A stretch of 64,000 nucleotides of DNA from Chloroflexi bacterium GWB2_49_20 (lineage in GTDB: Bacteria > Chloroflexota > Anaerolineae > Anaerolineales > Villigracilaceae). Within the stretch, counting starts at the first letter, position 1; each line of letters begins with the position of its first letter. Location of the stretch: assembly GCA_001796335.1 (NCBI GenBank), contig MGMF01000023.1:124001-188000 (forward strand), read 5' to 3'. The translations under genes and the position numbers were made by a program. Below, one piece after another: positions 1 to 64,000 of this stretch. The notes below the pieces were generated by a model. That model had not been told where the DNA came from. It saw nothing but the letters and a program-made list of their open reading frames with translations, and did no database searches.

Positions 1-1003
1 TAAATGCAATTATGCTCATGGTTGTGGTCAGACCGTGGCCAGTGAAATCAGCTGTGATCAGGGGGAACATGCGGATTACAGCGTAAACACCAGCAGACAC
101 CATTGTTGCCGCATGGATCATCGCAGAAACCGGTGTAGGACCTTCCATTGCATCAGGCAGCCAGACATGCAAAGGCCACTGTGCGGATTTACCTACTGTG
201 CCGATGAAGAGCAGTAACCCGATCAAACCCGCAGCCGATAGGCCTAAAATTGGCGTCGCGGTTGAAGCCAGGACCGATAAAACACGTTCAGTGAAAATTT
301 CCCGGTAGGATAGTGTTCCTGTTGCCGAATATAGGAATGAAATTCCCAACAACATGAAAACATCACCAATACGAGTGGTCATGAAAGCTTTTATGGCAGC
401 ATTCCGGGCAGACGGTTTTCCATACCAGAAACCGATCAACAAATAAGAACACAAACCCATGATCTCCCAGCCAACAAACATTGTCAGCAGGTTGTCTGAA
501 ACCACCAGGGTAAACATACCAAATGCGAACAAACCTATGAATGCAAAAAATCGCGAATACATCGGTTCAATGGATGGGACTGTGTGCTTATGCCCATGTT
601 CATCAACGGTTGTCGCTCCATGCGGTGGAAGACCCGGTCGATCGTGGTCACCCTTTGGCTGTCCATAGTTATGATATCCAACACTATAGATGAAGATCAT
701 AAGGACAGTCCACGCCACAAAAAAGAGGGTGATTGCCGAAAGTGGATCGATTAATACGCCAATCTTAAGCCAGGTATCTCCGGTAGGGAGCCAGTTGATT
801 GAAGATTGAAATACTTCCTTTCCAAAATGCTCCACGCCCACCGCACGAAAGAAAACGACCATGCTGCCCAGCCAGGATAACGCTGCTGCGCCTATGGCGA
901 TGCTGTGACTCAGCGCTTTGCCTTTATTGGTGAAAAGCACGATCAAGAAAAACGCCAACAGGGGTGGAAGAGGTATAAGCCAGATGATTGTTTCAGTCGA
1001 CAT
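1..1003 (-). CDS. nuoL: NADH-quinone oxidoreductase subunit L (3' end outside window)
   Basis: Antiporter-like proton-pumping subunit of complex I, in the inner membrane. The 334 visible residues begin MSTETIIWLIPLPPLLAF and contain the family signatures DPLSA, VGWEIMGLCSYLLIGFW and SAQWPLHVWLPDAMEGPTPV followed by SAMIHAATMVSAGVY. The start ATG is preceded by AGGAGA five bases upstream and lies 9 bp after nuoK. Residues about 112-147, between two early membrane helices, form an unusually long hydrophilic loop rich in His, Asp and Pro (it contains DEHGHKH). The loop is usually much shorter in this family. The gene continues beyond base 1. Confidence 0.95.
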   Translation of the reverse strand, partial: MSTETIIWLIPLPPLLAFFLIVLFTNKGKALSHSIAIGAAALSWLGSMVVFFRAVGVEHFGKEVFQSSINWLPTGDTWLKIGVLIDPLSAITLFFVAWTVLMIFIYSVGYHNYGQPKGDHDRPGLPPHGATTVDEHGHKHTVPSIEPMYSRFFAFIGLFAFGMFTLVVSDNLLTMFVGWEIMGLCSYLLIGFWYGKPSARNAAIKAFMTTRIGDVFMLLGISFLYSATGTLSYREIFTERVLSVLASTATPILGLSAAGLIGLLLFIGTVGKSAQWPLHVWLPDAMEGPTPVSAMIHAATMVSAGVYAVIRMFPLITADFTGHGLTTTMSIIAF

Positions 1004-1012
1004 AACGTTCTC

Positions 1013-1321
1013 CTACCACTTCAGCAAGTCGAGTTCATCGGCAATCACAGTAGTGCGACGACGATAGACTGAGATGATTAAAGCCAGGCCAACAGCCACT
1101 TCAGCTGCAGCCACAGCAAATACGATGATGGCAAAAACCTGTCCGGCAATGGAACCGCTGCCATATCGCCAGAAGGCTACCAGGTTGATATTGACCGCAT
1201 TCAGCATCAGCTCAATTCCAAGCAGGATGGCAACGGCATTTTTCCGCGCCAGCACACCGAACAAACCAATGCTAAAAAGCGCTGCAGATAAGATCAGGTA
1301 CCAAGAAAGAGGGATACTCAC
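1013..1321 (-). CDS. nuoK: NADH-quinone oxidoreductase subunit K
   Basis: Small three-helix membrane subunit of complex I that takes part in proton translocation. It has 102 residues, the normal length, with the conserved segments GLFGVLARKN, LLGIELMLNAVNIN (including the buried Glu) and AAAEVAVGLALI. The start is GTG with AGGAGG five bases upstream. It lies 9 bp after nuoJ and 9 bp before nuoL, so the genes are co-transcribed. Confidence 0.96.
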   Translation of the reverse strand: MSIPLSWYLILSAALFSIGLFGVLARKNAVAILLGIELMLNAVNINLVAFWRYGSGSIAGQVFAIIVFAVAAAEVAVGLALIISVYRRRTTVIADELDLLKW

Positions 1322-1330
1322 GTCTGCCTC

Positions 1331-1843
1331 CTATTCCTTACTCGATGTTGCGATATAGACTGCGCCAACTAATGCTGCCAGCAAGAGTATTGAAGCAACT
1401 TCAAAAGGCAGTACATAAGCATCTGGGGATACCAGCGCTTTACCCAACATCATCAATGTGTCCGTCCCTGCAGGGATCGCTTTTGCTGTGCTTGAAAAAC
1501 CCACCCAGCTCGATAGAATGAAAGCCAGGCCTCCAAAGGTCAATAATGCCAACAAGGCTGAAATCCCCCAATTATGATTGACTTGTGTTCCCTTGTCTCT
1601 CATTTCACGGCGTGTCAGCATGACGGCAAAGATGAACAAAACGGCAATTGCACCAATATATACAACCACCTGCACCAAAGCCAGGAAACCTGCTTGCAAC
1701 AAGCCATATAATATTGCCACACCAAATAACGTGGCTACCAGCCAGAGCGCAGCATGAACTAAATTTTTAGTCGTAACAACCATTAAGGCTGAACCAACTA
1801 TCAATGCTGCACAAAGTAGAAAGATGATTTGATCAGGAGTCAT
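1331..1843 (-). CDS. nuoJ: NADH-quinone oxidoreductase subunit J
   Basis: Five-helix membrane subunit of complex I. The 170 residues include the NuoJ signatures NLVHAALWL, VVVYIGAIAVLFIFAVMLT and a C-terminal VGAVYIA helix. An AGGAG motif lies nine bases before ATG. It follows nuoH by 17 bp. The usual nuoI (ferredoxin-like subunit) between nuoH and nuoJ is missing here. Confidence 0.96.
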   Translation of the reverse strand: MTPDQIIFLLCAALIVGSALMVVTTKNLVHAALWLVATLFGVAILYGLLQAGFLALVQVVVYIGAIAVLFIFAVMLTRREMRDKGTQVNHNWGISALLALLTFGGLAFILSSWVGFSSTAKAIPAGTDTLMMLGKALVSPDAYVLPFEVASILLLAALVGAVYIATSSKE

Positions 1844-1860
1844 TTCAACTCACTCCTCAC

Positions 1861-3081
1861 TTAGTGATGCGCTGCCTGGATTACAGGTTCAGCGGGTTTT
1901 TCTTGTTCAATGCGTTCACGTTTTGAATATTTTCGCAAGATTTCAATCACGATCCAGGCAAGGAGAATGTTGCTTAAGAACATTCCCGGGACATAGAATT
2001 GGGTTGGAGCCAGCAGCTTATCAAACAAGGCTGTCATCATCAGCAGCACAAATGCCAAAGGTGTCAGGAATTTCCAGTTGAATGTAAGCATGTGGTCTAT
2101 ACGAATACGTGGCATCGAATACTTGACCCACATAATGACCCAATAACCAATCAAGGCTTTTAGGAGGAATACAACCAACTCGATAAACGGATTGGAAAGC
2201 CATGCAAAAGCTGAAAGCTTCTCAAGACCAAAGAAACCGCCATAACCACCAAAGAAAAGTACCGCCATGAATCCACCGAATGTGAAGGCGTGCAACAACT
2301 CCCCGGCATAGAATAAGCCAAACTTCATCCCTGTATATTCGATATGAAAACCAGCCACAATCTCGGATTCCGCTTCGTTCAAATCAAATGGAGAACGACC
2401 TAGTTCTGCGATCGCACTGATAATAAAAAGAAGCAAACCCAGTGGGGAAAGGAAGACAAACCAGAGATTGCTTTGGGCTTGTGTAATCCCCTTCACGCTC
2501 ATGGTTCCAGCTATAATGGTTGGGATCATCAACGCCACAACCATGGGGATCTCATAAGAGATCATGGTTGCAACCATACGAAATGCTCCGATAAGAGCAT
2601 ATTTATTGTTGGATGCCCACCCTGCCATGATCACGGACAGAGTACCGAATGACCCTACTGCCACAAGATAAAGAACTCCCACATTGATATCTGCACCGTA
2701 TATTTTTGAAGCCAGGGGAACAATTGCCCAAATTAAAATAACGCTTGCCAACGATATTACTGGTGCCATATTAAATACAACTTTGTCCGCACCGGCTGGT
2801 GTAATATCTTCCTTTATGATCAGCTTTACAATATCTGCAAATGGCTGGAAAAGTCCAAAAGGACCTATCCGGTTGGGTCCCAGCCTGTCCTGGAAGCGTG
2901 CAACCACCTTGCGCTCAACCCACACAAGCGCAATAGCGATTGCCAGGGCGAACAGGATTATTACAACGATTCCGATAAGTGCAGTAATTACATTTGCAGG
3001 GCCAGCAGTTATCCCCCAACCCATAAAAACGCCGCGCAGCCAATCGGCAATATAGTTGATAGGATCATTCCAAAATGTCAT
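1861..3081 (-). CDS. nuoH: NADH-quinone oxidoreductase subunit H
   Basis: Membrane subunit that helps form the quinone-binding site of complex I. It carries the signatures WVERKVVARFQDRLGPNRIG, GPFGLFQPFADIVKLIIKED, GRSPFDLNEAESEIVAGFHI and MPRIRIDHML. An upstream in-frame start would add 41 residues of low-complexity translation. The ATG at 3081 is preferred because GAGGAG lies seven bases upstream and the protein then has the usual length (406 residues). It follows nuoA directly, whereas canonical operons place nuoB-G between them. Confidence 0.95.
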   Translation of the reverse strand: MTFWNDPINYIADWLRGVFMGWGITAGPANVITALIGIVVIILFALAIAIALVWVERKVVARFQDRLGPNRIGPFGLFQPFADIVKLIIKEDITPAGADKVVFNMAPVISLASVILIWAIVPLASKIYGADINVGVLYLVAVGSFGTLSVIMAGWASNNKYALIGAFRMVATMISYEIPMVVALMIPTIIAGTMSVKGITQAQSNLWFVFLSPLGLLLFIISAIAELGRSPFDLNEAESEIVAGFHIEYTGMKFGLFYAGELLHAFTFGGFMAVLFFGGYGGFFGLEKLSAFAWLSNPFIELVVFLLKALIGYWVIMWVKYSMPRIRIDHMLTFNWKFLTPLAFVLLMMTALFDKLLAPTQFYVPGMFLSNILLAWIVIEILRKYSKRERIEQEKPAEPVIQAAHH

Positions 3082-3099
3082 AGGTTTACTCCTCGCAAC

Positions 3100-3136
3100 A
3101 AATAAAAAGCTGAAAGGAAATTTCCTGTCAGCCTTT
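3100..3136 (-). terminator. Terminator-like hairpin between nuoA and nuoH
   Basis: On the minus strand a 12-base inverted repeat (arms 3109-3120 and 3121-3132, one mismatch, extendable by A-T pairs) is followed by TTTTTATTTG just before the nuoH ribosome binding site. It could partly terminate or attenuate transcription after nuoA, or stabilise an mRNA end. Only the fold is visible; activity is inferred. Confidence 0.45.
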
Positions 3137-3154
3137 AAGCTTTCTACCTTACGG

Positions 3155-3511
3155 TTACGCCCATTCCAGCAAACCTTTACGCCATGTAAATGTAAGCCCG
3201 GCAATCAAGATGAGAATGAAAATTATGCCTTCCAAAACCGCAAACAACGGAAGTTTCCCCAAAGCTAATGCCCACGGAAATAAGAACACGGTTTCCACAT
3301 CAAAGATCAAGAATACAAGTGCAAAAATGTAATATTGAGCCTTGAACTGAACCCAACTCTCTCCAACTGTTTCAATACCGCATTCGTAGGTGCTTTGCTT
3401 GATCGGATTGGGTTTGTGTGGAGCCAGAAAATGAGACGCCACCAGCGGGACGATCGGAACAATGATACCGATCACCAGAAATAAACCGATATACAACCAT
3501 TCACTTTGCAT
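3155..3511 (-). CDS. nuoA: NADH-quinone oxidoreductase subunit A
   Basis: Three-helix complex I subunit at the junction of membrane and peripheral arms. Signatures are KPNPIKQSTYECGIETVG (with the conserved YECG) and FLIFDVETVFLFPWAL. A GTG two codons upstream is open, but ATG at 3511 has GGAG five bases before it and is preferred, giving 118 residues. It is the first nuo gene here. Upstream lies about 220 bp of AT-rich intergenic DNA with a possible -10 box TAGAAT (3561-3566, minus strand) but no clear -35. Confidence 0.95.
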   Translation of the reverse strand: MQSEWLYIGLFLVIGIIVPIVPLVASHFLAPHKPNPIKQSTYECGIETVGESWVQFKAQYYIFALVFLIFDVETVFLFPWALALGKLPLFAVLEGIIFILILIAGLTFTWRKGLLEWA

Positions 3512-3730
3512 AAGCACTCCAAACTTTAGATTTTGTCTTTCCCAAGTGCATAACGGGCGAATTCTACCATGAAAAAGTACGTTTTAGCACTAACTCAAAT
3601 CAGTATTTACAGTGACTTTTGTCATAACATATTTATATTTGTGAATATATACACTATTTGATGATTTTTTTCACAATATGATAATATATTAAAAAGAACA
3701 ACCATATCTTTCAGGTTTGAATTGCGTTAT

Positions 3731-4477
3731 TTAATATTTACGCCTGAATATCCTTGAAACAAACCCAATAATGGTCTTTTTTTGTAAGTAAAACCCAATA
3801 AACAACCCTAAGACACCCATTATTCGCCAATAGTTACTCTTAATCCCAAGCAGCGATATTACTTTTATTACCAAAGGCTGAGCAGAAACTGCTTGTTCAA
3901 TGATTTCACCACCCAGTAAAGGAAAAAACCGTAAATACAACCAGGTTGTACCCTCATACAAACCACTACTATTAGGCGTGATTTTCCAAATGAAGGTAAT
4001 GTCCTGACCTTCTGGGAGGACTTGTCCAGAAATTCCTGAAGGAATAACACCCATCTCAAGTAAAGCCAATCTTGCTTCCGCAGCGATTGAATATTTATCG
4101 TACACATTTTCAAATTTTGTTAAAGTTGAAGGAAAGTCACCATTATCAACAGAATTCTCAGTCCGGAAATCTTGATTTGCAGCGATGCTGATTTTTACCT
4201 GTGACGTATCCCCCATTCGGACGATGGGCGTCCACTCAAGCTTGATTGTCCGTTTTTCCGGAAATGCCTGTGCAATGGATTGTCCTCCCGCATCAAAATC
4301 TTGGGTGGATTTGCTTTGAGAGGACATTTGCAATTGACCAGGCTGAAAAACAATTTCACGGGAAACAGGTTTGATCGGCCATTGAGTCCATATCAGCAAG
4401 GCAAAGGATAAAATACAGAATAGTAGCCCAAGTTGACGACGAGTTCCAAGTTTATCCATGGATTCTGATTTTATCAC
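3731..4477 (-). CDS. Hypothetical membrane-anchored extracytoplasmic protein
   Basis: Not a family I recognise. The 248 residues have an N-terminal hydrophobic segment (about residues 17-32, a signal anchor or signal peptide), a mostly beta-like soluble region of about 170 residues, and a C-terminal membrane helix (RIMGVLGLFIGFYL) followed by a basic tail ending FRRKY. This suggests a protein anchored at the outer face of the membrane, with both ends near it. The first start is GTG with GGAAA upstream; an ATG six codons later is an alternative. It is divergent from tnaA. Confidence 0.6.
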   Translation of the reverse strand: MIKSESMDKLGTRRQLGLLFCILSFALLIWTQWPIKPVSREIVFQPGQLQMSSQSKSTQDFDAGGQSIAQAFPEKRTIKLEWTPIVRMGDTSQVKISIAANQDFRTENSVDNGDFPSTLTKFENVYDKYSIAAEARLALLEMGVIPSGISGQVLPEGQDITFIWKITPNSSGLYEGTTWLYLRFFPLLGGEIIEQAVSAQPLVIKVISLLGIKSNYWRIMGVLGLFIGFYLQKKTIIGFVSRIFRRKY

Positions 4478-4535
4478 TTGATTTCCATGTTAAACTATGC
4501 ATAAGTTTATATTCCAATTTATCAAGGAGCATATT

Positions 4536-5915
4536 ATGGCTGCATATCCGCCCGAGCCTTTTCGCATCAAAATGGTCGAACCAATCCGGCAAATTTCTCC
4601 TGAAGCGCGGGAGAAAGCCCTTAAAAATGCTGGCTATAACGTATTTTCTCTGAAAGCCGAAGACATTTTTATAGATCTCCTGACCGACTCTGGGACTGGA
4701 GCCATGAGCCACCAGCAATGGGCAGCCATGCTCTCAGGCGACGAATCCTATGCGGGTGCACGCTCCTTCTATAGATTGCAGACGGCTGTACAAGAAATAT
4801 TTGGTTTTAAGTATTTTGTTCCCGCACATCAGGGTCGCGCCGCGGAAAATATCCTGTCCGCAGTTCTGGTAAAACCCGGGCAATTTATTCCATCGAACAT
4901 GCACTTTGATACTACCGATGCCAACATCCGTGCACGTGGTGGCCGCCCAATCAACCTGGTGATTGATGAAGCTTTTGATCCTGCCAATCAGCATCCCTTT
5001 AAAGGCAATATGGACATTGCCAAACTAAAGAAATTTATCCTGAAAACAGGTCCCGAGAACATCCCTTTCGGGATGCTAACGATCACAAACAACGCTGGTG
5101 GTGGTCAGCCCGTATCCCTTGAAAATATCAAGGCTGTCTCAGATACCTACCACGAATATAATATTCCATTTTACATCGACGCAGCCCGATACGCTGAAAA
5201 TGCGTACTTCATTAAAATGCGGGAACCCGGTTTTCAGAATTTTTCTGTAAAAGAGATAACCAGAAAAATATTCTCACTTGTCGATGGCATGACCATGTCA
5301 GCCAAGAAAGATGCCATCGTGAATATTGGCGGCTTATTATGCCTGAACGATGAATCGGTATTTCAAAACATAAAGAACGAACTCATTCTGCGTGAGGGTT
5401 TCCCAACATACGGAGGATTGGCTGGCAGAGATTTGGATGCCATGGCGGTTGGTTTATATGAAGGTCTTGAAGAAGATTACCTGGAATACCGCCTCGGGCA
5501 AACAGCCTACCTTGCCACAGGCTTGAACAACAGCGGAATCCCAACCATTCAGCCGCCTGGAGGTCATGCTGTATATGTGGATGCAGCCAGTGTTTTACCG
5601 CACATTCCCCAGGGCGAATTTCCCGGCCAGGCATTGACCGTGGAACTTTACCGCGAAGGAGCCATTCGCGGTTGTGAGATTGGATCGGTTATGTTTGCGC
5701 TTCCCGATCCAGATACAGGTGAAATGGTTTACCCAAAACTCGAATTGCTACGCCTCGCCATTCCTCGTCGTACTTATACACAAAGCCATATGGACTTTGT
5801 TATCGCTTCATTTGCATCCATCAAAGAACGCGCAACCTTAATCCGTGGCTATAAATTCACTTATGCTCCTCAGCTCCTGCGCCACTTTACTGCCCAATTT
5901 GAGCCAATTAAATAG
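4536..5915 (+). CDS. tnaA: Tryptophanase (tryptophan indole-lyase)
   Basis: PLP enzyme that cleaves L-tryptophan to indole, pyruvate and ammonia. At 459 residues it has normal length. The PLP lysine is K258 in MSAKKDA, and the cofactor-binding region is FYIDAARYAENAYF. It is assigned as tryptophanase rather than tyrosine phenol-lyase from two positions: the Arg that binds phenol in the lyase (MERG) is Ile here (CEIG), and the C-terminal motif is LRHFTA with the tryptophanase His, not LRFFTA. An in-frame start 13 codons upstream is rejected because AAGGAG sits six bases before the ATG at 4536. No tnaC-like leader peptide was seen. A Rieske oxygenase follows. Confidence 0.92.
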   Translation: MAAYPPEPFRIKMVEPIRQISPEAREKALKNAGYNVFSLKAEDIFIDLLTDSGTGAMSHQQWAAMLSGDESYAGARSFYRLQTAVQEIFGFKYFVPAHQGRAAENILSAVLVKPGQFIPSNMHFDTTDANIRARGGRPINLVIDEAFDPANQHPFKGNMDIAKLKKFILKTGPENIPFGMLTITNNAGGGQPVSLENIKAVSDTYHEYNIPFYIDAARYAENAYFIKMREPGFQNFSVKEITRKIFSLVDGMTMSAKKDAIVNIGGLLCLNDESVFQNIKNELILREGFPTYGGLAGRDLDAMAVGLYEGLEEDYLEYRLGQTAYLATGLNNSGIPTIQPPGGHAVYVDAASVLPHIPQGEFPGQALTVELYREGAIRGCEIGSVMFALPDPDTGEMVYPKLELLRLAIPRRTYTQSHMDFVIASFASIKERATLIRGYKFTYAPQLLRHFTAQFEPIK

Positions 5916-5980
5916 TCCTTTAAAGCTACCTATAATCAAAGACATGCTTGACCACCTGAAAAGTCCTGGGAAACGTAAAA

Positions 5981-6958
5981 ATGATCCCTAATCAATGGTA
6001 TGTTGTTCTCGATTCGAATGAAGTAAAGAAAAATAAGATAACCGGGATTACGCGTATGGGAGAGAAAATGATCGCCTGGAGGGATGCATCCGGGCAGGTT
6101 ACCGTCATGAGTGATAAATGCCCCCATCGCGGCGTCGCACTTAGATTAAGCACTACGGAAAACGATTGCATCGTCTGCCCTTTCCACGGTTTTGAGTATG
6201 ATATTACAGGTGTGTGTCAACGCGTACCTGCCAATGGACGCCTTGCCAAACCACCAAACGCATTACACGTTAAAACTTATCCAACCCGGGAAGAACATGG
6301 TTTTATTTACATTTGGTGGGGTGAAGAGCAAACCATCTATCCTCCAGTTCCCTGGTTCGAATCGATCGGTTCTGACCTGGTATATACTTCCCAGAAAGAC
6401 CACTGGTCAACGCATTATTCGCGCGCAATAGAAAATCAATTGGATGTCGTACATTTACCTTTCATTCACAAAACCACGATCGGACGAGGCAATCGCACCC
6501 TCGTGAATGGTCCGGTTGCTATTGAAGAAAGTAAATGGCCGGGCGATCACCTCATCAACCTTTGGGTATACAACGAAGTTGACCACGATCAAACACCCAA
6601 AAAACCATCTGAGCTTCCAATCTCCACAGTTAGACCCTTTCTCCAATTTCGATTTGGAAATCTCTGGCAAAATTGGATAGCCGATAAAATCAGGGTTGTT
6701 ATTGCTTTTGTACCCCTCGATAACGAAAATACACTGATGTATATTCGGTTTTATCATTCCCTTAAGACACCGGTTATCCGTCAAATATTTGGTTGGCTGG
6801 GTAATATTTCAAACCTGATCATTGAACGGCAGGATCGCCGCGTGGTTATCACCCAACGCCCCCATCGGCCGGATCTCGATATTGGAGAGATTTTAATACA
6901 GGGAGATAGTCCAATTATCCTGTATCGAAAAATTCGAAAAGCTCTGATCAACAATTAA
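5981..6958 (+). CDS. Rieske [2Fe-2S] aromatic-ring oxygenase, alpha-subunit type
   Basis: The 325-residue protein begins with a Rieske domain: C47-P-H49-R-G and C66-P-F-H69 bind the [2Fe-2S] cluster. The catalytic domain contains the mononuclear-iron motif D155-x2-H158-x4-H163 (ENQLDVVHLPFIH). Such enzymes use O2 and electrons from a reductase to hydroxylate or demethylate aromatic or polycyclic substrates. No reductase or ferredoxin gene is adjacent. The gene starts 65 bp after tnaA on the same strand with GGGAAA upstream, so the two may be co-transcribed. An indole-related substrate is only an inference from position. Confidence 0.85.
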   Translation: MIPNQWYVVLDSNEVKKNKITGITRMGEKMIAWRDASGQVTVMSDKCPHRGVALRLSTTENDCIVCPFHGFEYDITGVCQRVPANGRLAKPPNALHVKTYPTREEHGFIYIWWGEEQTIYPPVPWFESIGSDLVYTSQKDHWSTHYSRAIENQLDVVHLPFIHKTTIGRGNRTLVNGPVAIEESKWPGDHLINLWVYNEVDHDQTPKKPSELPISTVRPFLQFRFGNLWQNWIADKIRVVIAFVPLDNENTLMYIRFYHSLKTPVIRQIFGWLGNISNLIIERQDRRVVITQRPHRPDLDIGEILIQGDSPIILYRKIRKALINN

Positions 6959-7003
6959 AAGGGATTATTGTGTCTTTATTGATATCAAGGAACAATAATC
7001 CCA
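6955..7003 (-). terminator. Terminator-like inverted repeat at convergent gene ends
   Basis: GGGATTATTGT (6961-6971) and its complement (6992-7002) form an 11-bp stem. On the minus strand the second arm is followed by TTTTAATT, so it can end the glycosidase-family gene whose last codons lie inside the stem. The loop of 20 bases is long. Confidence 0.5.
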
Positions 7004-7857
7004 AGGTGGTTACCAACTGCTCGCTCAAAACCCGGAATATTCCGATCGATTGGTGAATTTAATACCTTAACTCCCAATCTACTTTCTATAGCCAGGGTTG
7101 AAGAACCTCCCCCATCCATATTCATTGCAGATTCAGCCCCGTAATAGATCATAATTTCAGCTAATTCAGCCATTGTGGCTCCCTGGCTGTACAAGAATTG
7201 CCTTCCATCCACAACGACGATCACAAGTTTACTTCCCTCCCCATCAATTCCTATCGCCGTTCTGGGTGCAGGAATAACATCATCCAACCCGGTTGTAGCG
7301 ACTCCATTCTCAACGAGCATACCATCCCCCGAAATGGCGTTGTATGCGCTTTCCTCTTCTGGAGGCGAGAAGCTGACATGATTACTGACTGTCATGTAGA
7401 AGGTTGGGTGGGTTTCATCTAGATTGTAAACAACTCCCTGCGAAATGGCTGTGCCATTGGGATTCACTCTATCGCCAGGGTGTGGATAATAGTCGAAAAA
7501 ACCACTCGCATGCCAGGGAGTAAAACCATCACCATTGACTGCAACCTGGGCACTGAACTCCTGGAGAAAATCCGAAGTTGTTTGGGCTGCTAATTGCAAA
7601 TCGGCGTTTGGATCTCCAGGGGTAACCAGGAATTTTAAACCCGGCGTAGTTAAATCCACCGTGATAATATGGGCAATCAGAAGCCTGGGTTTTAGATGGA
7701 ATTGGCGATAATAGATAACCCCATTAAATAACTGTGTTCGCACTGGGAATGGTAAAGGTCGACCAGCATAATAAATAATTGGAATGCTGATTAAGCACAA
7801 AAAAGAAATCAACAAGGTTATTACAAATATCTTTTTTCGATTTTTTATTGACTTCAT
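6985..7857 (-). CDS. Phosphodiester glycosidase (NAGPA) family protein
   Basis: The 290 residues start with a signal anchor (about residues 10-30) and continue into an extracytoplasmic NAGPA-type domain: AVNGDGFTPWHASGFFDYYP, then ISGDGMLVENG, RTAIGIDGEG, VVDGRQFLYSQGATMAELA and the family hallmark MNMDGGGSSTLAI. Members cleave phosphodiester-linked sugars (the human uncovering enzyme) or act on teichoic-acid and exopolysaccharide glycosides in bacteria. The substrate here is unknown. It sits 72 bp after the DUF1385 gene on the same strand. Confidence 0.82.
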   Translation of the reverse strand: MKSIKNRKKIFVITLLISFLCLISIPIIYYAGRPLPFPVRTQLFNGVIYYRQFHLKPRLLIAHIITVDLTTPGLKFLVTPGDPNADLQLAAQTTSDFLQEFSAQVAVNGDGFTPWHASGFFDYYPHPGDRVNPNGTAISQGVVYNLDETHPTFYMTVSNHVSFSPPEEESAYNAISGDGMLVENGVATTGLDDVIPAPRTAIGIDGEGSKLVIVVVDGRQFLYSQGATMAELAEIMIYYGAESAMNMDGGGSSTLAIESRLGVKVLNSPIDRNIPGFERAVGNHLGIIVP

Positions 7858-7928
7858 AACAGCATATTTAATAATGAATGTATCAGACCTAAGGCAATCG
7901 ATCTTCGACTATACACATCTGTTTATCG

Positions 7929-8822
7929 TTAGTCAGATTGTTTTTCAGCCTCTCGCATGGTACGAAACGCTGTGATTGCCACTTCCAACATTTGCAGATC
8001 TGGCTCCCGGGTGGTTAGTGCCTGAAGTGCCAGGTTGGGTTTAATGAGTACGCGAACAATTGCAGATTCCAAGTGTTTGGCTGTCCAACGAATATATTCG
8101 TAAGAAATTCCCGCGATCACAGGGATCAACAGTATCCTGCTGACCAAACGCCACCACAAGGATGGCAATGGACCCAACAGAGTGAATACCAGGATAGAAA
8201 GTAACGCCAGTGTGAGCAAAAAAGCAGTACCACAGCGGGCATGTTGAACAGAATAAGTTGATACATTCTCTGGTGTAAGTTCGGCGCCTGACTCAAAAGC
8301 GTTAATGGTTTTGTGTTCAGCACCGTGATAACCAAACACCCGTTGGATATCGGGCATAAATCCAACTGCCCAAATATAACCAATCAAGAAAAGCAGTCTG
8401 ACGATACCCTCAATCAGGTTGCTAAGCCAGGAGCTAATATTTAAGAAGTGCTCAGCAAGATAACCGACTCCTGCAGGCACAAGGAAAAAGACTCCCAGGG
8501 CAACCAGGATTGTGATTCCTAATGTAAGGTAAAGCATGGGTCCTTCGATTTTTTCATCTTCCCCTGTTTGGGTATTTGCTGAAATAGTTAATGCTTTCAT
8601 ACCCAGCCCCAGAGAATCCCAAAGTAAAACCAGACCTCTTAAAAATGGTATTTTTGCCAACCTGCTCTTATAGATGCCGCCCAATTCTTCGGTATGTGTT
8701 ACTATTTTTCCGGATGGGTCTCGCATCGCGATCGCCAGAGAGGTTCGACCTCTCATCATCACCCCTTCTATTACTGCCTGGCCACCATAAGTTATTAATT
8801 TATCTTCCATATTTTTCACCAT
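7929..8822 (-). CDS. DUF1385 family membrane protein (YqhQ-like)
   Basis: Conserved polytopic membrane protein of unknown function, 297 residues. Family features are the N-terminal YGGQAVIEGVMMRG, the central FGYHGAEHKTINAFESG and CGTAFLL, with membrane helices around residues 95-125, 130-160 and 205-245. The motif histidines suggest metal or heme binding, but this is not shown. Two starts are possible: ATG at 8822 and ATG at 8810, neither with a strong ribosome binding site. A hairpin terminator of the upstream gene abuts the start. Confidence 0.85.
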   Translation of the reverse strand: MVKNMEDKLITYGGQAVIEGVMMRGRTSLAIAMRDPSGKIVTHTEELGGIYKSRLAKIPFLRGLVLLWDSLGLGMKALTISANTQTGEDEKIEGPMLYLTLGITILVALGVFFLVPAGVGYLAEHFLNISSWLSNLIEGIVRLLFLIGYIWAVGFMPDIQRVFGYHGAEHKTINAFESGAELTPENVSTYSVQHARCGTAFLLTLALLSILVFTLLGPLPSLWWRLVSRILLIPVIAGISYEYIRWTAKHLESAIVRVLIKPNLALQALTTREPDLQMLEVAITAFRTMREAEKQSD

Positions 8823-8827
8823 ATTAA

Positions 8828-8853
8828 TAAGCCGCCGGTTTTTCGGCGGCTTT
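8828..8853 (-). terminator. Intrinsic terminator after the M20 peptidase gene
   Basis: AAGCCGCCG and CGGCGGCTT form a 9-bp GC-rich stem around a short T-rich loop. On the minus strand it follows the peptidase stop by about 20 bp and ends in TTATTAAT. The plus-strand version ends in TTTT, so it may work in both directions. Confidence 0.7.
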
Positions 8854-8875
8854 TATATTCAAAGTTAATTACAGA

Positions 8876-10249
8876 CTATTCAGCCAGGTTCAAAAAGAAA
8901 TGAATCAGGGCATTGATCCCTTTATACCAGGTCGGAAGGTGGAGTTTTTCGTTTGGAGCATGTAAATTATCATCCGGTAAGCCAAAACCCGTCAACACCG
9001 AATCCACTCCCAGGATTTCCTGCATATACGTAACTACGGGGACGCTGCCGCCTTCGCGTTTAAAATAAGGTCTTTTCCCCCACGCAGCTTCCAGGGCATT
9101 TATAAAAGCAAGTACGCCGGCCGAATCCCTGCTAGAGATGGATGCACGACCACCTGCCATCACGCTCAGCTCCCAGCGAATATCTTTTGGGGCTTTAGCA
9201 TTCAGGTATTCAAGAAATTGCCTGTGGACTTCCTTGGGATCCTGGTCTGGAACCAGGCGCATGGATATTTTGGCCATCGCCCAGGCGGGGATCACAGTCT
9301 TTGACCCCAAACCTGTAAATCCAGAGAGCAAACCATTCACGTCTAATGTAGGTCGAGCGCTTGCCTGTTCAATTGGCGAAAAACCTTTCTCACCCGCCAA
9401 AGCCGGGACTCCGGTTTGATCAAGGTAATGACGCTCGCTCAGAGGCAACCTTGCCATCTCAGCACGTTCTTCATCACTCAAAGACAGAACAGTATCATAA
9501 AAGCCTGGGAGAGTAACCCGGCCTTGTTCATCGTGCATACCTGCGATCAATTCTGCCAGGGCATTTGCAGGATTATGGACAACTCCACCATAAATCCCAG
9601 AGTGCAGATCTGTGGCTGGACCAAACACCTTCAATTCGAAGTATGCCAACCCTCGTAATGCATACGTAATACTTGGAGCATCCATACCGATCATTCCGCT
9701 GTCAGGATTCAAAGCAAAATCACAGGCAAGTAATGCTTTATGCTCGGCAATGAATGCTTCCAGGTTGGGAGACCCAATTTCTTCTTCACCTTCTATGATC
9801 CACTTCACATTGACAGGCAAGCCGCCAGTCTTAACAATCGCCTCGATAGCTTTGATCGCAGCGACGATCTGACCTTTCATATCAGATGCACCACGTGCAA
9901 ACAAGCTATCTCCACGTTTTGAAGGGTCAAAAGGCTGGCTCTTCCACAATTCCAAAGGGTCCACTGGTTGAACGTCATAATGCCCATAAATAAGCACTGT
10001 TGGCATCCCCTTGGAGACATTCCATTCTCCATAAACGATAGGATATTTTTTGGTCGGGTACAGCTTTACCTTTTGCATTCCAAGAGATCTTAATTGGCTT
10101 GCAACCCATTCCGCAGCACGCTGCATATCAACAACACGAGCTGGGTCCGTTGAAATTGAAGGAATGGTTAATATTTCCTTCAAAGAGTTTAAGAATTGTT
10201 CTTTGTTCGCTTCGGCATATTCCAATGCAGATGTACGTTGATCACTCAT
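8876..10249 (-). CDS. M20 family dipeptidase (metallopeptidase)
   Basis: Cytoplasmic di-zinc peptidase of 457 residues, close to the CNDP/PepV-type dipeptidases. Metal ligands and catalytic residues are visible: H90 and D92 in YGHYDVQP, D123 in GASDMKGQ, the Glu pair in EGEEEIGS (about 154-158), Asp in NPDSG, and the C-terminal His in DDNLHAPNE. A lid or dimerisation domain interrupts the peptidase domain (about 200-350). The start has AGGAG upstream. It lies downstream of a peptide-binding protein, which fits degradation of imported peptides. Confidence 0.92.
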   Translation of the reverse strand: MSDQRTSALEYAEANKEQFLNSLKEILTIPSISTDPARVVDMQRAAEWVASQLRSLGMQKVKLYPTKKYPIVYGEWNVSKGMPTVLIYGHYDVQPVDPLELWKSQPFDPSKRGDSLFARGASDMKGQIVAAIKAIEAIVKTGGLPVNVKWIIEGEEEIGSPNLEAFIAEHKALLACDFALNPDSGMIGMDAPSITYALRGLAYFELKVFGPATDLHSGIYGGVVHNPANALAELIAGMHDEQGRVTLPGFYDTVLSLSDEERAEMARLPLSERHYLDQTGVPALAGEKGFSPIEQASARPTLDVNGLLSGFTGLGSKTVIPAWAMAKISMRLVPDQDPKEVHRQFLEYLNAKAPKDIRWELSVMAGGRASISSRDSAGVLAFINALEAAWGKRPYFKREGGSVPVVTYMQEILGVDSVLTGFGLPDDNLHAPNEKLHLPTWYKGINALIHFFLNLAE

Positions 10250-10276
10250 GTTTTTCTCCTGGTTGTCTTGCAGCGA

Positions 10277-10822
10277 CTATCCTGCATGCAAATTTCCATA
10301 TAGATACCAATATTTTGATTCCGGTAAAATAGTAGCCAAATTCTCAGTCCAGATAAAGTCACCGCGCAAAAAGCTGGATCTCAATCTCTCGTCTAATGCA
10401 GCCAATAAAATTCGCTCTTTAAAGTTGCCAGATACCTCATCTGACAATAATTGCAGCATAACACGCCAGCGGACTTCCCTGGGATATGCATCTGCAAATT
10501 CATCAGGGGTACTCCAATAATCTATCAAATAATTTTGCCACAAAGTAAGCCTTGAACCGATTTCACGAAATATCTTATTTTCCCAGGCTACCCGCCATTT
10601 GATGGTGGCTGTCTCAAGTTCACGAATAAGCTCTTGAAATAGGAGCTGTTGATCGGGGAGAAGCTTGCTTTCCTGGAGTCGAACTTTAGCCAACAACAAG
10701 CCTCCCATTGTAAGTCTGGATAAACCTGGCAAATTCCAATAAAGTTCTGTGGAAAGCAAGTACTCTTCCAGGTCATATATTCCTTTTTGAAAATAATCTA
10801 GATCTTTGTTGATTTCAGTCAT
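10277..10822 (-). CDS. Hypothetical soluble helical protein
   Basis: No family recognised. The 181 residues have no signal peptide or membrane helix and look mostly alpha-helical, with many Leu, Glu, Arg and Trp (for example TIKWRVAWENKIFREIG). It is packed 12 bp after the peptide-binding protein and 27 bp before the M20 dipeptidase on the same strand, so it is likely a real co-transcribed gene and not a shadow frame. Confidence 0.55.
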   Translation of the reverse strand: MTEINKDLDYFQKGIYDLEEYLLSTELYWNLPGLSRLTMGGLLLAKVRLQESKLLPDQQLLFQELIRELETATIKWRVAWENKIFREIGSRLTLWQNYLIDYWSTPDEFADAYPREVRWRVMLQLLSDEVSGNFKERILLAALDERLRSSFLRGDFIWTENLATILPESKYWYLYGNLHAG

Positions 10823-10834
10823 AAGATTTCAAGA

Positions 10835-12523
10835 TCAGGGTTGATTGGTGGCAGGTTGAACATTTTCAATTGCACGTCGGGTTACCAGGTACCAGTCGCT
10901 GATACCATTGAAACGTTCACTGATCTCATATAAAGGGGCAACTTGTATACCGGAAACCTGGTTGTCAACTCCAAAGGTAAACACTGGATAATAAAGAGGC
11001 AGAGCAGGTAATTCCTTGGCAAACAGGATTTGGAAATTCCGATAGAGCTTGGCTCTAAATGAAGTGTCGACAATGACCCTGGCTTGCTCAATATATTCAC
11101 TGGCAGGTCGATTATCCCATTGAGAATAATTTTGACCGCCTGTTGCTTCTGCCTGGTGCCAGAATGGATAGGGATCTGGATCATGGGTATTGCTAAAATC
11201 CAAATCAACCAGGGCAGCCTGGTAATTCCTTGGAACAAGGTAATCATTTAACAGGTTTTCATAAGAAACAGCTTGAAGTTCAACATTTACTCCCAAATTG
11301 CGCCAGTCGTTTTGGATGGCTTTCGCAATCGATGCGTGGACCTCATCATCGGGGTAAAGCATTGTGAAAGATAATGCGATATTATCTTTCACTCTAATTC
11401 CATTTCCGTCAGAGGTCAGAACATAACCTGAATTTTTAAATATTGAGACAGCTTCATTAAGATCGAAACCATATTTCTGAATACCTTCATAATAAGCCCA
11501 ATTTCCAGGCAAAATGGGGCTGTCAGCGAGAATGGCTTGTCCTTTAAGTGTGTGATCAACCATCCACTGACGGTTCAGACCCAACATTAAAGCCCTGCGT
11601 ATTTCCTTGTCCTGCAAAAAAGCAACATCCGTGTTTTGAAGATTAAACATGACCAGACTCAGTTTTGGCGATCGACTGCTATATATTGATAAATTTGGTT
11701 CTGCCAGGGCAGCATCCAAAATTTCCAGCGGAACCTGGTTGATACCGATTACTTCCCCCTGTTGATATGCAACCAAAGCAGACTGTGCGTTTGAGTAAAA
11801 TTGAAAGGCCACTTGATCGATATATGGTTTTTGTCCGTAGTAATCAGGAAAGACTTTAAGAACCACACCGGTGACCTGCCCATTATCCGTCATCAAAGAA
11901 TCAACTCGATAAGGGCCGCTGCCAATTGGTTGCAAATTAAAATCTGCGGTCATTAATTGATCAACCGGAATTGATTCAAGCACATGTTTGGGTAAAATGC
12001 CAAACTCCAGATAATCCATGAAGGGTGCAAACGGTTCAGTTAGTTCAAAACGTAGAGTTTTATTGTCCAGAGCTGTTACTTTTACCTGGTCCCACATGGA
12101 ACGAACATCCTCTGGAAAAGCTGAAATTTGATTACGAATGAGACTCAATGTGAAAAGTATATCTTCGCTAGTAACCGGCTCTCCATCATGCCAGACAGCA
12201 TTGGGTCGAATGGTAATGTTATAGATGGTTCCATCCAATGATACTCCCCAGGATTCTGCCAGATCTGGTTGTGGGACACCCTTGGAATCAAAATTAAATA
12301 ATCCGCTAAAAATCAACCGGTCAATATCTTTATCCGCAAGGTTGTTTAGATCAAACAAGGGATTTAAACGGCCGAAAGTTCCAACTATTCCTTCAGTGTA
12401 AATTCCTCCACTTGTAGGTTGAGGCAGAATCACGGCAGAAGTTGGCGATTGGCGGACAACCAATAATCCAACAACCACCAATGTCAGGATGACGACCAAT
12501 ATCTGCCAGCGTAATTTTTTCAT
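10835..12523 (-). CDS. ABC transporter substrate-binding protein, family 5 (peptide/nickel type)
   Basis: Extracytoplasmic solute-binding protein of 562 residues. Residues 7-22 form a signal anchor (LVVILTLVVVGLLVV) with no lipobox. Family 5 features follow: LNPLFDLNNLADKDIDRLIF, DLAESWGVSLDGTIYNITIR, AVWHDGEPVTSEDILFTL and PIGSGPYRV. No cognate permease or ATPase genes are next to it, so it either shares a transporter or its partners are elsewhere. The order secG, binding protein, hypothetical, M20 dipeptidase suggests peptide uptake and use. Confidence 0.88.
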   Translation of the reverse strand: MKKLRWQILVVILTLVVVGLLVVRQSPTSAVILPQPTSGGIYTEGIVGTFGRLNPLFDLNNLADKDIDRLIFSGLFNFDSKGVPQPDLAESWGVSLDGTIYNITIRPNAVWHDGEPVTSEDILFTLSLIRNQISAFPEDVRSMWDQVKVTALDNKTLRFELTEPFAPFMDYLEFGILPKHVLESIPVDQLMTADFNLQPIGSGPYRVDSLMTDNGQVTGVVLKVFPDYYGQKPYIDQVAFQFYSNAQSALVAYQQGEVIGINQVPLEILDAALAEPNLSIYSSRSPKLSLVMFNLQNTDVAFLQDKEIRRALMLGLNRQWMVDHTLKGQAILADSPILPGNWAYYEGIQKYGFDLNEAVSIFKNSGYVLTSDGNGIRVKDNIALSFTMLYPDDEVHASIAKAIQNDWRNLGVNVELQAVSYENLLNDYLVPRNYQAALVDLDFSNTHDPDPYPFWHQAEATGGQNYSQWDNRPASEYIEQARVIVDTSFRAKLYRNFQILFAKELPALPLYYPVFTFGVDNQVSGIQVAPLYEISERFNGISDWYLVTRRAIENVQPATNQP

Positions 12524-12540
12524 TGAGTTATATGAGAAAT

Positions 12541-12592
12541 AAAGAAAGGCCTTTACCGGAAATATTCATTGTTCCGGTGGTGGCCTTTCTTG
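12541..12592 (-). terminator. Intrinsic terminator after secG
   Basis: A long inverted repeat pairs AAAGAAAGGCC and TTCCGGT-type arms (12541-12562 with 12571-12592, minor mismatches). On the minus strand it ends in CTTTCTTTATTTC. It lies between the secG stop and the start of the peptide-binding protein gene. Confidence 0.75.
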
Positions 12593-12607
12593 ACATTCAT
12601 AAACTAA

Positions 12608-12838
12608 TTATAGGTGTGCTGCGATAATTACCGCAGTAATCGCCAGAACAAAAAAAACCATGCTGAGCACAAGCGTAACCCAGAATAAAGTTTTCTCAAT
12701 TCCGCGCCGGGCTGTAAAAACGCCACCCGTATCAACACCTGTCAGACCTCCCAAACCAGCGCCTTTGCTTTGCAAGACGATACTGATAACCAGGGCGATT
12801 GAAGTAATAATTAACGCAATACTGATATATGTTTCCAT
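12608..12838 (-). CDS. secG: Preprotein translocase subunit SecG
   Basis: Small two-helix subunit of the SecYEG channel. Its 76 residues contain the family hallmark VLQSKGAGLGGLTG between two membrane helices (about 5-22 and 52-74). A TTG two codons upstream is possible, but GGAGG lies seven bases before ATG 12838, which is preferred. It is transcribed just downstream of tRNA-Leu and is followed by a strong terminator. Confidence 0.93.
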   Translation of the reverse strand: METYISIALIITSIALVISIVLQSKGAGLGGLTGVDTGGVFTARRGIEKTLFWVTLVLSMVFFVLAITAVIIAAHL

Positions 12839-12953
12839 TAACAAGCCTCCGTTTTCTTAACGGGTGAATTATACTTGCGAAAATACGAAATCGTCAACAT
12901 TGAGGATGAGAGACGACTCGAACAACCCGCGGATAATCCAAAGTGCGTAAGTT

Positions 12954-12987
12954 CTAAAATAAAGCAAACCCGCATTTCTACGGGTTT
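12954..12987 (-). terminator. Intrinsic terminator after tRNA-Leu
   Basis: AAACCCG and CGGGTTT (12966-12972 and 12981-12987) form a 7-bp stem with an 8-base loop. On the minus strand it follows tRNA-Leu immediately and is trailed by GCTTTATTTT. Confidence 0.7.
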
Positions 12988-12990
12988 GAA

Positions 12991-13074
<84 letters not shown>

Positions 13075-13085
13075 TTGCGGCTTGT

Positions 13086-13113
13086 ATTTTATCGTAAAAG
13101 CAGGTTTTGTCAA
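13086..13113 (-). promoter_or_regulatory. Sigma-70-type promoter of tRNA-Leu
   Basis: On the minus strand, TTGACA (13108-13113) and TAAAAT (13086-13091) are separated by 16 bases, 12 bases upstream of the tRNA. The -35 matches consensus exactly and the -10 matches five of six bases. Confidence 0.75.
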
Positions 13114-13171
13114 GCACGCCGCATCAAAGAATCGCCAGTATCACATCACTACAAAATTTTTACAGAATTAG

Positions 13172-13200
13172 TTGACAAATCTCCAGCCACATAGTAACAT
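13172..13200 (+). promoter_or_regulatory. Sigma-70-type promoter of tRNA-Met
   Basis: TTGACA (13172-13177) and TAACAT (13195-13200) are separated by 17 bases and lie 15 bases before tRNA-Met. Confidence 0.7.
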
Positions 13201-13215
13201 CTACAGGCTAATTTT

Positions 13216-13287
13216 GGCGGGGTAGCTCAGTGGTAGAGCAGGGGACTCATAAGCCCTTGGTCGTGGGTTCAAATCCCACCCCCGCCA
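13216..13287 (+). tRNA. tRNA with CAU anticodon, probably elongator Met
   Basis: A 72-base cloverleaf: acceptor GGCGGGG/CCCCGCC, D arm GCTCAGTGGTAGAGC, anticodon loop CTCATAA (CAT) and T arm GTGGG-TTCAAAT-CCCAC. The CCA is not encoded. CAU tRNAs may be elongator Met, initiator or lysidine-modified Ile2. The first pair G-C excludes a typical initiator, and Met is preferred over Ile2 without certainty. Confidence 0.9.
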
Positions 13288-13312
13288 CAATTTCAACCTT
13301 ACTAGACCCAAG

Positions 13313-14386
13313 CTATGCCCCATCACTCTTATCTTGAGAATTGGTGAACATACCCAACAGCCTCTTCCAGCCCTGGTTGATCTGCAATGATTTCATCCTC
13401 CAGGTACCAACTATGCCAAAGGGAAGGAATAGGACAATCAGAACATAGACTGCGCCATTGATAAAGCTGGCACTTTCGCCGATGTAGCGCCGCAACCCAT
13501 AATCCAGTAAGCGATAGGCAACCGCGCCAATGATGGCTCCGTTTAGGGTGCCAACACCTCCTATCAAGATGATTAACAAGGCTGTAACCGTAAATCCCAA
13601 TCCTGCCACATTTGGGCTGACAATTGGCTGGTAGATGGAATGCATCATGCCAGCCAGTGCAGCGGTCAGAGATGACAGCATCAACGCAGCGAGTTTGAAA
13701 TAGAATGTGTTGTAACCCAGCATCAGGGCGCGTCCTTCGTTTTCGCGGATGGCAGTACAGACTCTCCCGGTCGTCGAATTGACAAAACGCTTATATAACA
13801 TGAACACCACCACCAGTATGGTCAGGGTGATGAAATACAACCGCAAACGCTCGGTTGCCGGACTGATGAAATCAGGCACAACCACACCTTGCAAACCCAC
13901 ATCTGAGCCGGTAAATTTTCCCAATTCGGTAGATAGGACCAGCACATGGAAAACGGAAGCCATACCCAGCGTGACCAATGCAAACGTAATTCCTTTAACC
14001 CGCGGTAGGACCATACCGAATAGTAAAGCCTGCAGGATGCTGGCCACAAAGATCATACCAAACGTCGCTGCCAGGGAAAAGCCGAAGTTTTTTAGCAAAA
14101 TTCCGGTCAGGTAAGCACCAACCGCGAAGAACATTGAATGTCCGAAAGATAGCAGACCGGTGAACCCGAAGATCAGGTCATAGCTCAAAGCATACAGCGC
14201 CAGGATGAATATCTCGATCGCCAATCCTTGAATAAACTTGGATTGACCACTCCCATTCATCCAAACTTGCGCCGGGGAAGCCCCGTCAAACAACCCAATC
14301 ACGAATGGCAACAAGATAAAAACCAAAAGAGCGATCAGCATACCCCGATCAGGCTTCAATGCAAAGAATGGTTTGTGATTTGCCAT
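13313..14386 (-). CDS. livM: Branched-chain/aromatic-type ABC transporter permease LivM
   Basis: Inner-membrane permease of the LivM family, 357 residues and about ten helices. Signatures are YALSYDLIFGFTGLLSFGHS, the EAA-like loop TGRVCTAIRENEGRALMLGY and GGVGTLNGAIIGAVAYRLL. It starts 4 bp after livH and is the last gene of the livKGFHM series. The family carries branched-chain amino acids but also aromatic acids and amides. The acyl-CoA genes upstream argue that the substrate need not be an amino acid. Confidence 0.92.
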   Translation of the reverse strand: MANHKPFFALKPDRGMLIALLVFILLPFVIGLFDGASPAQVWMNGSGQSKFIQGLAIEIFILALYALSYDLIFGFTGLLSFGHSMFFAVGAYLTGILLKNFGFSLAATFGMIFVASILQALLFGMVLPRVKGITFALVTLGMASVFHVLVLSTELGKFTGSDVGLQGVVVPDFISPATERLRLYFITLTILVVVFMLYKRFVNSTTGRVCTAIRENEGRALMLGYNTFYFKLAALMLSSLTAALAGMMHSIYQPIVSPNVAGLGFTVTALLIILIGGVGTLNGAIIGAVAYRLLDYGLRRYIGESASFINGAVYVLIVLFLPFGIVGTWRMKSLQINQGWKRLLGMFTNSQDKSDGA

Positions 14387-14389
14387 GAA

Positions 14390-15946
14390 CTATTCCTTCT
14401 TCCCCAGCAAGCCGTTGGGTAGGATGAGCAGGATGATCACCATCAGCAGGATGGTTGAAGCCGGTACTATTGGAGGCGATGGCTTAAAAATAACGTCCAT
14501 GAAGGGAATGGGTATTCCTATCTGCCCGTACTTGATAATAAATTGCTGTAAAAGCCCCACCAGCAGCGATCCAAGCGCTGCCCCTGGGTAACTTGTCAAC
14601 CCCCCGATTGCTAGGGCTATCAGGGCGTTAAGTAAGAAGCTCTCACCCATTAAATTCGACAAGCCAATCGAAGGTGCAGCCAGAACTCCACCCAGGGCTG
14701 CCAAACCGACACCGAGTGCAAAGACCAAGGTAAAGACACGCCGCACGTTGATACCCAGTGCTTCGACCATCTCCCGGTCCTGCACGCCTGCGCGGATTAC
14801 CATGCCCAATCGCGAACGCTGGAGCAACATCCACACAGCTACCAGTACGATTATCCCGATGACAGGGATGAGAATCTCGTTGAAAACGCGGATTCTGCCA
14901 TCCATCACGAGCATTGTTGAGCAGTGGTATTGCCACCAGTCAGCCAGGGAAGTAGCCGGGCAGCCTTCACCAGTCCCGGCAAATAGTTCGGGGCGCGGCA
15001 TGGTGAATTCGGGACGCCCCCATATGGCTCGCACCACCTCGATGCCAATGGCGCTCAAACCAAGTGTGAGCATAAGCTGGTAGATCGGGCGGATATAAAG
15101 TGGGCGGATGAGCGTTGTTTCCATCAATGCGCCCAACCCAATCCCGCTTGCCACCGCTACCAAAACGGCAACCAGGAAAAGCCAGTTGGAATTTAAATTT
15201 GCCAGGAAATCCGTAAGAGCATTATTAAAGACAAAGAAAAGAATACCTGCCAGTAGTAAAACCACGAATCCGGAAAAATTGCGCCAAGTGATGCAGATAG
15301 TTGCAGCCTGTTTTCCCGCCTTCATCACGGCTAGACAAAATGCCAGCAGCAGGCTGCCTGCAATCAAGCCGGCAAAGCCCAGCAAAGGCGAGAAACCTGC
15401 CATATCAACCGGTGGCATCAGGATATTCTGTCCCTGGCTGGCCAAGTAAGAGATGGAAACCGGGCTCTGGGCGTAGTTTGCCACTTTCCAGATGGCAATA
15501 GGATATTGTTTCAGAACACTGAACAAAATCAGGGCTGATATGAATATCCCGACCCAAGGCAGAATCCGCTTCAATCGCTTTCCGAACAGGATACGGTTGG
15601 AAAGAGCGATCCATACATCCCCAAGCATGAATCCGCTCAAGAGCAAGGCGAGCGGTGTAAGTAAATCCACTAAGGTATCTGGTCGGACGTAAACTGTCCA
15701 ACCGATGTATGCCCCAATCATAAAGAGCGTACCATGAGCCAGGTTAAGCACATCCAGCAAACCGAAGATAAGCGAGAAACCTGAAGCAACAAGGAAAGTC
15801 AACGAGCCGACCGAAAGGCCACGCAGCAGGGTGATAACGAAATCCTTGGACTCCATTCCATTGGCAGCCGCAATGAAAAGCCCGCTCAGCACAGCCAGGA
15901 CAATGATTAATGTCAGGTTTTTACGAAAATAAGCAGATAATTTCAT
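14390..15946 (-). CDS. livH: ABC transporter permease LivH with an extra membrane block
   Basis: Permease of the LivH family. The N-terminal core (LLRGLSVGSLTFLVASGFSL, LLDVLNLAHGTLFMIGAYIG) and C-terminal core (MVIRAGVQDREMVEALGINV, LAALGGVLAAPSIGL, IGGLTSYPGAALGSLLVG) are typical. At 518 residues it is far longer than the usual roughly 290-300. About residues 95-265 form an inserted block with several additional hydrophobic helices, including WRNFSGFVVLLLAGILFFVF. There is also a soluble loop with two cysteines (GTGEGCPATS, WWQYHCST). The reading frame is intact, so the insert is part of the protein. Confidence 0.9.
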   Translation of the reverse strand: MKLSAYFRKNLTLIIVLAVLSGLFIAAANGMESKDFVITLLRGLSVGSLTFLVASGFSLIFGLLDVLNLAHGTLFMIGAYIGWTVYVRPDTLVDLLTPLALLLSGFMLGDVWIALSNRILFGKRLKRILPWVGIFISALILFSVLKQYPIAIWKVANYAQSPVSISYLASQGQNILMPPVDMAGFSPLLGFAGLIAGSLLLAFCLAVMKAGKQAATICITWRNFSGFVVLLLAGILFFVFNNALTDFLANLNSNWLFLVAVLVAVASGIGLGALMETTLIRPLYIRPIYQLMLTLGLSAIGIEVVRAIWGRPEFTMPRPELFAGTGEGCPATSLADWWQYHCSTMLVMDGRIRVFNEILIPVIGIIVLVAVWMLLQRSRLGMVIRAGVQDREMVEALGINVRRVFTLVFALGVGLAALGGVLAAPSIGLSNLMGESFLLNALIALAIGGLTSYPGAALGSLLVGLLQQFIIKYGQIGIPIPFMDVIFKPSPPIVPASTILLMVIILLILPNGLLGKKE

Positions 15947-15982
15947 CCTTTGTCCTTCGGTAGTGCAAGATAAAATCCAGCT

Positions 15983-16687
15983 CTACGCGGCACCCAGGTA
16001 GTGCTGGATGGTTGCCTTGTCATTGGTCAGGTCTTTCATTTTTCCTTCTTTCACCGAACGGCCTTCTTCGATGATGACATAATATTCAGCCAATTGGCTG
16101 GCAACCAGAAAATTCTGCTCGACCAACACCACGGTCGAATAAGCCGAGAGCTGCTGGATAGCCTTCATAAGCTGTTCAATCAAAACCGGAGCCAGACCTT
16201 CGCTAGGTTCATCGATCAAAAGCAGGCAATTATCCGCAACAAGAGCTCGAGCGATCGCCAGCATCTGCTGTTGGCCGCCGGAGAGGTTGATGCCGGAAAG
16301 ATTGATAAGGCGTTTTAAATCGGGAAAAAGGGTAAAGATGAATCCTTTTTTGCCAGCATAGTCACCTTTTTTACGTTCGGCGATCTTTAGGTTTTCTTCC
16401 ACGCTCAAATCGCGAAAGATGGAACGATTTTCAGGAACGAAGCCGATCCCCAGGGATGCGATGTTAAAGGAAAGCATTCCTTGAATTTCGTTTCCTTCAA
16501 ACATGATCTTTCCTTGGCGTGGTGGGGTTAATCCCAAAATGGATTTTAGTGTGGTGGTTTTACCAGCACCGTTGCGTCCCAGTAATGCAGTAATACTTCC
16601 TCTTGGCACACGAACAGACACGCCCTGCAGGATATGATACTGCCCGATAAAGGTATGGATATCTTGTACGTCGAGGATATAGTCCAT
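15983..16687 (-). CDS. livF: ABC transporter ATP-binding protein LivF
   Basis: Cytoplasmic ATPase of the Liv-type importer, 234 residues. Walker A is GRNGAGKTT, the Q-loop region is GFVPENRSIF, the ABC signature is NLSGGQQQML, Walker B is LLLIDEPSEGLAP and the switch His is replaced by Gln in VLVEQN, as usual in LivF proteins. It lies between livG and livH in the operon. Confidence 0.94.
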   Translation of the reverse strand: MDYILDVQDIHTFIGQYHILQGVSVRVPRGSITALLGRNGAGKTTTLKSILGLTPPRQGKIMFEGNEIQGMLSFNIASLGIGFVPENRSIFRDLSVEENLKIAERKKGDYAGKKGFIFTLFPDLKRLINLSGINLSGGQQQMLAIARALVADNCLLLIDEPSEGLAPVLIEQLMKAIQQLSAYSTVVLVEQNFLVASQLAEYYVIIEEGRSVKEGKMKDLTNDKATIQHYLGAA

Positions 16688-16731
16688 TGCTACTCACTGT
16701 AAACCGCTTGAGCGGTAAGTTATAAAGAGAT

Positions 16732-17502
16732 TCAAAGATTCAAATGATACAGGCCGCCGAGGTAGGCAGTTTGCACGTCTTTGTTTGCCGCAATTTGAGC
16801 AGGCGTGCCTTCGGCCAGCACAGCTCCCTGATGCATAACGGTAATCTGGTCGGAAACGCTCATGACCACATTCATGTTGTGTTCAACCAACATGACAGTT
16901 TTATCACCCGCCTTCTGGATCTCCTGGATCAGGGCAATCAATTCTGGAACCTGTTCAGAGGCCATCCCGGCAGTAGGTTCGTCCAGCAAAAGTACTTCCG
17001 GATCAGGAGCCAAGATCATGCCCAACTCCAGCTTACGTTGATCGCCGTGTGGAAGCATGCGAGCAAAAACGTTGGCACGTTCCTGCAGACCAACCCGCTT
17101 GAGTACCACCCAGGTACGCTCTTCGTATTGTTTGAAAGCCGAAGCTGACCGCCAAAACTTAAAATTATCTGCCCCCAGCGCCTGGCTTGCCAGGCGGACG
17201 TTTTCAAAGACGGTTAAATTGGGGAAGATGTTGGAAATTTGGAAAGAGCGTCCAACCCCAAAGTGGATGGTACGATAGACAGGCTGGTGAGTGATGTCAC
17301 GTCCCTTATAAATAACCTTCCCACTGGTAGGCTCGATATTACCACTTAGCAAATTGAAGAAGGTAGTCTTGCCTGCTCCATTGGGGCCAATGATGGCATG
17401 AAAAGTATTCTTGCGGACTTTGATGTTGACATTATCCACAGCCACCAATCCGCCAAACTCCTTGCACAGGTTAATGGTCTCGAAAATGATCTCAGAATCC
17501 AT
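16732..17502 (-). CDS. livG: ABC transporter ATP-binding protein LivG
   Basis: Second ATPase of the Liv-type importer. Walker A is GPNGAGKTT, Walker B is VLLLDEPTAGM, the switch is VMLVEHNMN, and the LivG-specific GVGRSFQISNIFPNLTVFEN is present. The usual LSGGQ signature is replaced by LPHGDQRKLELG, a variant seen in LivG proteins. A TTG start four codons upstream is possible, but ATG 17502 with AGGTG upstream is preferred, giving 256 residues. Confidence 0.93.
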   Translation of the reverse strand: MDSEIIFETINLCKEFGGLVAVDNVNIKVRKNTFHAIIGPNGAGKTTFFNLLSGNIEPTSGKVIYKGRDITHQPVYRTIHFGVGRSFQISNIFPNLTVFENVRLASQALGADNFKFWRSASAFKQYEERTWVVLKRVGLQERANVFARMLPHGDQRKLELGMILAPDPEVLLLDEPTAGMASEQVPELIALIQEIQKAGDKTVMLVEHNMNVVMSVSDQITVMHQGAVLAEGTPAQIAANKDVQTAYLGGLYHLNL

Positions 17503-17527
17503 GGCACCTTTCAATTAATTGACCGCC

Positions 17528-17563
17528 TACTGTAAATGATGCGTGGAATGCACCATTACAGTA
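17528..17563 (-). repeat. Imperfect inverted repeat upstream of livG
   Basis: TACTGTAA (17528-17535) and its complement (17556-17563) continue inward with ATGATGC/GCACCAT (one mismatch), giving a stem of about 15 bp. It could be an operator or an mRNA stabiliser between livK and livG. No function can be assigned. Confidence 0.4.
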
Positions 17564-17591
17564 TGGTTAACCGTCAGTTATTCATGGGCAG

Positions 17592-17625
17592 AAAGTCCTG
17601 GGAGACTTTCAACTCCCAGGACTTT
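17592..17625 (-). terminator. Hairpin after livK
   Basis: A perfect 13-bp stem (AAAGTCCTGGGAG at 17592-17604 and its complement at 17613-17625, 8-base loop) lies 22 bp after the livK stop. The minus-strand tail is only weakly T-rich, so partial termination is likely. This would give more binding protein than membrane components, as is common in such operons. Confidence 0.6.
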
Positions 17626-17646
17626 AATTTTACAACAATTAGCGAT

Positions 17647-19029
17647 TTATTGCCCGGATAAGGAACCGTAAGGCAGGCTGCCGCAACGAGCTTTCAAGCT
17701 CTCAGGCAGCAGGCATGGTGGTTCTGGGCGGGTTGTCTCAACATATTCGTAGAAGTTGGCATCCGGGTCAGTCAGGCTGACCAACTTGAGGATGTACATA
17801 TCCTGGATGGCGACATGATCTTCGGAACGAATGTTGACGGTGCCCTTCGGGCCTTCGAAACTCATGCCTTCGAATGCTGCTATCAGCGCTTCCCCACTGG
17901 CGTCACCACTGGTGGACTTTAGCCCTTCAACCAGCATAATAGCTGCGTTCATGCCATCAGCACCGAACAGGTCGGGCATTGTGCCATAGCGAGCCTTTTG
18001 CTCGGTCTTTAAGAAATCATTGACCACATTGTTCGGAGCTGACCAGTGATACAGAATACCACTGGTGCTACCAAGCGCATTGCCATACCAGATGGGCATA
18101 AGGACATTGTCAATAAAGGTTGCACCCAAGGCCATCGTTTCAGTGACGCCCAGGTCGGTTGCAGCCTGCATCAAAGGCACAAAGCCACCGCCAGCCCAGG
18201 TCACGATATAGGCTTCCGCACCGGAGTTAAGTACCTGCTCCATGTAGGGTGTGAAGTCAGTGGTGTCGAGGGGGGCAAAGATATCATCGACCACAAAAGT
18301 GCCGCCATCCAGCGTGCAGGAATCACGGAAAGCTGCAGCAGATCCCTGTCCAAAGGCATAGTCTGGAGCGATCTGGACGAAAGTGCTGTATTGTTTGGTC
18401 AAGTAGGCACATTCATTAATGGCATCCTGGTAGTTGTTACGGCTGGTGCGGAATGTGTACTCGTTAAAGTTGACGCCAGTGATGTCATTGGCGGCAGCCG
18501 GGGCAACGATCAAGGGGATCTTGCTTTCAGCAGCAATTCCCTGCAGGGTTGCTGTAGCACCAGAAGAGACGGTACCAACCAGAATATTCACGCCTTCAAC
18601 ATCGATCAATTCGCGGGCAATAGTTGCAGTGGTATCAGGAGTGCTGGCATCATCCCGCACAAAGACCTGGATTTCACAATCATCCAACATGAAATCGTTT
18701 TCCTGGGTGACAGAGATATCGAACTTGTCTCCAGCTGAACCGGCGGCACCGGTCGCATATTCCATACCCAGCATGAACGAGGGCAGGATGTGGGCACCGT
18801 AAATAGCCAGCGCACCAGTGACGTCTGTGATCAAACCGATTTTGATCGGCTCAGCACAAGTCAGGCGGGTAATGGGGGCTTCGGTTGGCGCCATGGTTGG
18901 GGCTTCGGTCGGCAGAGCCGGGGCTTCGGTCGGAGCCATGGTTGGGGCTTCGGTAGCGGCGGGACCGCAAGCTGCCAGCAATAAAGTCATGGCGACCATA
19001 ATAAAGGCAATGGTTTTAAACATTTTCAT
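17647..19029 (-). CDS. livK: Liv-type ABC transporter substrate-binding lipoprotein
   Basis: Extracytoplasmic binding protein (periplasmic-binding type I fold), 460 residues. A lipoprotein signal peptide ends in LLLAAC (Cys21). It is followed by a flexible linker of TEAP/TMAP repeats (about residues 26-55) and the ligand-binding domain beginning IKIGLITDVTGALAIYGAH. The start has GGAGGA upstream. The first 30 codons of the mature region are built of near-identical DNA repeats. Ligand specificity cannot be read, but the gene lies next to acyl-CoA and hydrolase genes, not amino-acid genes. Confidence 0.9.
   Translation of the reverse strand: MKMFKTIAFIMVAMTLLLAACGPAATEAPTMAPTEAPALPTEAPTMAPTEAPITRLTCAEPIKIGLITDVTGALAIYGAHILPSFMLGMEYATGAAGSAGDKFDISVTQENDFMLDDCEIQVFVRDDASTPDTTATIARELIDVEGVNILVGTVSSGATATLQGIAAESKIPLIVAPAAANDITGVNFNEYTFRTSRNNYQDAINECAYLTKQYSTFVQIAPDYAFGQGSAAAFRDSCTLDGGTFVVDDIFAPLDTTDFTPYMEQVLNSGAEAYIVTWAGGGFVPLMQAATDLGVTETMALGATFIDNVLMPIWYGNALGSTSGILYHWSAPNNVVNDFLKTEQKARYGTMPDLFGADGMNAAIMLVEGLKSTSGDASGEALIAAFEGMSFEGPKGTVNIRSEDHVAIQDMYILKLVSLTDPDANFYEYVETTRPEPPCLLPESLKARCGSLPYGSLSGQ
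18874..18956 (-). repeat. Tandem repeat encoding the TEAPTMAP linker of the binding lipoprotein
   Basis: Imperfect copies of GCTTCGGTCGGAGCCATGGT (plus-strand reading) encode the repeated TEAPTMAP linker. Such coding repeats can vary in copy number between strains. It is part of livK, not a separate element. Confidence 0.7.
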
Positions 19030-19105
19030 GAGATACTCCTCCTAGAATAGTTGTTGATTTGATAAAGTAACGTTCATTAGAAACCTGATTTTGATATGGC
19101 ACCTC

Positions 19106-19909
19106 CTATTTAATGAAATCGATGACAGCCTGTGAGGCTGCTTCCGGTACTTCGATCGGAAAGAAATGTCCTGCATCCGGTAATATCGTGATTCTGGCGT
19201 TTGGTATCTTTGCAGCCAGAAGATCTGCATTCGCCGGGGGAACCACCTTATCATTTTCCCCGAACAGGATCAGTGTCGGGGCTTCCACTTCAGGCAACCG
19301 GTTCTCAAAGGCAGCTTCTTCGGCTATCAGCCCAAGTCCGATCACCATCTGTGATTGGTAACCAGCCAGGTCCATGGGATTTTTTATTCGCCAATCGACC
19401 CACTCCTGCGCCATTTCCGGGTGGGATTCTGCCCAACCCGGGGCTGTACTGACCGCCAAACCATTTTTAAAGCGGGTCAGTGGATCACTGGTGGTGTCCG
19501 AAAGCACAGCCCAGGCTTCTGCCGTGATCGGTACATGTCTTGGTCCGCCAAAGTTTGTGGAACAGAGGATCAACTTGACCACCTTATCAGGAAAGTCAAG
19601 CGCCATGGCCTGGGCAATATATCCACCCATCGAGTGACCCATGATAACAGCTTTTTCAACACCGAGTACATCCATGAGACCGGCTGTGTCGGCAGCCAGC
19701 ATCTGGGCGGTATAAAAGCCAGCCGGTTTGTCGGTCTGTCCGACACCGCGATTGTCAAAAGTGATAACCTGGAAATGTTTGGCCAGATATGGCACCATCT
19801 TGTGCCATTGCCAGAGCGGATAACCCAGACCTGAAATAAGCACCAGGGCTTCACCGCTTCCAGTGATTTCGTAATAGATGTCGATATCGTTCACTTTGGT
19901 CATTGGCAT
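19106..19909 (-). CDS. Alpha/beta hydrolase
   Basis: The 267-residue alpha/beta-hydrolase fold protein has a complete triad: Ser in GHSMGG (about residue 94), Asp in FGENDKVV and His in DAGHFFPIEVPE. The oxyanion-hole region is SGLGYPLWQW and DNRGVGQTDKP is typical. No signal peptide is present. The start has AAGGT upstream; an ATG two codons later is possible. It lies between livK and an acyl-CoA ligase in the catabolic block, and the closest role type is ester, lactone or thioester hydrolysis. Confidence 0.85.
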   Translation of the reverse strand: MPMTKVNDIDIYYEITGSGEALVLISGLGYPLWQWHKMVPYLAKHFQVITFDNRGVGQTDKPAGFYTAQMLAADTAGLMDVLGVEKAVIMGHSMGGYIAQAMALDFPDKVVKLILCSTNFGGPRHVPITAEAWAVLSDTTSDPLTRFKNGLAVSTAPGWAESHPEMAQEWVDWRIKNPMDLAGYQSQMVIGLGLIAEEAAFENRLPEVEAPTLILFGENDKVVPPANADLLAAKIPNARITILPDAGHFFPIEVPEAASQAVIDFIK

Positions 19910-19996
19910 CGTTTACCTTTTCTACCTTTCAATACGAGCTTTTGCACCTTCATAATGTTTCATTTGCTGAAAATCGCTCGTTCGTAATAACTCTGG

Positions 19997-21535
19997 TCAT
20001 AGATCAACCGGCATCATCCATTTCTTACGCAATTCGGTCTTGATCACTTTTCCATACGGTGAGTATGGTAACTCGGCTACAAACTCGACTCGCTTGGGAA
20101 TTTTGAAACGCGCCAATCTTCCCGTACAATGAGAAAGCAATTCTTCTGAGCTGGTTGATTTTCCCGATTTGAGAGCAATAATCATCAAACCGACTTCCCC
20201 CCATTTCTCGTCTGGTTGCCCAATTAGGGCTGCGTCGGCGACGGCGTCATGTTCGCGGAAAACAGCTTCCACTTCGGCAGCATAAACATTTTCGCCACCA
20301 CTGATGATCATATCCTTATAACGTCCGACGATGTAGAAATAACCTTCGGCGTCCTGGCGAGCCATATCCCCGGTGTGAAACCACCCATCCACCAGAGATT
20401 GTGCGGTGGCTTCATCATTTCGCCAGTAACCAGCGCATACGATTGGGCCGGATATGATCAATTCACCGGTCTCGCCCGGTGGAACATCGCAACCGTCGCT
20501 ATCAACCAGGCGTATTTGGCTGTGGAAGATCGGTTTTCCCACTGATCCCGCCTTGCGCAGGGCATCTTCATCAGTCATGGAGAAGCAGTTAACACCGGCT
20601 TCAGTGAGACCATACCCCTGGCGCATTGCCACACCCTTGGAACGGCTCCAGGCTTTGATCAATGAAGGCGGGCAGGGAGCACCTCCGCTGATAAAAAAAT
20701 GGACATGGCTGAAATTGGCATCCTGAAAGATCGGGCTGTTCATCCAGACCTGGAACAAGGTGGGTACACCCAGGATAACCGTGCATTTTTCTTGAACGAT
20801 GATCTTGAGTGATTCATCCTGATCAAAGTTGCGGGCCAGCACAATCCGCCCCCCCACATAAAACAATGGTACAAGGAAGACGAACAATCCGCCAGAATGG
20901 AACATGGGCGTCAGGATGGGTGAGATATCCTTCTCACTCAGACCCCAGGAGACAACTGTATTGATCGCATTCCACAGGACCTGGCGATGTGTAAGGATGG
21001 CTCCTTTGGGTTTCCCTGTTGTTCCGGAAGTATACAGGATGCAATATCCGTCGCCGGGTTCCAGAGATGGGTGCGCTGGTTCAAGATCAGCAGCCTGCTC
21101 CAGCAATAATTCATATGATTCTGCTTCGGGGATGTTCGCATTTTCAAGCGAAAGAAGATGTTTTATTTGGATCTCAGCCCGCATTTCATTCAAAACAGGC
21201 ACATATTCCGGTCCGCAGATCAAAACTTTGGGTTGAAGGTCTTTCACAATGAAAGTCAGCTCATGCGCGGTCAGACGCCAGTTAAGGGGTGCAAAAATGG
21301 CGCCGATCTTCCCCAGACCAAAAAGCAGATCTACAAATGCCAGGCAGTTTTGAGCCAATATTGAGACACGGTCGCCTTTCTGAACATTGAAATTTTCATG
21401 CAGAAAGTTGGCTGACCGGTTGGCGCGTTGATTGAGTTCGGCATACGTGTAGCGCTTACTTGTATGCAAATCATACAAAGCTTCCCGGTCGGGTGTCAGT
21501 TCTGCGCGTTTTCTCAGCAAGTCGGCTGCATGCAT
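19997..21535 (-). CDS. Acyl-CoA synthetase (AMP-forming), first copy
   Basis: ANL-superfamily ligase that activates a carboxylic acid with ATP and CoA. Its 512 residues contain the P-loop motif YTSGTTGKPKGAI, the A5 motif QGYGLTEAG, the A7/A8 region GWFHTGDMARQDAEGYFYIV followed by GRYKDMIISGGENVY, and the catalytic C-terminal Lys in PYSPYGKVIKTELR. Substrate chain type cannot be read. A second ligase at 25347-26876 is a clear paralogue, suggesting two acids are activated in the same pathway. Confidence 0.92.
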   Translation of the reverse strand: MHAADLLRKRAELTPDREALYDLHTSKRYTYAELNQRANRSANFLHENFNVQKGDRVSILAQNCLAFVDLLFGLGKIGAIFAPLNWRLTAHELTFIVKDLQPKVLICGPEYVPVLNEMRAEIQIKHLLSLENANIPEAESYELLLEQAADLEPAHPSLEPGDGYCILYTSGTTGKPKGAILTHRQVLWNAINTVVSWGLSEKDISPILTPMFHSGGLFVFLVPLFYVGGRIVLARNFDQDESLKIIVQEKCTVILGVPTLFQVWMNSPIFQDANFSHVHFFISGGAPCPPSLIKAWSRSKGVAMRQGYGLTEAGVNCFSMTDEDALRKAGSVGKPIFHSQIRLVDSDGCDVPPGETGELIISGPIVCAGYWRNDEATAQSLVDGWFHTGDMARQDAEGYFYIVGRYKDMIISGGENVYAAEVEAVFREHDAVADAALIGQPDEKWGEVGLMIIALKSGKSTSSEELLSHCTGRLARFKIPKRVEFVAELPYSPYGKVIKTELRKKWMMPVDL

Positions 21536-21584
21536 AAATAACTCATATATCTGTTTATTCTAACAATACCCGGTTTCTCCCGGG

Positions 21585-22391
21585 TTACAAAATTTTGCTC
21601 TGTTTTGCCAGGAATCCGAGAACAACCGAATTGAACTCTTCCGGTCGTTCCCAGCAGGAACCATGTCCTGCGCCTCTCAAGATATGATATTCGGCATGGG
21701 GAATCCCTTTTTTAAGGATCTCCGCATAGCGTGGTCCTTTGAGCAGATCCATCTCGCCAACAATGATACAGGTCGGTACATTGATCTCTTCCAGGCGTTG
21801 GGTAAAATCAACATCCAGGAAAGCTTCGCACAGGCGAATAATCGCTGGGAAGTCCAACAAGGCATATCGCTTTTTTGCATCTTCCAGCAAGGGGATATTC
21901 TGGGCAATGAATTCAGTTGAGAAATTCCAGGGGACAGTGGAATTAAAGAACACCAGCGGGTTTCCTGTTCGCAAAGCATCCATCCAACTCTGGATGATCA
22001 GGCGCAATTCAGGTCCAACTTCACTAACTGTGTCCATAAGGATCAGACTGAGAGTTTTATGTGGATATTTCAGCGCAAAAGCCTGGGCCACTTCTCCGCC
22101 ATAAGAAATTCCAGCGATATTAGCCTTTTCAATATTGAGAGATTCAAGAAGCACAGCCAGGTCATCGGCATGAATTTCCATCGAGTATGGACCCTCTGGG
22201 TGGTCAGCTTGTCCCTGACCACGGCAATCATATTGCAACAGGCGGTATTGAGTAGAAAATGCTCTGGTCTGGAACACCCAGCTTGAAGCGGCATTCATAA
22301 TGATCCCATTATTGAGCACCAGCACAGGGAGCTCTTCCGGTCCCCGCAGCTCGTAATACAGGTTCACTCCATGGGCTAAAATCTCAGGCAT
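21585..22391 (-). CDS. Alpha/beta hydrolase, 3-oxoadipate enol-lactonase-like
   Basis: Alpha/beta-hydrolase of 268 residues. The nucleophile is Ser in GISYGGEVAQAFAL, the acid is likely Asp in GEMDLLKGPR and the base His in GAGHGSCWERPEEFN. The N-terminal NNGIIMNAASSWVFQ and QYDCRGQGQADHPEGPYSM resemble lactonase and C-C hydrolase relatives. It starts 12 bp after the DUF35 gene, so the genes are translated from one transcript. Confidence 0.83.
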   Translation of the reverse strand: MPEILAHGVNLYYELRGPEELPVLVLNNGIIMNAASSWVFQTRAFSTQYRLLQYDCRGQGQADHPEGPYSMEIHADDLAVLLESLNIEKANIAGISYGGEVAQAFALKYPHKTLSLILMDTVSEVGPELRLIIQSWMDALRTGNPLVFFNSTVPWNFSTEFIAQNIPLLEDAKKRYALLDFPAIIRLCEAFLDVDFTQRLEEINVPTCIIVGEMDLLKGPRYAEILKKGIPHAEYHILRGAGHGSCWERPEEFNSVVLGFLAKQSKIL

Positions 22392-22403
22392 ACCTGTTGC
22401 TCT

Positions 22404-22838
22404 CTATTCCTGTCTGGTCTTGAATGCCAAGTAACTTTTCTTTTTATCACCCTCACCAGCTTCAATAAATCCAACCTCCAGGCGGGTACCAATCCCAATG
22501 GAATCTGGTTGAGTGGCGTCAACACCCAGGATACGGGCACTGATCTTGACTCCTTCGTCCAGTTCGACGATGCCGCTGACATAGGGTTTATCACGTCCAT
22601 AGCCCTGCTCGATCATAAAAGTTGGAGCAATGTAGACCACTGTAAATCCAGCCAGTTTGCCTTTGCCACTGGTCTCTGTCCACACCAGATTTACACCATG
22701 ACACTTGGAGCAAATTGCACGCGGTGGAAGACTGAGCTTTCCACAGTCAGCGCAGCGCGCAGCCATCAATTTTCCTTCTGCCAGGTATTGGTTAAAGGAT
22801 GCCGCTGTGAAAGGGCGGATGGTTGTCGTTTCGATCAT
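22404..22838 (-). CDS. DUF35 OB-fold protein with rubredoxin-like zinc ribbon
   Basis: A 144-residue protein with an N-terminal helix, a zinc ribbon (CADCGKLSLPPRAICSKC, two CxxC knuckles at about residues 29-32 and 43-46) and an OB-fold (GKLAGFTVVYIAP, GIVELDEGVKISARI). DUF35 proteins pair with thiolase-like enzymes: as scaffold in the archaeal thiolase/HMG-CoA synthase complex, as PhlB in diacetylphloroglucinol synthesis and as ChsH2-type partner of steroid aldolases. It is next to a thiolase gene here, which supports a complex. Confidence 0.88.
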   Translation of the reverse strand: MIETTTIRPFTAASFNQYLAEGKLMAARCADCGKLSLPPRAICSKCHGVNLVWTETSGKGKLAGFTVVYIAPTFMIEQGYGRDKPYVSGIVELDEGVKISARILGVDATQPDSIGIGTRLEVGFIEAGEGDKKKSYLAFKTRQE

Positions 22839-22950
22839 TGTTTCCTCTTTCTTTCCCCTTAAACGGGGTCAAAATATACGCAGTGCGTTTTAGAATCGCC
22901 GCGTCGCTTCCCAATTTTCCTGGTCAGCTTCCATTCGATCTGGCTGAGGT

Positions 22951-24219
22951 CTATTCGCGCCGCTCGAAGATATGCACCACACAGGTCGAACCGGTTGCAC
23001 CGACATTGTGCGTCATTGCAAGGGGAACATCACCAGGAACCTGGCGTTCACCTGCTTCATTTCTCATCTGCTTCCAGAGTTCAAATACCTGGGCAACTCC
23101 CGAAGCGCCTACCGGGTGTCCTTTAGATTTTAGCCCACCACTGGTATTGATCGGTTTGCCACCCAGGCGGGCGGTCATACCATCTTCAGCCGCTTTAAAC
23201 CCTTCACCGGGAGCAAAGAAACCGATATCCTCGCTGGCAATTACTTCCGCGATGGTGAAGCAGTCATGCACTTCAGCAATGCGAACATCACTGGCAGATA
23301 TACCGGCCATTCCATAAGCCTGGGATGAAGCCAGTTTGGCAGCGGGTAAACTGGTCAGATCCAGCCGGTTGTGCAAAGCAGTATCGGATGCCTGGGCTGA
23401 ACCAATAATATGGATCGGTATATCCGTAAATTCCCTGGCACGTTCCTCGGCCACCAGCAGCAACGCTGAAGCTCCGTCGGTGATCGGGGAACAATCGAAC
23501 AAGCGCAGCGGCCAGGCAACTATAGGATTAGCATAACCATCATGAAGAAAATCCCAGATCGAGGTCCAATTTGGAGCTGGCTTCCCTTTTTTTATGGCAG
23601 AGGCAATTCGTCCTTCCATCCACTTCTGAATGGTCGTACCAAACTGGGCATTCGGATTTAAGGCGCCATTATCATGATTCTTGATGGCTACGTTCATCAG
23701 GTGTTCAGGCTTCATTCCAAATTTCGCCATGTAGGCGGTGGCCATGGCAGCGTAAAACCCGGGAAAAGTAAATCCGGCCGAGATCTCGAATGGGACGTCA
23801 GCAGCGGTGGCAAGTGTATCAGTGACATCCGCGGTTGGAAGGTCGGTCATTTTTTCTGCCCCTCCCACCAAAACAACGTCATACAATCCCGAGGCAATAG
23901 CCATCACCCCTTGACGCAGAGCTGTGGCTCCGCTCGCACAGGCATTTTCCACCCGGGTAGCCGGGATGGGTGTCAGGCCGACGGCATCCAGCAGTAACGG
24001 GGCGGTATGTCCCTGGTGCTCAAACAAGTCGCTTGAAAAATTTCCCAGGTAGAAAGACTCTATGACAGCCGGGTCGAGTCCCTTGTCTACAGAGCCGGTC
24101 ATATCCTTGAAGGCTTCCACGAACAGGTCACGGCTGTTCTTCTCGGGGAACGCCCCAAACTTGGACATGCCTACACCTATAATGGAAACGCCGCGCAGGA
24201 GTGGACGGGATTTGGGCAT
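22951..24219 (-). CDS. Thiolase (SCP-x / archaeal acetyl-CoA acetyltransferase type)
   Basis: Thiolase-fold enzyme of 422 residues. The nucleophile is Cys in ENACASGATALRQ, and the His is in SKGHPVGASGVAQ. The C-terminal motif is HNVGATGSTCVV, where classical thiolases have CxGxG. This is the arrangement of SCP-x and archaeal DUF35-linked thiolases. An upstream GTG would add 11 residues translated from a palindrome, so ATG 24219 with AAGGAG upstream is preferred. Reaction: condensation or thiolytic or aldol-type cleavage of an acyl-CoA. Confidence 0.88.
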   Translation of the reverse strand: MPKSRPLLRGVSIIGVGMSKFGAFPEKNSRDLFVEAFKDMTGSVDKGLDPAVIESFYLGNFSSDLFEHQGHTAPLLLDAVGLTPIPATRVENACASGATALRQGVMAIASGLYDVVLVGGAEKMTDLPTADVTDTLATAADVPFEISAGFTFPGFYAAMATAYMAKFGMKPEHLMNVAIKNHDNGALNPNAQFGTTIQKWMEGRIASAIKKGKPAPNWTSIWDFLHDGYANPIVAWPLRLFDCSPITDGASALLLVAEERAREFTDIPIHIIGSAQASDTALHNRLDLTSLPAAKLASSQAYGMAGISASDVRIAEVHDCFTIAEVIASEDIGFFAPGEGFKAAEDGMTARLGGKPINTSGGLKSKGHPVGASGVAQVFELWKQMRNEAGERQVPGDVPLAMTHNVGATGSTCVVHIFERRE

Positions 24220-24240
24220 GAGTGAAGCTCCTTTTCGATA

Positions 24241-24278
24241 GTAAGAGGGCACGGCGAAACAAAACGCCGTGCCCTTAC
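24241..24278. repeat. GC-rich palindrome between hydrolase and thiolase genes
   Basis: GTAAGAGGGCACGGCG and CGCCGTGCCCTTAC form a stem of about 14 bp with a two-base bulge and an AT-rich loop. It sits between two co-directional genes. It lacks a T-run and resembles dispersed palindromic repeats of bacterial genomes more than a terminator. Confidence 0.55.
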
Positions 24279-24281
24279 AAG

Positions 24282-25343
24282 TTATTTCAAGACTTTATTG
24301 AAGGCCGCCATGAATTCATGCGGCTTTTCGACGTAGGGTGAATGTGCCGTATCGGCAATGACAACTTCTTCAAAATCGCCGCCTTTGACCTTGTACTGTT
24401 CCAAAATATGACGAGTCTGGCTTACCATTGGCTGAGGCGGATAAACATCCTTGCCCGGCCAACCGGGGACGAAGCCCAACTGACCAAGAGTGCCCATGTC
24501 GAAGAAGGATGTGTCAGAGACAATCTGGTCAAATTCGCCGTGGATCCAGAGCATGAATGGCTTGGGCTTGGCGGCAATGAATTTTTCCACGCTGTCGCCA
24601 ACGTACTTTGGCGATAGCGCATTGATCGGTCCAAACTTCCCAGGTGCCACATTAGGCCAATTCTCTGATGGAACGAGATCACCAGAATATTTATCCGCGC
24701 CGACCTTTTCGGTCAGTAGCGAGGAAAGCAGGTCTTCTTCGCGAGCAGGCACAAAAGGCGGTTTCCAATAGAAGGAGTTCATCACCACACGCGGCGAAGC
24801 TTGCGGGTTATTGGCGCTTCGGTCGCCAGCTGCCATCAACTTGGGGAAGTCGGGATTGACGATGCCGCCGCCGGAACCTGCAAAATCGTCATAACAGGGC
24901 TGACCATCGATACCCTTACAACCGCCAAATCCATACGGCGAGCCGGGATCCACCACAGTCCCGCACAAGACGCGAGTCGGTGCGGCCGTAACGAGACCAA
25001 ACACAATTGTCCCGCCCATCGAATGTCCGATTACATGGGTCTTTTCGATTTTGAGCGCATCCAACAGGGCTAGCAGGTCACCTACCCAATCCCCCATCCC
25101 GCGCGTGGCGTCGATAACCATATCTTCAGTGTCACCGTAGCCGCGCAAATCAGGTGCGATACCACGGAAGCCATCCGGAAGCATGAGCATGATCTCCTCC
25201 CAGAATGTTGCGGACGATGCGTTGCCGTGGACAAAGAGCACCGGGGTGCCATTATCCGCTCCGCTGAACAGGACATGGGTTTTGATGCGGGCTGTGTCGA
25301 CCATTTTGGACGTAATACCGGGCAAAGTAGGAACTGTGGACAT
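24282..25343 (-). CDS. Alpha/beta hydrolase, long form
   Basis: A 353-residue alpha/beta-hydrolase. The nucleophile is Ser in HVIGHSMGGTIVFG, a candidate acid is Asp in IHGEFDQIVSD and the base His is in ADTAHSPYVEKPHEFM. A long cap region of about 100 residues with Cys and Gly (GFGGCKGIDGQPCYDD) separates strand 6 from the core. AAAGGAG precedes the start. Its stop is 62 bp before the thiolase ATG and its start is 4 bp from the second acyl-CoA ligase, so translation is tightly linked. Confidence 0.83.
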   Translation of the reverse strand: MSTVPTLPGITSKMVDTARIKTHVLFSGADNGTPVLFVHGNASSATFWEEIMLMLPDGFRGIAPDLRGYGDTEDMVIDATRGMGDWVGDLLALLDALKIEKTHVIGHSMGGTIVFGLVTAAPTRVLCGTVVDPGSPYGFGGCKGIDGQPCYDDFAGSGGGIVNPDFPKLMAAGDRSANNPQASPRVVMNSFYWKPPFVPAREEDLLSSLLTEKVGADKYSGDLVPSENWPNVAPGKFGPINALSPKYVGDSVEKFIAAKPKPFMLWIHGEFDQIVSDTSFFDMGTLGQLGFVPGWPGKDVYPPQPMVSQTRHILEQYKVKGGDFEEVVIADTAHSPYVEKPHEFMAAFNKVLK

Positions 25344-25346
25344 TTT

Positions 25347-26876
25347 TTACTCCTTTGTGAATTGATCGCGCAATTCGCGCTTGAGAATCTTACCCGCTGC
25401 TGAAATAGGTAGGGCATCCATGAAAGTGACCGACTTCGGCACTTTAAATTTCGCCAACCGCTCTGTCATGAATTTCAACAACTCTTCTTCAGCAGCAGAA
25501 GCGTCCGGCTTCAGCACTACGCAAGCTTTGCCCACCTCCCCCCATCCAGGATCTGGCAGACCGATGACAGCACACATATGCACGGACGGATGCTGGTAAA
25601 GCACCTTCTCAATTTCAGCAGGGAATACGTTCTCACCACCGCTGATGAACATGTCTTTCTTGCGGTCGACAATATAAAAATAGCCTTCCGCATCATATCG
25701 TGCCACATCACTGGTGTGAAAATACCCCTGCTGATCAACAACCGTAGTGCTTGCATCAGGATTATTAAAATAACCGGAACAATACGATGGCCCTTTCAGG
25801 ACCAACTCGCCGGCTTCATCCGGGCCCAGAAAATTGTTCTCATCATCAACAACCCTGGCATCCACGAAGAAATTAGGACGACCAATCGAACCAGCCTTAC
25901 GGATGGCATCTTCTGGAGCCAGGGCAAAGATACCGGGACCAAATTCGGTCATACCAAAGCCCTGTTTGAAGCGGATGCCTTTTTCAGAAGTGTATTTTTC
26001 CACCAGCGGCACAGGCAAGGGAGCCCCGCCCGAAGTGCAGAAACGGAGCGAAGTGAGATCTGCTCGCTCCCAGTTTGGAGCCTGGGTTAACATCTGGTAC
26101 ATGGTTGGAACCCCAGCAAAAACGGTCACCTTTTCGCGTTCGATCAGATCCAACACCTGGACCGGATCGAACTTGTTTATAAAGATGGTCGTTCCACCAA
26201 AGATGACCTGCGGAAGGGTATACACGAAAAGCCCCCCCGTGTGGAACATCGGAAAGACGTTGAGATAAATATCGTTATGAGTGATATCGTGAATGACGGT
26301 ATTGAGCGTATTCCAGGCGATCATGCGATGCGAAACTTCAGCCGCTTTGGGCAGGCCGGTTGTCCCGCCGGTGAAGATCAAAGCGGCAGTATGCTCCGCT
26401 TCCAGCTTCTCACAAGTCACAGGGGTGCCGGGCGCAGCTTGTAGCGTGGTTTCAAAGGGAAAGCTCCCCGGGATCCCGTTCCCATCTAGGTGCAGGCTCG
26501 TCAACGGGTAGTGGGCCATAAGCTGGGTCACATTCTCCTTGAAATCATCCGAAAAAACCAGGATACTTGGTTTGACGTTCTGGAAGATCTCAATCAGCTC
26601 CTGCCAGTGCAGCCGCCAGTTAAGGGCGGTGTGGATCGCACCTAGTTTCGAGCAGGCAAAGAACACATCCAGGTGTTCATAGCCATCCCTGGCCAGGATC
26701 GCCACCCGATCGCCAAAAGTCACTCCCCGGATTTGAAGCCAGTTTGCCAGTTGGTTGGAGCGTTTGTTGGCATCCCTAAAGGTCAGTCGCCATTCGGGAG
26801 ATTTACCCGCATCAATAAAAGCCATTTTTTCCGGGCTGTAGAGTTCGCGTCGAGAAAGATAATCGCCAATATACAT
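25347..26876 (-). CDS. Acyl-CoA synthetase (AMP-forming), second copy
   Basis: ANL-family ligase of 509 residues with FTGGTTGLPKAAE (P-loop), QGFGMTEFGPG (A5), GYFHTSDVARYDAEGYFYIV and DRKKDMFISGGENVF (A7/A8), and the C-terminal Lys in PISAAGKILKREL. It is a diverged paralogue of the ligase at 19997-21535 with the same length. AAGGACC lies before the start. It probably feeds a CoA ester to the thiolase or KAS III-like enzymes nearby. Confidence 0.92.
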   Translation of the reverse strand: MYIGDYLSRRELYSPEKMAFIDAGKSPEWRLTFRDANKRSNQLANWLQIRGVTFGDRVAILARDGYEHLDVFFACSKLGAIHTALNWRLHWQELIEIFQNVKPSILVFSDDFKENVTQLMAHYPLTSLHLDGNGIPGSFPFETTLQAAPGTPVTCEKLEAEHTAALIFTGGTTGLPKAAEVSHRMIAWNTLNTVIHDITHNDIYLNVFPMFHTGGLFVYTLPQVIFGGTTIFINKFDPVQVLDLIEREKVTVFAGVPTMYQMLTQAPNWERADLTSLRFCTSGGAPLPVPLVEKYTSEKGIRFKQGFGMTEFGPGIFALAPEDAIRKAGSIGRPNFFVDARVVDDENNFLGPDEAGELVLKGPSYCSGYFNNPDASTTVVDQQGYFHTSDVARYDAEGYFYIVDRKKDMFISGGENVFPAEIEKVLYQHPSVHMCAVIGLPDPGWGEVGKACVVLKPDASAAEEELLKFMTERLAKFKVPKSVTFMDALPISAAGKILKRELRDQFTKE

Positions 26877-26953
26877 AATCTGGTCCTTCGAAAAAATGGG
26901 GATGGATTTATTGATTAAGCATCCATACTACCCATCCAATCTGTGTACAAAAA

Positions 26954-27952
26954 TCACTTTGCTGTCCACTTCCACACAGAGGACGCCATCGAAATTCCAC
27001 CGCCACTGGCACAGAACAGGATCGTTTCACCGGCTTTGGGACCTTTTCCCTGGCTGATGGCATCATCCAGTGCCATAACGACACAGGGTGAACCAGTGTA
27101 ACCCCATTTATCCATGATCCAGTGGGTTTTCTCAATAGATTGGTTCAGCAGGGTCATCATAAACTCAATCGTTCGCAGATTTAATTGGGTGAAAAAATAT
27201 TTGTCAACATCATCAAAGGTCAAGCCACCTTTATCAAGCGCACCCTGCATGAGTTTCGGCCAGTATTCGGTATTAAAGGTCTTGGGAAACTTGCGTACGA
27301 ATTCAACCTTGGGTGGGCCAAATGTCGCCAGATTTTCTGGTGTGCAAGGACGATTGGCACCGCCGGTATATATCCCCAGCGCATCGTGGAACGCACCCAC
27401 TGCCAGGAAGTTGCTGCCGACAAAGCCCGGTGTATCCCCTACCCCAAGCACAACGGCACCGGCTCCATCCGCAAACAGGTTTGCCGTTTTCTTGTCATTG
27501 AAGTCCAGAAAGCGGCTCATGCCATATCCACCTGCAACGAGGATGTTATTATATGAAGGTTCTGTCATCAGGTAGCGGGCACCCTGGTCCAGGGCAGTGA
27601 CCCAACCTGCACAGGCCGAATTTACGTCATAACAACCGGCTGAAGAGCCGAGTTTGTATTGGACAACGATTGAAGTGGCCGGTGAAAGGTAGTCTGGCGT
27701 GTCGGTGGAGACAATGATCATATCCAGTTCATTTGCATTGATCCCGGCTCGATTCAACGCCTTCCTGGAGGCTTCCACGATCAGATCAGAAGTGGTCTGT
27801 TCAGGCGACATCCAACGACGTTCACGAATGCCAACATTGGCAAGCAGCCACTCATTAGTGGATTCGCCCATTAGGGCATCCACTTCAGCGTTGCTTACAA
27901 CCCGCTCTGGTACATAGCTACCGGTCGCAAGGATTTGTGGGTGACGGACCAT
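26954..27952 (-). CDS. KAS III-like (FabH/HMG-CoA synthase-type) condensing enzyme with altered triad
   Basis: Thiolase-fold enzyme related to FabH, 332 residues from ATG 27952. That start lies one base after the SDR stop, and a longer upstream reading frame overlaps the SDR gene and is rejected. The nucleophilic Cys is in VNSACAGWVTAL. At the position of the FabH HQAN motif it reads FFTQLN, and the FabH GNTSAA motif is GYTGSPC. The His and Asn of the Cys-His-Asn triad thus appear replaced. The C-terminal FCASGGGISMASS is typical. A role in acyl transfer without decarboxylation is inferred. It may pair with the thiolase and DUF35 protein. Confidence 0.85.
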   Translation of the reverse strand: MVRHPQILATGSYVPERVVSNAEVDALMGESTNEWLLANVGIRERRWMSPEQTTSDLIVEASRKALNRAGINANELDMIIVSTDTPDYLSPATSIVVQYKLGSSAGCYDVNSACAGWVTALDQGARYLMTEPSYNNILVAGGYGMSRFLDFNDKKTANLFADGAGAVVLGVGDTPGFVGSNFLAVGAFHDALGIYTGGANRPCTPENLATFGPPKVEFVRKFPKTFNTEYWPKLMQGALDKGGLTFDDVDKYFFTQLNLRTIEFMMTLLNQSIEKTHWIMDKWGYTGSPCVVMALDDAISQGKGPKAGETILFCASGGGISMASSVWKWTAK

Positions 27953-27953
27953 A

Positions 27954-28718
27954 CTAGGTTCCCACGACAATGCCGCCATCCACACGTAGCGTTTCGCCCG
28001 TGATAAAGGAGGCTTCGTCAGAAGCAAGGAACAGGTATGCGTTGGCGATATCCCGGGGTTCTCCCAAGCGACCCAATGGAGTGCGTGATTTCATGCCATC
28101 CAGCACCTTCCCGGGCATGGCTGTCACCATCTCTGTGGCGGTAAAACCGGGAGCCACAGCGTTCACGCGAATCCCAAATTTACCCAGCTCACGTGACCAT
28201 ACCTTGGTCATCCCAATTACACCCGATTTGGTGGCGACATAATTGGTCTGACCAAAATTGCCATCCAGGCCAACAACGGAGGTGGCGTTCAGGATCACCC
28301 CCCCACCCTGTTTGGCCATGACTGGAGCAACGGCTTGTGTACAGTTAAAGACACCCTTCAAGTTGACAGATATTACCAGGTCAAAATCAGCTTCGGCCAT
28401 TTGCCCCGCCAGTTGACCTTCTTTGAATTTGATCAACTGGCTGTCGCGCAAAATGCCGGCATTATTGACAAGCACATCAATACGAGTATATTTGGCAACA
28501 ACATCATCGATCCACTTTTGGACTTCCTGGCGATTGGCCACGTTGACTTTATAAAAAGCCGCATCTACGCCTAATTCCCGGACGGTCGCATGCCCAACAT
28601 CTTCGTTGACATCACAGATGATGACCTTTGCCCCTTCCTGGGAAAAGCGCAAGGCAGTGGCTTTGCCAATCCCTGCTGCACCACCTGTGATGAGAACAAC
28701 TTTATCTTTCATGCGCAT
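27954..28718 (-). CDS. Short-chain dehydrogenase/reductase (FabG-like)
   Basis: NAD(P)-dependent oxidoreductase of 254 residues. It has the dinucleotide motif ITGGAAGIGKA, NNAGI, the catalytic Ser in NATSVVG with Tyr and Lys in NYVATKSG, and the C-terminal FITGETLRVDGG of 3-oxoacyl or 3-hydroxyacyl reductases. Asp in IICDVN after strand 2 suggests NAD rather than NADP. AGGAG lies seven bases before ATG. It is the first gene of the catabolic block and may oxidise a 3-hydroxyacyl intermediate. Confidence 0.9.
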   Translation of the reverse strand: MRMKDKVVLITGGAAGIGKATALRFSQEGAKVIICDVNEDVGHATVRELGVDAAFYKVNVANRQEVQKWIDDVVAKYTRIDVLVNNAGILRDSQLIKFKEGQLAGQMAEADFDLVISVNLKGVFNCTQAVAPVMAKQGGGVILNATSVVGLDGNFGQTNYVATKSGVIGMTKVWSRELGKFGIRVNAVAPGFTATEMVTAMPGKVLDGMKSRTPLGRLGEPRDIANAYLFLASDEASFITGETLRVDGGIVVGT

Positions 28719-28898
28719 TATTTTTCTCCTGTGGGATGAGTTTTAGGCTCCTTTGAGCCGTTTTTTTGGATTACTAAATACCATGGATTATTTTTTTTAT
28801 TCAATCTTGCCTGGCGCACCCATGTCTGAAGTATTTAATTCATTTATCCAAGCTTAAAGTTTCATCTACTCCCATGGTTAATTTGAACCATCACATCG

Positions 28899-29111
28899 CT
28901 ACGGATTACCCTGGCCAGGTTCAGCCTCGAGCGGCACATAACGCCGGATGAAGTCTACGGCATCCTCCCAAGAGTTAAAACTCAACTCTTCATCACTCTG
29001 GATGTGGCGGATGGCACCGTGGTAGGTCGACTGCACATCACCATTGGATGATGAGTCCACTACAAAGCGGATGACAAATGAAGAAATAAAAGGGGGAATG
29101 CGAGGGTCCAT
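28899..29111 (-). CDS. Small conserved-looking protein
   Basis: A 70-residue soluble protein: FVIRFVVDSSSNG, then YHGAIRHIQSDEELSFNSWE and DAVDFIRRYVPLE. The charge pattern and beta-then-helix layout look like a real domain. I recall similar small proteins accompanying large MalT-like regulators in Chloroflexota, though this is memory rather than a search result. It lies 76 bp downstream of the regulator on the same strand. Function unknown. Confidence 0.6.
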   Translation of the reverse strand: MDPRIPPFISSFVIRFVVDSSSNGDVQSTYHGAIRHIQSDEELSFNSWEDAVDFIRRYVPLEAEPGQGNP

Positions 29112-29187
29112 CGCTATAAAGATAGCAGAAGTCGGTAACAGGGTAGTTACAAACTATCAAGGGCAATGCAAACATCATGTCCCTGAA

Positions 29188-32100
29188 TCACAGGGTTAAA
29201 TTTTTATATAAAATCTTTGTTTCCGGTGCAGGGCTGACATTCAATTCCTCGAACAGAGTCTGCACGCAGCGTTGGTAAGTACGACCGACCTGTCCGCGAT
29301 CGCCTAGTTTTTCATAAGCAAACATCAGGTGACGATAAGCACGTTCCCAACAGTTATCTTGTGTCAGGATGCGCTGACATAGATCGATGACTTCGGTAAA
29401 ACGTTTTTTGTTGATATACATCTCTGCCAACCGGTCCGCGCTTTCGAGAAAAAGCGCAGCCAGATGTTCGCGTTCTTCTGCCACCCAGGTTTCGTAAAGG
29501 GTTTCAGGAAGATACTCACCCTTGTACAACGAAACTGCACGCTGGAGCAGATTAAGGTCCGGGTTCGATGCAAGGTGGACGGCCTGGATAAACTGATCCG
29601 CGTCCAACCAAATGTCTGCGTCTTGGCGTAGGCAATAAGTGGTACCTTCGCGCAAAATATAGGCTGATTCACTACCCGGATCACGCTCCGGTTCCAGAAC
29701 CTGGTAAAGTGTATTGAGCACGATCTTAAAATTTCGCTGGGCGGTCGGGGGATCGGCTTCAGGCCACAGGTACTCATGAATTTGGTCGCGATCGAGCGGT
29801 ATGCGGCGGTAGGTGATCAATAACTGAAATAACTGTCGAGATTTTTCACGCTGCCAGCCGTTGGTCGGGATTGGCTTATCTCCACGCCAAACCTGGAAAC
29901 CATTCAGGGTCTGGACACGCAGACAATAACCAGGGTGATATTCCACGCCCTTTAAACCAAGTTCTTCGAGTACCTGGGTTGCATATAAACTGTTCCAGCC
30001 TCGCTGGCGGGCAACAATTAGTAAAGGAACAAAAATGCGCGCATCGAACGCCCCAAGCAAGGACGGACGCTTTAGCAGGAAACCGTAGCCTCTGGTCTCG
30101 CAGGAGGATAACACCTCAGGAAGCACTCGTTCCAGGCGTGAGATTTGTTTTTGTTTCAAGAAACCCAGACTCAGCCATAAGCGTGCCGCGGTTGCCCCAA
30201 ACAAATCGCTGCATTCCTGGAAGCCGAACATTGCCCGGTTGAGCCACTCTTCGGAGGCCTCGTAACGGGCGGCTTGTATCAGGCTGGCACCCATTGTCAG
30301 TCGTGTAAGCGAGGCAATCCACTCATCCCCAGCCTGGGTAGCAATCTCGATCGCCTCCTGTGCATAGGATTGAGCTGCGGTCAGGTTTCCCTGATAACCG
30401 TAAGCCCGGCATAGCCCCCAATCTGCTTCAACTAGCAGGCGCGGTACCACCAGTGTGCGGCTGATTTCAACGCTCTTTTCAAATTGGTCACGTGCTTGTG
30501 CGAAATAATCAGTATCAGGTTGCCCTGCATCAGAAAGCATCAAGGCATGCCCCTGACGCATATAACCGACGGCGGTTACGAACGGAGATTTGAGTTCATC
30601 ACCGCGCCGGGTGCCTTCAAGAGCAGTTTGGTAAGCTTCACCCTCCATCCCCATAAATGAGTAGATCAGCGACAAGATCAGCAGGGTTTCGCGGTGGGCA
30701 CGCGGCATTTGAACTGGTTCGCGCTTTTCTGTTTCGGCGCGCTCTTCCAACCCCTGGCGTGCTTCATCGAGACGACCGGTGCGCAGCAATACGCGGAAGA
30801 GTAACTGGTCATTGCTCGGTCCTTCCAGCCGCAAATCTTCTGCGCGTTGTCGCAGACGTTCTGCCTCTTCCACGCGCCCAGCATTTAATTTATTTTCAGC
30901 CAGCAATTCGAATAGACGTACTTGAGACTCACGATCCTTGAAACCATCACTCAGCCGAATAGCTTCTTCGAGCAATTGCTCAGCTTTACTTGGATCAACT
31001 GTATCGAGATAAACGCGCGCTTGGCCGCGCAGGGCGCGCGCCACGCCATCCTGCTGTCCACGCAAGCGCCAAGCTATTTTGGCCTGCTCGTACCAGCCTA
31101 ATGCTTCATCAAAACAGCTGTGTAGGCGAGCCAACTCACCGAGGGTAAAAGTCAACGGGGGATGCTGGTGGAGCGTCTCAGGTGGCAGATTATCCAAATA
31201 TGTCGCCAAAGTATCCAGACGACCAGCAGAAAGTAAGCTGGAAGCGAAAATGTCTAATAAATCTGCAACTTCGTCCCAACATTGGGCTTCAAGCAAGTGG
31301 AAAATGGCATTTTCTGCGTCATTGTTAAGCCGAAAATAATCGGCAGCCAACCGGTTCCAGGTATTTTTCTGCTCTGGCGAGGCCTGCTGGCGCAAGAAAT
31401 TATGAAAGATATGATGGTAGCGCAAGACGTCCCCTGCAGTCTCGACTACGAACAGGTCTTGTCGACGTAAATATGCCAGCATGGAAGCTGAATCTGCGAC
31501 AACGTGACCAGCAGCTTTTCGAAGCGCATCGCAGGCTTCTGGTTTCAATTCGCGCAGCGTAGATGTGACCAACAGGAAATCTCTTATATCCAATGGTTGA
31601 TGCTCAAAGACTTCATGAGTCAGCAAATCAAAAAGAACATCCAGCGAATTGGTTTGCCATCGTAGAGGAAATTCAATCGTCGAGGGGGATTGGCTGCGGA
31701 TACTCTGCCAGAATAACTGCAAAGCAATCGCCCACCCTTCGGTATAAGTGCTAAGCGCATCTACTTCATCGCTGCTCAACTCAAAGCCGTATTGTATGGC
31801 AAACAAAGTTTCAATTTCAGTAGTGGTAAAGGTCAATAGGGATTGGTCCAACAAAAGTACTTCTCCCTGAGAACGCCAACGGGAGAGGTTGGGTAAATCG
31901 ATAACCGGGCGACCGGAGAGCAACACGTGCAATTGTACAGGTGCCAACCTGATCAACCGGTCAATAATATGGGGCACACCTCCGGTTTCGGTAATAATAT
32001 GCGCATCGTCAATCACCAGCATGATTGCCGAATCGAGACTTGCGCTCAATGTGTTAATTACCTGATCGATCACATTGCGCCAGGGCAAAGGACCTTGCGA

Positions 32101-32421
32101 ACCATCCCAGGTTTCAAGGAAATGCACAGGCAGGTCTGGTAAATCGGGAATAACACGCAGAAATGCATGACACAAATGAAGCAAGAAAACCATCGTGTCA
32201 TTATCTTCTTCATTCACCTGGTACCAGGCAATTCTTTTTACAGTATCAGTCAATTCGATTAACGCGGTGCTCTTTCCATAGCCTGCTTCAGCCTGTAAAA
32301 TTGTCAGGCGATATTCGAACGCTTGCATGAATATTTCAATAACACGCGGACGCGCCAGAATGCGGTTATGACGTGGTGGTGGCATAATCTTGGTACGAAG
32401 AACCTTTGATAACATGCTCAC
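29188..32421 (-). CDS. Large transcriptional regulator: STAND/MalT-like ATPase + TPR + BTAD
   Basis: A 1077-residue cytoplasmic regulator. Residues about 15-300 are a STAND-type ATPase with Walker A AEAGYGKSTA (44-53) and Walker B AIMLVIDDAH. Residues about 360-810 are TPR-like helical repeats, as in MalT. The C-terminus (from about 835) is a SARP-like winged helix (LNGFQVWRGDKPIP, REKSRQLFQLLITYRR) followed by the BTAD domain (AERE and RAYRHLMFAYEKLGDRGQV). It has no LuxR-type HTH at the end. The start is GTG 32421 or ATG two codons later, with no strong ribosome binding site. It is well placed to control the block downstream. Confidence 0.85.
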   Translation of the reverse strand: MSMLSKVLRTKIMPPPRHNRILARPRVIEIFMQAFEYRLTILQAEAGYGKSTALIELTDTVKRIAWYQVNEEDNDTMVFLLHLCHAFLRVIPDLPDLPVHFLETWDGSQGPLPWRNVIDQVINTLSASLDSAIMLVIDDAHIITETGGVPHIIDRLIRLAPVQLHVLLSGRPVIDLPNLSRWRSQGEVLLLDQSLLTFTTTEIETLFAIQYGFELSSDEVDALSTYTEGWAIALQLFWQSIRSQSPSTIEFPLRWQTNSLDVLFDLLTHEVFEHQPLDIRDFLLVTSTLRELKPEACDALRKAAGHVVADSASMLAYLRRQDLFVVETAGDVLRYHHIFHNFLRQQASPEQKNTWNRLAADYFRLNNDAENAIFHLLEAQCWDEVADLLDIFASSLLSAGRLDTLATYLDNLPPETLHQHPPLTFTLGELARLHSCFDEALGWYEQAKIAWRLRGQQDGVARALRGQARVYLDTVDPSKAEQLLEEAIRLSDGFKDRESQVRLFELLAENKLNAGRVEEAERLRQRAEDLRLEGPSNDQLLFRVLLRTGRLDEARQGLEERAETEKREPVQMPRAHRETLLILSLIYSFMGMEGEAYQTALEGTRRGDELKSPFVTAVGYMRQGHALMLSDAGQPDTDYFAQARDQFEKSVEISRTLVVPRLLVEADWGLCRAYGYQGNLTAAQSYAQEAIEIATQAGDEWIASLTRLTMGASLIQAARYEASEEWLNRAMFGFQECSDLFGATAARLWLSLGFLKQKQISRLERVLPEVLSSCETRGYGFLLKRPSLLGAFDARIFVPLLIVARQRGWNSLYATQVLEELGLKGVEYHPGYCLRVQTLNGFQVWRGDKPIPTNGWQREKSRQLFQLLITYRRIPLDRDQIHEYLWPEADPPTAQRNFKIVLNTLYQVLEPERDPGSESAYILREGTTYCLRQDADIWLDADQFIQAVHLASNPDLNLLQRAVSLYKGEYLPETLYETWVAEEREHLAALFLESADRLAEMYINKKRFTEVIDLCQRILTQDNCWERAYRHLMFAYEKLGDRGQVGRTYQRCVQTLFEELNVSPAPETKILYKNLTL

Positions 32422-32466
32422 ATTTTAGTCGATTATGGAAAGTAAGTGGAAGCTCTTTTAGACTCT

Positions 32467-32497
32467 TTGACACCTAATTTGATCATTGCTGTATACT
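32467..32497 (+). promoter_or_regulatory. Promoter-like sequence upstream of the tRNA relic
   Basis: TTGACA (32467-32472) and TATACT (32492-32497) are near-perfect hexamers but 19 bases apart, longer than optimal. Together with the relic and terminator downstream it outlines a possible short transcription unit on the plus strand with no protein gene in it. Confidence 0.4.
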
Positions 32498-32654
32498 CAC
32501 GAAAGAGTCCTCTGAAAAAAGTTAACGATTCGACAGCCAGGGGACTTTTACAAAAACCCATATTTTCTATCACCGAGCGCACCTATATACATGGATATAT
32601 GCCGGAAATTGACCTTTAATTCCACAGATGGGGCTTTGGAAATGAGAGATCGAA

Positions 32655-32705
32655 CGGGGTTCTCATAAGCCCTTGGTCAGAGTTCAAATCCCCTTGGGGG
32701 CACCA
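32655..32705 (+). pseudogene. tRNA relic (anticodon arm, T arm and CCA end)
   Basis: The segment shares CTCATAAGCCCTTGGTC (17 bases) and TTCAAATCCC with tRNA-Met at 13216, then ends GGGGGCACCA with an encoded CCA. No matching 5' acceptor or D arm precedes it, and the T stem (CAGAG against CCCCT) no longer pairs. It is thus a 3' fragment of a tRNA with a CAT anticodon, from a gene different from the intact one, which lacks CCA. The 333 bp from 32422 to 32755 hold only this, the promoter-like hexamers and the terminator. Confidence 0.65.
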
Positions 32706-32734
32706 AGAAAACCGCACCTAAAGGCGGTTTTTAA
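32706..32734 (+). terminator. Intrinsic terminator after the tRNA relic
   Basis: AAACCGC (32709-32715) and GCGGTTT (32724-32730) form a 7-bp stem with an 8-base loop followed by TTAATT, so TTTTT follows the GC part. It lies directly after the CCA of the relic. On the minus strand it is upstream of the regulator gene and downstream of the membrane-protein gene. Confidence 0.7.
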
Positions 32735-32755
32735 TTCTCCTTCCACTCCCACCTG

Positions 32756-33673
32756 TTACTGGTATTCTTTCAGCTTACTCGTCTCATCCGGATCAAGGGA
32801 AACGATCAAACCAAAGCCAGCCAGGTCTGCAAATAACAACGGCGCCAGGATGGGAGCGCCACGCATGAAGCGCTCGCCCACGAAAACGCCTGCACTGGTC
32901 AGATTGGTCAGCAAGTGCAAGACGACCCCCGTAACCCCCACCAGGATGATCAGGGTCAATATCCCAATGTACACCCTAATATCCCTGGGGGAAGGCTTTT
33001 CAAAGACACCCATCAGCAGGGCAATAACCGTCCCAAAAATGCCCGCCGCGGTTGGCACCCATAGCCAGGGATTTGAGAAATTCGTGCGCGCATGGTCGAG
33101 TACGCTGCTGATCAGAGTTGCCAATAAACCCAGGCTGACAAAGAAATAATACCCACGCGTTTTGCTAAATGGCAACCGTGCGCGCATCCCCTTGAACAAG
33201 ACCAGGTTGCCGCTATCCACCGGATTTTCCACCCAGATCGCCATCAACCCGATCGCAGCCACCAGGGCAAATGTGAGCGGCGCCAGGATGGGAGGAGCCC
33301 ATATAAATAGAGGTACATTGGCCTGTTGGCCGAACGGGGCATAAGGAAGGACTGCCCGCACAAAATGAAAATACACTCCTAACAACCCGACCAACAGGCT
33401 CGCAAAAAGAGTTGGGATCGCAAGAGTCATTGCCAGTACCCGCTTGCGCAGCGAGATCAATCCTGCCAATCCCAATATAGCTGCTGCTATGGGGCCAAAG
33501 ATGATCGGGATCCATTCCTTGCTTGTAATCGTACCGCTGGTGCTGTGGGCAACATAGATCTCAACCGACAGCATGAGTTCATTGAAGGCCACCATCAGCA
33601 GCATCAACTGATCGCGGCTGAAAGGGATGCGCAATCGTTTAATGGCAGGTACGGCCATTTCCAGGTGATACAT
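32756..33673 (-). CDS. Eight-helix membrane protein with internal duplication, partner of octaheme cytochrome
   Basis: Not a recognised family. The 305 residues contain about eight helices in two similar halves. WIPIIFGPIAAAILGLAGLI matches WLWVPTAAGIFGTVIALLMG; GVYFHFV matches GVVLHLL; PPILAPLTFALVAAIGLM matches APILAPLLFADLAGFGLI. A His recurs at the end of helices 1/5 (VAHS, LDHA) and 3/7. There is no CxxCH. It starts 10 bp after the cytochrome gene with AAGGAG upstream, so it probably anchors or connects that enzyme to the quinone pool. Heme b binding by the paired His is speculation. Confidence 0.65.
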   Translation of the reverse strand: MYHLEMAVPAIKRLRIPFSRDQLMLLMVAFNELMLSVEIYVAHSTSGTITSKEWIPIIFGPIAAAILGLAGLISLRKRVLAMTLAIPTLFASLLVGLLGVYFHFVRAVLPYAPFGQQANVPLFIWAPPILAPLTFALVAAIGLMAIWVENPVDSGNLVLFKGMRARLPFSKTRGYYFFVSLGLLATLISSVLDHARTNFSNPWLWVPTAAGIFGTVIALLMGVFEKPSPRDIRVYIGILTLIILVGVTGVVLHLLTNLTSAGVFVGERFMRGAPILAPLLFADLAGFGLIVSLDPDETSKLKEYQ

Positions 33674-33683
33674 ACGCTGCTCC

Positions 33684-34958
33684 TTATGGATTAGCCGTGT
33701 TCAATTTTTCATCGCCGATCTGGTTCAGATCGGCGAGATCACTCAACATCTCGTAAGCACCGTGCCACTGGGTGTAATCTGCCCCCTGCATCCACACCCC
33801 AAACTTGGCGGTACGCCCCCAGTGATGCCAGTTCTCAAAATAGACAAAATCGACCGGCTCATCAAAGGGTGCCGAAGTGAGCAGGTTCTTGTCTTTAAGT
33901 GGCTGGATGATCTCATCCGCTTGCCTGACCAGGGAGTTAACCGCCTCGGTGGCGTCATCAGCTGCCTGATAAAACTCAGCAATAAAGTTCTCGTTGTGGC
34001 ATTCTCGGCAAACAGACTGCATCTTTTTCATGTTCGCTTCCCAACTTGGGCGTCGCATACTAACCTGGGCAGTCAGGAACCAGGTCAGGCGGTCTCCCAC
34101 ATCATGAGAGGTGGGCGTTCTGCCAAAACCGCTCATATGGCAGATGGCGCAAGTGGGAGCGGGGAAATCATCCACACCCAGTGTGCCCGGGTCAGCTTCC
34201 CAGTTCCAGGTATCTCCCATGGTTGAATAAGCGATCCCATGCGAAGATTCAAAGTAGATTTCCCATTGCGGATGGTCCGGGCCGATGTGGCAATTGTTGC
34301 AGGTTTCTGGTTTACGTGCTTGCGTCAGGCTGAACTCATGGCGCAAATGGCATTTCTGGCATTGACCGGTTGAGCCATCCACAGATGGTTTGCCTATATC
34401 GTGGCAGGATTCACAAGCAAAACGGGTGATCTCAGGTCCTTCAAGAGCATAGATGGCATTGCGCGCCTTTTGTGGGTCAAAGTCGCCCTCAGGTATGGCT
34501 TGATACTCATCGAGTTGTTCAGCAGTCAGACCATCGCTGCCAGCATAGGAGACATAAGCCGGGAGAGCATGTCGACTATGAAGATACTGGGCCACTTCAT
34601 CTTCATGACACTTCTGGCACATGGCTACAGTCGGGGATTGAAGTACGTTAACCCCTTCGTGTTCTACTGCGCCCGGGTAATCCGCTGCAACCTCATGGCA
34701 ATCCACGCACTTAACATCGGCTGCTGCCATGCTGCTATGCCCATATTGATCCACGATCCCGGGTGTATCCTTCCGATGGCAGACAACACATTCATCCTGA
34801 CTTTCAGCAAGCGCATTCACCTTGCCAATATTCGATGGCGCCCCTGCTTTACCGATGGCCAGAACCACCAGGGCAAATCCCAAAACTACAATTAACACCA
34901 CTAAACCAATGATAAGCAGCTTGTTCTCATTAAAAACATTAGAAGCTTTTTTCATCAT
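33684..34958 (-). CDS. Octaheme cytochrome c, hydroxylamine oxidoreductase-like
   Basis: The 424 residues begin with an uncleaved-looking membrane anchor (about 13-36) and carry eight CxxCH motifs at 57, 84, 114, 182, 200, 220, 270 and 317. The heme spacing and the segments GPDHPQWEIYFESSHGIAYS, CAICHMSG and SHDVGDRLTWF match the HAO-like octaheme family. That family includes hydroxylamine oxidoreductases and reductive nitrite or hydroxylamine enzymes. After heme 8 comes MQGADYTQWHGAYEML, the region where HAO carries its heme-crosslinking Tyr. Direction of catalysis cannot be decided by eye. The usual NapC/NirT tetraheme quinol dehydrogenase is not adjacent. Confidence 0.85.
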   Translation of the reverse strand: MMKKASNVFNENKLLIIGLVVLIVVLGFALVVLAIGKAGAPSNIGKVNALAESQDECVVCHRKDTPGIVDQYGHSSMAAADVKCVDCHEVAADYPGAVEHEGVNVLQSPTVAMCQKCHEDEVAQYLHSRHALPAYVSYAGSDGLTAEQLDEYQAIPEGDFDPQKARNAIYALEGPEITRFACESCHDIGKPSVDGSTGQCQKCHLRHEFSLTQARKPETCNNCHIGPDHPQWEIYFESSHGIAYSTMGDTWNWEADPGTLGVDDFPAPTCAICHMSGFGRTPTSHDVGDRLTWFLTAQVSMRRPSWEANMKKMQSVCRECHNENFIAEFYQAADDATEAVNSLVRQADEIIQPLKDKNLLTSAPFDEPVDFVYFENWHHWGRTAKFGVWMQGADYTQWHGAYEMLSDLADLNQIGDEKLNTANP

Positions 34959-35128
34959 AATCCACCTTTTTAAACGGTAAATCTAAAACCTGATATCAAT
35001 GGTCTATATTTTTAGTCCATCAACTATTTATCTATAATAGCATATTTTTTCACAATCCTAACTAGCGATGACCTTTTTTGATCTAAATTCAACGAGTTTT
35101 TTACTAAACTTTTCCAGATTATCTTTAT

Positions 35129-35173
35129 TAATCTAAAAAGATGTCCCAGCGCGATTCTCACGCTGGGACATCT
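35129..35173 (-). terminator. Strong intrinsic terminator after the HD-GYP gene
   Basis: A perfect 13-bp stem (AGATGTCCCAGCG at 35139-35151, complement at 35161-35173) with a 9-base loop ends in TTTTTAGATT on the minus strand, 18 bp after the HD-GYP stop. Confidence 0.85.
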
Positions 35174-35191
35174 ACCTATTTAATAAAGGAA

Positions 35192-38100
35192 TTATTTTGG
35201 GTTATATGAACTTATTAAAGGTTCCGTATTGATCAATTGATCAAATACTTCCACCACACGCGGGTCAAAGCGCTTGCCGGACTGCGAGCGGATATAAGCG
35301 CGTACCTTTTCATCCGTCCAGGCCTCCCGATAGCGGCGCTTGGATCGCAAAGCATCCCATACATCCACCACCGCAAATATGCGTGCCTCCAATGGAATAT
35401 CTTCACCACTAATCCCTTCAGGATACCCTGAACCATCCCAGTCTTCGTGATGATAATAAGGAATATTCAAAGCTGGCTGTAGATAAGCGATGGGAGATAA
35501 CAATTTCTTGGCATATAAAGGATGCTGGCGCATAATTTCCCATTCTTCCGGTGTCAATGAGTCTGGTTTCAGTAAGATATAATCTGGGATGGCCATCTTT
35601 CCAATATCATGCAACAAGGCGCCGCGCCGGATGTGGGTCAAATCAGCTTCATCGACGCCCATCGCCTGTGCCAGTCGCAAAGTTGTTTTTGCGACCCGCT
35701 GGGTATGACCTTCTGTCTCTCGATCCCGCAGATCCAGGGCACTGGACCACCCTATAATGGTTGTATCATAAGCCAACATCAACTCATTATTTGAGCTTCT
35801 AAGGTCTGAAACCAATTGTGCATTGTCAATCGCAATAGCCGCCTGGCCTGCAAAAGCCTCCAAGAAATTCATCCATTCCGATGTAACATTCAAAACAGAT
35901 CGATGAAATATCTCCAGGACTCCCTTGAGTTCATCTTTTGCCACCAGAGGTACCCCATAATAAATTTCAAATTCTTCTGATTTAAAATAAGGCGATCTCA
36001 GGAAATCCGATTTTTTTGTTTTCATCTGGTCAACGTGAACAATTTTCTTATGCAGCCCCGCCATGCCTGCATAGCCCTGCCCCAACATCAGGTGGGTACC
36101 TTGTAATGCATTGGTTCGAAATCCAATCCCTGAGGCATAATTTAGCATTTGCGTGCTAGGATCGAAAATCAATACAGACGATGCATCCACACCCAGTTGG
36201 GACCTGGTTTTTTCAAGCAGGATATTCAAAATGAAATTAAGGTCAACACTCGAAGTTATAGCCAGGTTGATCATGTGCAGTGCCTGAGCTTGATTAAGGT
36301 TATGTGCTGTTTCATCAAAAAGACGGGCGTTTTCGAGTGCGGTGGCAGCGCGTTCCGCCAGCAACTGGCTCGAACTTATCTCCTCATTGGATGGTTGGTA
36401 AGATTTATCTTTACTGAGTGTCAGGAAACCGGTAATTCTTCCCTCTATAATCATCGGATAAGCATAGAATGCTTTTATCTCTTTAGTCACCAACAGGTTG
36501 CGGAATTTGGGTGCATCCCTGTCAATATCTGGAATGATGATTGGATCACCTGTTTCCATGGAATGTTGGATCATGGGCAATGAAAGTGGTACACTGAAAT
36601 CATCAGGCGTTCCTGCTGGCAATCCCACCTGGGCAGCCAGGGTTGCTTTATCCATATTTTTGTTGACTGCCATGACGGTGCAGGTGATGCTTTCCATGAT
36701 TTTTGCAGCAGTAGTCACCAGGGTTTTCAGCATTGTCTTTTCATTTCGTATGGATGTCAGCTCAATTCCCAGCCTCGTTATCTCCGTCAACCGGGAAGCC
36801 CGTCTTCTTTCAGCGGCATACAACCGGGAATTCGCAATGGATACTGCCACCTCATCAGCTATGGTTGAGAGCAGCTCTTGTTCAAAAATTGAATAGGCAT
36901 TTGGAGTGTACATTTGTACGGAAATAACACCCACCACTTGTCCACCGAACAGGATCGGTACTCCGAGCCAGGAAGCCGGCAGATCCATGCTTCCCCATAA
37001 TTTAGCATAGAGAAGATGTTCTTTTTCCTTTTCAAAATCCCGGATTAAAATTGGTTTCTTACTCATTACTACATTGGTAGTTAAACCTATTCCCAATGGT
37101 TGCTTGTAAGAAGATTCACGTACCCCTTTATCAATATTAACCTTAAATTCAAGTTCATTGTTGGCCGCATCATATAGAGCGATAAAAAATGCATCCGCGC
37201 AGACCACCTTCATGATTTCCTGGTAGACAATCTCCAACAGATCATCCAGATTGAGGGTTGAACTAAGCGCGTTAGAGATAGTGTTTAACAAGGATAGGCG
37301 CTCAGCCTGTTGACGTATTTTTTCCTGTGCGTGTTTACTTTCGATTGCCATGGCCACTTGTGTGGACACAAATGTGAGTAAATCTGCATGGGCCTGGTTA
37401 AAGCGCACTCCTTCAGTATAACTTTGGGTTACCATCACCCCAATTGTCTTCTCTTTGCTGACCAATGGAACTCCGAGCCAGTCCACCGAATTGGTTCCCA
37501 CCAACTCCACCTCGCCCTCTTGCATAAGTTGATTAAATACTCCCGGTGGAGCAAAAAGTGTCTTTCCAGTTCTTAACACATATCCTGTCAGACCACGGCC
37601 CGCTTTAGTGGGAGGTAGAATTTCATCATACTGATCCTGATAATACGGAAAAGTCAGCAAATCATTAGCTACATCATAGAGGGCGATAATGAAATTCTCC
37701 ACCGGCATCAATCCCCCAAGGATTTGGTGGATCGCCTTGTAAAGATCATCCAGGTTCTCACTGAGAATTGCCGCTTGAGAAATTGCATACATGGCTGCTT
37801 GCAATTTTTCCGCACGCTTGCGTTCAGTGATATCTATAACCGTACCTTCATAATACTTAATGGAACCATCCACGTCCCGGATCGTCCTGGCGTTCTCGCT
37901 GACATACACCAGGGAGCCATCCTGTCGTACCCATTCCCCTTCAAAATCCTGTATTTCGTTTTCCCGTTCGATCTTTTCTTTAAAGATCTGCCGGGGTGAA
38001 TTTGGTGAAAAACCTTCTTCTTCCAGGTTGCGCTTTGCTAATTGATCCAAAGAAGGGAAGCCAAGCATCTGTAAAAAAGCTGAATTTCCCGCCAGAACAC

Positions 38101-38272
38101 GTCCATCGGGTGTAGTCCGATAAATTCCCACTTGGGCATTTTCAAATAATGTCCTGAAACGTTCACCTTCACCTTCCTCCACCAAATATCCTGAAGGAAT
38201 TTCGTTATTATTCAATAAATTCTGAACATATCTTGGTGCTTTTCCTGGTTTAGCTGTCAACTTGTTCCTCAA
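35192..38272 (-). CDS. PAS-GAF(x4)-HD-GYP sensor phosphodiesterase
   Basis: A cytoplasmic 1026-residue signalling protein. An N-terminal PAS domain (about 35-155: FENAQVGIYRTTPDGRVLAG, then YYEGTVIDITERKRAE) is followed by four GAF domains (about 157-320, 325-490, 495-655 and 660-830). A C-terminal HD-GYP domain comes next. It holds the metal-binding LLHDIGKMAIPD, YHHEDWDGSGYPEG and the DVWDALRSKRRYR segment, so c-di-GMP hydrolysis is expected. There is no receiver or membrane domain. The ligands of the GAF domains are unknown. Confidence 0.9.
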   Translation of the reverse strand: MRNKLTAKPGKAPRYVQNLLNNNEIPSGYLVEEGEGERFRTLFENAQVGIYRTTPDGRVLAGNSAFLQMLGFPSLDQLAKRNLEEEGFSPNSPRQIFKEKIERENEIQDFEGEWVRQDGSLVYVSENARTIRDVDGSIKYYEGTVIDITERKRAEKLQAAMYAISQAAILSENLDDLYKAIHQILGGLMPVENFIIALYDVANDLLTFPYYQDQYDEILPPTKAGRGLTGYVLRTGKTLFAPPGVFNQLMQEGEVELVGTNSVDWLGVPLVSKEKTIGVMVTQSYTEGVRFNQAHADLLTFVSTQVAMAIESKHAQEKIRQQAERLSLLNTISNALSSTLNLDDLLEIVYQEIMKVVCADAFFIALYDAANNELEFKVNIDKGVRESSYKQPLGIGLTTNVVMSKKPILIRDFEKEKEHLLYAKLWGSMDLPASWLGVPILFGGQVVGVISVQMYTPNAYSIFEQELLSTIADEVAVSIANSRLYAAERRRASRLTEITRLGIELTSIRNEKTMLKTLVTTAAKIMESITCTVMAVNKNMDKATLAAQVGLPAGTPDDFSVPLSLPMIQHSMETGDPIIIPDIDRDAPKFRNLLVTKEIKAFYAYPMIIEGRITGFLTLSKDKSYQPSNEEISSSQLLAERAATALENARLFDETAHNLNQAQALHMINLAITSSVDLNFILNILLEKTRSQLGVDASSVLIFDPSTQMLNYASGIGFRTNALQGTHLMLGQGYAGMAGLHKKIVHVDQMKTKKSDFLRSPYFKSEEFEIYYGVPLVAKDELKGVLEIFHRSVLNVTSEWMNFLEAFAGQAAIAIDNAQLVSDLRSSNNELMLAYDTTIIGWSSALDLRDRETEGHTQRVAKTTLRLAQAMGVDEADLTHIRRGALLHDIGKMAIPDYILLKPDSLTPEEWEIMRQHPLYAKKLLSPIAYLQPALNIPYYHHEDWDGSGYPEGISGEDIPLEARIFAVVDVWDALRSKRRYREAWTDEKVRAYIRSQSGKRFDPRVVEVFDQLINTEPLISSYNPK

Positions 38273-38603
38273 ATAAGAATTCTAGCCCGTTTAATTGCAC
38301 ATAAAATAGAAATAGGCACCCATTTTATGTAAAAGGATGTGTTAAAAATCCCTGTGGCGTAATTCCTCCTCACTATTTTATCTATGGTGAGCCTTTCTAC
38401 CATTAGTTATTACATGGTACGAATATTCCGGGAATCCGTCAATGGATAATAAGTTCCGTCTTCACACTTCCTAATATTAGGGGGATCGATCCGGTTTCTA
38501 TCCGCTTGTTTCGAACGCCCATTAGAAGAACCGAATAATCTTATTTTTTTGTCATCAACTGATCGCTTCTTATGATTTTGATTAATTAACAAACAACAAT
38601 CAA
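38273..38603. other. Intergenic region between HD-GYP gene and htpG
   Basis: About 330 bp without a convincing gene. It holds a small hairpin (CTCAC/GTGAG arms near 38370-38392) and an 8-bp inverted repeat CATAAAAT/ATTTTATG near the HD-GYP start. A 65-codon open frame here has atypical composition and no ribosome binding site. No terminator with a clear T-run was seen for htpG. Confidence 0.5.
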
Positions 38604-40529
38604 TCATTCAACTGAAGGATCAGGCTCTTTTCCAGCAGAAGAGCTGGTGAGCGCAGCTTCAATGATTTGCTCCAGGCGTGTCACCATACTGGCGGGATCA
38701 GGATGCAGCCCTTCCACCAGCAAAGCACTTTCATAAATTTGGTCAATGATCGCTTTCTGTAACTCAGATCCGCCCTCCAAAGAAAGTAGATTTTTTAATA
38801 TGATGTGCGCAGGATTAAGTTCAAGTATCTTCTTTGGAATGGTGTAATCTTTTTCCAAATATTTATACACACGTTGCATTTCCGGGTTAATACTCCCTTC
38901 CGGGTCTACCAGGCGGGCAACGGATTGTGTAAGTCTTTTTGTACTGCGCACATCTGAAACCTTCTCGCCCAATTGGGTTTTGAAGATTTCGATCAAATGA
39001 TCCAATTCCGTATCAGGGATGGGATCATTTATGACAGGTTTGGATTCGGGTGGTTCAGGCAGATCAGCTTTCTCGACAGCCGCATTCTTCAGTTCGAAGT
39101 CTTTATATTTACTCAAGCCCATCAACATAAATGAATCCATCGGTTCTGTCAGAAGCAAGACTTCCACAAGCCGACTGCTGAAGTAATCCAGGTGTGGGCT
39201 GCGCAATACTGATTTTGGATCATCCCCGACAATATAATAGATCATCTTTTGTTCCGGCTGCATACGCTGAATGTAATCCTCCAGGGAAGACCATTCACCT
39301 GCATGTGCGCTGGTCCGAAACCGCAGCAAGGGTTGCAATTGTTCTGCTTCAGGCTGGTTGGAAGCTATCCCTTGCTTGAGGAATACTCCAAATTCCTGCC
39401 AAAAAGATAGATATTTTTCAGCATCTTTGCGGGCAAGTTCTTCCAGGTCCTTTAACACTTGGCTGGTTAGTATCTTCTTTAGCCGTGCCATCATACCGGT
39501 CGCCTGGATTGTTTCGCGCGATACATTTAAAGGCAGATCTTCTGAATCCACAACTCCCTGTACAAACCGCAGGTACTCGGGCAACAAGTCTTTCGAATAC
39601 TCATCGATCAGGATATTCTTTGAATACAGCTTGAGACCATCTTGCTTGCGAATGGAAAACATGCCACGGTCAACCTTCGCTGGCACAAATAACAACGCAT
39701 AGACCTGCATGGGAGCATCCGTTGCCAGCTGGATATGAAAAAGCGGGTCTTCAAAATCCAGAGTTAACTGGCGGTAGAAATCCTTGTATTGCTCCTCGGT
39801 GATATCCTGTTTGGGCGTTCTCCATATGGAAGTTTGTTTATTGACCTGTTGTTTTTCATCTCCAAGATAGATCGAAAAGCCTACATAATCTGAGTGTTTT
39901 CGAATGATCTCCTTCAAACGGAATTCTTCGAGGAATTCCAAAGCATCCTCTTTGAGCTTGATCTCGACTTTGGTCCCCCGGTCATTTTTTTCTGCCGGAG
40001 CCACTTGAAAATCATCTTCTCCGACTGCATACCAACTGGTACCTTCAGCGTCCAATCTATAGGAGCGTGAAGTTACCCGCACCCACTCCGCCACCATGAA
40101 AACGGAATAAAAACCTACACCGAATTGCCCAATAACCTGTAACAAGTTGTTTTCATTACCATTTGGAGCTTCGCTGGCAGTTTTAATAAATTCGCGCGCC
40201 CCGGACTGGGCGATTGTCCCCAGATTCTCTATGATCTCATCCCGGGTCATACCGATCCCAGTATCTACCAGGGTGATCATCTTGTTTTCTTTATCGATTG
40301 AAATGTGAATACTCAACTCGGCGTCCGGGTCAAGTACCTCCCGATTGGTCAGTAATTCAAATCGAATTCGATTAAGTGCGTCTGATGCATTTGATATTAA
40401 TTCTCTTAAAAAGACATCCCGATCTTTATACAGGCTGTGGATCAGGATATTCAATAATTGTTTGGTTTCCGCCTTAAATGTAAACGATTCAGGCACAATT
40501 GGTTGTGGGTTAGCTTTATTTTTAGTCAT
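38604..40529 (-). CDS. htpG: Molecular chaperone HtpG (Hsp90)
   Basis: ATP-dependent cytosolic chaperone of 641 residues. The N-terminal GHKL ATPase has TKQLLNILIHSLYKDRDVFL, RELISNASDALNRIRFE, LVDTGIGMTRDE, NLGTIAQSGA and QFGVGFYSVFMV. The middle domain has GVVDSEDLPLNVSRETIQ with the catalytic-loop Arg. The C-terminal dimerisation domain follows. No CIRCE element was seen upstream. The gene is transcribed away from the small-protein operon. Confidence 0.95.
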   Translation of the reverse strand: MTKNKANPQPIVPESFTFKAETKQLLNILIHSLYKDRDVFLRELISNASDALNRIRFELLTNREVLDPDAELSIHISIDKENKMITLVDTGIGMTRDEIIENLGTIAQSGAREFIKTASEAPNGNENNLLQVIGQFGVGFYSVFMVAEWVRVTSRSYRLDAEGTSWYAVGEDDFQVAPAEKNDRGTKVEIKLKEDALEFLEEFRLKEIIRKHSDYVGFSIYLGDEKQQVNKQTSIWRTPKQDITEEQYKDFYRQLTLDFEDPLFHIQLATDAPMQVYALLFVPAKVDRGMFSIRKQDGLKLYSKNILIDEYSKDLLPEYLRFVQGVVDSEDLPLNVSRETIQATGMMARLKKILTSQVLKDLEELARKDAEKYLSFWQEFGVFLKQGIASNQPEAEQLQPLLRFRTSAHAGEWSSLEDYIQRMQPEQKMIYYIVGDDPKSVLRSPHLDYFSSRLVEVLLLTEPMDSFMLMGLSKYKDFELKNAAVEKADLPEPPESKPVINDPIPDTELDHLIEIFKTQLGEKVSDVRSTKRLTQSVARLVDPEGSINPEMQRVYKYLEKDYTIPKKILELNPAHIILKNLLSLEGGSELQKAIIDQIYESALLVEGLHPDPASMVTRLEQIIEAALTSSSAGKEPDPSVE

Positions 40530-40815
40530 ACTAGCCTCCTGGGAAATGGAAATAACTTCATGACCATCCTGAACATATACGAGAACTTTCTCACAGAATG
40601 GTAGAACAAAGGATTTTACTATATCATGCCACTAATTATAAACACACTTGTCGATATTTCAGAGTGGATTGCCCACCATTGGATAAATAACCACTGGTTT
40701 CCAATACAGGTGAGTCTCTACCAGACTGAATGTTATCTTCTTTTATAACACCTATAGTTTGTGAAATATTACATTAATAACCTTTTCCTTATGAACGCTG
40801 TGGATAAATGACACA
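40530..40815. other. Intergenic region between htpG and the small-protein promoter
   Basis: About 285 bp of AT-rich DNA between two divergent transcription units. A short inverted repeat (TGGATAAATAACCACTGG area near 40680-40700) is visible, but no recognised operator or gene. Confidence 0.4.
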
Positions 40816-40845
40816 TTGACAGGAACTGGCTTGAGGGTTTAGAAT
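40816..40845 (+). promoter_or_regulatory. Sigma-70-type promoter of the small-protein operon
   Basis: TTGACA (40816-40821, perfect) and TAGAAT (40840-40845, five of six) are 18 bases apart. The predicted start near 40852 gives a leader of roughly 175 bases before the first main gene. Confidence 0.6.
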
Positions 40846-40867
40846 CCAGCTATATTGAGGATAAACG

Positions 40868-40948
40868 ATGATAAATATCTTATTAGAAGAACCTGACCCA
40901 TACCCATTGCCTACATCCGTGACAAACAGATGCCAGGAGAGCAGCTAG
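40868..40948 (+). CDS. Possible leader peptide (26 codons)
   Basis: An ATG with GAGG seven bases upstream opens a 26-codon frame: MINILLEEPDPYPL, then PTSVTNRCQESS. It lies in the predicted leader, 28 bp before a strong terminator hairpin, which is the arrangement of a translated attenuator leader. Four Pro codons lie in or near the middle. No run of one amino acid points to a specific amino-acid signal. It may instead be a chance frame in a structured leader. Confidence 0.35.
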   Translation: MINILLEEPDPYPLPTSVTNRCQESS

Positions 40949-40976
40949 CCTGAATAATATTCATGCGGTCTGACTT

Positions 40977-41013
40977 ATGCCCCTGCGTCTGTGTTGCGCG
41001 GGGGCATTTTTTT
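40977..41013 (+). terminator. Strong terminator inside the leader (attenuator candidate)
   Basis: ATGCCCCTGCG (40977-40987) pairs with CGCGGGGGCAT (40997-41007) over 11 bp with one G-U pair and a 9-base loop, followed by seven T. It lies only three bases before the AAGGAG of the next gene and after the promoter. It must therefore be read through, or opened, for expression. Confidence 0.8.
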
Positions 41014-41028
41014 CACAAGGAGATACGT

Positions 41029-41241
41029 ATGAATAACCAACTTCAATTACCATGGGTTCAACCCTGCCGGGAAATTATTCCAACTTCCAAAGCAAGGCAA
41101 CTGATCGCCCTTCAAAAATGGATTCAACAAGTAAGCTGCCAGATCACCAAACTTGACCATTTCGCCCAATCATTAAGTGCTGCTGTCGAAAACCCAAATA
41201 ATAGCTCTCAACAGGCTATAAGCCGAAATATTCTCCGCTAA
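41029..41241 (+). CDS. Small hypothetical protein (70 residues)
   Basis: Begins MNNQLQLPWVQPCREIIPTS with AAGGAG six bases upstream, preferred over an upstream frame that crosses the terminator. It is soluble, Gln-rich and mostly helical (ALQKWIQQVSCQITKLDHFA). No family recognised. It is controlled by the terminator-containing leader and followed 36 bp later by a small membrane protein gene. Confidence 0.65.
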   Translation: MNNQLQLPWVQPCREIIPTSKARQLIALQKWIQQVSCQITKLDHFAQSLSAAVENPNNSSQQAISRNILR

Positions 41242-41277
41242 AATAAATGTTTCCGAAATGTAAGTAAGGAGTTTGAT

Positions 41278-41412
41278 ATGTTCACCATAATCGTAGTTTT
41301 TTTTGTTGCCAGCCTTTTACTTGGGCTGTGCATCACCCAACAGGAAGCCACCGATCGAGAGATGCGTTTCCTTATAAAATATCATGATCTTTTCAATGAC
41401 TCAACACACTAA
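41278..41412 (+). CDS. Small membrane protein (44 residues)
   Basis: A short frame with AAGGAG six bases before ATG: MFTIIVVFFVASLLLGLCI then a charged tail (QEATDREMRFLIKYHDLFND). One membrane helix at residues 2-20 with the tail probably cytoplasmic. The good ribosome binding site and the terminator that follows support a real second gene of the operon. Function unknown. Confidence 0.6.
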   Translation: MFTIIVVFFVASLLLGLCITQQEATDREMRFLIKYHDLFNDSTH

Positions 41413-41453
41413 TTGCATCCTTAAAATTAAATCGTTCAGCCTCAAATCTGATA

Positions 41454-41493
41454 AAACCCGTCGTCCCTAAAGACAGCGGGTTTTTATTTTTTT
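41454..41493 (+). terminator. Intrinsic terminator of the small-protein operon
   Basis: AAACCCG-TCGTC and GACAG-CGGGTTT arms form an interrupted stem of about 11 bp followed by TTTATTTTTTT, 40 bp after the 44-residue protein gene. Confidence 0.8.
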
Positions 41494-41544
41494 CTTCATA
41501 GGTCATCATATCCTTCCGATATTCAAGGCAGTTATAATAACCTA

Positions 41545-42516
41545 ATGCGAACCAATTTCAAAGCATTGATCCTGGTAGCGTTCATGGTTGGGCAGTCTGC
41601 TTGCAGCACTGCAATTTCCCCTACAGAACTTGCTTCACCAAGCCCCACCCAACCAATTCTACCTAAGACACCGACACCCACTTCTTATCAAACCCACGAA
41701 CCCTCCCGACCTGCTCCCACACCCAATCAGACCTTACGATTCGCAGTAATTGGAGATTATGGCGAAGACAATGCAACGGAAAATGATGTCAGTCAAATGA
41801 TATTAAGCTGGGAACCTGACCTGATCATAACCACCGGGGACAACAATTATCCGGTTGGCGCTGCGGATACAATCGATCAGACCATCGGTCGATATTTCCA
41901 CACCTTTATCTCCCCTTATTCTGGAATTTATGGCGAAGGCGCACTTGAAAACCGTTTCTTTCCCAGCCTGGGTAATCACGATTGGATCACTAAACAGGCA
42001 CAGCCTTATTTGGATTACTTCAAGCTTCCCGGAAATGAACGTTACTACCAGTTCAGGCGCGGCCCGGTGGCATTTTTTGTTTTGGACAGCGATGCACACG
42101 AACCGGATGGTGTCAACCAGAGTTCTGTGCAGGCAGAGTGGCTTAAAAAGCAGTTAACTTTATCCACAGCACCCTGGAATGTCATTTATTTCCACCATCC
42201 ACCATTTTCATCTGCATATCATGGGTCCACTACCTGGATGCGCTGGACATTCAAGGAATGGGGTGCAGATCTGGTTCTTTCGGGTCATGACCACGTCTAC
42301 GAACGCCTGCAGATCGACAACCTTACTTATATTGTCAACGGCCTTGGTGGAGGCAGTATCTATGATTTTTTTCTTCCTTTGCCTGGCAGTGTTGTGCGTT
42401 ACAACCAGGATTATGGAGCCATGCTGATGGAGGCAGACGTTGATACCCTCAGGCTACAATTTATTAACCGCCTCGGCGATGTGATTGACAATGCCACAAT
42501 ATTATCCAACCCTTGA
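41545..42516 (+). CDS. Secreted metallophosphoesterase (purple acid phosphatase-like)
   Basis: The 323 residues start with a probable lipoprotein signal (ALILVAFMVGQSAC, Cys20; the lipobox is not ideal). A Pro/Thr/Ser-rich linker (about 25-62) leads into a calcineurin-like domain. Metal-binding motifs appear in order: VIGDYG, ITTGDNNYP, SLGNHDW, YFHHPPFSS and LSGHDHVYERL. It likely hydrolyses phosphomonoesters outside the membrane. The gene stands alone between a terminator and deoC. Confidence 0.87.
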   Translation: MRTNFKALILVAFMVGQSACSTAISPTELASPSPTQPILPKTPTPTSYQTHEPSRPAPTPNQTLRFAVIGDYGEDNATENDVSQMILSWEPDLIITTGDNNYPVGAADTIDQTIGRYFHTFISPYSGIYGEGALENRFFPSLGNHDWITKQAQPYLDYFKLPGNERYYQFRRGPVAFFVLDSDAHEPDGVNQSSVQAEWLKKQLTLSTAPWNVIYFHHPPFSSAYHGSTTWMRWTFKEWGADLVLSGHDHVYERLQIDNLTYIVNGLGGGSIYDFFLPLPGSVVRYNQDYGAMLMEADVDTLRLQFINRLGDVIDNATILSNP

Positions 42517-42618
42517 GCCAGCTTGTATTTGATAAATTACCCGCACAACAATGCTCTATGGTATATTTGCAATTAAAGTACTCTATTTCACTTATCAATA
42601 GTTATAAGGGCAAGCAAT

Positions 42619-43581
42619 ATGACTTCGAAAAATACCCGCAACCCTGGAATGCCACTTAATTTGGATTGGGTCCTGAGGGCGCACATTAACCGCAGTGCAG
42701 TGGAGCGACGTGTTGCAACCATTCCCACCCGTCGAACCGTTAAGAAGGAGTGGCAAGCCGCCTGGCTTTTGCGTGCCATCACTTGCATGGACCTAACCAC
42801 CCTTTCGGGCGATGACACCCCGGGACGCGTCCGGCGCTTGTGTGCCAAAGCCAGGCAACCCGTCCGGCCAGATATGCTGGGGAAATTGGGTTTTCCAAAT
42901 CAGGATGTGACTGTGGGCGCAGTCTGCGTGTACCCCAGTCGCGTCAAAGATGCGGTTGAAGCGCTTAAGGGCAGCAATATACCTGTTGCCTCCGTCGCTG
43001 CCGGTTTCCCAGCCGGTCAGACTCCGCTGCCGCAGCGTATTGCCGAGATCGAACAGGCCATTGAATCTGGTGCCAGGGAGATCGATATCGTGATCACCCG
43101 CACCCATGTTCTCACTGGAGATTGGCAATCCCTTTACGATGAGATCTGCCAATTCCGAAAAACCTGCGGAGATGCTGCCCATATGAAAACCATCCTGGCA
43201 ACCGGTGATCTGGGTACCCTCACCCAAATCTATCAGGCCAGTTTGGTGGTAATGATGGCTGGTTCAGATTTCATAAAAACTTCCACAGGCAAGGAAGAAG
43301 TGAATGCCACCCTGGAATTTGGATTGGTAATGACCCGAGCCATCCGGGAATATCATGAAATTACCGGTTTCAAGGTTGGTTTCAAACCGGCTGGCGGCAT
43401 CAGTAAAGCCAAACAGGCACTTGCCTGGCAAGCTTTGATGAAAGAAGAACTTGGCGACGATTGGCTCATGCCTGGCTTATTCCGCATCGGAGCCAGCAGC
43501 CTGCTAACCGATCTGGAACGGCAACTGTACCATTTCATCACTGGTCATTATGCCGCGCGCCATCATATGCCAATGGGATAA
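42619..43581 (+). CDS. deoC: Deoxyribose-phosphate aldolase
   Basis: Class I aldolase that cleaves 2-deoxyribose 5-phosphate to glyceraldehyde 3-phosphate and acetaldehyde. Key segments are CMDLTTLSGDDT, VCVYPSRV, VASVAAGFPAGQT, the Schiff-base Lys in DFIKTSTGK and the second Lys in VGFKPAGGI. At 320 residues it is longer than the bacterial DeoC of about 220-260, with a basic N-terminal extension like that of eukaryotic-type DeoC. It is followed 27 bp later by an aldehyde dehydrogenase that could oxidise the acetaldehyde. Confidence 0.93.
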   Translation: MTSKNTRNPGMPLNLDWVLRAHINRSAVERRVATIPTRRTVKKEWQAAWLLRAITCMDLTTLSGDDTPGRVRRLCAKARQPVRPDMLGKLGFPNQDVTVGAVCVYPSRVKDAVEALKGSNIPVASVAAGFPAGQTPLPQRIAEIEQAIESGAREIDIVITRTHVLTGDWQSLYDEICQFRKTCGDAAHMKTILATGDLGTLTQIYQASLVVMMAGSDFIKTSTGKEEVNATLEFGLVMTRAIREYHEITGFKVGFKPAGGISKAKQALAWQALMKEELGDDWLMPGLFRIGASSLLTDLERQLYHFITGHYAARHHMPMG

Positions 43582-43608
43582 GCCTCCCGGCTTAATCTGG
43601 AGTATCAG

Positions 43609-46059
43609 ATGAACACACTTAAAGAGGTTTTCAAAAATATGGAATATGGTCCTGCACCCGAATCCGCAGCTGCAGTGAACGCATGGCTGGACGAGCATGA
43701 TCGTCGATTTGGCCTGTTAATTAACAATCAATGGGTGCATCCACCAAAGGCTAAAACTTACACGACGTTCAATCCTGCTACTGGTGAAATCCTGGCTGAA
43801 ACCACCCAGGCCGGACAGACAGAAGTGAACCAGGCTGTCGAGGCCGCACGCCAGGCATTTACCAGTTGGAGCAAGACTCCCGGGTGGGTACGCGCCCGCC
43901 ATATGTATGCAATTGCACGCAATATCCAGAAACATGCCCGTCTTCTGGCAGTGCTCGAATCCATGGATAATGGGAAACCCATCCGTGAATCTCGCGATAT
44001 CGATGTACCCTTGTTGGCGCGCCATTTTTATTATTATGCCGGCTGGGCTCAACTCATGGAAACGGAGCTGCGTGAATACCAACCCGTTGGAGTGGTTGGT
44101 CAGATCATTCCCTGGAATTTTCCGTTGCTGATGCTTGCCTGGAAGATTGCCCCTGCCATTGCCATGGGGAATACGATTGTACTGAAACCTGCTTCGTATA
44201 CCCGCTTGAGCGCCCTGCTCTTTGCCGAGATCGTTGTGGAATCCGGGCTGCCTGCCGGTGTTGTGAACGTCATTACGGGGAGCAGCCAGGCTGGATCCAT
44301 GATCGTCACTCACCCCGATGTGGATAAAATCGCCTTCACCGGCTCCACAGATGTGGGACGAACTCTGCGTCACCAGACTGCTGGTTCAGGAAAGAAATTA
44401 TCTTTGGAGTTGGGTGGCAAATCACCCTTTGTTGTCTTCGATGATGCCGATCTGGATGGGGCTATTGAAGGGGTGATTGATGCCATCTGGTTCAACCAGG
44501 GGCAGGTTTGCTGTGCCGGATCACGTCTATTGGTACAGGAAAACATTGCTGAAATATTTATTGCCAAGCTCAAAACGCGTATGGAACACATGCGTGTGGG
44601 TGACCCGCTTGATAAATGCATTGATATGGGGGCAATTGTAGATCAATCCCAATGGGATACCGTTGACTATTGGGTCAAGATGGGTGTTAGCGAAGGCGGG
44701 GATCTATTCCAGCCGGATATTTCTTTGCCATCCAAAGGCCTGTTCTACAAACCCACTTTGATCTCCGGTTTGGAAGCCTCGGCAGCCACGGTCCAGGAAG
44801 AGATCTTTGGACCTGTACTGGTCTCCCTTACTTTCCGTACACCATCAGAAGCGATTGCCCTGGCCAACAACACCCGCTACGGCCTGGCAGCCAGTGTTTG
44901 GAGTGAGAACATCAATCTAGCCCTGGATGTTGCCAGCAAAATAAAAGCCGGATCGGTCTGGGTTAATAGCACAAATCTCTTCGACGGAGCGGCTGGTTTT
45001 GGAGGTTACCGGGAGTCTGGATATGGAAGGGAAGGAGGCCGGGAAGGTTTGTTTGAATACCTGCGCCCCTCCTGGCAGGCGCGTCCACGCTCCACTTACC
45101 AACCTCCTGCTGCAGACCAACCTGCACCCAAATGGGGGGAACACATTCCAGAACATCCGTCGATGGCTCCCCATCCATCCGGAAACGGAAGAAACCTCCC
45201 ACATATTGATCGTACCCCAAAAATGTACGTCGCTGGAAAACAGGTTCGACCGGATGGCAATTACACCTGTGCCATTCATGACTCGAAGGGAAACTTGATC
45301 GGCCAGGTGGGGGATGGAAACCGCAAAGATATCCGCGAGGCTGTTGAAGCTGCCCACGCGGCTCATACCGCCAAACCTGGTTGGGCTATGCGTCATGGCT
45401 ACAACCGCTCTCAAATTTTATATTTTTTGGCAGAAAATCTGGATGCCCGTAACCTGGAATTCGTCACTCGCATCATCAGCATGACAGGCTGTACAAAAAA
45501 CGCTGCCCAGGCTGAAGTGGATGCCTCCATACAACGACTATTCACATATGCTGCCTGGGCAGATAAATACGGCGGCAGTGTTCAGGAAACCACCCTGCGC
45601 GGTATTACAGTAGCCGTCAATGAACCAGTTGGCGTGATCGGGATCGCATGCCCGGATGATTTTCCCCTGCTTGGTATTGTGTCCTTGATGGCGCCTGCCA
45701 TCGCGCGTGGCAATACAGTTGTCATAATTCCCAGCCAAAAATATCCTCTCAGTGCCACTGACCTTTACCAGGTGCTGGATACTTCAGATGTCCCCCCGGG
45801 TGTTGTCAATATTGTCACTGGTGACCGGGATCACCTGACCAAGACCCTGGTTCAGCATGAGGATGTCGATTCAGTCTGGTTCTTCGGGAGTGCTGAGGGC
45901 AGTTTCCAGGTGGAATATGAGTCTGCGGCTAACATGAAACGGACCTGGGTGGGTTATGGCTTGCAACGCAATTGGCTAAGCCGGGAACAGGGTGAAGGGC
46001 ATGAATTTCTACACGAAGCCACCCAGGTAAAAAACATCTGGGTGCCGACTGGCGAGTAA
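43609..46059 (+). CDS. Double-domain aldehyde dehydrogenase (ALDH16-like)
   Basis: The 816 residues hold two aldehyde dehydrogenase domains. The first (about 20-495) is complete: PWNFPLLMLAWKIAPAIAMG, KPASYTRLS, FTGSTDVGR, the Glu in LELGGKSP and the nucleophile in FNQGQVCCAGSR. The second (about 540-790) keeps the NAD-domain pattern (PVGVIGIACPDDFPLLGIVS, APAIARGNTVVIIPS) but stops before a catalytic Cys domain, so it is a pseudo-domain. This matches the ALDH16 layout. A Pro-rich linker joins the halves. Co-directional with deoC 27 bp upstream. Confidence 0.88.
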   Translation: MNTLKEVFKNMEYGPAPESAAAVNAWLDEHDRRFGLLINNQWVHPPKAKTYTTFNPATGEILAETTQAGQTEVNQAVEAARQAFTSWSKTPGWVRARHMYAIARNIQKHARLLAVLESMDNGKPIRESRDIDVPLLARHFYYYAGWAQLMETELREYQPVGVVGQIIPWNFPLLMLAWKIAPAIAMGNTIVLKPASYTRLSALLFAEIVVESGLPAGVVNVITGSSQAGSMIVTHPDVDKIAFTGSTDVGRTLRHQTAGSGKKLSLELGGKSPFVVFDDADLDGAIEGVIDAIWFNQGQVCCAGSRLLVQENIAEIFIAKLKTRMEHMRVGDPLDKCIDMGAIVDQSQWDTVDYWVKMGVSEGGDLFQPDISLPSKGLFYKPTLISGLEASAATVQEEIFGPVLVSLTFRTPSEAIALANNTRYGLAASVWSENINLALDVASKIKAGSVWVNSTNLFDGAAGFGGYRESGYGREGGREGLFEYLRPSWQARPRSTYQPPAADQPAPKWGEHIPEHPSMAPHPSGNGRNLPHIDRTPKMYVAGKQVRPDGNYTCAIHDSKGNLIGQVGDGNRKDIREAVEAAHAAHTAKPGWAMRHGYNRSQILYFLAENLDARNLEFVTRIISMTGCTKNAAQAEVDASIQRLFTYAAWADKYGGSVQETTLRGITVAVNEPVGVIGIACPDDFPLLGIVSLMAPAIARGNTVVIIPSQKYPLSATDLYQVLDTSDVPPGVVNIVTGDRDHLTKTLVQHEDVDSVWFFGSAEGSFQVEYESAANMKRTWVGYGLQRNWLSREQGEGHEFLHEATQVKNIWVPTGE

Positions 46060-46068
46060 TAATTTCCC

Positions 46069-46566
46069 CTAACTATTCTCGAAAACAGGTTTTTCCCTAT
46101 CGGTGAGGTTTACAACTCGTGCTTGGCTGGCAAGTACCAGGTTATTTGGTGTGATCATAATCTCTTCACCCCATTGCCCAGTTCCCACACCTAGAATGGG
46201 TTCTTTCAACAGGGATGCATCCAAAAAGCTTCTAAAACCCTCGGACTGCCAGTGAAAAGGAGGGATCGAGCCGATGACATATCCGCATGTCCTGACAACC
46301 AGCTCAGGTGAAGCCAGGCGAATATTGCGGGAACCAAGCGCTTTTTTTAAATATCCTGAAATTGCATTCTGATCACCCCCCAGCATCACCAATACACATT
46401 CCCCCGCATCCGTTTCAAAGATCAGGGTCTTAACCATCTGGTGTTCCCGAAAGCCAAGGGCCCGGGCAACAGAAGCTGCACCTTTTTCTGTTGTATTTGG
46501 GAATGAATACTTTCTATAAGGAATTCCCAATTGATCCAGGAATTGATGGGCTGGGAGAAGGACCAT
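46069..46566 (-). CDS. YbaK/EbsC-family aminoacyl-tRNA deacylase
   Basis: A 165-residue trans-editing enzyme of the YbaK/ProX type that removes mischarged amino acids from tRNA(Pro). Typical features are TEKGAASVARALGF, the catalytic Lys in QMVKTLIFE, GDQNAISGYLKKALGSRNI and a Gly-rich turn (YVIGSIPPF). It lies 15 bp downstream of a membrane-protein gene on the same strand and is convergent with the aldehyde dehydrogenase. Confidence 0.85.
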   Translation of the reverse strand: MVLLPAHQFLDQLGIPYRKYSFPNTTEKGAASVARALGFREHQMVKTLIFETDAGECVLVMLGGDQNAISGYLKKALGSRNIRLASPELVVRTCGYVIGSIPPFHWQSEGFRSFLDASLLKEPILGVGTGQWGEEIMITPNNLVLASQARVVNLTDREKPVFENS

Positions 46567-46581
46567 ATCTACTCCACTAAG

Positions 46582-47085
46582 TCATGAGTTGGATGCTTTG
46601 CTGGGAGGATCGCTTGAATGCGATCGATGATAGGGGATCATAAGTAAAAATCCAATTGCAATGGTTGCCTCCCCAATTTGAACCCCCAATGACTGCAAAT
46701 GGCCAAAAAATGGAACTTCTGGAAGAGTCTGTGTACCCATCCCGAAAACATCTGCCATGCCAGAAAAAACCGTGATCACGTATCCCATACTTACCAGGCG
46801 CAAACCAATATCAGCAGGGATCGATCGTTGACCTTTGCTCCAAAAGGTCATCATGCTTATATATCCCCCCAGGGAAATGATCGCTAATCCAACCAAAAAA
46901 ACGGCAATTTGAATAAAACCGACCACCACACTTCGATCCCATCCAAACCATGCGGGTCGTGCTCCTACCAGGAAAATAAATAAACCAACCAGGGTTACAA
47001 TTAAACCAAACCGAATTCGCCGGATAGAGGTTTTAGTTAAGCCAGGAATTGGTCTGGTTGGCGAAAGGCTTTCTTCAGTATTCAC
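46582..47085 (-). CDS. Hypothetical four-helix membrane protein
   Basis: Not a recognised family. The GTG at 47085 overlaps the dipeptidase stop by four bases (GTGA) and has AGGAGA upstream, so it is preferred over an earlier TTG frame that overlaps more. The 167 residues have a soluble Ser/Thr/Pro-rich N-terminus and about four helices (FGLIVTLVGLFIFLVGA, VGFIQIAVFLVGLAII and two later). Translational coupling with the dipeptidase is likely. Confidence 0.6.
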   Translation of the reverse strand: MNTEESLSPTRPIPGLTKTSIRRIRFGLIVTLVGLFIFLVGARPAWFGWDRSVVVGFIQIAVFLVGLAIISLGGYISMMTFWSKGQRSIPADIGLRLVSMGYVITVFSGMADVFGMGTQTLPEVPFFGHLQSLGVQIGEATIAIGFLLMIPYHRSHSSDPPSKASNS

Positions 47086-48167
47086 GCGGGTAGAGTCTCC
47101 TGCAGGTGACGCAACCAATTTTCGCCCATGATCGCGGCAATATCAGTATCAGAATATCCCCTGGCAGAAAGGATCGGTTCCAGTTTTTGCAAATCTGCAA
47201 TTGTATTCACATCTGCTGGTGCAGCCTCAACACCAAAGCCTCCGTCAAAATCTGTACCGAGACCGACATGTTGTGCATTACCGGCCATTTGACAGATATG
47301 ATCAATTTGAGGCACAAATATGGATTCAAGTGTCAGTCCATCCCGCCCATTTGCTGGAACCCAACCATTTTTTAAAAAGGGAAGTACTGGAACTAGACCG
47401 ATGATTCCATCCCGTTCAATGGTTTTCTTGATGACGCCATCCGTCAACAATCGGTTACCTGTGTAATTAGACATCAAAGCAGCAGAATTTGCATGGCTGA
47501 CAATGATGGGACCTGGGTAATCATCCAGCGCTTGTCTTGCAGCCAACTCGTCCATATGACTCAAATCCAGGGTCATCCCAATTTCGGCCATGCCTGCCAA
47601 TAAATTGCGTCCGTCATCTGTAAGAGGACCTGGTTCGCGTGTTCCTCCGCAAAAACGGGTTCCTGCCCAGGCTGGACCAATGATCCGTACCCCCTCAGAC
47701 CACCATTCTTCCAACTCAGCCGGTTTGCGAATACCTTCTGCACCTTCCATCAATACAAGCATGCCCACCGGATGATTTTTCTGCGACCCTTTCCAGTGAG
47801 CAAGTACATCATCCAGGTCTTTTCCAGTAAATATCAGACGAAACTTATCCGGATGTTGGTCTGTCAGCCTGTGATAGGTATCCAATTGGGCATGGTAGCG
47901 ATGGTATGCCTCATTAAAGTCTTTGTAGGACTGGGAATCCCAATCCCCCAGTTTCCTGCGTTGGGGAGAGACAAACAGGGTGGAAAAAACAACAGCTGCC
48001 TGGGCGCGTTGATAGTCATCCCATCCCAGCATGGTATTACCATTATGGGCGACATTTTCCCCCCCCGCCTCAAGCACGCGCGTTTCAGCCGCAGAACGCG
48101 TGTAATCTCGTTTCAATGTCAGAATATTCCAGGCAAGATCTTCGTGTGCATCAACTAAAATTGGCAA
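47082..48167 (-). CDS. Membrane dipeptidase (renal dipeptidase, M19 family)
   Basis: Zinc-dependent dipeptidase of 361 residues. Metal-site motifs are DAHEDLAWN (His and Asp), LMEGAEGI (bridging Glu), LDLSHMDEL (His), VSHANSAAL (His) and VGLGTDFDGGFG (Asp). No signal peptide is visible, so a cytoplasmic location is likely. It is followed by a translationally coupled membrane protein gene. Confidence 0.9.
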   Translation of the reverse strand: MPILVDAHEDLAWNILTLKRDYTRSAAETRVLEAGGENVAHNGNTMLGWDDYQRAQAAVVFSTLFVSPQRRKLGDWDSQSYKDFNEAYHRYHAQLDTYHRLTDQHPDKFRLIFTGKDLDDVLAHWKGSQKNHPVGMLVLMEGAEGIRKPAELEEWWSEGVRIIGPAWAGTRFCGGTREPGPLTDDGRNLLAGMAEIGMTLDLSHMDELAARQALDDYPGPIIVSHANSAALMSNYTGNRLLTDGVIKKTIERDGIIGLVPVLPFLKNGWVPANGRDGLTLESIFVPQIDHICQMAGNAQHVGLGTDFDGGFGVEAAPADVNTIADLQKLEPILSARGYSDTDIAAIMGENWLRHLQETLPA

Positions 48168-48192
48168 GGTCGTTTCTTTTCAATAATTCGCG

Positions 48193-48241
48193 GGGGTGTT
48201 GGGGTGTGCAAGCGAGACTCGCTTGCACACCCCAACACCCC
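48193..48241. repeat. Perfect 24-bp palindrome between dipeptidase and S1 genes
   Basis: Two 24-base arms (48193-48216 and 48218-48241) are exact complements around a single A, containing GGGGTGTTGGGGTGTGC and the reverse. On the plus strand it is followed by ACTTTTTT, but no plus-strand gene ends here. It is far longer than a normal terminator and GC-rich against its surroundings, so it is listed as a repeat-like or cruciform element. Confidence 0.75.
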
Positions 48242-48278
48242 ACTTTTTTGAGAATTTACGCATGATTTCTCAAATCAG

Positions 48279-48304
48279 AGAGCGCACCTGATTGGGTGCG
48301 CTCT
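48279..48304 (-). terminator. Hairpin after the S1 gene
   Basis: AGAGCGCACC (48279-48288) and its complement (48295-48304) form a 10-bp stem with a 6-base loop, 8 bp after the S1 stop on the minus strand. The tail CTGATTT is only moderately T-rich. Confidence 0.6.
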
Positions 48305-48311
48305 TGAAAGA

Positions 48312-49559
48312 TCAGGCTTGGGGTTCGGGCTCGGGGGGACTCTCTTCCGAGCTCAGGTCAAGCTCAAAAGATGCCAGATCCTGGTCTTTATATGCGCCAG
48401 AATCTACTTTGCGAAGGCTTAATCCGATCCGGCGTTGATCCGAATCGATACGGATGATACGCAAAGTTAATTTTTCTCCATCCTTCAATCGCTCTTTTGG
48501 ATGCTCAATGCGGGTTTCACTGATTTCTGAGATATGGATCAATCCCTCTACGTCACCCTCCAGGCGGGCAAAGGCGCCGAATTTGGTCAGGCGTGTGATC
48601 ACACCTTCCACTAGTTGACCAACTTCAAATTTCTCGATCCGTTTTGTCCACGGATCTTCAGTCATTGCGCGTAATGAAAGACCGATACGTTTCTTTTCAC
48701 GATCAATACTGATTATTTTAACAGTAACTTCCTGGCCAACTTCGAGTACTTCACTGGAGTGTTGCACACGTTCCCAAGATAATTCAGAAAGATGAACCAA
48801 CCCGTCAGCACCATTAATGTTTACAAAAGCGCCAAAATCTGCCAGGCTGGTAACGCGACCTGTGCGGATTTCGCCTTCCTGCAATTCATCGATTACTCTT
48901 TCTTTCAGAGATTGACGTGTTTCGGTATTGGTAGCGCGTTCCGAAAGGATCAACCGGCGACGTGAACGATCTACTTCAATCACCCGTACTGAGATGGGTT
49001 CGCGCACCATTTTAGACCAACGCTGTTCGGGGGTATCTCCGCTTGCCGCCATGCGGCGGCTCATGCTGATCTGGGATGAAGGCACAAAACCTCGCAAACC
49101 ATGCACAGGCACGATCAAACCACCTTTGTTGAAACCGTCAACCATGCCGTCGAAAACTTCATCAGTATCCAGCATCTTCTCAACGATCTCCCAACCCAGT
49201 TGTTCCTGGGCACGCGTAAAGGAAAGAACGACGTTTCCGTTTGAATCTTCAGGGGACAGAACATAAACGGAAATTTCTTTACCAACTTCGAAGGCTTCGC
49301 GATCTTCAGTTGAAATTTGTTCCAACTCCCGACCGCTGATTACACCTTCAGATTTTGCGCCAACGCTCACAAGTACCTGATTTGAACCGATACTGGCAAT
49401 AACCCCAGTTCGAATTTCACCGGCCTGGGGGAAATCCAATGCCAAACCTTCTTCTTGTAATAAGGTTTCCATATTTATTGCACCGCTATTGCTGCTATCG
49501 ACTTGCGGGTTGCTCTCGGGCAGATCCCCCTGCCCGATTAGAGCGTTGTTTTGTTCCAT
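48312..49559 (-). CDS. rpsA: 30S ribosomal protein S1 (four S1 domains)
   Basis: RNA-binding protein of 415 residues that helps mRNA bind the ribosome. Four S1 OB-folds are visible: GEIRTGVIASIGSNQVLVSV, DEVFDGMVDGFNKGGLIVPV, GEIRTGRVTSLADFGAFVNI and GQLVEGVITRLTKFGAFARL. The last two carry the best-conserved HLSELSWER and HISEIS motifs. The tail is acidic and Pro-rich. An upstream start would add 39 residues. ATG 49559 with GGAG about 11 bases upstream is chosen. Divergent from chlI. Confidence 0.9.
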   Translation of the reverse strand: MEQNNALIGQGDLPESNPQVDSSNSGAINMETLLQEEGLALDFPQAGEIRTGVIASIGSNQVLVSVGAKSEGVISGRELEQISTEDREAFEVGKEISVYVLSPEDSNGNVVLSFTRAQEQLGWEIVEKMLDTDEVFDGMVDGFNKGGLIVPVHGLRGFVPSSQISMSRRMAASGDTPEQRWSKMVREPISVRVIEVDRSRRRLILSERATNTETRQSLKERVIDELQEGEIRTGRVTSLADFGAFVNINGADGLVHLSELSWERVQHSSEVLEVGQEVTVKIISIDREKKRIGLSLRAMTEDPWTKRIEKFEVGQLVEGVITRLTKFGAFARLEGDVEGLIHISEISETRIEHPKERLKDGEKLTLRIIRIDSDQRRIGLSLRKVDSGAYKDQDLASFELDLSSEESPPEPEPQA

Positions 49560-49742
49560 ATTATGATTGACTCCGGCTTTAAAAGTTATCTTAGAATTAT
49601 AAAGGTTAATCCTTAACTTGGCAACCCTGGAAATAAATTGCAAAAGCACTAAACCGGACTGGAAAATACAATGCAAGCAGAAATCAACCTTATTTTTTAC
49701 CCATCTTTGTCCAAAGCGCGTTATAATGCCAGCGGAGTATTT

Positions 49743-50840
49743 ATGCCATCAATTTACCCATTCACTGCTATTGTAGGTCAGGAGCGCATGCGGCGGGCGT
49801 TGATATTAAATGCTGTCGACCCTCGCATCGGTGGAGTATTGATCCGCGGCGAACGCGGAACTGCCAAATCAACCGCTGCACGTGCCCTGGCAGCGCTGCT
49901 ACCCAGCGTTCGCATTGTCAAAGATTGCCGGTTCGGGTGTGATCCCGACCAACCCATCACGTGGTGCACTGAATGCCGCGAACGATCCGTAAATGGGCAA
50001 CCTTTACCCACCGCCACACGCCTGACATCATTTGTGAACCTTCCGGTATCCGCCACAGAGGATCGTGTCGTGGGTACTCTGGATATTGAGCAAGCCATCC
50101 AAAAAGGCGAAAGACATTTTGAACCAGGCGTTCTGGCTGCAGCCAATCGTGGTTTATTGTATATAGACGAAGTTAATCTACTTGATGATCATGTGGTTGA
50201 TCTACTGCTTGACTCTGCTGCCATGGGAATGAATATTGTTGAGCGTGAAGGCATCTCGTTTTCTCATCCCGCTCGTTTCATATTGGTCGGTACGATGAAT
50301 CCCGAAGAGGGTGATCTGCGGCCTCAACTGTTGGATAGATTTGCGCTCTCAGTTGAGATCACCGGTATTCGTGATGCCCGTGACCGCGTCTTGATCATGG
50401 AACGAAACATTGGTTTTGAATCTGATCCAGATGCTTTCCGACAAAATTGGTTGGCTACGGAGGAAGAATTATCCCATAAGATCAGCCTGGCGCGTGCTCT
50501 TGTCGGGAAAGTCACCTATACACGACGCGATTTGCTTTCCATCGCTGCTTTGACTTCATCACTAAATGTGGATGGTCATCGGGCGGATCTCGTGATACTT
50601 AAAGCCGCCCGCGCTCACGCTGCGTTTGAAGGCCGTATATCCATTACAGATCGGGATATTGCCCTGGCTGCCGAATTATCCCTGCCTCATCGCATCAAAC
50701 GTGGTCCCTTCCACCAATCCGAGATCACTCCCGATCAGCTCCAGGAACGCATTGAGCAGTTGCAGGGGTCAACCGCCCAGGGTGAGCCATCCGAAGATGA
50801 AATAACTGAAACTGAAACTGATTCTCAAAAAAAAAAGTAG
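49743..50840 (+). CDS. chlI: Magnesium/cobalt chelatase ATPase subunit (ChlI-type), zero-frame product
   Basis: AAA+ ATPase of 365 residues. Walker A is GERGTAKST, Walker B LLYIDEVNLL, the second-region Asp VGTMNPEEGDLRPQLLDRF, and the helical lid ends with the acidic linker ETETDSQKKK. The start has GGAG five bases before ATG 49743, preferred over a longer frame. The gene ends at TAG inside an A-rich slippery stretch, and the minus-one frame continues with a linker into the VWA gene. It could work alone as the small subunit, or be extended to a 686-residue ChlI-ChlD fusion by frameshift. Confidence 0.88.
   Translation: MPSIYPFTAIVGQERMRRALILNAVDPRIGGVLIRGERGTAKSTAARALAALLPSVRIVKDCRFGCDPDQPITWCTECRERSVNGQPLPTATRLTSFVNLPVSATEDRVVGTLDIEQAIQKGERHFEPGVLAAANRGLLYIDEVNLLDDHVVDLLLDSAAMGMNIVEREGISFSHPARFILVGTMNPEEGDLRPQLLDRFALSVEITGIRDARDRVLIMERNIGFESDPDAFRQNWLATEEELSHKISLARALVGKVTYTRRDLLSIAALTSSLNVDGHRADLVILKAARAHAAFEGRISITDRDIALAAELSLPHRIKRGPFHQSEITPDQLQERIEQLQGSTAQGEPSEDEITETETDSQKKK
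50827..50840 (+). other. Probable programmed -1 frameshift site (chlI to chlD)
   Basis: Ten A residues (50827-50836) and G form the heptamer A AAA AAG in the correct phase (50831-50837), the slippery sequence of E. coli dnaX, with the zero-frame stop TAG right after it. After slipping back one base the frame stays open to 51802. A hairpin CCTGTACCGG...CCGGT..ACAGG lies at 50876-50900, about 38 bases downstream, further than usual stimulators. Confidence 0.7.
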
Positions 50841-50947
50841 TCACTGAAACTGCCGAGCAGGAAACATCAGAACAGCCTGTACCGGAATCCGGTCAACAGG
50901 CAGTATTTGATAAGCATGATGCCCACTGGTGGGATGGAGGGCAAAAG

Positions 50948-51802
50948 GTGAAAATTGGCGAGACTTTTGAGCCAAGAAAACTTGATACACCTCTTGATAA
51001 GCTCACCCGTCGTCAATCCGGAAGACGTTCGCAAACGCACACCAAGCGCAAACGGGGTCGTTACATCCAGGCCCGCCCTGCAAATGGAAAAACGGATGAC
51101 CTGGCTTTTGATGCCACTCTCCGTGCAGCAGCCCCCTATCAAAACCGGCGCATTGAACAACGCAAACGTGTAGCCTTTGCTGTTCAGCCCATGGATTTCC
51201 AACGGAAAGTACGCGTCAAAAAAGTTGCAAATCTAATCCTCTTCCTGGTAGATGCATCCTGGTCAATGGCTGTTGCAGAACGCATGGCTGCCACGAAGGG
51301 AGCCATCCTTTCCCTGTTAACCGACGCGTATCAACGCCGCGACAGGGTTGGTCTGATCGTATTCCAGAAAGATCGCGCCACCCTTATCCTGCCTCCTACC
51401 GCCTCTGTCCATTTGGCGCAGCGTGCCCTGGTGGATATTCCTGTTGGTGGAAAAACCCCCTTATCCGCCGGGTTGCTTATGGCGTATGATGTTCTGCGCC
51501 AGGAGGAAACCCTTCATCCAGATGTGGAACCACTCCTGATGGTGTTAACCGACGGGGCTGGCAATGTTTCCATTGGTGCTCTGCCTCCCCAGGAAGAAGC
51601 CTATCAATTTTCCGAGCAGATCGCAAACCACAATTACCGCAGTGTTGTAATAAATATGGAGCATGCCTCATTTGACCAGGGATTGGCTCAATGCCTGGCT
51701 GATCATCTCAAGGCCCCATGTTATACATTGACGGAACTGAAAGCAGAGAGTTTGTACTATACTGTCAGACAGGAAATGAATGAGCCCAGGAAGCAGGCAT
51801 AA
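50948..51802 (+). CDS. chlD: Chelatase D-type subunit, VWA domain (ChlD C-terminal part)
   Basis: The 284-residue stand-alone reading starts at GTG with GGAGGG upstream. The same frame is open back to the A-tract, and its 37 codons there read as a Glu/Pro/Gln-rich linker (VVTETAEQETSEQPVPESGQ). The C-terminus is a von Willebrand A domain with MIDAS motif DASWSM (DxSxS), a basic segment (RRQSGRRSQTHTKRKRGRY) before it, and LTDGAGN. It acts with the ATPase subunit in metal insertion into a porphyrin or corrin. Whether it is made alone, as a fusion, or both is open. Confidence 0.85.
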   Translation: MKIGETFEPRKLDTPLDKLTRRQSGRRSQTHTKRKRGRYIQARPANGKTDDLAFDATLRAAAPYQNRRIEQRKRVAFAVQPMDFQRKVRVKKVANLILFLVDASWSMAVAERMAATKGAILSLLTDAYQRRDRVGLIVFQKDRATLILPPTASVHLAQRALVDIPVGGKTPLSAGLLMAYDVLRQEETLHPDVEPLLMVLTDGAGNVSIGALPPQEEAYQFSEQIANHNYRSVVINMEHASFDQGLAQCLADHLKAPCYTLTELKAESLYYTVRQEMNEPRKQA

Positions 51803-51806
51803 TTCG

Positions 51807-52409
51807 ATGAATAACCGGATTGGCATCTTTGGTGGCACCTTTGATCCACCCCATATTGGGCACCTCATCCTTGCAGGCGAGGCTGTGGATTTTTTGAACC
51901 TGAACCACCTGCTCTGGTTATTGACTCCCGACCCGCCTCACAAAAGTGCACAACCGCTGACTCCCTGGCAACATCGCCTGGCCATGCTTGATTTATGCCT
52001 GGCGAATAATCCGAATTTCGAGGTTTCGCGCCTGGATATTGATCGCCCGGGTCCCCATTATGCCGTGGATACGATGCAAATCCTGGCAGCACAGAATCCT
52101 TCTGCAGAGTTGGTATATATCATGGGGGGCGATTCTTTACGTGATCTGCCCACCTGGCACAAACCTCACGAATTTGTGCAAGTGTGTCATTCGCTGGGTG
52201 TCATGCGCCGACCGGGTGATTTTATTAACCTGGATAAACTTGAAATGATATTTCCTGGTTTGAGCGCAAAAGTAAGCTTTATGGATGCCCCTTTGTTGGG
52301 CATCTCATCCCGTCAAATCCGGCAGCGGGTCATCGAAAATCGACCTTTTCGATATTATGTACCAGCAACGGTATATACTTATATCAAAAATCATCATCTT
52401 TATCTTTGA
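51807..52409 (+). CDS. nadD: Nicotinate-nucleotide adenylyltransferase
   Basis: NAD-biosynthesis enzyme that adenylates nicotinate mononucleotide. Its 200 residues contain the nucleotidyltransferase motif GIFGGTFDPPHIGHLI, YIMGGDSLRDLPTW and the C-terminal ISSRQIRQR. The ATG at 51807 is chosen over a longer frame overlapping the VWA gene. It begins 5 bp after the chlD stop, so the genes are probably co-transcribed. Confidence 0.93.
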   Translation: MNNRIGIFGGTFDPPHIGHLILAGEAVDFLNLNHLLWLLTPDPPHKSAQPLTPWQHRLAMLDLCLANNPNFEVSRLDIDRPGPHYAVDTMQILAAQNPSAELVYIMGGDSLRDLPTWHKPHEFVQVCHSLGVMRRPGDFINLDKLEMIFPGLSAKVSFMDAPLLGISSRQIRQRVIENRPFRYYVPATVYTYIKNHHLYL

Positions 52410-52466
52410 TCCAGATCCCATTCCTCAACAATCTGAAAGGTAACAATATTTAACTGGTAAATCATC

Positions 52467-53642
52467 ATGTCCATATTATTCGACTCGCTTTTTAACTCTG
52501 TAGCCTACGGACATCTGATGGTAGATGTAATAAACTCCCAACGAGCCATCCTGTTAACCTATTGGAGCACCCAGTTGCACTGGAGTGAAACCCACCTTGC
52601 GTTTCTTACCATGCTTTATATTTGGGCATCCTCCCTGTCTCAACCCATTTTCGGTTGGATCTCAGATAAGCTGGGAAAATCTCACTGGATTGCCGCTGGG
52701 GGTATCTTGTGGATAAGCGGATTGTTCACCCTGGCAATAACTCTCCCAACCAACCTGGCTGTGCCCTGCCTGATCCTGGCAAGTTTTGGCTCGGCAGCTT
52801 TTCATCCAATTGGTGCAATGCAAGCAACTTTACAGGGTCGCATTCACTACACCAATAGGGAGACAACTGCCACTTCCTGGTTTTTTGTATTCGGGCAGTT
52901 TGGTTTCATGTTGGGTCCCATCCTGGGCGGCTTCTTATTACACTGGCGTGGTCAAATTGCTTTATCGATTCTGGCTTTGATCGCATTACCGGTGGGCATC
53001 AATGTCGGTTGGCAATTAAGAAAAGTTTCGGTTAAACCACCTGAAAAAGCAAAAGAGCAAGCCAAACCCCAGACATTCATTACATACAATAAATGTGGTT
53101 TTGTCAGCCTGGCACTCCTGGCCGCCTTTCAAGCCTGGGCACAACAAAATATGATCACGTTCATTCCAAAACATCTGAGTGATCTGGGACAATCTACAGC
53201 TGTCTATGGAATGATCGTAGGTCTGTTTATGGGAGGCTCAGCTTTAGGCAATGTGGTTGGGGGAAACCTTGCTGATCGCTTTGGAAAAAAACTTGTGGTT
53301 TCCATGATGTTGACTCTTTCGAGTATTCCCATCATCGGGATCTCTCTTCTCGGCTGGTCTGTTTGGTTGTATGTTTTGGTTCCCTTGGCGGGTTTCTTTA
53401 CAGGTGCAGTTCACAGTATTATTGTGGTACTAGCCCAGCATGTAATTCGCTCGGGAATGGCGCTTGCGACCGGATTAATCCTGGGATTTATGTTCTCGGC
53501 TGCCGCACTGGGTACCCTTTCCAGTGGCTGGATGGCGGATAAATGGGGGTTACCGCTCGTGTTTCAATTCACTGCAGGTTTGGTTTTTATGGCTGCCTGC
53601 TTGCCTCTATTTATCCGGGATATCTCCCCCACAGTATCTTAA
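52467..53642 (+). CDS. MFS transporter (fosmidomycin-resistance-like)
   Basis: Twelve-helix membrane transporter of 391 residues. Typical MFS loop motifs are GWISDKLGKSHWI (loop 2-3) and GGNLADRFGKKLVV (loop 8-9). FGSAAFHPIGAMQ resembles the Fsr fosmidomycin-resistance group. Substrate unknown. It lies 57 bp after nadD on the same strand. Confidence 0.85.
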   Translation: MSILFDSLFNSVAYGHLMVDVINSQRAILLTYWSTQLHWSETHLAFLTMLYIWASSLSQPIFGWISDKLGKSHWIAAGGILWISGLFTLAITLPTNLAVPCLILASFGSAAFHPIGAMQATLQGRIHYTNRETTATSWFFVFGQFGFMLGPILGGFLLHWRGQIALSILALIALPVGINVGWQLRKVSVKPPEKAKEQAKPQTFITYNKCGFVSLALLAAFQAWAQQNMITFIPKHLSDLGQSTAVYGMIVGLFMGGSALGNVVGGNLADRFGKKLVVSMMLTLSSIPIIGISLLGWSVWLYVLVPLAGFFTGAVHSIIVVLAQHVIRSGMALATGLILGFMFSAAALGTLSSGWMADKWGLPLVFQFTAGLVFMAACLPLFIRDISPTVS

Positions 53643-53664
53643 AACAACTTTTTTTAATTTAAAA

Positions 53665-53703
53665 GGCTGGGATTTCCCCGGTTTGTTCCAGAAAAATCCC
53701 AGC
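53665..53703 (-). terminator. Terminator between convergent genes
   Basis: GCTGGGATTT (53665-53674) and its complement (53694-53703) form a 10-bp stem. On the minus strand it ends in CCTTTTAAATT, 35 bp after the small membrane protein stop. Confidence 0.65.
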
Positions 53704-53738
53704 TATCACAAGAAAATCAATCTTATTTACGGTATGGG

Positions 53739-54062
53739 TCAGCCCACTGCACTTTCTATGCTGGGTAAAGACGCATTACTAACAAACTTCAGAAGGTCGT
53801 GAGCCAGGTTGGATCCTCGACTTGCGATCAGACCAGTCAACACGATCCCGATATATTGGTTGACCACTTCATCTCCTGAATACAGTGTAAGATTAGCGAT
53901 CTTGAACAAATTCACATTTACGATGAAGCACAAGCCCACACCCACTATTACTGCGATCAGACTATCTTTATTCCAACCTTTTTCTTTATCATAAAGGGGC
54001 TTGAGTGTCTGGATGAGAGATTCCGCCAAGAACGCAACCAGTAATAATTGATTAAAATCCAT
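53739..54062 (-). CDS. Small membrane protein, unknown
   Basis: The 107 residues from ATG 54062 (AAGGAG seven bases upstream) begin MDFNQLLLVAFLAESLIQTL and have two or three hydrophobic segments (NQLLLVAFLAESL, LIAVIVGVGLCFIVNVN, IGIVLTGLIASR). An upstream frame of 59 more residues looks non-coding. The layout, an N-terminal helix followed by a pair of helices, recalls small holin-like proteins, but no family can be named. Confidence 0.6.
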   Translation of the reverse strand: MDFNQLLLVAFLAESLIQTLKPLYDKEKGWNKDSLIAVIVGVGLCFIVNVNLFKIANLTLYSGDEVVNQYIGIVLTGLIASRGSNLAHDLLKFVSNASLPSIESAVG

Positions 54063-54261
54063 GTGAGTACTCCTTTGTCTCAATCTATCGCAAGATAAAG
54101 TTATTGTACAAATGTTCATGGCCCTGCACAACCATATAAAGAACCCAATATATACATATTTACTATCCATAAAAATGAGGCAGTCAAATTGGTTGCATTT
54201 TGGCCTAATTAGATGTAAAATAACACTAATTAATTCCAATCTTTCGTCTCAGGAGGACCTT

Positions 54262-54600
54262 ATGTCAGAACAATCTATCAATCCGGAAGTTACCAGTGAC
54301 GACAAGCTGTGGGCACTTTTAGCCTACGCTCTATCTCCAATCGTCCCCATCATCATAATGCTCATGGAAGACAAGAAAAATCGCCCATTCCTGCGTGCCC
54401 ATAACGCCCAGGCATTGGCCTGGGGTCTTGTAAACGTCGTTATTGGATCGATTTTGACAACACTTTTATTCTTCTGCTTTGGCGCTCCGTCCCTGATCAT
54501 CTGGGGAGTCGGTGTTTTCTGGGGCATTAAAGCTTATAAAGGTGAATACGTCAATATTCCTTTCATTACTGATTTCTGCAAGAAACAGGGTTGGGCATAA
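54262..54600 (+). CDS. DUF4870-type small membrane protein
   Basis: The 112 residues (AGGAGG five bases before ATG) include DDKLWALLAYALSPIVPIII, then DKKNRPFLRAHNAQALAWG and YKGEYVNIPFITDFCKKQGW, which fit DUF4870. Two to three helices span the membrane. Function unknown. It is followed by a strong terminator and is divergent from the preceding small gene. Confidence 0.85.
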   Translation: MSEQSINPEVTSDDKLWALLAYALSPIVPIIIMLMEDKKNRPFLRAHNAQALAWGLVNVVIGSILTTLLFFCFGAPSLIIWGVGVFWGIKAYKGEYVNIPFITDFCKKQGWA

Positions 54601-54632
54601 CACAAGTTTTTATAGTTAATTTTCGTTATAGA

Positions 54633-54669
54633 CAAAAAATAATCACCTTGCTGAGGTGATTATTTTTTT
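54633..54669 (+). terminator. Strong intrinsic terminator after the DUF4870 gene
   Basis: AAAAATAATCACCT and AGGTGATTATTTTT form a stem of about 14 bp around a 5-base loop with a run of seven T. Confidence 0.9.
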
Positions 54670-54782
54670 GATCCTGACCTTTCAGGTGCTTCACCTGTTT
54701 ATTAAACCTTTTATGTCTCCCGATTTATTTACATCAAATTCCAACAATTCTCATGATGTCTTTGAGAGGGCGTTTTTTCCAA

Positions 54783-54873
54783 CACTTGCACCCCGTTCGG
54801 GCCGGGAGCCCGCCGAGGCGAAACAGCCTGCATGCACACCTGCCCCGGAAGCAGGTGCCGGGGAGTGCAGGTG
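54783..54873. repeat. GC-rich island of nested inverted repeats upstream of the GlmS-type gene
   Basis: Outer arms CACTTGCAC-CCCG (54783 on) and CGGGG-AGTGCAGGTG (ending 54873) pair over about 13 bp with a small bulge. Inside are hairpins CGGGC/GCCCG and CACCTGC/GCAGGTG. The 91 bp are very GC-rich inside an AT-rich 360-bp intergenic region (54670-55030) that holds no other feature. A 72-codon frame across it is low-complexity translation and not called. Confidence 0.6.
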
Positions 54874-55030
54874 AGCAACCCCCTATTTCAACGAGATGAC
54901 TGCTTCATATATATCAGGTCATTATCTATTCAGAGAATTTCTGATCACCTCCTGGTAGCCTTCCCCAATATGATAAACTTGCATTGAAAGTTGAACGAAA
55001 AATAAATCAACCTGATTAAAAGGAAGCTTT

Positions 55031-56821
55031 ATGTGTGGTATCTTCGGGATCGTTACTGATAAAGAAAAAATTCTTGGACCGATTTTGATAGAAGCAGCCC
55101 AGCGTCTAACCTATCGCGGCTACGACTCAGTTGGGGCAGCTACCCTGAAAGATAATGGCGAGATCGATCTGCGTAAAGATGTAGGCCGGGTGGAAGCAGT
55201 ATCCAGTAAATACAATTTCTCTGAAATGGTCGGGCGGCGCGGTATTACCCAACTGCGCTGGGCTACCTTTGGGGCACCCTCCCAGGTCAACTCCCAGCCA
55301 CACCTGGACTCTGATGGCGATCTGGTGGGAGCGCACAACGGTAATGTGGTCAACAATTTTGAACTCCGCCAGCAATTCATCGAAGAAGGGTTAACCGTCC
55401 GCTCCCAGAATGATGGTGAAACCTGTGTACACGCTGTTGAACGCTATCTCAAACGGGGATATGAGTTCATCGATGCCATCCGACTGGCTTACGGGGATCT
55501 GGAAGGCGATTACGCCTTTGTGATTGGACGCGTGAAAGAAGACTGCCTGTATGCCATCAAGAAAGGCTCCGGTCTGGTAGTAGGCATTGGCGAAGATTTT
55601 ACCTGCTTATCCTCTGATCTGCCCTCCATACTTCCTCTCACTCGCACCATCATCCGACCTCAGGATGGTGAGATCATAACCTTATGGGCTGACCGTGTTG
55701 AACTCCGCTCTGTCAAGGATGGCAAGCTTATCCAGCGCGCACCTGAACTGGTCACTGAAAGCATGGATGCTGTCCAAAAAGGCGGTTATCCGCATTTCAT
55801 GCTCAAAGAGATCCATGAACAACCTCTGGTGGCGCGCGAATTGCTGCATTTACTGGAAGGGTCACAAGATGTGGACAATGTCCTTCAGCAGATAAAAAAT
55901 GCCCGTCAATTTTACCTGGCAGGTTGTGGTACCAGCTACCACGCCTGCCTGGCAGGCTCCGTTTATTTCTCCCAACTGGCTGGCAAAGCCTCCATCCCTG
56001 TCCTTGCGCCCCAGTTTATTCCCCAATACGCACCGGCTGTCGATCATCAGGATGTGGGGTTATTCGTCAGCCAGAGTGGAGAGACCAAGGATGTCCTCAA
56101 TGCCCTGCAGACTGCAGAAAAAAATGGCATGACTTGCCTGGGGTTGGCTAATGTGATCGGTTCAACCCTGACCAGGACAACTTCTTTTTGCCTGCCTTTA
56201 TGCTGTGGCTACGAGATTAGTGTACCTGCCACCAAGACTTTCACCAACCAGGTCATTACTTTCTTATACCTGGCCACTCGTTTGGGTGGCGGTGATACGC
56301 GCCAGTTGGAAATGATCCCCGATTTGATGGAACAAACCATTCAAATGGTGGCTCCCCAAATCGAAAGCATTGCCAAATCCATCAATACCTGGAATGACAT
56401 GTACACGCTTGGTTATGGTGGCACGTATCCTATCGCGCTGGAAGGTGCCTTGAAACTTAAGGAAATTACCTATGCACACTGCGAGGGGATGCTCTCCACC
56501 GAATTCAAGCACGGACCTCTCTCGGCTGTCAGCGATGGTTATCCGGTCATCTTTATCAGTGGACCTCAGGATGTACCTCTTATTGTCAGCGGCATCAACG
56601 AAGTCACCTGCCGCGGGGCACGCGCCATTGCGATTGGTGAGGAAGATGCCCGCTTGCGCGCCAATGCCAGCGACCTGGTTCTCATCCCCAAATCAACTCC
56701 GCAGATCGCCCCGCTCCTGGCGGTTATCCCTTTGCAATTGCTTTCCTACCACATGAGCCTTTTGCGCGGCTATGACCCGGATTTCCCACGGAATTTAAGT
56801 AAAACCTTGACTGTGGATTAA
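55031..56821 (+). CDS. glmS: GlmS-type glutamine amidotransferase / sugar-phosphate isomerase
   Basis: The 596 residues start with the nucleophilic Cys (MCGIFGIV). Residues 1-225 form the glutaminase domain and 280-596 two SIS domains with CGTSYHA, FVSQSGETKDV and EGALKLKEITYAHCEG, then the C-terminal SKTLTVD Lys. In the glutaminase, RWATHG of GlmS is RWATFG and NAHPH is NSQPH. Those two usual His (77 and 86 in E. coli numbering) are replaced, while HNG and the Asp region QNDGET are kept. It probably makes glucosamine 6-phosphate. No glmS ribozyme was seen upstream. Confidence 0.85.
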   Translation: MCGIFGIVTDKEKILGPILIEAAQRLTYRGYDSVGAATLKDNGEIDLRKDVGRVEAVSSKYNFSEMVGRRGITQLRWATFGAPSQVNSQPHLDSDGDLVGAHNGNVVNNFELRQQFIEEGLTVRSQNDGETCVHAVERYLKRGYEFIDAIRLAYGDLEGDYAFVIGRVKEDCLYAIKKGSGLVVGIGEDFTCLSSDLPSILPLTRTIIRPQDGEIITLWADRVELRSVKDGKLIQRAPELVTESMDAVQKGGYPHFMLKEIHEQPLVARELLHLLEGSQDVDNVLQQIKNARQFYLAGCGTSYHACLAGSVYFSQLAGKASIPVLAPQFIPQYAPAVDHQDVGLFVSQSGETKDVLNALQTAEKNGMTCLGLANVIGSTLTRTTSFCLPLCCGYEISVPATKTFTNQVITFLYLATRLGGGDTRQLEMIPDLMEQTIQMVAPQIESIAKSINTWNDMYTLGYGGTYPIALEGALKLKEITYAHCEGMLSTEFKHGPLSAVSDGYPVIFISGPQDVPLIVSGINEVTCRGARAIAIGEEDARLRANASDLVLIPKSTPQIAPLLAVIPLQLLSYHMSLLRGYDPDFPRNLSKTLTVD

Positions 56822-56865
56822 GATTCACCTCTATCAGTAATCTTAGAATAAGAACTATTTTTTAA

Positions 56866-56902
56866 ATGGGTTTGTCACGATTAACCTTTGGGACAAACCC
56901 AT
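56866..56902 (+). terminator. Hairpin after the GlmS-type gene
   Basis: ATGGGTTTGTC (56866-56876) pairs with its complement (56892-56902) over 11 bp. The tail is C-rich, not T-rich, on the plus strand, so a termination role is uncertain. Confidence 0.5.
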
Positions 56903-57056
56903 CCCCCCAAATCATAGAAAAGATACGATTTATTTCTAGATAAGATGGACTGTTATACAATTATCGCCACTTGCCTGTATAATTAAATTCAAATTTCTTA
57001 CTCCCATACTTTCCTGCCTCACGCAACGATTTTATTTGCTTTGGAGGTTCCCTTTC

Positions 57057-57668
57057 ATGGCTTTCCCCAACACAATGCTGTATGCAATTGGGCTCGGTTT
57101 TCTCGGCTACCTGTGTGGTTCCCTGCCTTTTGCTATATGGGTTACATATTTGATTAAAGGTGTGGACGTCCGCCTGGCTGGCTCAGGGCATGCCACCACC
57201 ACAAACACCTTCCGCCAGGCCGGGTTTGGACCCGGAGTTATCGTCTTCATTCTCGATGTTTCCAAGGGATTTTTACCAACCTGGCTGGCGATACGTTTTT
57301 CTCCGGCAGCCTGGATCATCCCTCTTACGGCTGCCCTGGCTGTGGCAGGGCATTGTTGGCCAATTTTTTCCGGTTTTCGGGGTGGAATGGGCCTGGCCAC
57401 CACCGGCGGCAGCCTGCTGGCAGTCGAACCGATTGGTTTTATCATAGCCCTTGGGGTTCTCATCAGCCTGACGCTTATCGTTCGCCACAGCGCGCGTGCA
57501 GCTGTTTTTACAGGTATATTGATGGCTCCCGTGATGTGGCTGCTTGGTCTGCACGGGTTGGTATTTTGGATTGCAGTGGCAACCGGGTTGGTTATCGCTT
57601 ACCGCTTTCTGGTTGATTGGAATCGGAAATATCGTGAACTATGGCTCGATCGGGAGAGAACTCAATAA
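57057..57668 (+). CDS. PlsY-like acyl-phosphate:glycerol-3-phosphate acyltransferase, divergent
   Basis: A polytopic protein of 203 residues from ATG 57057 (GGAGG nine bases upstream). The family pattern is present: GSLPFAIWV, an Arg-Gly-Ser-Gly-like GSGHATTTNTFRQAG and GHCWPIFSGFRGGMG. Compared with PlsY consensus, GSGNPGATN became GSGHATTTN and the Lys of the FKGGKG motif became Met. It may be a PlsY paralogue with other acceptor or donor. The epimerase gene overlaps its stop by one base. Confidence 0.8.
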   Translation: MAFPNTMLYAIGLGFLGYLCGSLPFAIWVTYLIKGVDVRLAGSGHATTTNTFRQAGFGPGVIVFILDVSKGFLPTWLAIRFSPAAWIIPLTAALAVAGHCWPIFSGFRGGMGLATTGGSLLAVEPIGFIIALGVLISLTLIVRHSARAAVFTGILMAPVMWLLGLHGLVFWIAVATGLVIAYRFLVDWNRKYRELWLDRERTQ

Positions 57669-58663
57669 TGGCGGAAACAAACCCTTCCTGTCTTGTTTTA
57701 GGCGCCACAGGTTTCATCGGTGGCCATATTGCCCGGCTTGCTCTGGAAAGTGGGTATCTGGTCAGGAGCTTCAGGCGCAATCCTGATTCAACCGGGCACA
57801 TTGGAGATATCCCCATTCAATGGTACAACGGGAATCTAACTGACTTTGAATCCTTGCTAAATGCCATGCAAGGAGTGGACGTGGTTTTCCATGCAGCCGC
57901 ATTCTACCCCACAAGCAGCAAACCTGATGAAGTGACAAACCAGGTGGCTTATGCCGTTGATGAAATTGAAAGGGTCCTTAAAGCAGCCAGGCAGGCAAAT
58001 ATTGGACGCTTTATATATACCTCCTCATTAACTACCGTAGGGCATCCCCCCAAAGGGCAGAAACGTCTTGCAGATGAAAATGATTATTACATACCTGGCA
58101 CTTTAGGTAAAAGCGCATATTATGAATCCAAAATAGCCATGGAAACGCGCGTCCTAGAAGCCGCCAGGGCAGGATTTCCTGCCGTAGTGGTCAACCCAAC
58201 TGCAGTTTTCGGCCCCGGCGATGTCCATCTCACCCTGGGAAAAATCCTGTTTGCCATCAAGCATGGCTATGCCATCGCATGGATACCTGCAACAACCAAT
58301 GTCGTTGATGTGCGTGATGTTGCCATCGGTCATCTATTCGCTGCACAAAAAGGGCGCTTTGGTGAGCGTTATATTCTGGGGGGATACAACATGAGTATAA
58401 AAACAATTATCGACATTGTCAGTTGTCAATTCAAAGTTCATCCGCCACGCTTTGAAATATCCATCAAGACCATCCAAAGGTTGGTGAACCTTGTGGACCA
58501 TATTCCTTTCTTATCGACAGGCAACCACATGCGCGCCATCCCCCTCTGGCAAAGTTACAATACCGAAAAAGCTGAAAACGAGTTGGGACTGACACATCGT
58601 CCATTTGAACAGACAGTGCAGGATGCCATGACCTGGTTTCGGGAAAACGGTAATAAAGTTTGA
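57668..58663 (+). CDS. NAD-dependent epimerase/dehydratase, extended SDR
   Basis: The 331-residue extended SDR has the NAD motif LGATGFIGGHIARLA, the catalytic pair in YYESKIAME (YxxxK) and NPTAVFGPGDVHL. It resembles the dihydroflavonol-reductase-like/HpnA group, but the substrate is not readable. Its ATG overlaps the PlsY-like stop (TAATG) with GGGAGAG upstream, showing translational coupling. It may act on a lipid or sugar precursor together with PlsY-like. Confidence 0.82.
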   Translation: MAETNPSCLVLGATGFIGGHIARLALESGYLVRSFRRNPDSTGHIGDIPIQWYNGNLTDFESLLNAMQGVDVVFHAAAFYPTSSKPDEVTNQVAYAVDEIERVLKAARQANIGRFIYTSSLTTVGHPPKGQKRLADENDYYIPGTLGKSAYYESKIAMETRVLEAARAGFPAVVVNPTAVFGPGDVHLTLGKILFAIKHGYAIAWIPATTNVVDVRDVAIGHLFAAQKGRFGERYILGGYNMSIKTIIDIVSCQFKVHPPRFEISIKTIQRLVNLVDHIPFLSTGNHMRAIPLWQSYNTEKAENELGLTHRPFEQTVQDAMTWFRENGNKV

Positions 58664-58706
58664 TTCAGACCTAAAGCCAAGAAATATCTTCTTATTGAAA
58701 CTATAT

Positions 58707-59534
58707 ATGTTGATCAAACTTATCGTTAATGCAGATGATTATGGGCGCACCCAGGGAGTTTCTTCCGGCATTCGGTCTGCCCATTTACAAGGCATCGTCA
58801 CTTCGACAACTGCCATGCTGAATATGCCTGGAATTGAAGAAGAGTTGGAAGAAGCACAAATTGATTGTCCCAGCCTGGGGTTGGGTGTTCATCTTGTGCT
58901 GACAGCTGGAAAACCTCTCCTGCCTGCTTCTCAGGTTTCTTCACTTTTAAGTGGTAATGATCACTTTCCAACCTCCCTGGGATTCCTGGATCGCTTGCCT
59001 AAAATTGACCCGGACCAGGTTCGCTCTGAGTGGAATGCTCAAATTTACAAGTTCATCCGGCTGACTGGCACAAAACCGGATCACCTGGATTCTCACCACC
59101 ACACCTCTTATTTCACCCCAGTCCTCTTCCAGATAATGCTCGAGCTGGCCAGTGATTTTAAGTGTGCAATTCGACCGCCATTGGCTGAAGGGGGAACCGA
59201 CCTGCCCCTTGATCTTCCCAGCGAACTTGGCAAGCAGGCGATGGATTTCATCCCCGCTCTTCTGAAAAGCTTCAATCCTCGCCGCCCGGATAATTTTTAC
59301 TCCAGTTTTTATGATCAGTCAGCCACAACCGAAAATTTGTTTGAAATTCTTTCAAAACTCTCCAATGGAACATCGGAGATCATGTGTCATCCCGGGTTTG
59401 CAGATCCCGGGCTGATGGATGGTTCCAGCTACAACCTTCAGCGTGAGGCGGAATTAAAAGTATTAAAAGACCCCACCATCAAATCGTACATACAGGATCA
59501 TAATATCCAACTGATCAAGTTCGCAAATTTATGA
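58707..59534 (+). CDS. YdjC/ChbG-family carbohydrate deacetylase
   Basis: Zinc-dependent deacetylase of 275 residues from ATG 58707, with the family motifs LIVNADDYGRT (Asp pair), HLDSHHHTS (His metal ligands), EIMCHPGF and the Arg/Pro loop IRPPLAEG. ChbG removes an acetyl group from chito-oligosaccharides. It lies just upstream of a sugar-phosphate SIS protein, which fits amino-sugar use. A TTG start four codons upstream is possible but lacks a clear ribosome binding site. Confidence 0.85.
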   Translation: MLIKLIVNADDYGRTQGVSSGIRSAHLQGIVTSTTAMLNMPGIEEELEEAQIDCPSLGLGVHLVLTAGKPLLPASQVSSLLSGNDHFPTSLGFLDRLPKIDPDQVRSEWNAQIYKFIRLTGTKPDHLDSHHHTSYFTPVLFQIMLELASDFKCAIRPPLAEGGTDLPLDLPSELGKQAMDFIPALLKSFNPRRPDNFYSSFYDQSATTENLFEILSKLSNGTSEIMCHPGFADPGLMDGSSYNLQREAELKVLKDPTIKSYIQDHNIQLIKFANL

Positions 59535-59559
59535 TCAACCTGCCCTTATAAATCAACCT

Positions 59560-60603
59560 ATGACCCAATCAATCCTTCTAACAGAAATAAATGAACAACC
59601 TCTGGCAATGCAGCGTTTGATCAATATGGAGGATACTGCCATCCGAAAAGTTGCAGAAGCCATACGGTTGCGTACACCTCGTTATGTCATGCTGGTTGCA
59701 CGTGGAAGTTCCGATAACGCTGCCCGATATGGGCAATATCTATTCGGTGCTTATAACCATCTGCCAGTGGCACTCGCAACCCCATCTTTATTCACTCTTT
59801 ATAAACAACCACCTAATCTCAAGGATGCTTTGGTGTTATCAATTTCACAATCTGGCCAATCACCCGATATCCTTGCTGTCGTGGAATCAGCCCGCCAGCA
59901 GGGTGCCCTGACGATCGCGATCACCAATTCTCCTCAATCCCCTCTGGCTAAGCTTTCTGAACATTGCATAGATCTACATGCCGGTCCAGAGCGCAGTGTA
60001 GCTGCCTCAAAGTCTTATACCAATTCTCTTCTGGCTTTGGCAATACTAAGTACCCACCTGGCGCAAGACTCGGCACGAAAATCAGAAATCGCATGCATGC
60101 CTGAAGTGGCTGCCAGCATCCTTTCGGAAAAATACAATATCATCTCGCTGGCGGAAGCAAATAAGCATGCTCAAGCTTGTGTGGTCATTGGGCGTGGCTA
60201 TAACTACTCAACTGCCTTTGAGATCGCATTGAAACTCAAGGAGCTGTCTTACCTGTTGGCTGAACCCTACTCATCCGCAGATTTCAAGCATGGACCTGTT
60301 GCCCTGGTGCAGGATGGTTTTTTGGTGATTGCGGTCATCCCGGAAGGGAAAGTAACTGAAGAGCTAACCAGCTTTATGACCCAATTAAATCAGCGCTCTC
60401 CGAGATTAATCGTGATATCCCCTCATCCAGAAGCCCTGGCATCTGCCAACGGCCCTATTTCCTTACCCTCCGGGATTCCAGAGTGGCTATCTCCCCTGGT
60501 CACAGTCATTCCGGGTCAGATCTTTGCTCTCGGTCTGGCACTGGCACGGGGAATTGACCCTGACCATCCCCGTGGATTGGACAAGGTAACTCTCACCCGT
60601 TAA
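59560..60603 (+). CDS. SIS-domain sugar-phosphate isomerase/deaminase (NagB-II/GlmS-like)
   Basis: Two SIS domains without a glutaminase, 347 residues. Motifs: EINEQPLAMQRLINM, VARGSSDNAARYG, SISQSGQSPDI, VVIGRGYNYSTAFEIALKLK, SADFKHGPVALV and the C-terminal LDKVTLT. These fit NagB-II-type glucosamine-6-phosphate deaminases and AgaS-like enzymes. Together with the YdjC deacetylase 25 bp upstream it suggests a small amino-sugar catabolic module. Its stop overlaps the convergent endonuclease IV-like gene by four bases. Confidence 0.83.
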   Translation: MTQSILLTEINEQPLAMQRLINMEDTAIRKVAEAIRLRTPRYVMLVARGSSDNAARYGQYLFGAYNHLPVALATPSLFTLYKQPPNLKDALVLSISQSGQSPDILAVVESARQQGALTIAITNSPQSPLAKLSEHCIDLHAGPERSVAASKSYTNSLLALAILSTHLAQDSARKSEIACMPEVAASILSEKYNIISLAEANKHAQACVVIGRGYNYSTAFEIALKLKELSYLLAEPYSSADFKHGPVALVQDGFLVIAVIPEGKVTEELTSFMTQLNQRSPRLIVISPHPEALASANGPISLPSGIPEWLSPLVTVIPGQIFALGLALARGIDPDHPRGLDKVTLTR

Positions 60604-61454
60604 TCAGGTTTCTCTCCGCTAATTTCCATCCACAAATCCCTGAATTTAAGCGCATCCACTTCCATGACCGGGCTCTCACACATAATGCGTCCCCTGGCAT
60701 GAGAATCTGTCAAAGCTTGCATTAAAGCCTTAAAATCCAGGTCGGCTTCTTCGAGGATTAGATGATTCTTTTCGCCTTTCGGTCCATACTGGATACCGGA
60801 AAGATGGATATGCAAATTCTCTACACTTTTTTCCCCCAATTCCTGTCGGTAGGCTTCTAAAACCTGCATCCATTCCTTGTAGGTATTCATGCTCCCATCA
60901 CCAGGGCGGGCATGTAGATGAGCAAAATCGATACAGGGTATCACACCAGGTACTGCATGCGCCAGTGCCAAAGAATCTTCCAGGGAGCCGATCACTGCAG
61001 ATTTACCCATCGTTTCCGGCCGTAAAGTTACCAGGTTTCCAGAAGCACGGACCTCATCCTGGCATCCTTGCAATCTTGGCAGAACGACTTCTAGTACTTC
61101 TTGCACCGGACGACCAAAATAAGTCCCGGGATGAAATACGATATCGGTTGCACCGGCAAGATTTCCATAGTGAGCAGCATCAATTAAATATTTCCGCAGC
61201 CGCGGCCATTTTTCTTCATCACAGTTCAGGTTTATATAATAGGGGGCATGTACAGAAAGGGCTACATTACTTTCTTCAGCCATAGACCGGATTGTTTGGC
61301 AGGTTGATTCCGAAACACGCACACCCTGTACCCATGCAAGTTCCAAAGCATCAAGCCCAATTGTCCTGGCATATTGAATACCTCCCACGGATCCGCCCGG
61401 TTTCTTGGGGGTTGCAATGGGAGATCCCACAGTTCCAAATCTAAAAGATAACAT
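60600..61454 (-). CDS. Endonuclease IV-like TIM-barrel protein
   Basis: The 284 residues resemble the AP-endonuclease family 2 (Nfo) with metal-site motifs: HAPYYINLN, VFHPGTYFG, RPETMGKS, IDFAHLHARPGD and HIHLSGIQYGPKGEKNHLIL, then the final CESP. It is either a DNA-repair endonuclease or a xylose-isomerase-like relative. The LRPETMGK motif favours Nfo. It is transcribed toward the SIS gene and just downstream of the dgkA group. Confidence 0.85.
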   Translation of the reverse strand: MLSFRFGTVGSPIATPKKPGGSVGGIQYARTIGLDALELAWVQGVRVSESTCQTIRSMAEESNVALSVHAPYYINLNCDEEKWPRLRKYLIDAAHYGNLAGATDIVFHPGTYFGRPVQEVLEVVLPRLQGCQDEVRASGNLVTLRPETMGKSAVIGSLEDSLALAHAVPGVIPCIDFAHLHARPGDGSMNTYKEWMQVLEAYRQELGEKSVENLHIHLSGIQYGPKGEKNHLILEEADLDFKALMQALTDSHARGRIMCESPVMEVDALKFRDLWMEISGEKPD

Positions 61455-61495
61455 CCGTCTATTCCTTTCCCAGCCTTAATGGCAAAATAAGAATT

Positions 61496-61888
61496 TTAAT
61501 AATTGTGACTCAGCCAATCCATTAATAATAACCATAGAGGTGGACCCAGTATCAACAACCCAACAAGAACCGCTGAAATGGCAGCGATCAATACAGCTGC
61601 TGCTCCAACATCCTTGCCTACCATGGCAAGTGGATGTTGTGATGGACTGGCAAGATCCACAACAACTTCCAGGGAGGTATTTATAAACTCGGCCATCCAA
61701 ACCATGGAAATGGTCACAAATAACACAGCCCAATCCCGTACCGGCAAACCCAGGAAAAGCCCCAAAAGAATTACCAATAAGGTAACAACTCCATGGATCC
61801 AGGCATTTTTCTGCGTGTGGATAACATACCACCAACCCCGAATAGCATGCCTGAAGGAAAAGATGCGGGAAAGTATAAAATTACCCAC
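61496..61888 (-). CDS. dgkA: Diacylglycerol/undecaprenol kinase
   Basis: Three-helix membrane kinase of 130 residues. The family signatures are EFINTSLEVVVD (ExxNT) and GKDVGAAAVL near the second metal site. It recycles lipid alcohols such as undecaprenol or diacylglycerol. Start is GTG with weak signal, 9 bp after ybeY. Belongs to the pgpH-ybeY-dgkA gene set common in Firmicutes and here. Confidence 0.93.
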   Translation of the reverse strand: MGNFILSRIFSFRHAIRGWWYVIHTQKNAWIHGVVTLLVILLGLFLGLPVRDWAVLFVTISMVWMAEFINTSLEVVVDLASPSQHPLAMVGKDVGAAAVLIAAISAVLVGLLILGPPLWLLLMDWLSHNY

Positions 61889-61897
61889 CGTTTACTT

Positions 61898-62362
61898 TTA
61901 GCCCTGATCTTCCAGAATAAAAATATTTGGTAAACCTAATTTAGTCAAAGCCATCTCTTGAACTGCCCACATTTGAGTCTTTTCAATTTCATTTGAATGA
62001 TCAAACCCAAGCAAATGAAGCACTCCATGAACAACCAACAACTGTAGTTCAGTTTCAACCGGATGGCCGGCCTGCAATGCCTGGTTTAGTGCCCGCGGAT
62101 AAGAAATTATTATATCTCCGAGATAAGGTTTGCCAGTGTCCAAGTCAATCTCTCCGGATGGAAAGGAGAGCACATCGGTTGTATCATAAATCTCCCGGAA
62201 TTGCCGATTGAGCTCCCGAACTTGTCCATCATCTGTGATGACCAGGGTCATATCGGCTTTATGCCCGGGATCACCTTCCAATAGTGCGGTTCGGCTTGCT
62301 TTTTTTAATATCCCGGGATCTAATTTAATTTTCAATTTTGGATCGATATCAACATTGATCAT
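61898..62362 (-). CDS. ybeY: Endoribonuclease YbeY
   Basis: rRNA-maturation and quality-control ribonuclease of 154 residues. The zinc-site motif is HGVLHLLGFDHSNEIE (HxxxHxxGxxH). LNRQFREIYDTTDVLSFP is also typical. The ATG overlaps the stop of pgpH by four bases (ATGA), which means tight coupling. Confidence 0.95.
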   Translation of the reverse strand: MINVDIDPKLKIKLDPGILKKASRTALLEGDPGHKADMTLVITDDGQVRELNRQFREIYDTTDVLSFPSGEIDLDTGKPYLGDIIISYPRALNQALQAGHPVETELQLLVVHGVLHLLGFDHSNEIEKTQMWAVQEMALTKLGLPNIFILEDQG

Positions 62363-64000
62363 TCGGCCTTCTTGTCTGATCGACGATTTGCTATGGGAGT
62401 TGTTGAAATATTTTCTGCCGCTGATTTATCCGGACTACTATGAGCATCATCCTTTGGATAATCCAGTCGCGGGTGATACACGCCCTGCATTGTAGTGGAG
62501 AAAGATTCAATGATCATATTTAAATCCCGCTGGGTAAGCGGAGTATCGTTTAGCTGTCCTTCTTTTTGGGCGGTTTCAACCACCTTGCGAACAATTTCTC
62601 TTAAATCTTCTTCAGTCTTGGGTTGTTTTGCTCTAACGATGGCTTCAACGCCATCTGCGAACATTAATAAAGCAGTTTCCCGTGATCGGGGAGAAGGACC
62701 CGGGTAGCGGTATTTTTCAATATCGACAGCGCTTTTATCTCCTCCGGCTATTTCCAAAGCATGATTGTATTGATAGCGAGTCAACAAGGTGCCATGATGT
62801 TCAGATATGAAATCATGAAGCCGCCGGGGTAATCGATATTTCCGCGCCAGGATTAGCCCATCTGTAACATGGGCAATGATAGTAGCCGCGGTAACGGCTG
62901 GATCAATATCGTCGTGAGCATCAATATTTCCAGACATCTGGTTCTCAATAAAAAAGGATGCATTTTCTGATTTCCCAACATCATGATACAAAGCCCCTAC
63001 TCTGGTTAATAATCCATCTGCCCCGATTTTCTCGGCAGCTTGTTCAGCCAGGTTTACAACTTGCAGGCTGTGCTGATAAGTACCAGGAGCTTTGAGGAGA
63101 AAATACTTAAGCAGAGGAAAATCCGGCCGGGAAATTTCCAACAACTGCAGAGTTGTAGTCAACCCAAGAAATTGTGCAAGCAGAAATTGCATCAAAAGGG
63201 CCAGGCTGGTGGATGCTATCCCATTAAATACTGCCGCTCCCGCCAGGGTCACCATCCCGATAATATCTGAATCATTAAAAGGGAACCGGTAAGCAATCAC
63301 AACAGAAATTCCCACCCCCGCTATTACTGCAGACGCCCAAATGAAATGCCCCACCCTTCTCGCAGATCCGAGCGCCAGAATAGCACTCATGCTGCTCAAA
63401 AAATAATATGGCATCAGGTCAAGTGCATTGGGGAGGCCATAAGCTGTAAATACACTTAATATCAGAGAAAAAACAATACCACTTTCTATTCCAAATAGAG
63501 CAGAAATCAATAACCCAAACGCAGGTATGGGGAATAAATACGGAATGATGGTTCTGTTTGGTATGCTAAAGCGAGCGCCGGCGAAGAAGATAAGGAAAAG
63601 AATAGCAACCAGGATCAAGCTGCGTAAATCATCCATAAATTTTGGACGATTACGAGCCAGATAAAGTAATACAAGTATCATTCCAAGAAGGACCAGGGCT
63701 CCACCACCCAGATATTCATATTTATGATCCACTGGAACGATCAAATTTTGAACCAGGAGAGCCTCATAAGCGGTGGGAGTGATCACCTGCCCGCTTAAAA
63801 CGATCGTTTCACCCTGACTGTAAGATACCATCACCGGTTCAACCGAATTACGCGCCAACAAACGTGCAGCCTCTGTTAATTCCGGGCTGTAAAAACTATT
63901 AACTTTCACTAGTGGAGAAACCAGGTTTACTACCAAATTCACTTCCGGTTCGCTTAGCGCTAAACTAACCCTGGAAGGCAAACCCAGTCGGATGGCATCC
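62359..64000 (-). CDS. pgpH: PgpH-type 7TM-HD c-di-AMP phosphodiesterase (5' end outside window)
   Basis: The visible C-terminal portion, about 547 residues, contains the seven-helix region (several hydrophobic helices starting GGGALVLLGMILVLLYL), then a cytoplasmic HD domain. The HD-domain motifs are APGTYQHSLQVVNLAEQA, LYHDVGKSENASFF and ISEHHGTLLT. The C-terminal tail is rich in Ser and Asp. It degrades c-di-AMP in relatives. The upstream reading frame is open at the window end (DAIRLGLPSRV), so the gene starts beyond base 64000. Confidence 0.92.
   Translation of the reverse strand, partial: DAIRLGLPSRVSLALSEPEVNLVVNLVSPLVKVNSFYSPELTEAARLLARNSVEPVMVSYSQGETIVLSGQVITPTAYEALLVQNLIVPVDHKYEYLGGGALVLLGMILVLLYLARNRPKFMDDLRSLILVAILFLIFFAGARFSIPNRTIIPYLFPIPAFGLLISALFGIESGIVFSLILSVFTAYGLPNALDLMPYYFLSSMSAILALGSARRVGHFIWASAVIAGVGISVVIAYRFPFNDSDIIGMVTLAGAAVFNGIASTSLALLMQFLLAQFLGLTTTLQLLEISRPDFPLLKYFLLKAPGTYQHSLQVVNLAEQAAEKIGADGLLTRVGALYHDVGKSENASFFIENQMSGNIDAHDDIDPAVTAATIIAHVTDGLILARKYRLPRRLHDFISEHHGTLLTRYQYNHALEIAGGDKSAVDIEKYRYPGPSPRSRETALLMFADGVEAIVRAKQPKTEEDLREIVRKVVETAQKEGQLNDTPLTQRDLNMIIESFSTTMQGVYHPRLDYPKDDAHSSPDKSAAENISTTPIANRRSDKKAE

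Follow-up and report, generated by a model that had tools for sequence, protein, structure and literature searches.

A divergent KAS III-fold protein and its acyl-CoA ligase partner in an importer-linked gene block of Anaerolineae

Proteins of the KAS III fold occur in several described systems which stand close to the locus presented here. The FabH/KAS III enzymes (4ryb, 4dfe, E. coli FabH) have a Cys-His-Asn triad. The OleABCD beta-lactone set is made of a KAS III, a hydrolase, a ligase and an SDR. A thiolase and a DUF35 protein are joined by an HMG-CoA synthase in the archaeal acetoacetyl-CoA thiolase complex (6esq) and by a KAS III-fold protein in the operon of the PhlACB Friedel-Crafts acylase (5m3k), and the benzoylsuccinyl-CoA thiolase BbsAB (7pxp) is a thiolase and DUF35 pair. 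According to the available part of PMC6392133, PhlA is HMG-CoA-synthase-like and is without the active Cys. ChlB3, CerJ and DpsC use the fold for acyl transfer and have an altered triad; by the accessible text of PMC9573744 and PMC12664062, a His stands where FabH has Asn, and an Asp follows five residues later. The triads named for FabH, ZhuH, DpsC, ChlB3 and CerJ in the text at hand all include a catalytic histidine.

The window analyzed here is a stretch of 64,000 nucleotides from Chloroflexi bacterium GWB2_49_20. The first-pass annotation had reported in it a co-directional acyl-CoA block directly upstream of livKGFHM, and all of the named genes were found on the minus strand: an SDR, a KAS III, two ligases (ANL1 and ANL2), a thiolase, a DUF35 protein and three alpha/beta hydrolases (ABH1 to ABH3) at 28718-19106, with livK-G-F-H-M directly downstream at 19029-13313. 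The features are given below.

29188..32421, minus strand: BTAD-type transcriptional activator with TPR repeats, 1077 aa, probable regulator (Pfam BTAD PF03704 68.2 bits, cut-off 22.1)
28899..29111, minus strand: 70-aa protein, function not predicted (no Pfam family over its cut-off)
27954..28718, minus strand: SDR, FabG-like dehydrogenase/reductase (FabG model NF004198 280.8 bits, cut-off 296)
26954..27952, minus strand: KAS III of a divergent family with Cys114, Asp84, Thr255 and Tyr285 (Pfam, residues, AlphaFold2 model)
25347..26876, minus strand: ANL1, AMP-forming acyl-CoA ligase, the constant KAS III partner (Pfam)
24282..25343, minus strand: ABH1, alpha/beta hydrolase (Pfam, conserved residues)
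22951..24219, minus strand: thiolase, archaeal/SCP2 type (NF004720 447 bits, cut-off 420; nearest solved structure 6esq_A)
22404..22838, minus strand: DUF35 protein with zinc ribbon and OB fold, thiolase partner (PF01796 and PF12172 over cut-off)
21585..22391, minus strand: ABH2, alpha/beta hydrolase (Pfam, conserved residues)
19997..21535, minus strand: ANL2, second AMP-forming acyl-CoA ligase (Pfam; nearest solved structures 8weu/8wev)
19106..19909, minus strand: ABH3, alpha/beta hydrolase (Pfam, conserved residues)
17647..19029, minus strand: LivK-type substrate-binding protein (Peripla_BP_6 215.2 bits)
16732..17514, minus strand: LivG-type ATPase (ABC_tran and BCA_ABC_TP_C)
15983..16687, minus strand: LivF-type ATPase (ABC_tran)
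14390..15946, minus strand: LivH-type permease (BPD_transp_2)
13313..14386, minus strand: LivM-type permease (BPD_transp_2)

With the chosen starts, the gaps from SDR to LivM are 1, 77, 3, 62, 112, 12, 49, 87, 76, 132, 44, 36 and 3 bp (for the thiolase the ATG at 24219 is probably the start rather than 24252), and as these gaps of 1-132 bp lie on one strand, the genes look like a single 14-gene transcription unit; the cluster spans about 15 kb. The importer has the full Liv/HAAT set of a binding protein, two ATPases and two BPD_transp_2 permeases. It is linked, as proposed, to a conserved set of acyl-CoA genes, and since much of the gene run recurs in other Anaerolineae the block is not a product of chance. 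The genes of the BTAD-type regulator and of the 70-aa protein, which precede SDR, were missing from the first-pass annotation. A BTAD-like gene on the KAS III strand, no more than 10 kb away, is present in at least 24 of 47 Chloroflexota loci, and a gene similar to that of the 70-aa protein, which is single copy in the genome, occurs at 32 of the loci of the best 80 of 109 encoded KAS III relatives.

The KAS III protein was modelled with high confidence by AlphaFold2 (pLDDT 93.2). FabH types come first among the 50 matches listed by Foldseek and also by the VIA-align re-ranking; neither HMG-CoA synthase nor OleA is mentioned by name among the 50 listed, which is no evidence against either. Pfam, the model and the structure search together give a thiolase-like fold of FabH type (against 4dfe_B: Z 45.5, rmsd 1.9, 318 aligned), and the fold, the active-site Cys and the overall length are common to the protein and to FabH. 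It lies under the cut-offs of both curated FabH models (217.4 against 249, 186.5 against 292.1) and reaches 29.6 bits on the archaeal HMG-CoA synthase model TIGR00748, whose cut-off is 353.35. As judged from sequence and predicted fold, it is FabH-like and not HMG-CoA-synthase-like.

The active site was followed in 97 KAS III rows, of which 93 (56-100% identity) represent 79 of the best 80 loci, without the fragment at L059, and 14 proteins of the genome set, the window's own among them, and four belong to a 41-44% group; some genomes are represented twice. Thr255 stands for the FabH His and Tyr285 for the FabH Asn in 97/97 rows, the window's own included, whereas His and Asn are kept in 12/12 FabH-type proteins of the relatives, so that only Cys114 of the FabH triad is retained, and it is invariant. 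Asp84 is likewise present in all 97 rows, against Ser in the 12 FabH proteins, and in a low-identity sequence alignment it shares a column with the catalytic Glu of the HMG-CoA synthase encoded in the same genome. A further histidine, His277, lies eight residues ahead of Tyr285; it is kept in 92/93 and 4/4 rows, where FabH mostly has Ile, Val or Met, and it might still serve in catalysis in place of the lost His. One remote relative (L128, 40-41% identity) has Asn at the Thr255 position. The protein differs from PhlA, as described in the available part of PMC6392133, in being FabH-like with an invariant Cys114. The His and Asp of ChlB3, CerJ and DpsC seem to fall where this protein has Tyr285 and Cys290, the positions being matched via the accessible text of the papers and not by alignment.

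For the neighbourhood counts the best 80 of the 109 encoded relatives were kept, of which 10 are not Chloroflexota by title; 23 of the 70 Chloroflexota loci had less than 8 kb downstream and were dropped, leaving 47. Genes were searched by tblastn with identity thresholds set by us, on the same strand and within 10 kb of KAS III. An upstream flank was not required, and therefore all the counts over 47 loci except that of ANL1 are lower bounds and an absent gene is one that is not linked. ANL1 was found in 47/47 loci and is the next mapped gene after KAS III in 45 of them, and the pair persists in loci with almost nothing else in common. In a distant KAS III branch (41-46%), ANL1 is found in 0/8 loci and a family I CoA-transferase in 8/8 (61-100% identical to the copy at L121, which is included); by gene content, the transferase replaces ANL1 there. 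Among 61 genomes, ANL1 of at least 55% identity occurs in exactly the 14 whose KAS III is at least 57%. Hypergeometric values for co-occurrence with KAS III are 4.4e-14 for ANL1 and 1.4e-10 for the thiolase, and both overstate the evidence because the genomes are related. No characterised close relative of the KAS III was found, and for this reason we infer its reaction from the lost residues; a protein without the FabH His and Asn, paired with an acid-activating enzyme, may have a chemistry different from its known relatives.

The remaining enzymes keep their expected residues. The SDR has the catalytic Ser, Tyr and Lys in 59/59 relatives, ABH1 has Ser108 and Asp272 in 55/55 and His334 in 54/55 (one gap), and Ser, Asp and His are complete in ABH2 (23/23) and ABH3 (39/39). 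The A10 Lys was found in 36/36 rows of ANL2 and in 67/75 of ANL1, with a gap in the other 8.

The content, order and conservation of the genes, the KAS III-ANL1 pairing, the exchange of ligase for transferase, the active-site residues and the predicted fold are read from sequence. As to the reactions, their direction, the induction and the substrate, we infer an inducible operon of uptake and acyl-CoA conversion, built around acid activation and a KAS III reaction of an unusual kind, to which thiolase-DUF35 would add an optional C-C bond module; in our estimate the chances of this reading are about even. LivKGFHM would import a carboxylic acid or a precursor, and an acid would be joined to CoA by ANL1, or by the CoA-transferase in the distant branch. 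From this thioester the neighbouring KAS III would take the acyl group onto Cys114. With Asp84 standing for the HMG-CoA synthase Glu, and with Thr255 and Tyr285 instead of the FabH His and Asn, it may then transfer the acyl group or carry out a Claisen-type step without decarboxylation, rather than the malonyl-ACP condensation of FabH. The FabG-like SDR, with MaoC-type proteins in some relatives, would adjust the beta carbon, thiolase-DUF35 would cleave (or form) C-C bonds as a separate module, the hydrolases may set acids free or hydrolyse esters or lactones, and ANL2 would activate a second acid. Against this reading stand the conserved His277, the Asn of L128 at the Thr255 position, the low identity behind the match of Asp84 to Glu, and the acyl-CoA dehydrogenase, which has no match in the cluster and 6 elsewhere. 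The SDR, MaoC and KAS III are also compatible with chain building, as are the condensation-like frames at three Competibacter-type loci described below, and the operon may run in either direction.

The KAS III may further represent a class of the thiolase superfamily with a rebuilt Cys-Asp-Thr-Tyr site, perhaps with no catalytic histidine. In direct partnership with an acyl-CoA ligase or CoA-transferase, it would catalyse a reaction not yet described for the fold, at the centre of an assimilation pathway that is still to be characterised; the pathway would be patchy in Chloroflexota and have relatives among Competibacter-type and Myxococcales genomes. We hold this wider proposal tentatively, with doubt a little stronger than belief. 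A family which has lost the FabH His and Asn, but keeps the nucleophilic Cys and has acquired an Asp present in every row, is well suited to a clean test of the other chemistry of the fold. The ligase or CoA-transferase partner tells which kind of substrate to offer, and such work would show what an operon that recurs in mostly uncultured Anaerolineae does.

The first-pass annotation had placed thiolase, DUF35 and KAS III at the centre, as one complex in the style of the archaeal thiolase/HMG-CoA synthase or of PhlACB, acting on an imported aromatic or alicyclic acid. The two former proteins do belong to the right families: the thiolase is of PRK06064/6esq type with its Cys and His residues (Cys94, His318 and Cys320 in 30/30, His368 in 29/30), and the DUF35 protein has a C4 zinc ribbon, with each of the four Cys in 23/25, and an OB fold. 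Among 61 genomes, the 14 in which a window-type thiolase was found all have this KAS III as well (14/14), Asp84 falls in the HMG-CoA synthase Glu column, and the nearest solved relatives of LivK, after 3nnd/3n0x, are 4ey3/4eyg/4eyk, which we take to be aromatic-acid binders. However, thiolase and DUF35 are linked to KAS III within 10 kb, always both, in at least 22 of the 47 loci and are without linkage in 25, against 47/47 for ANL1; the thiolase of one such genome (G024, locus L025) is of window type and lies on another contig. Mapped onto the KAS III tree, the thiolase linkage must have changed at least 7 times, a number that falls to 4-5 when just the starred branches are relied on. The genome also has a separate, canonical cluster of HMG-CoA synthase, thiolase, DUF35 and HMG-CoA reductase, where the synthase carries Cys, His and Glu, and the FabH-like KAS III has Thr for this His. 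No match to the class I benzoyl-CoA reductase family was found by profile search, though the substrate may still be an aromatic acid. The linkage counts, the tree, the separate canonical cluster and the low TIGR00748 score lead us to reject the trio as the conserved unit, and the single complex is quite unlikely, though a functional tie of thiolase and KAS III may exist. The part of the gene set that recurs in all 47 Chloroflexota loci is the KAS III-ANL1 pair. The suggestion of an uncharacterised pathway stands without its trio core: no description of the operon, or of a KAS III that lacks both His and Asn, was found in titles and abstract starts of open-access papers, which is weak evidence as subscription papers lie mostly outside that search.

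The same genes could serve CoA-based chain building, where ANL1 would supply a starter acyl-CoA, KAS III would extend it and SDR and MaoC would act on the beta carbon to give a lipid or signal. The 1 bp between the FabG-like SDR and the FabH-like KAS III is in line with this, as is a PapA/condensation-like frame after KAS III in three Competibacter-type loci (L047, L051 and L075; PapA_C 66.4 bits in L075, the one scanned), in whose stretches ANL1 and thiolase match nothing. But the FabH His and Asn are gone from all the rows, the importer and the three hydrolases linked to these genes point to breakdown, and a gene for a carrier protein would not fit between SDR and LivM, where no gap exceeds 132 bp; chain building is rather doubtful. 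Side-chain beta-oxidation of a phenylpropenoid-type acid by ligase, hydratase, SDR, thiolase-DUF35 and hydrolase, with KAS III as accessory, appears improbable. For ANL1 and ANL2 alike, 8weu/8wev head the solved structures (8wev is named feruloyl-CoA synthetase), MaoC and enoyl-CoA hydratase genes are present at some relatives' loci, and an unsaturated acid needs no dehydrogenase. Against it, the KAS III-ANL1 pair is the sole constant part and the linked thiolase is dispensable, no hydratase family matched among the proteins of the window's operon, and the class I ring reductase is again without a match.

Other known systems were also compared. An OleABCD-like set is only set aside, as ANL1 and ANL2 match acyl-CoA ligase models and have the A10 Lys, with no OleC sequence in the comparison. 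On the BbsAB equivalog models, DUF35 scores 34.6 bits on BbsA (cut-off 250) and the thiolase 161.5 on BbsB (cut-off 750). The steroid side-chain aldolase (Sal/Ltp2 with DUF35) was rejected because the thiolase has HDCF and keeps its Cys, and the aldolase motifs are YDCY/YDHF in the available part of PMC12329534. The lignin-ketone enzymes VceA/VceB and HpeE/HpeF were rejected as well, none being tied to a KAS III in the open-access papers searched.

When 12 other genomes were compared with the window genome, KAS III was 11-18 points higher in identity than FabH in 10 and less alike in two, G014 (57 against 73) and G032 (46 against 66), so the locus does not follow FabH; the pattern would fit a mobile locus or ancient paralogues, and no date follows from it. 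A transfer had been suggested earlier from rows of 57% and 38% GC. This was rejected as row noise, since among the 60-bp rows of the window 9.5% have at least 57% GC and 10% at most 38%. The block as a whole has 50.9% GC against 47.6% for the window, above 94% of the same-size stretches of the window.

The operon was re-identified on the minus strand of the window, which is located at G000:C23:124001-188000 in its own 3.37 Mb genome, and the order of its genes from 5′ to 3′ is as follows:

minus strand: BTAD-type regulator
28899-29111, minus strand: 70-aa protein between the regulator and the operon, with no Pfam family
minus strand: SDR
minus strand: KAS III
minus strand: ANL1, an AMP-forming acyl-CoA ligase
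minus strand: ABH1, an alpha/beta hydrolase
minus strand: thiolase
minus strand: DUF35 protein
minus strand: ABH2
minus strand: ANL2
minus strand: ABH3
minus strand: LivK, LivG, LivF, LivH and LivM

The intergenic gaps from SDR to LivM are 1–132 bp. The first-pass annotation had described this co-directional set directly upstream of livKGFHM, and its gene list and coordinates were correct, but the BTAD-type regulator and the 70-aa gene had been overlooked; the GC contrast that it drew between a row inside the block and one near 7.7 kb is normal variation from row to row. The 70-aa gene is single copy in the own genome, and a similar gene occurs in 32 of 80 KAS III loci, with the regulator present in 27 of those 32.

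The locus set was made of the best 80 of 109 encoded KAS III relatives from named genomes, onto which the window proteins were mapped; the nearest loci have record titles of Anaerolineales, Anaerolineae or Chloroflexi. Counting was done in the 47 Chloroflexota loci having at least 8 kb downstream of KAS III (23 of 70 were too short and were dropped), and a gene was taken as linked when it was on the same strand and within 10 kb of KAS III. ANL1 was linked in all 47 loci and was the next mapped gene in 45, followed by ABH1 (32), SDR and ANL2 (31 each), ABH3 (30), LivK (25), the regulator (24), thiolase and DUF35 (22 each, always both or neither) and ABH2 (15). One locus (L012) has KAS III, ANL1, ABH1, SDR, ANL2, ABH3 and LivKGFH without thiolase and DUF35, and eight others (L062, L065, L066, L068, L070, L071, L072 and L074) have KAS III and ANL1 with SDR at most among the other mapped genes. 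On a quick KAS III tree with many unresolved forks the thiolase label changes at least seven times, four to five of these changes being forced by starred branches. From these counts and changes the constant pairs are KAS III–ANL1 and thiolase–DUF35; the thiolase–DUF35–KAS III trio, earlier proposed as the conserved unit, is thus two modules. The first-pass observation stands and its interpretation was half right: the idea of a conserved gene set was correct, but what stands out in it is the module of KAS III, with its apparently rebuilt active site, and an acid-activating enzyme.

The two pairs remain tied by genome co-occurrence. Among 61 genomes, the own one included, a window-type thiolase (at least 64% identity) was found in 14, all belonging to the 18 with KAS III; it is missing from G003, G014, G033 and G034, three of which carry a thiolase of 41% identity. 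The G024 copy is on a different contig from KAS III. The closest solved chain to the thiolase is the archaeal acetoacetyl-CoA thiolase 6esq_A (287.8 bits), and the protein passes the PRK06064 model (447, cut-off 420), with Cys94, His318 and Cys320 kept in 30/30 and His368 in 29/30. The four zinc cysteines of DUF35 are kept in 23 of 25; in L054:18787-19212 the DUF35 has lost them, yet it is still positioned after the thiolase. The own genome has a canonical set together on another contig, G000:C5:

HMG-CoA reductase, 427.9 bits (cut-off 259.95)
HMG-CoA synthase, 531 (cut-off 353.35)
PRK06064-like thiolase, 358.3 (below the cut-off of 420)
DUF35, 75.3 bits (above its cut-off)

The archaeal-type trio of the host is therefore there and not in the window block.

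A KAS III branch at 41–46% identity has its operon organised along the same lines but carries another activating enzyme. In eight of eight loci, L120–L123 and L129–L132, a protein 61–100% identical to the family I CoA-transferase of L121 (itself included) is present beside KAS III or within about 1.3 kb, and ANL1 had no match in these eight stretches, some of which are short. The L121 protein matches PF13336 (211.6 bits), PF02550 (53.3) and TIGR03948 (279.8, below the cut-off of 674.8). The more remote L128, where neither enzyme adjoins KAS III, was left out of this count. Both enzymes occur together in 3 of the 47 Chloroflexota loci. Among the 61 genomes, ANL1 matches of at least 55% identity (E 1e-150 or lower) mark exactly the same 14 as KAS III of at least 57%. 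Since an unrelated enzyme of the same product type replaces ANL1, which is the best evidence here, KAS III would act after acid activation and take an acyl-CoA. At L083:3795-6278 a single open frame reads, by its Pfam matches, as a fusion of a CoA-transferase with a Liv-type binding domain.

As compared to FabH, the window KAS III keeps Cys114, whereas Thr255 replaces His and Tyr285 replaces Asn. Cys/Thr/Tyr is present in 93/93 rows of 56–100% identity (the window's own included) and 4/4 rows of 41–44%, against Cys/His/Asn in 12/12 FabH-type proteins from related genomes, and a profile alignment to 4ryb places both triads in the same columns. An alignment of 32 members shows no variation at Cys114, Asp84 or Tyr285 and at least 90% conservation of Thr255, the exception seen being L128 with Asn. 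Asp84 is found in 93/93 and 4/4 rows, and Ser at that position in 12/12 FabH; in a joint alignment the column holds Glu in the own genome's HMG-CoA synthase and in five PRK06840-type proteins of the same kind of operon. One is the KAS III-fold protein L083:1930-3006 (455.4 bits, cut-off 315); those of L050, L053, L054 and L058 were chosen by a shared HTGEQD motif and, as L083, have Glu in that column. Passages of PMC6392133 give Cys114 and Glu82 as key residues of archaeal HMG-CoA synthase, and in the own genome's copy the Glu also precedes the Cys by 32 residues. The site thus appears to be rebuilt without the His and Asn of FabH; it is not called histidine-free because His277 is conserved (92/93 and 4/4), and the reading of an undescribed KAS III reaction does not hinge on that point. 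Trp278, Lys282, Trp283, Cys290, Tyr143 and Tyr195 are also conserved, and like His277 differ from FabH. The AlphaFold2 model from the 32-member alignment (pLDDT 93.2, pTM 0.92) has FabH as its closest solved structure (4ryb, TM 0.87/0.90; 4dfe_B, VIA-align Z 45.5, rmsd 1.9, 318 aligned). Passages of PMC9573744 and PMC12664062 name KAS III-type triads of Cys-His-Asn, of Ser-His-Asp or Ser-His-His, and of Cys-His-Asp; searches of open-access papers found no description of a KAS III-type enzyme without these histidines.

The other enzymes retain their catalytic residues: Ser-Asp-His in the three hydrolases, Ser-Tyr-Lys in SDR, and the A10 Lys in ANL1 and ANL2 (8 of 75 ANL1 rows are gapped at that column). 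Some relatives also carry MaoC-type genes, enoyl-CoA hydratase and PRK06840-type proteins. The closest solved relatives of LivK are 3nnd/3n0x and 4ey3/4eyg/4eyk, the latter presumably aromatic-acid binders. For both ligases 8weu/8wev rank first (8wev is named feruloyl-CoA synthetase), followed by fatty-acid and malonyl ligases. The own genome (99.4% complete) has no member of PF06050, the class I benzoyl-CoA reductase family, which counts against an anaerobic aromatic route of class I, and its six acyl-CoA dehydrogenase matches are all on other contigs. The mechanism as a whole, in which an uptake and acyl-CoA operon would activate an acid for an unusual KAS III reaction, has about an even chance of being right; the division into two modules is much firmer.

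A search of 400 Chloroflexota genomes found KAS III at E 1e-65 or better in 15, among them the own genome, and KAS III identity does not track FabH identity across genomes. Outside the phylum, the best 80 of 109 relatives include eight Competibacter/Contendobacter-type loci, one proteobacterial genome (L060) and one Myxococcales genome, and neither ANL1 nor thiolase had a match in these 10 stretches. In the Competibacter-type L047, L051 and L075 KAS III is followed by an open frame with a similar start, resembling a PapA/condensation-type acyltransferase (PapA_C 66.4 bits in L075, the one scanned), which hints at a lipid product. Elsewhere in the window the following were observed:

33684-34958, minus strand: multihaem cytochrome c-like protein; hydrazine dehydrogenase and decahaem model matches all below cut-off
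5981-6958, plus strand: Rieske-type oxygenase-like protein following the gene below, all matches under cut-off
4497-5915, plus strand: tryptophanase/tyrosine phenol-lyase family enzyme (NF009709 700 bits, cut-off 285)
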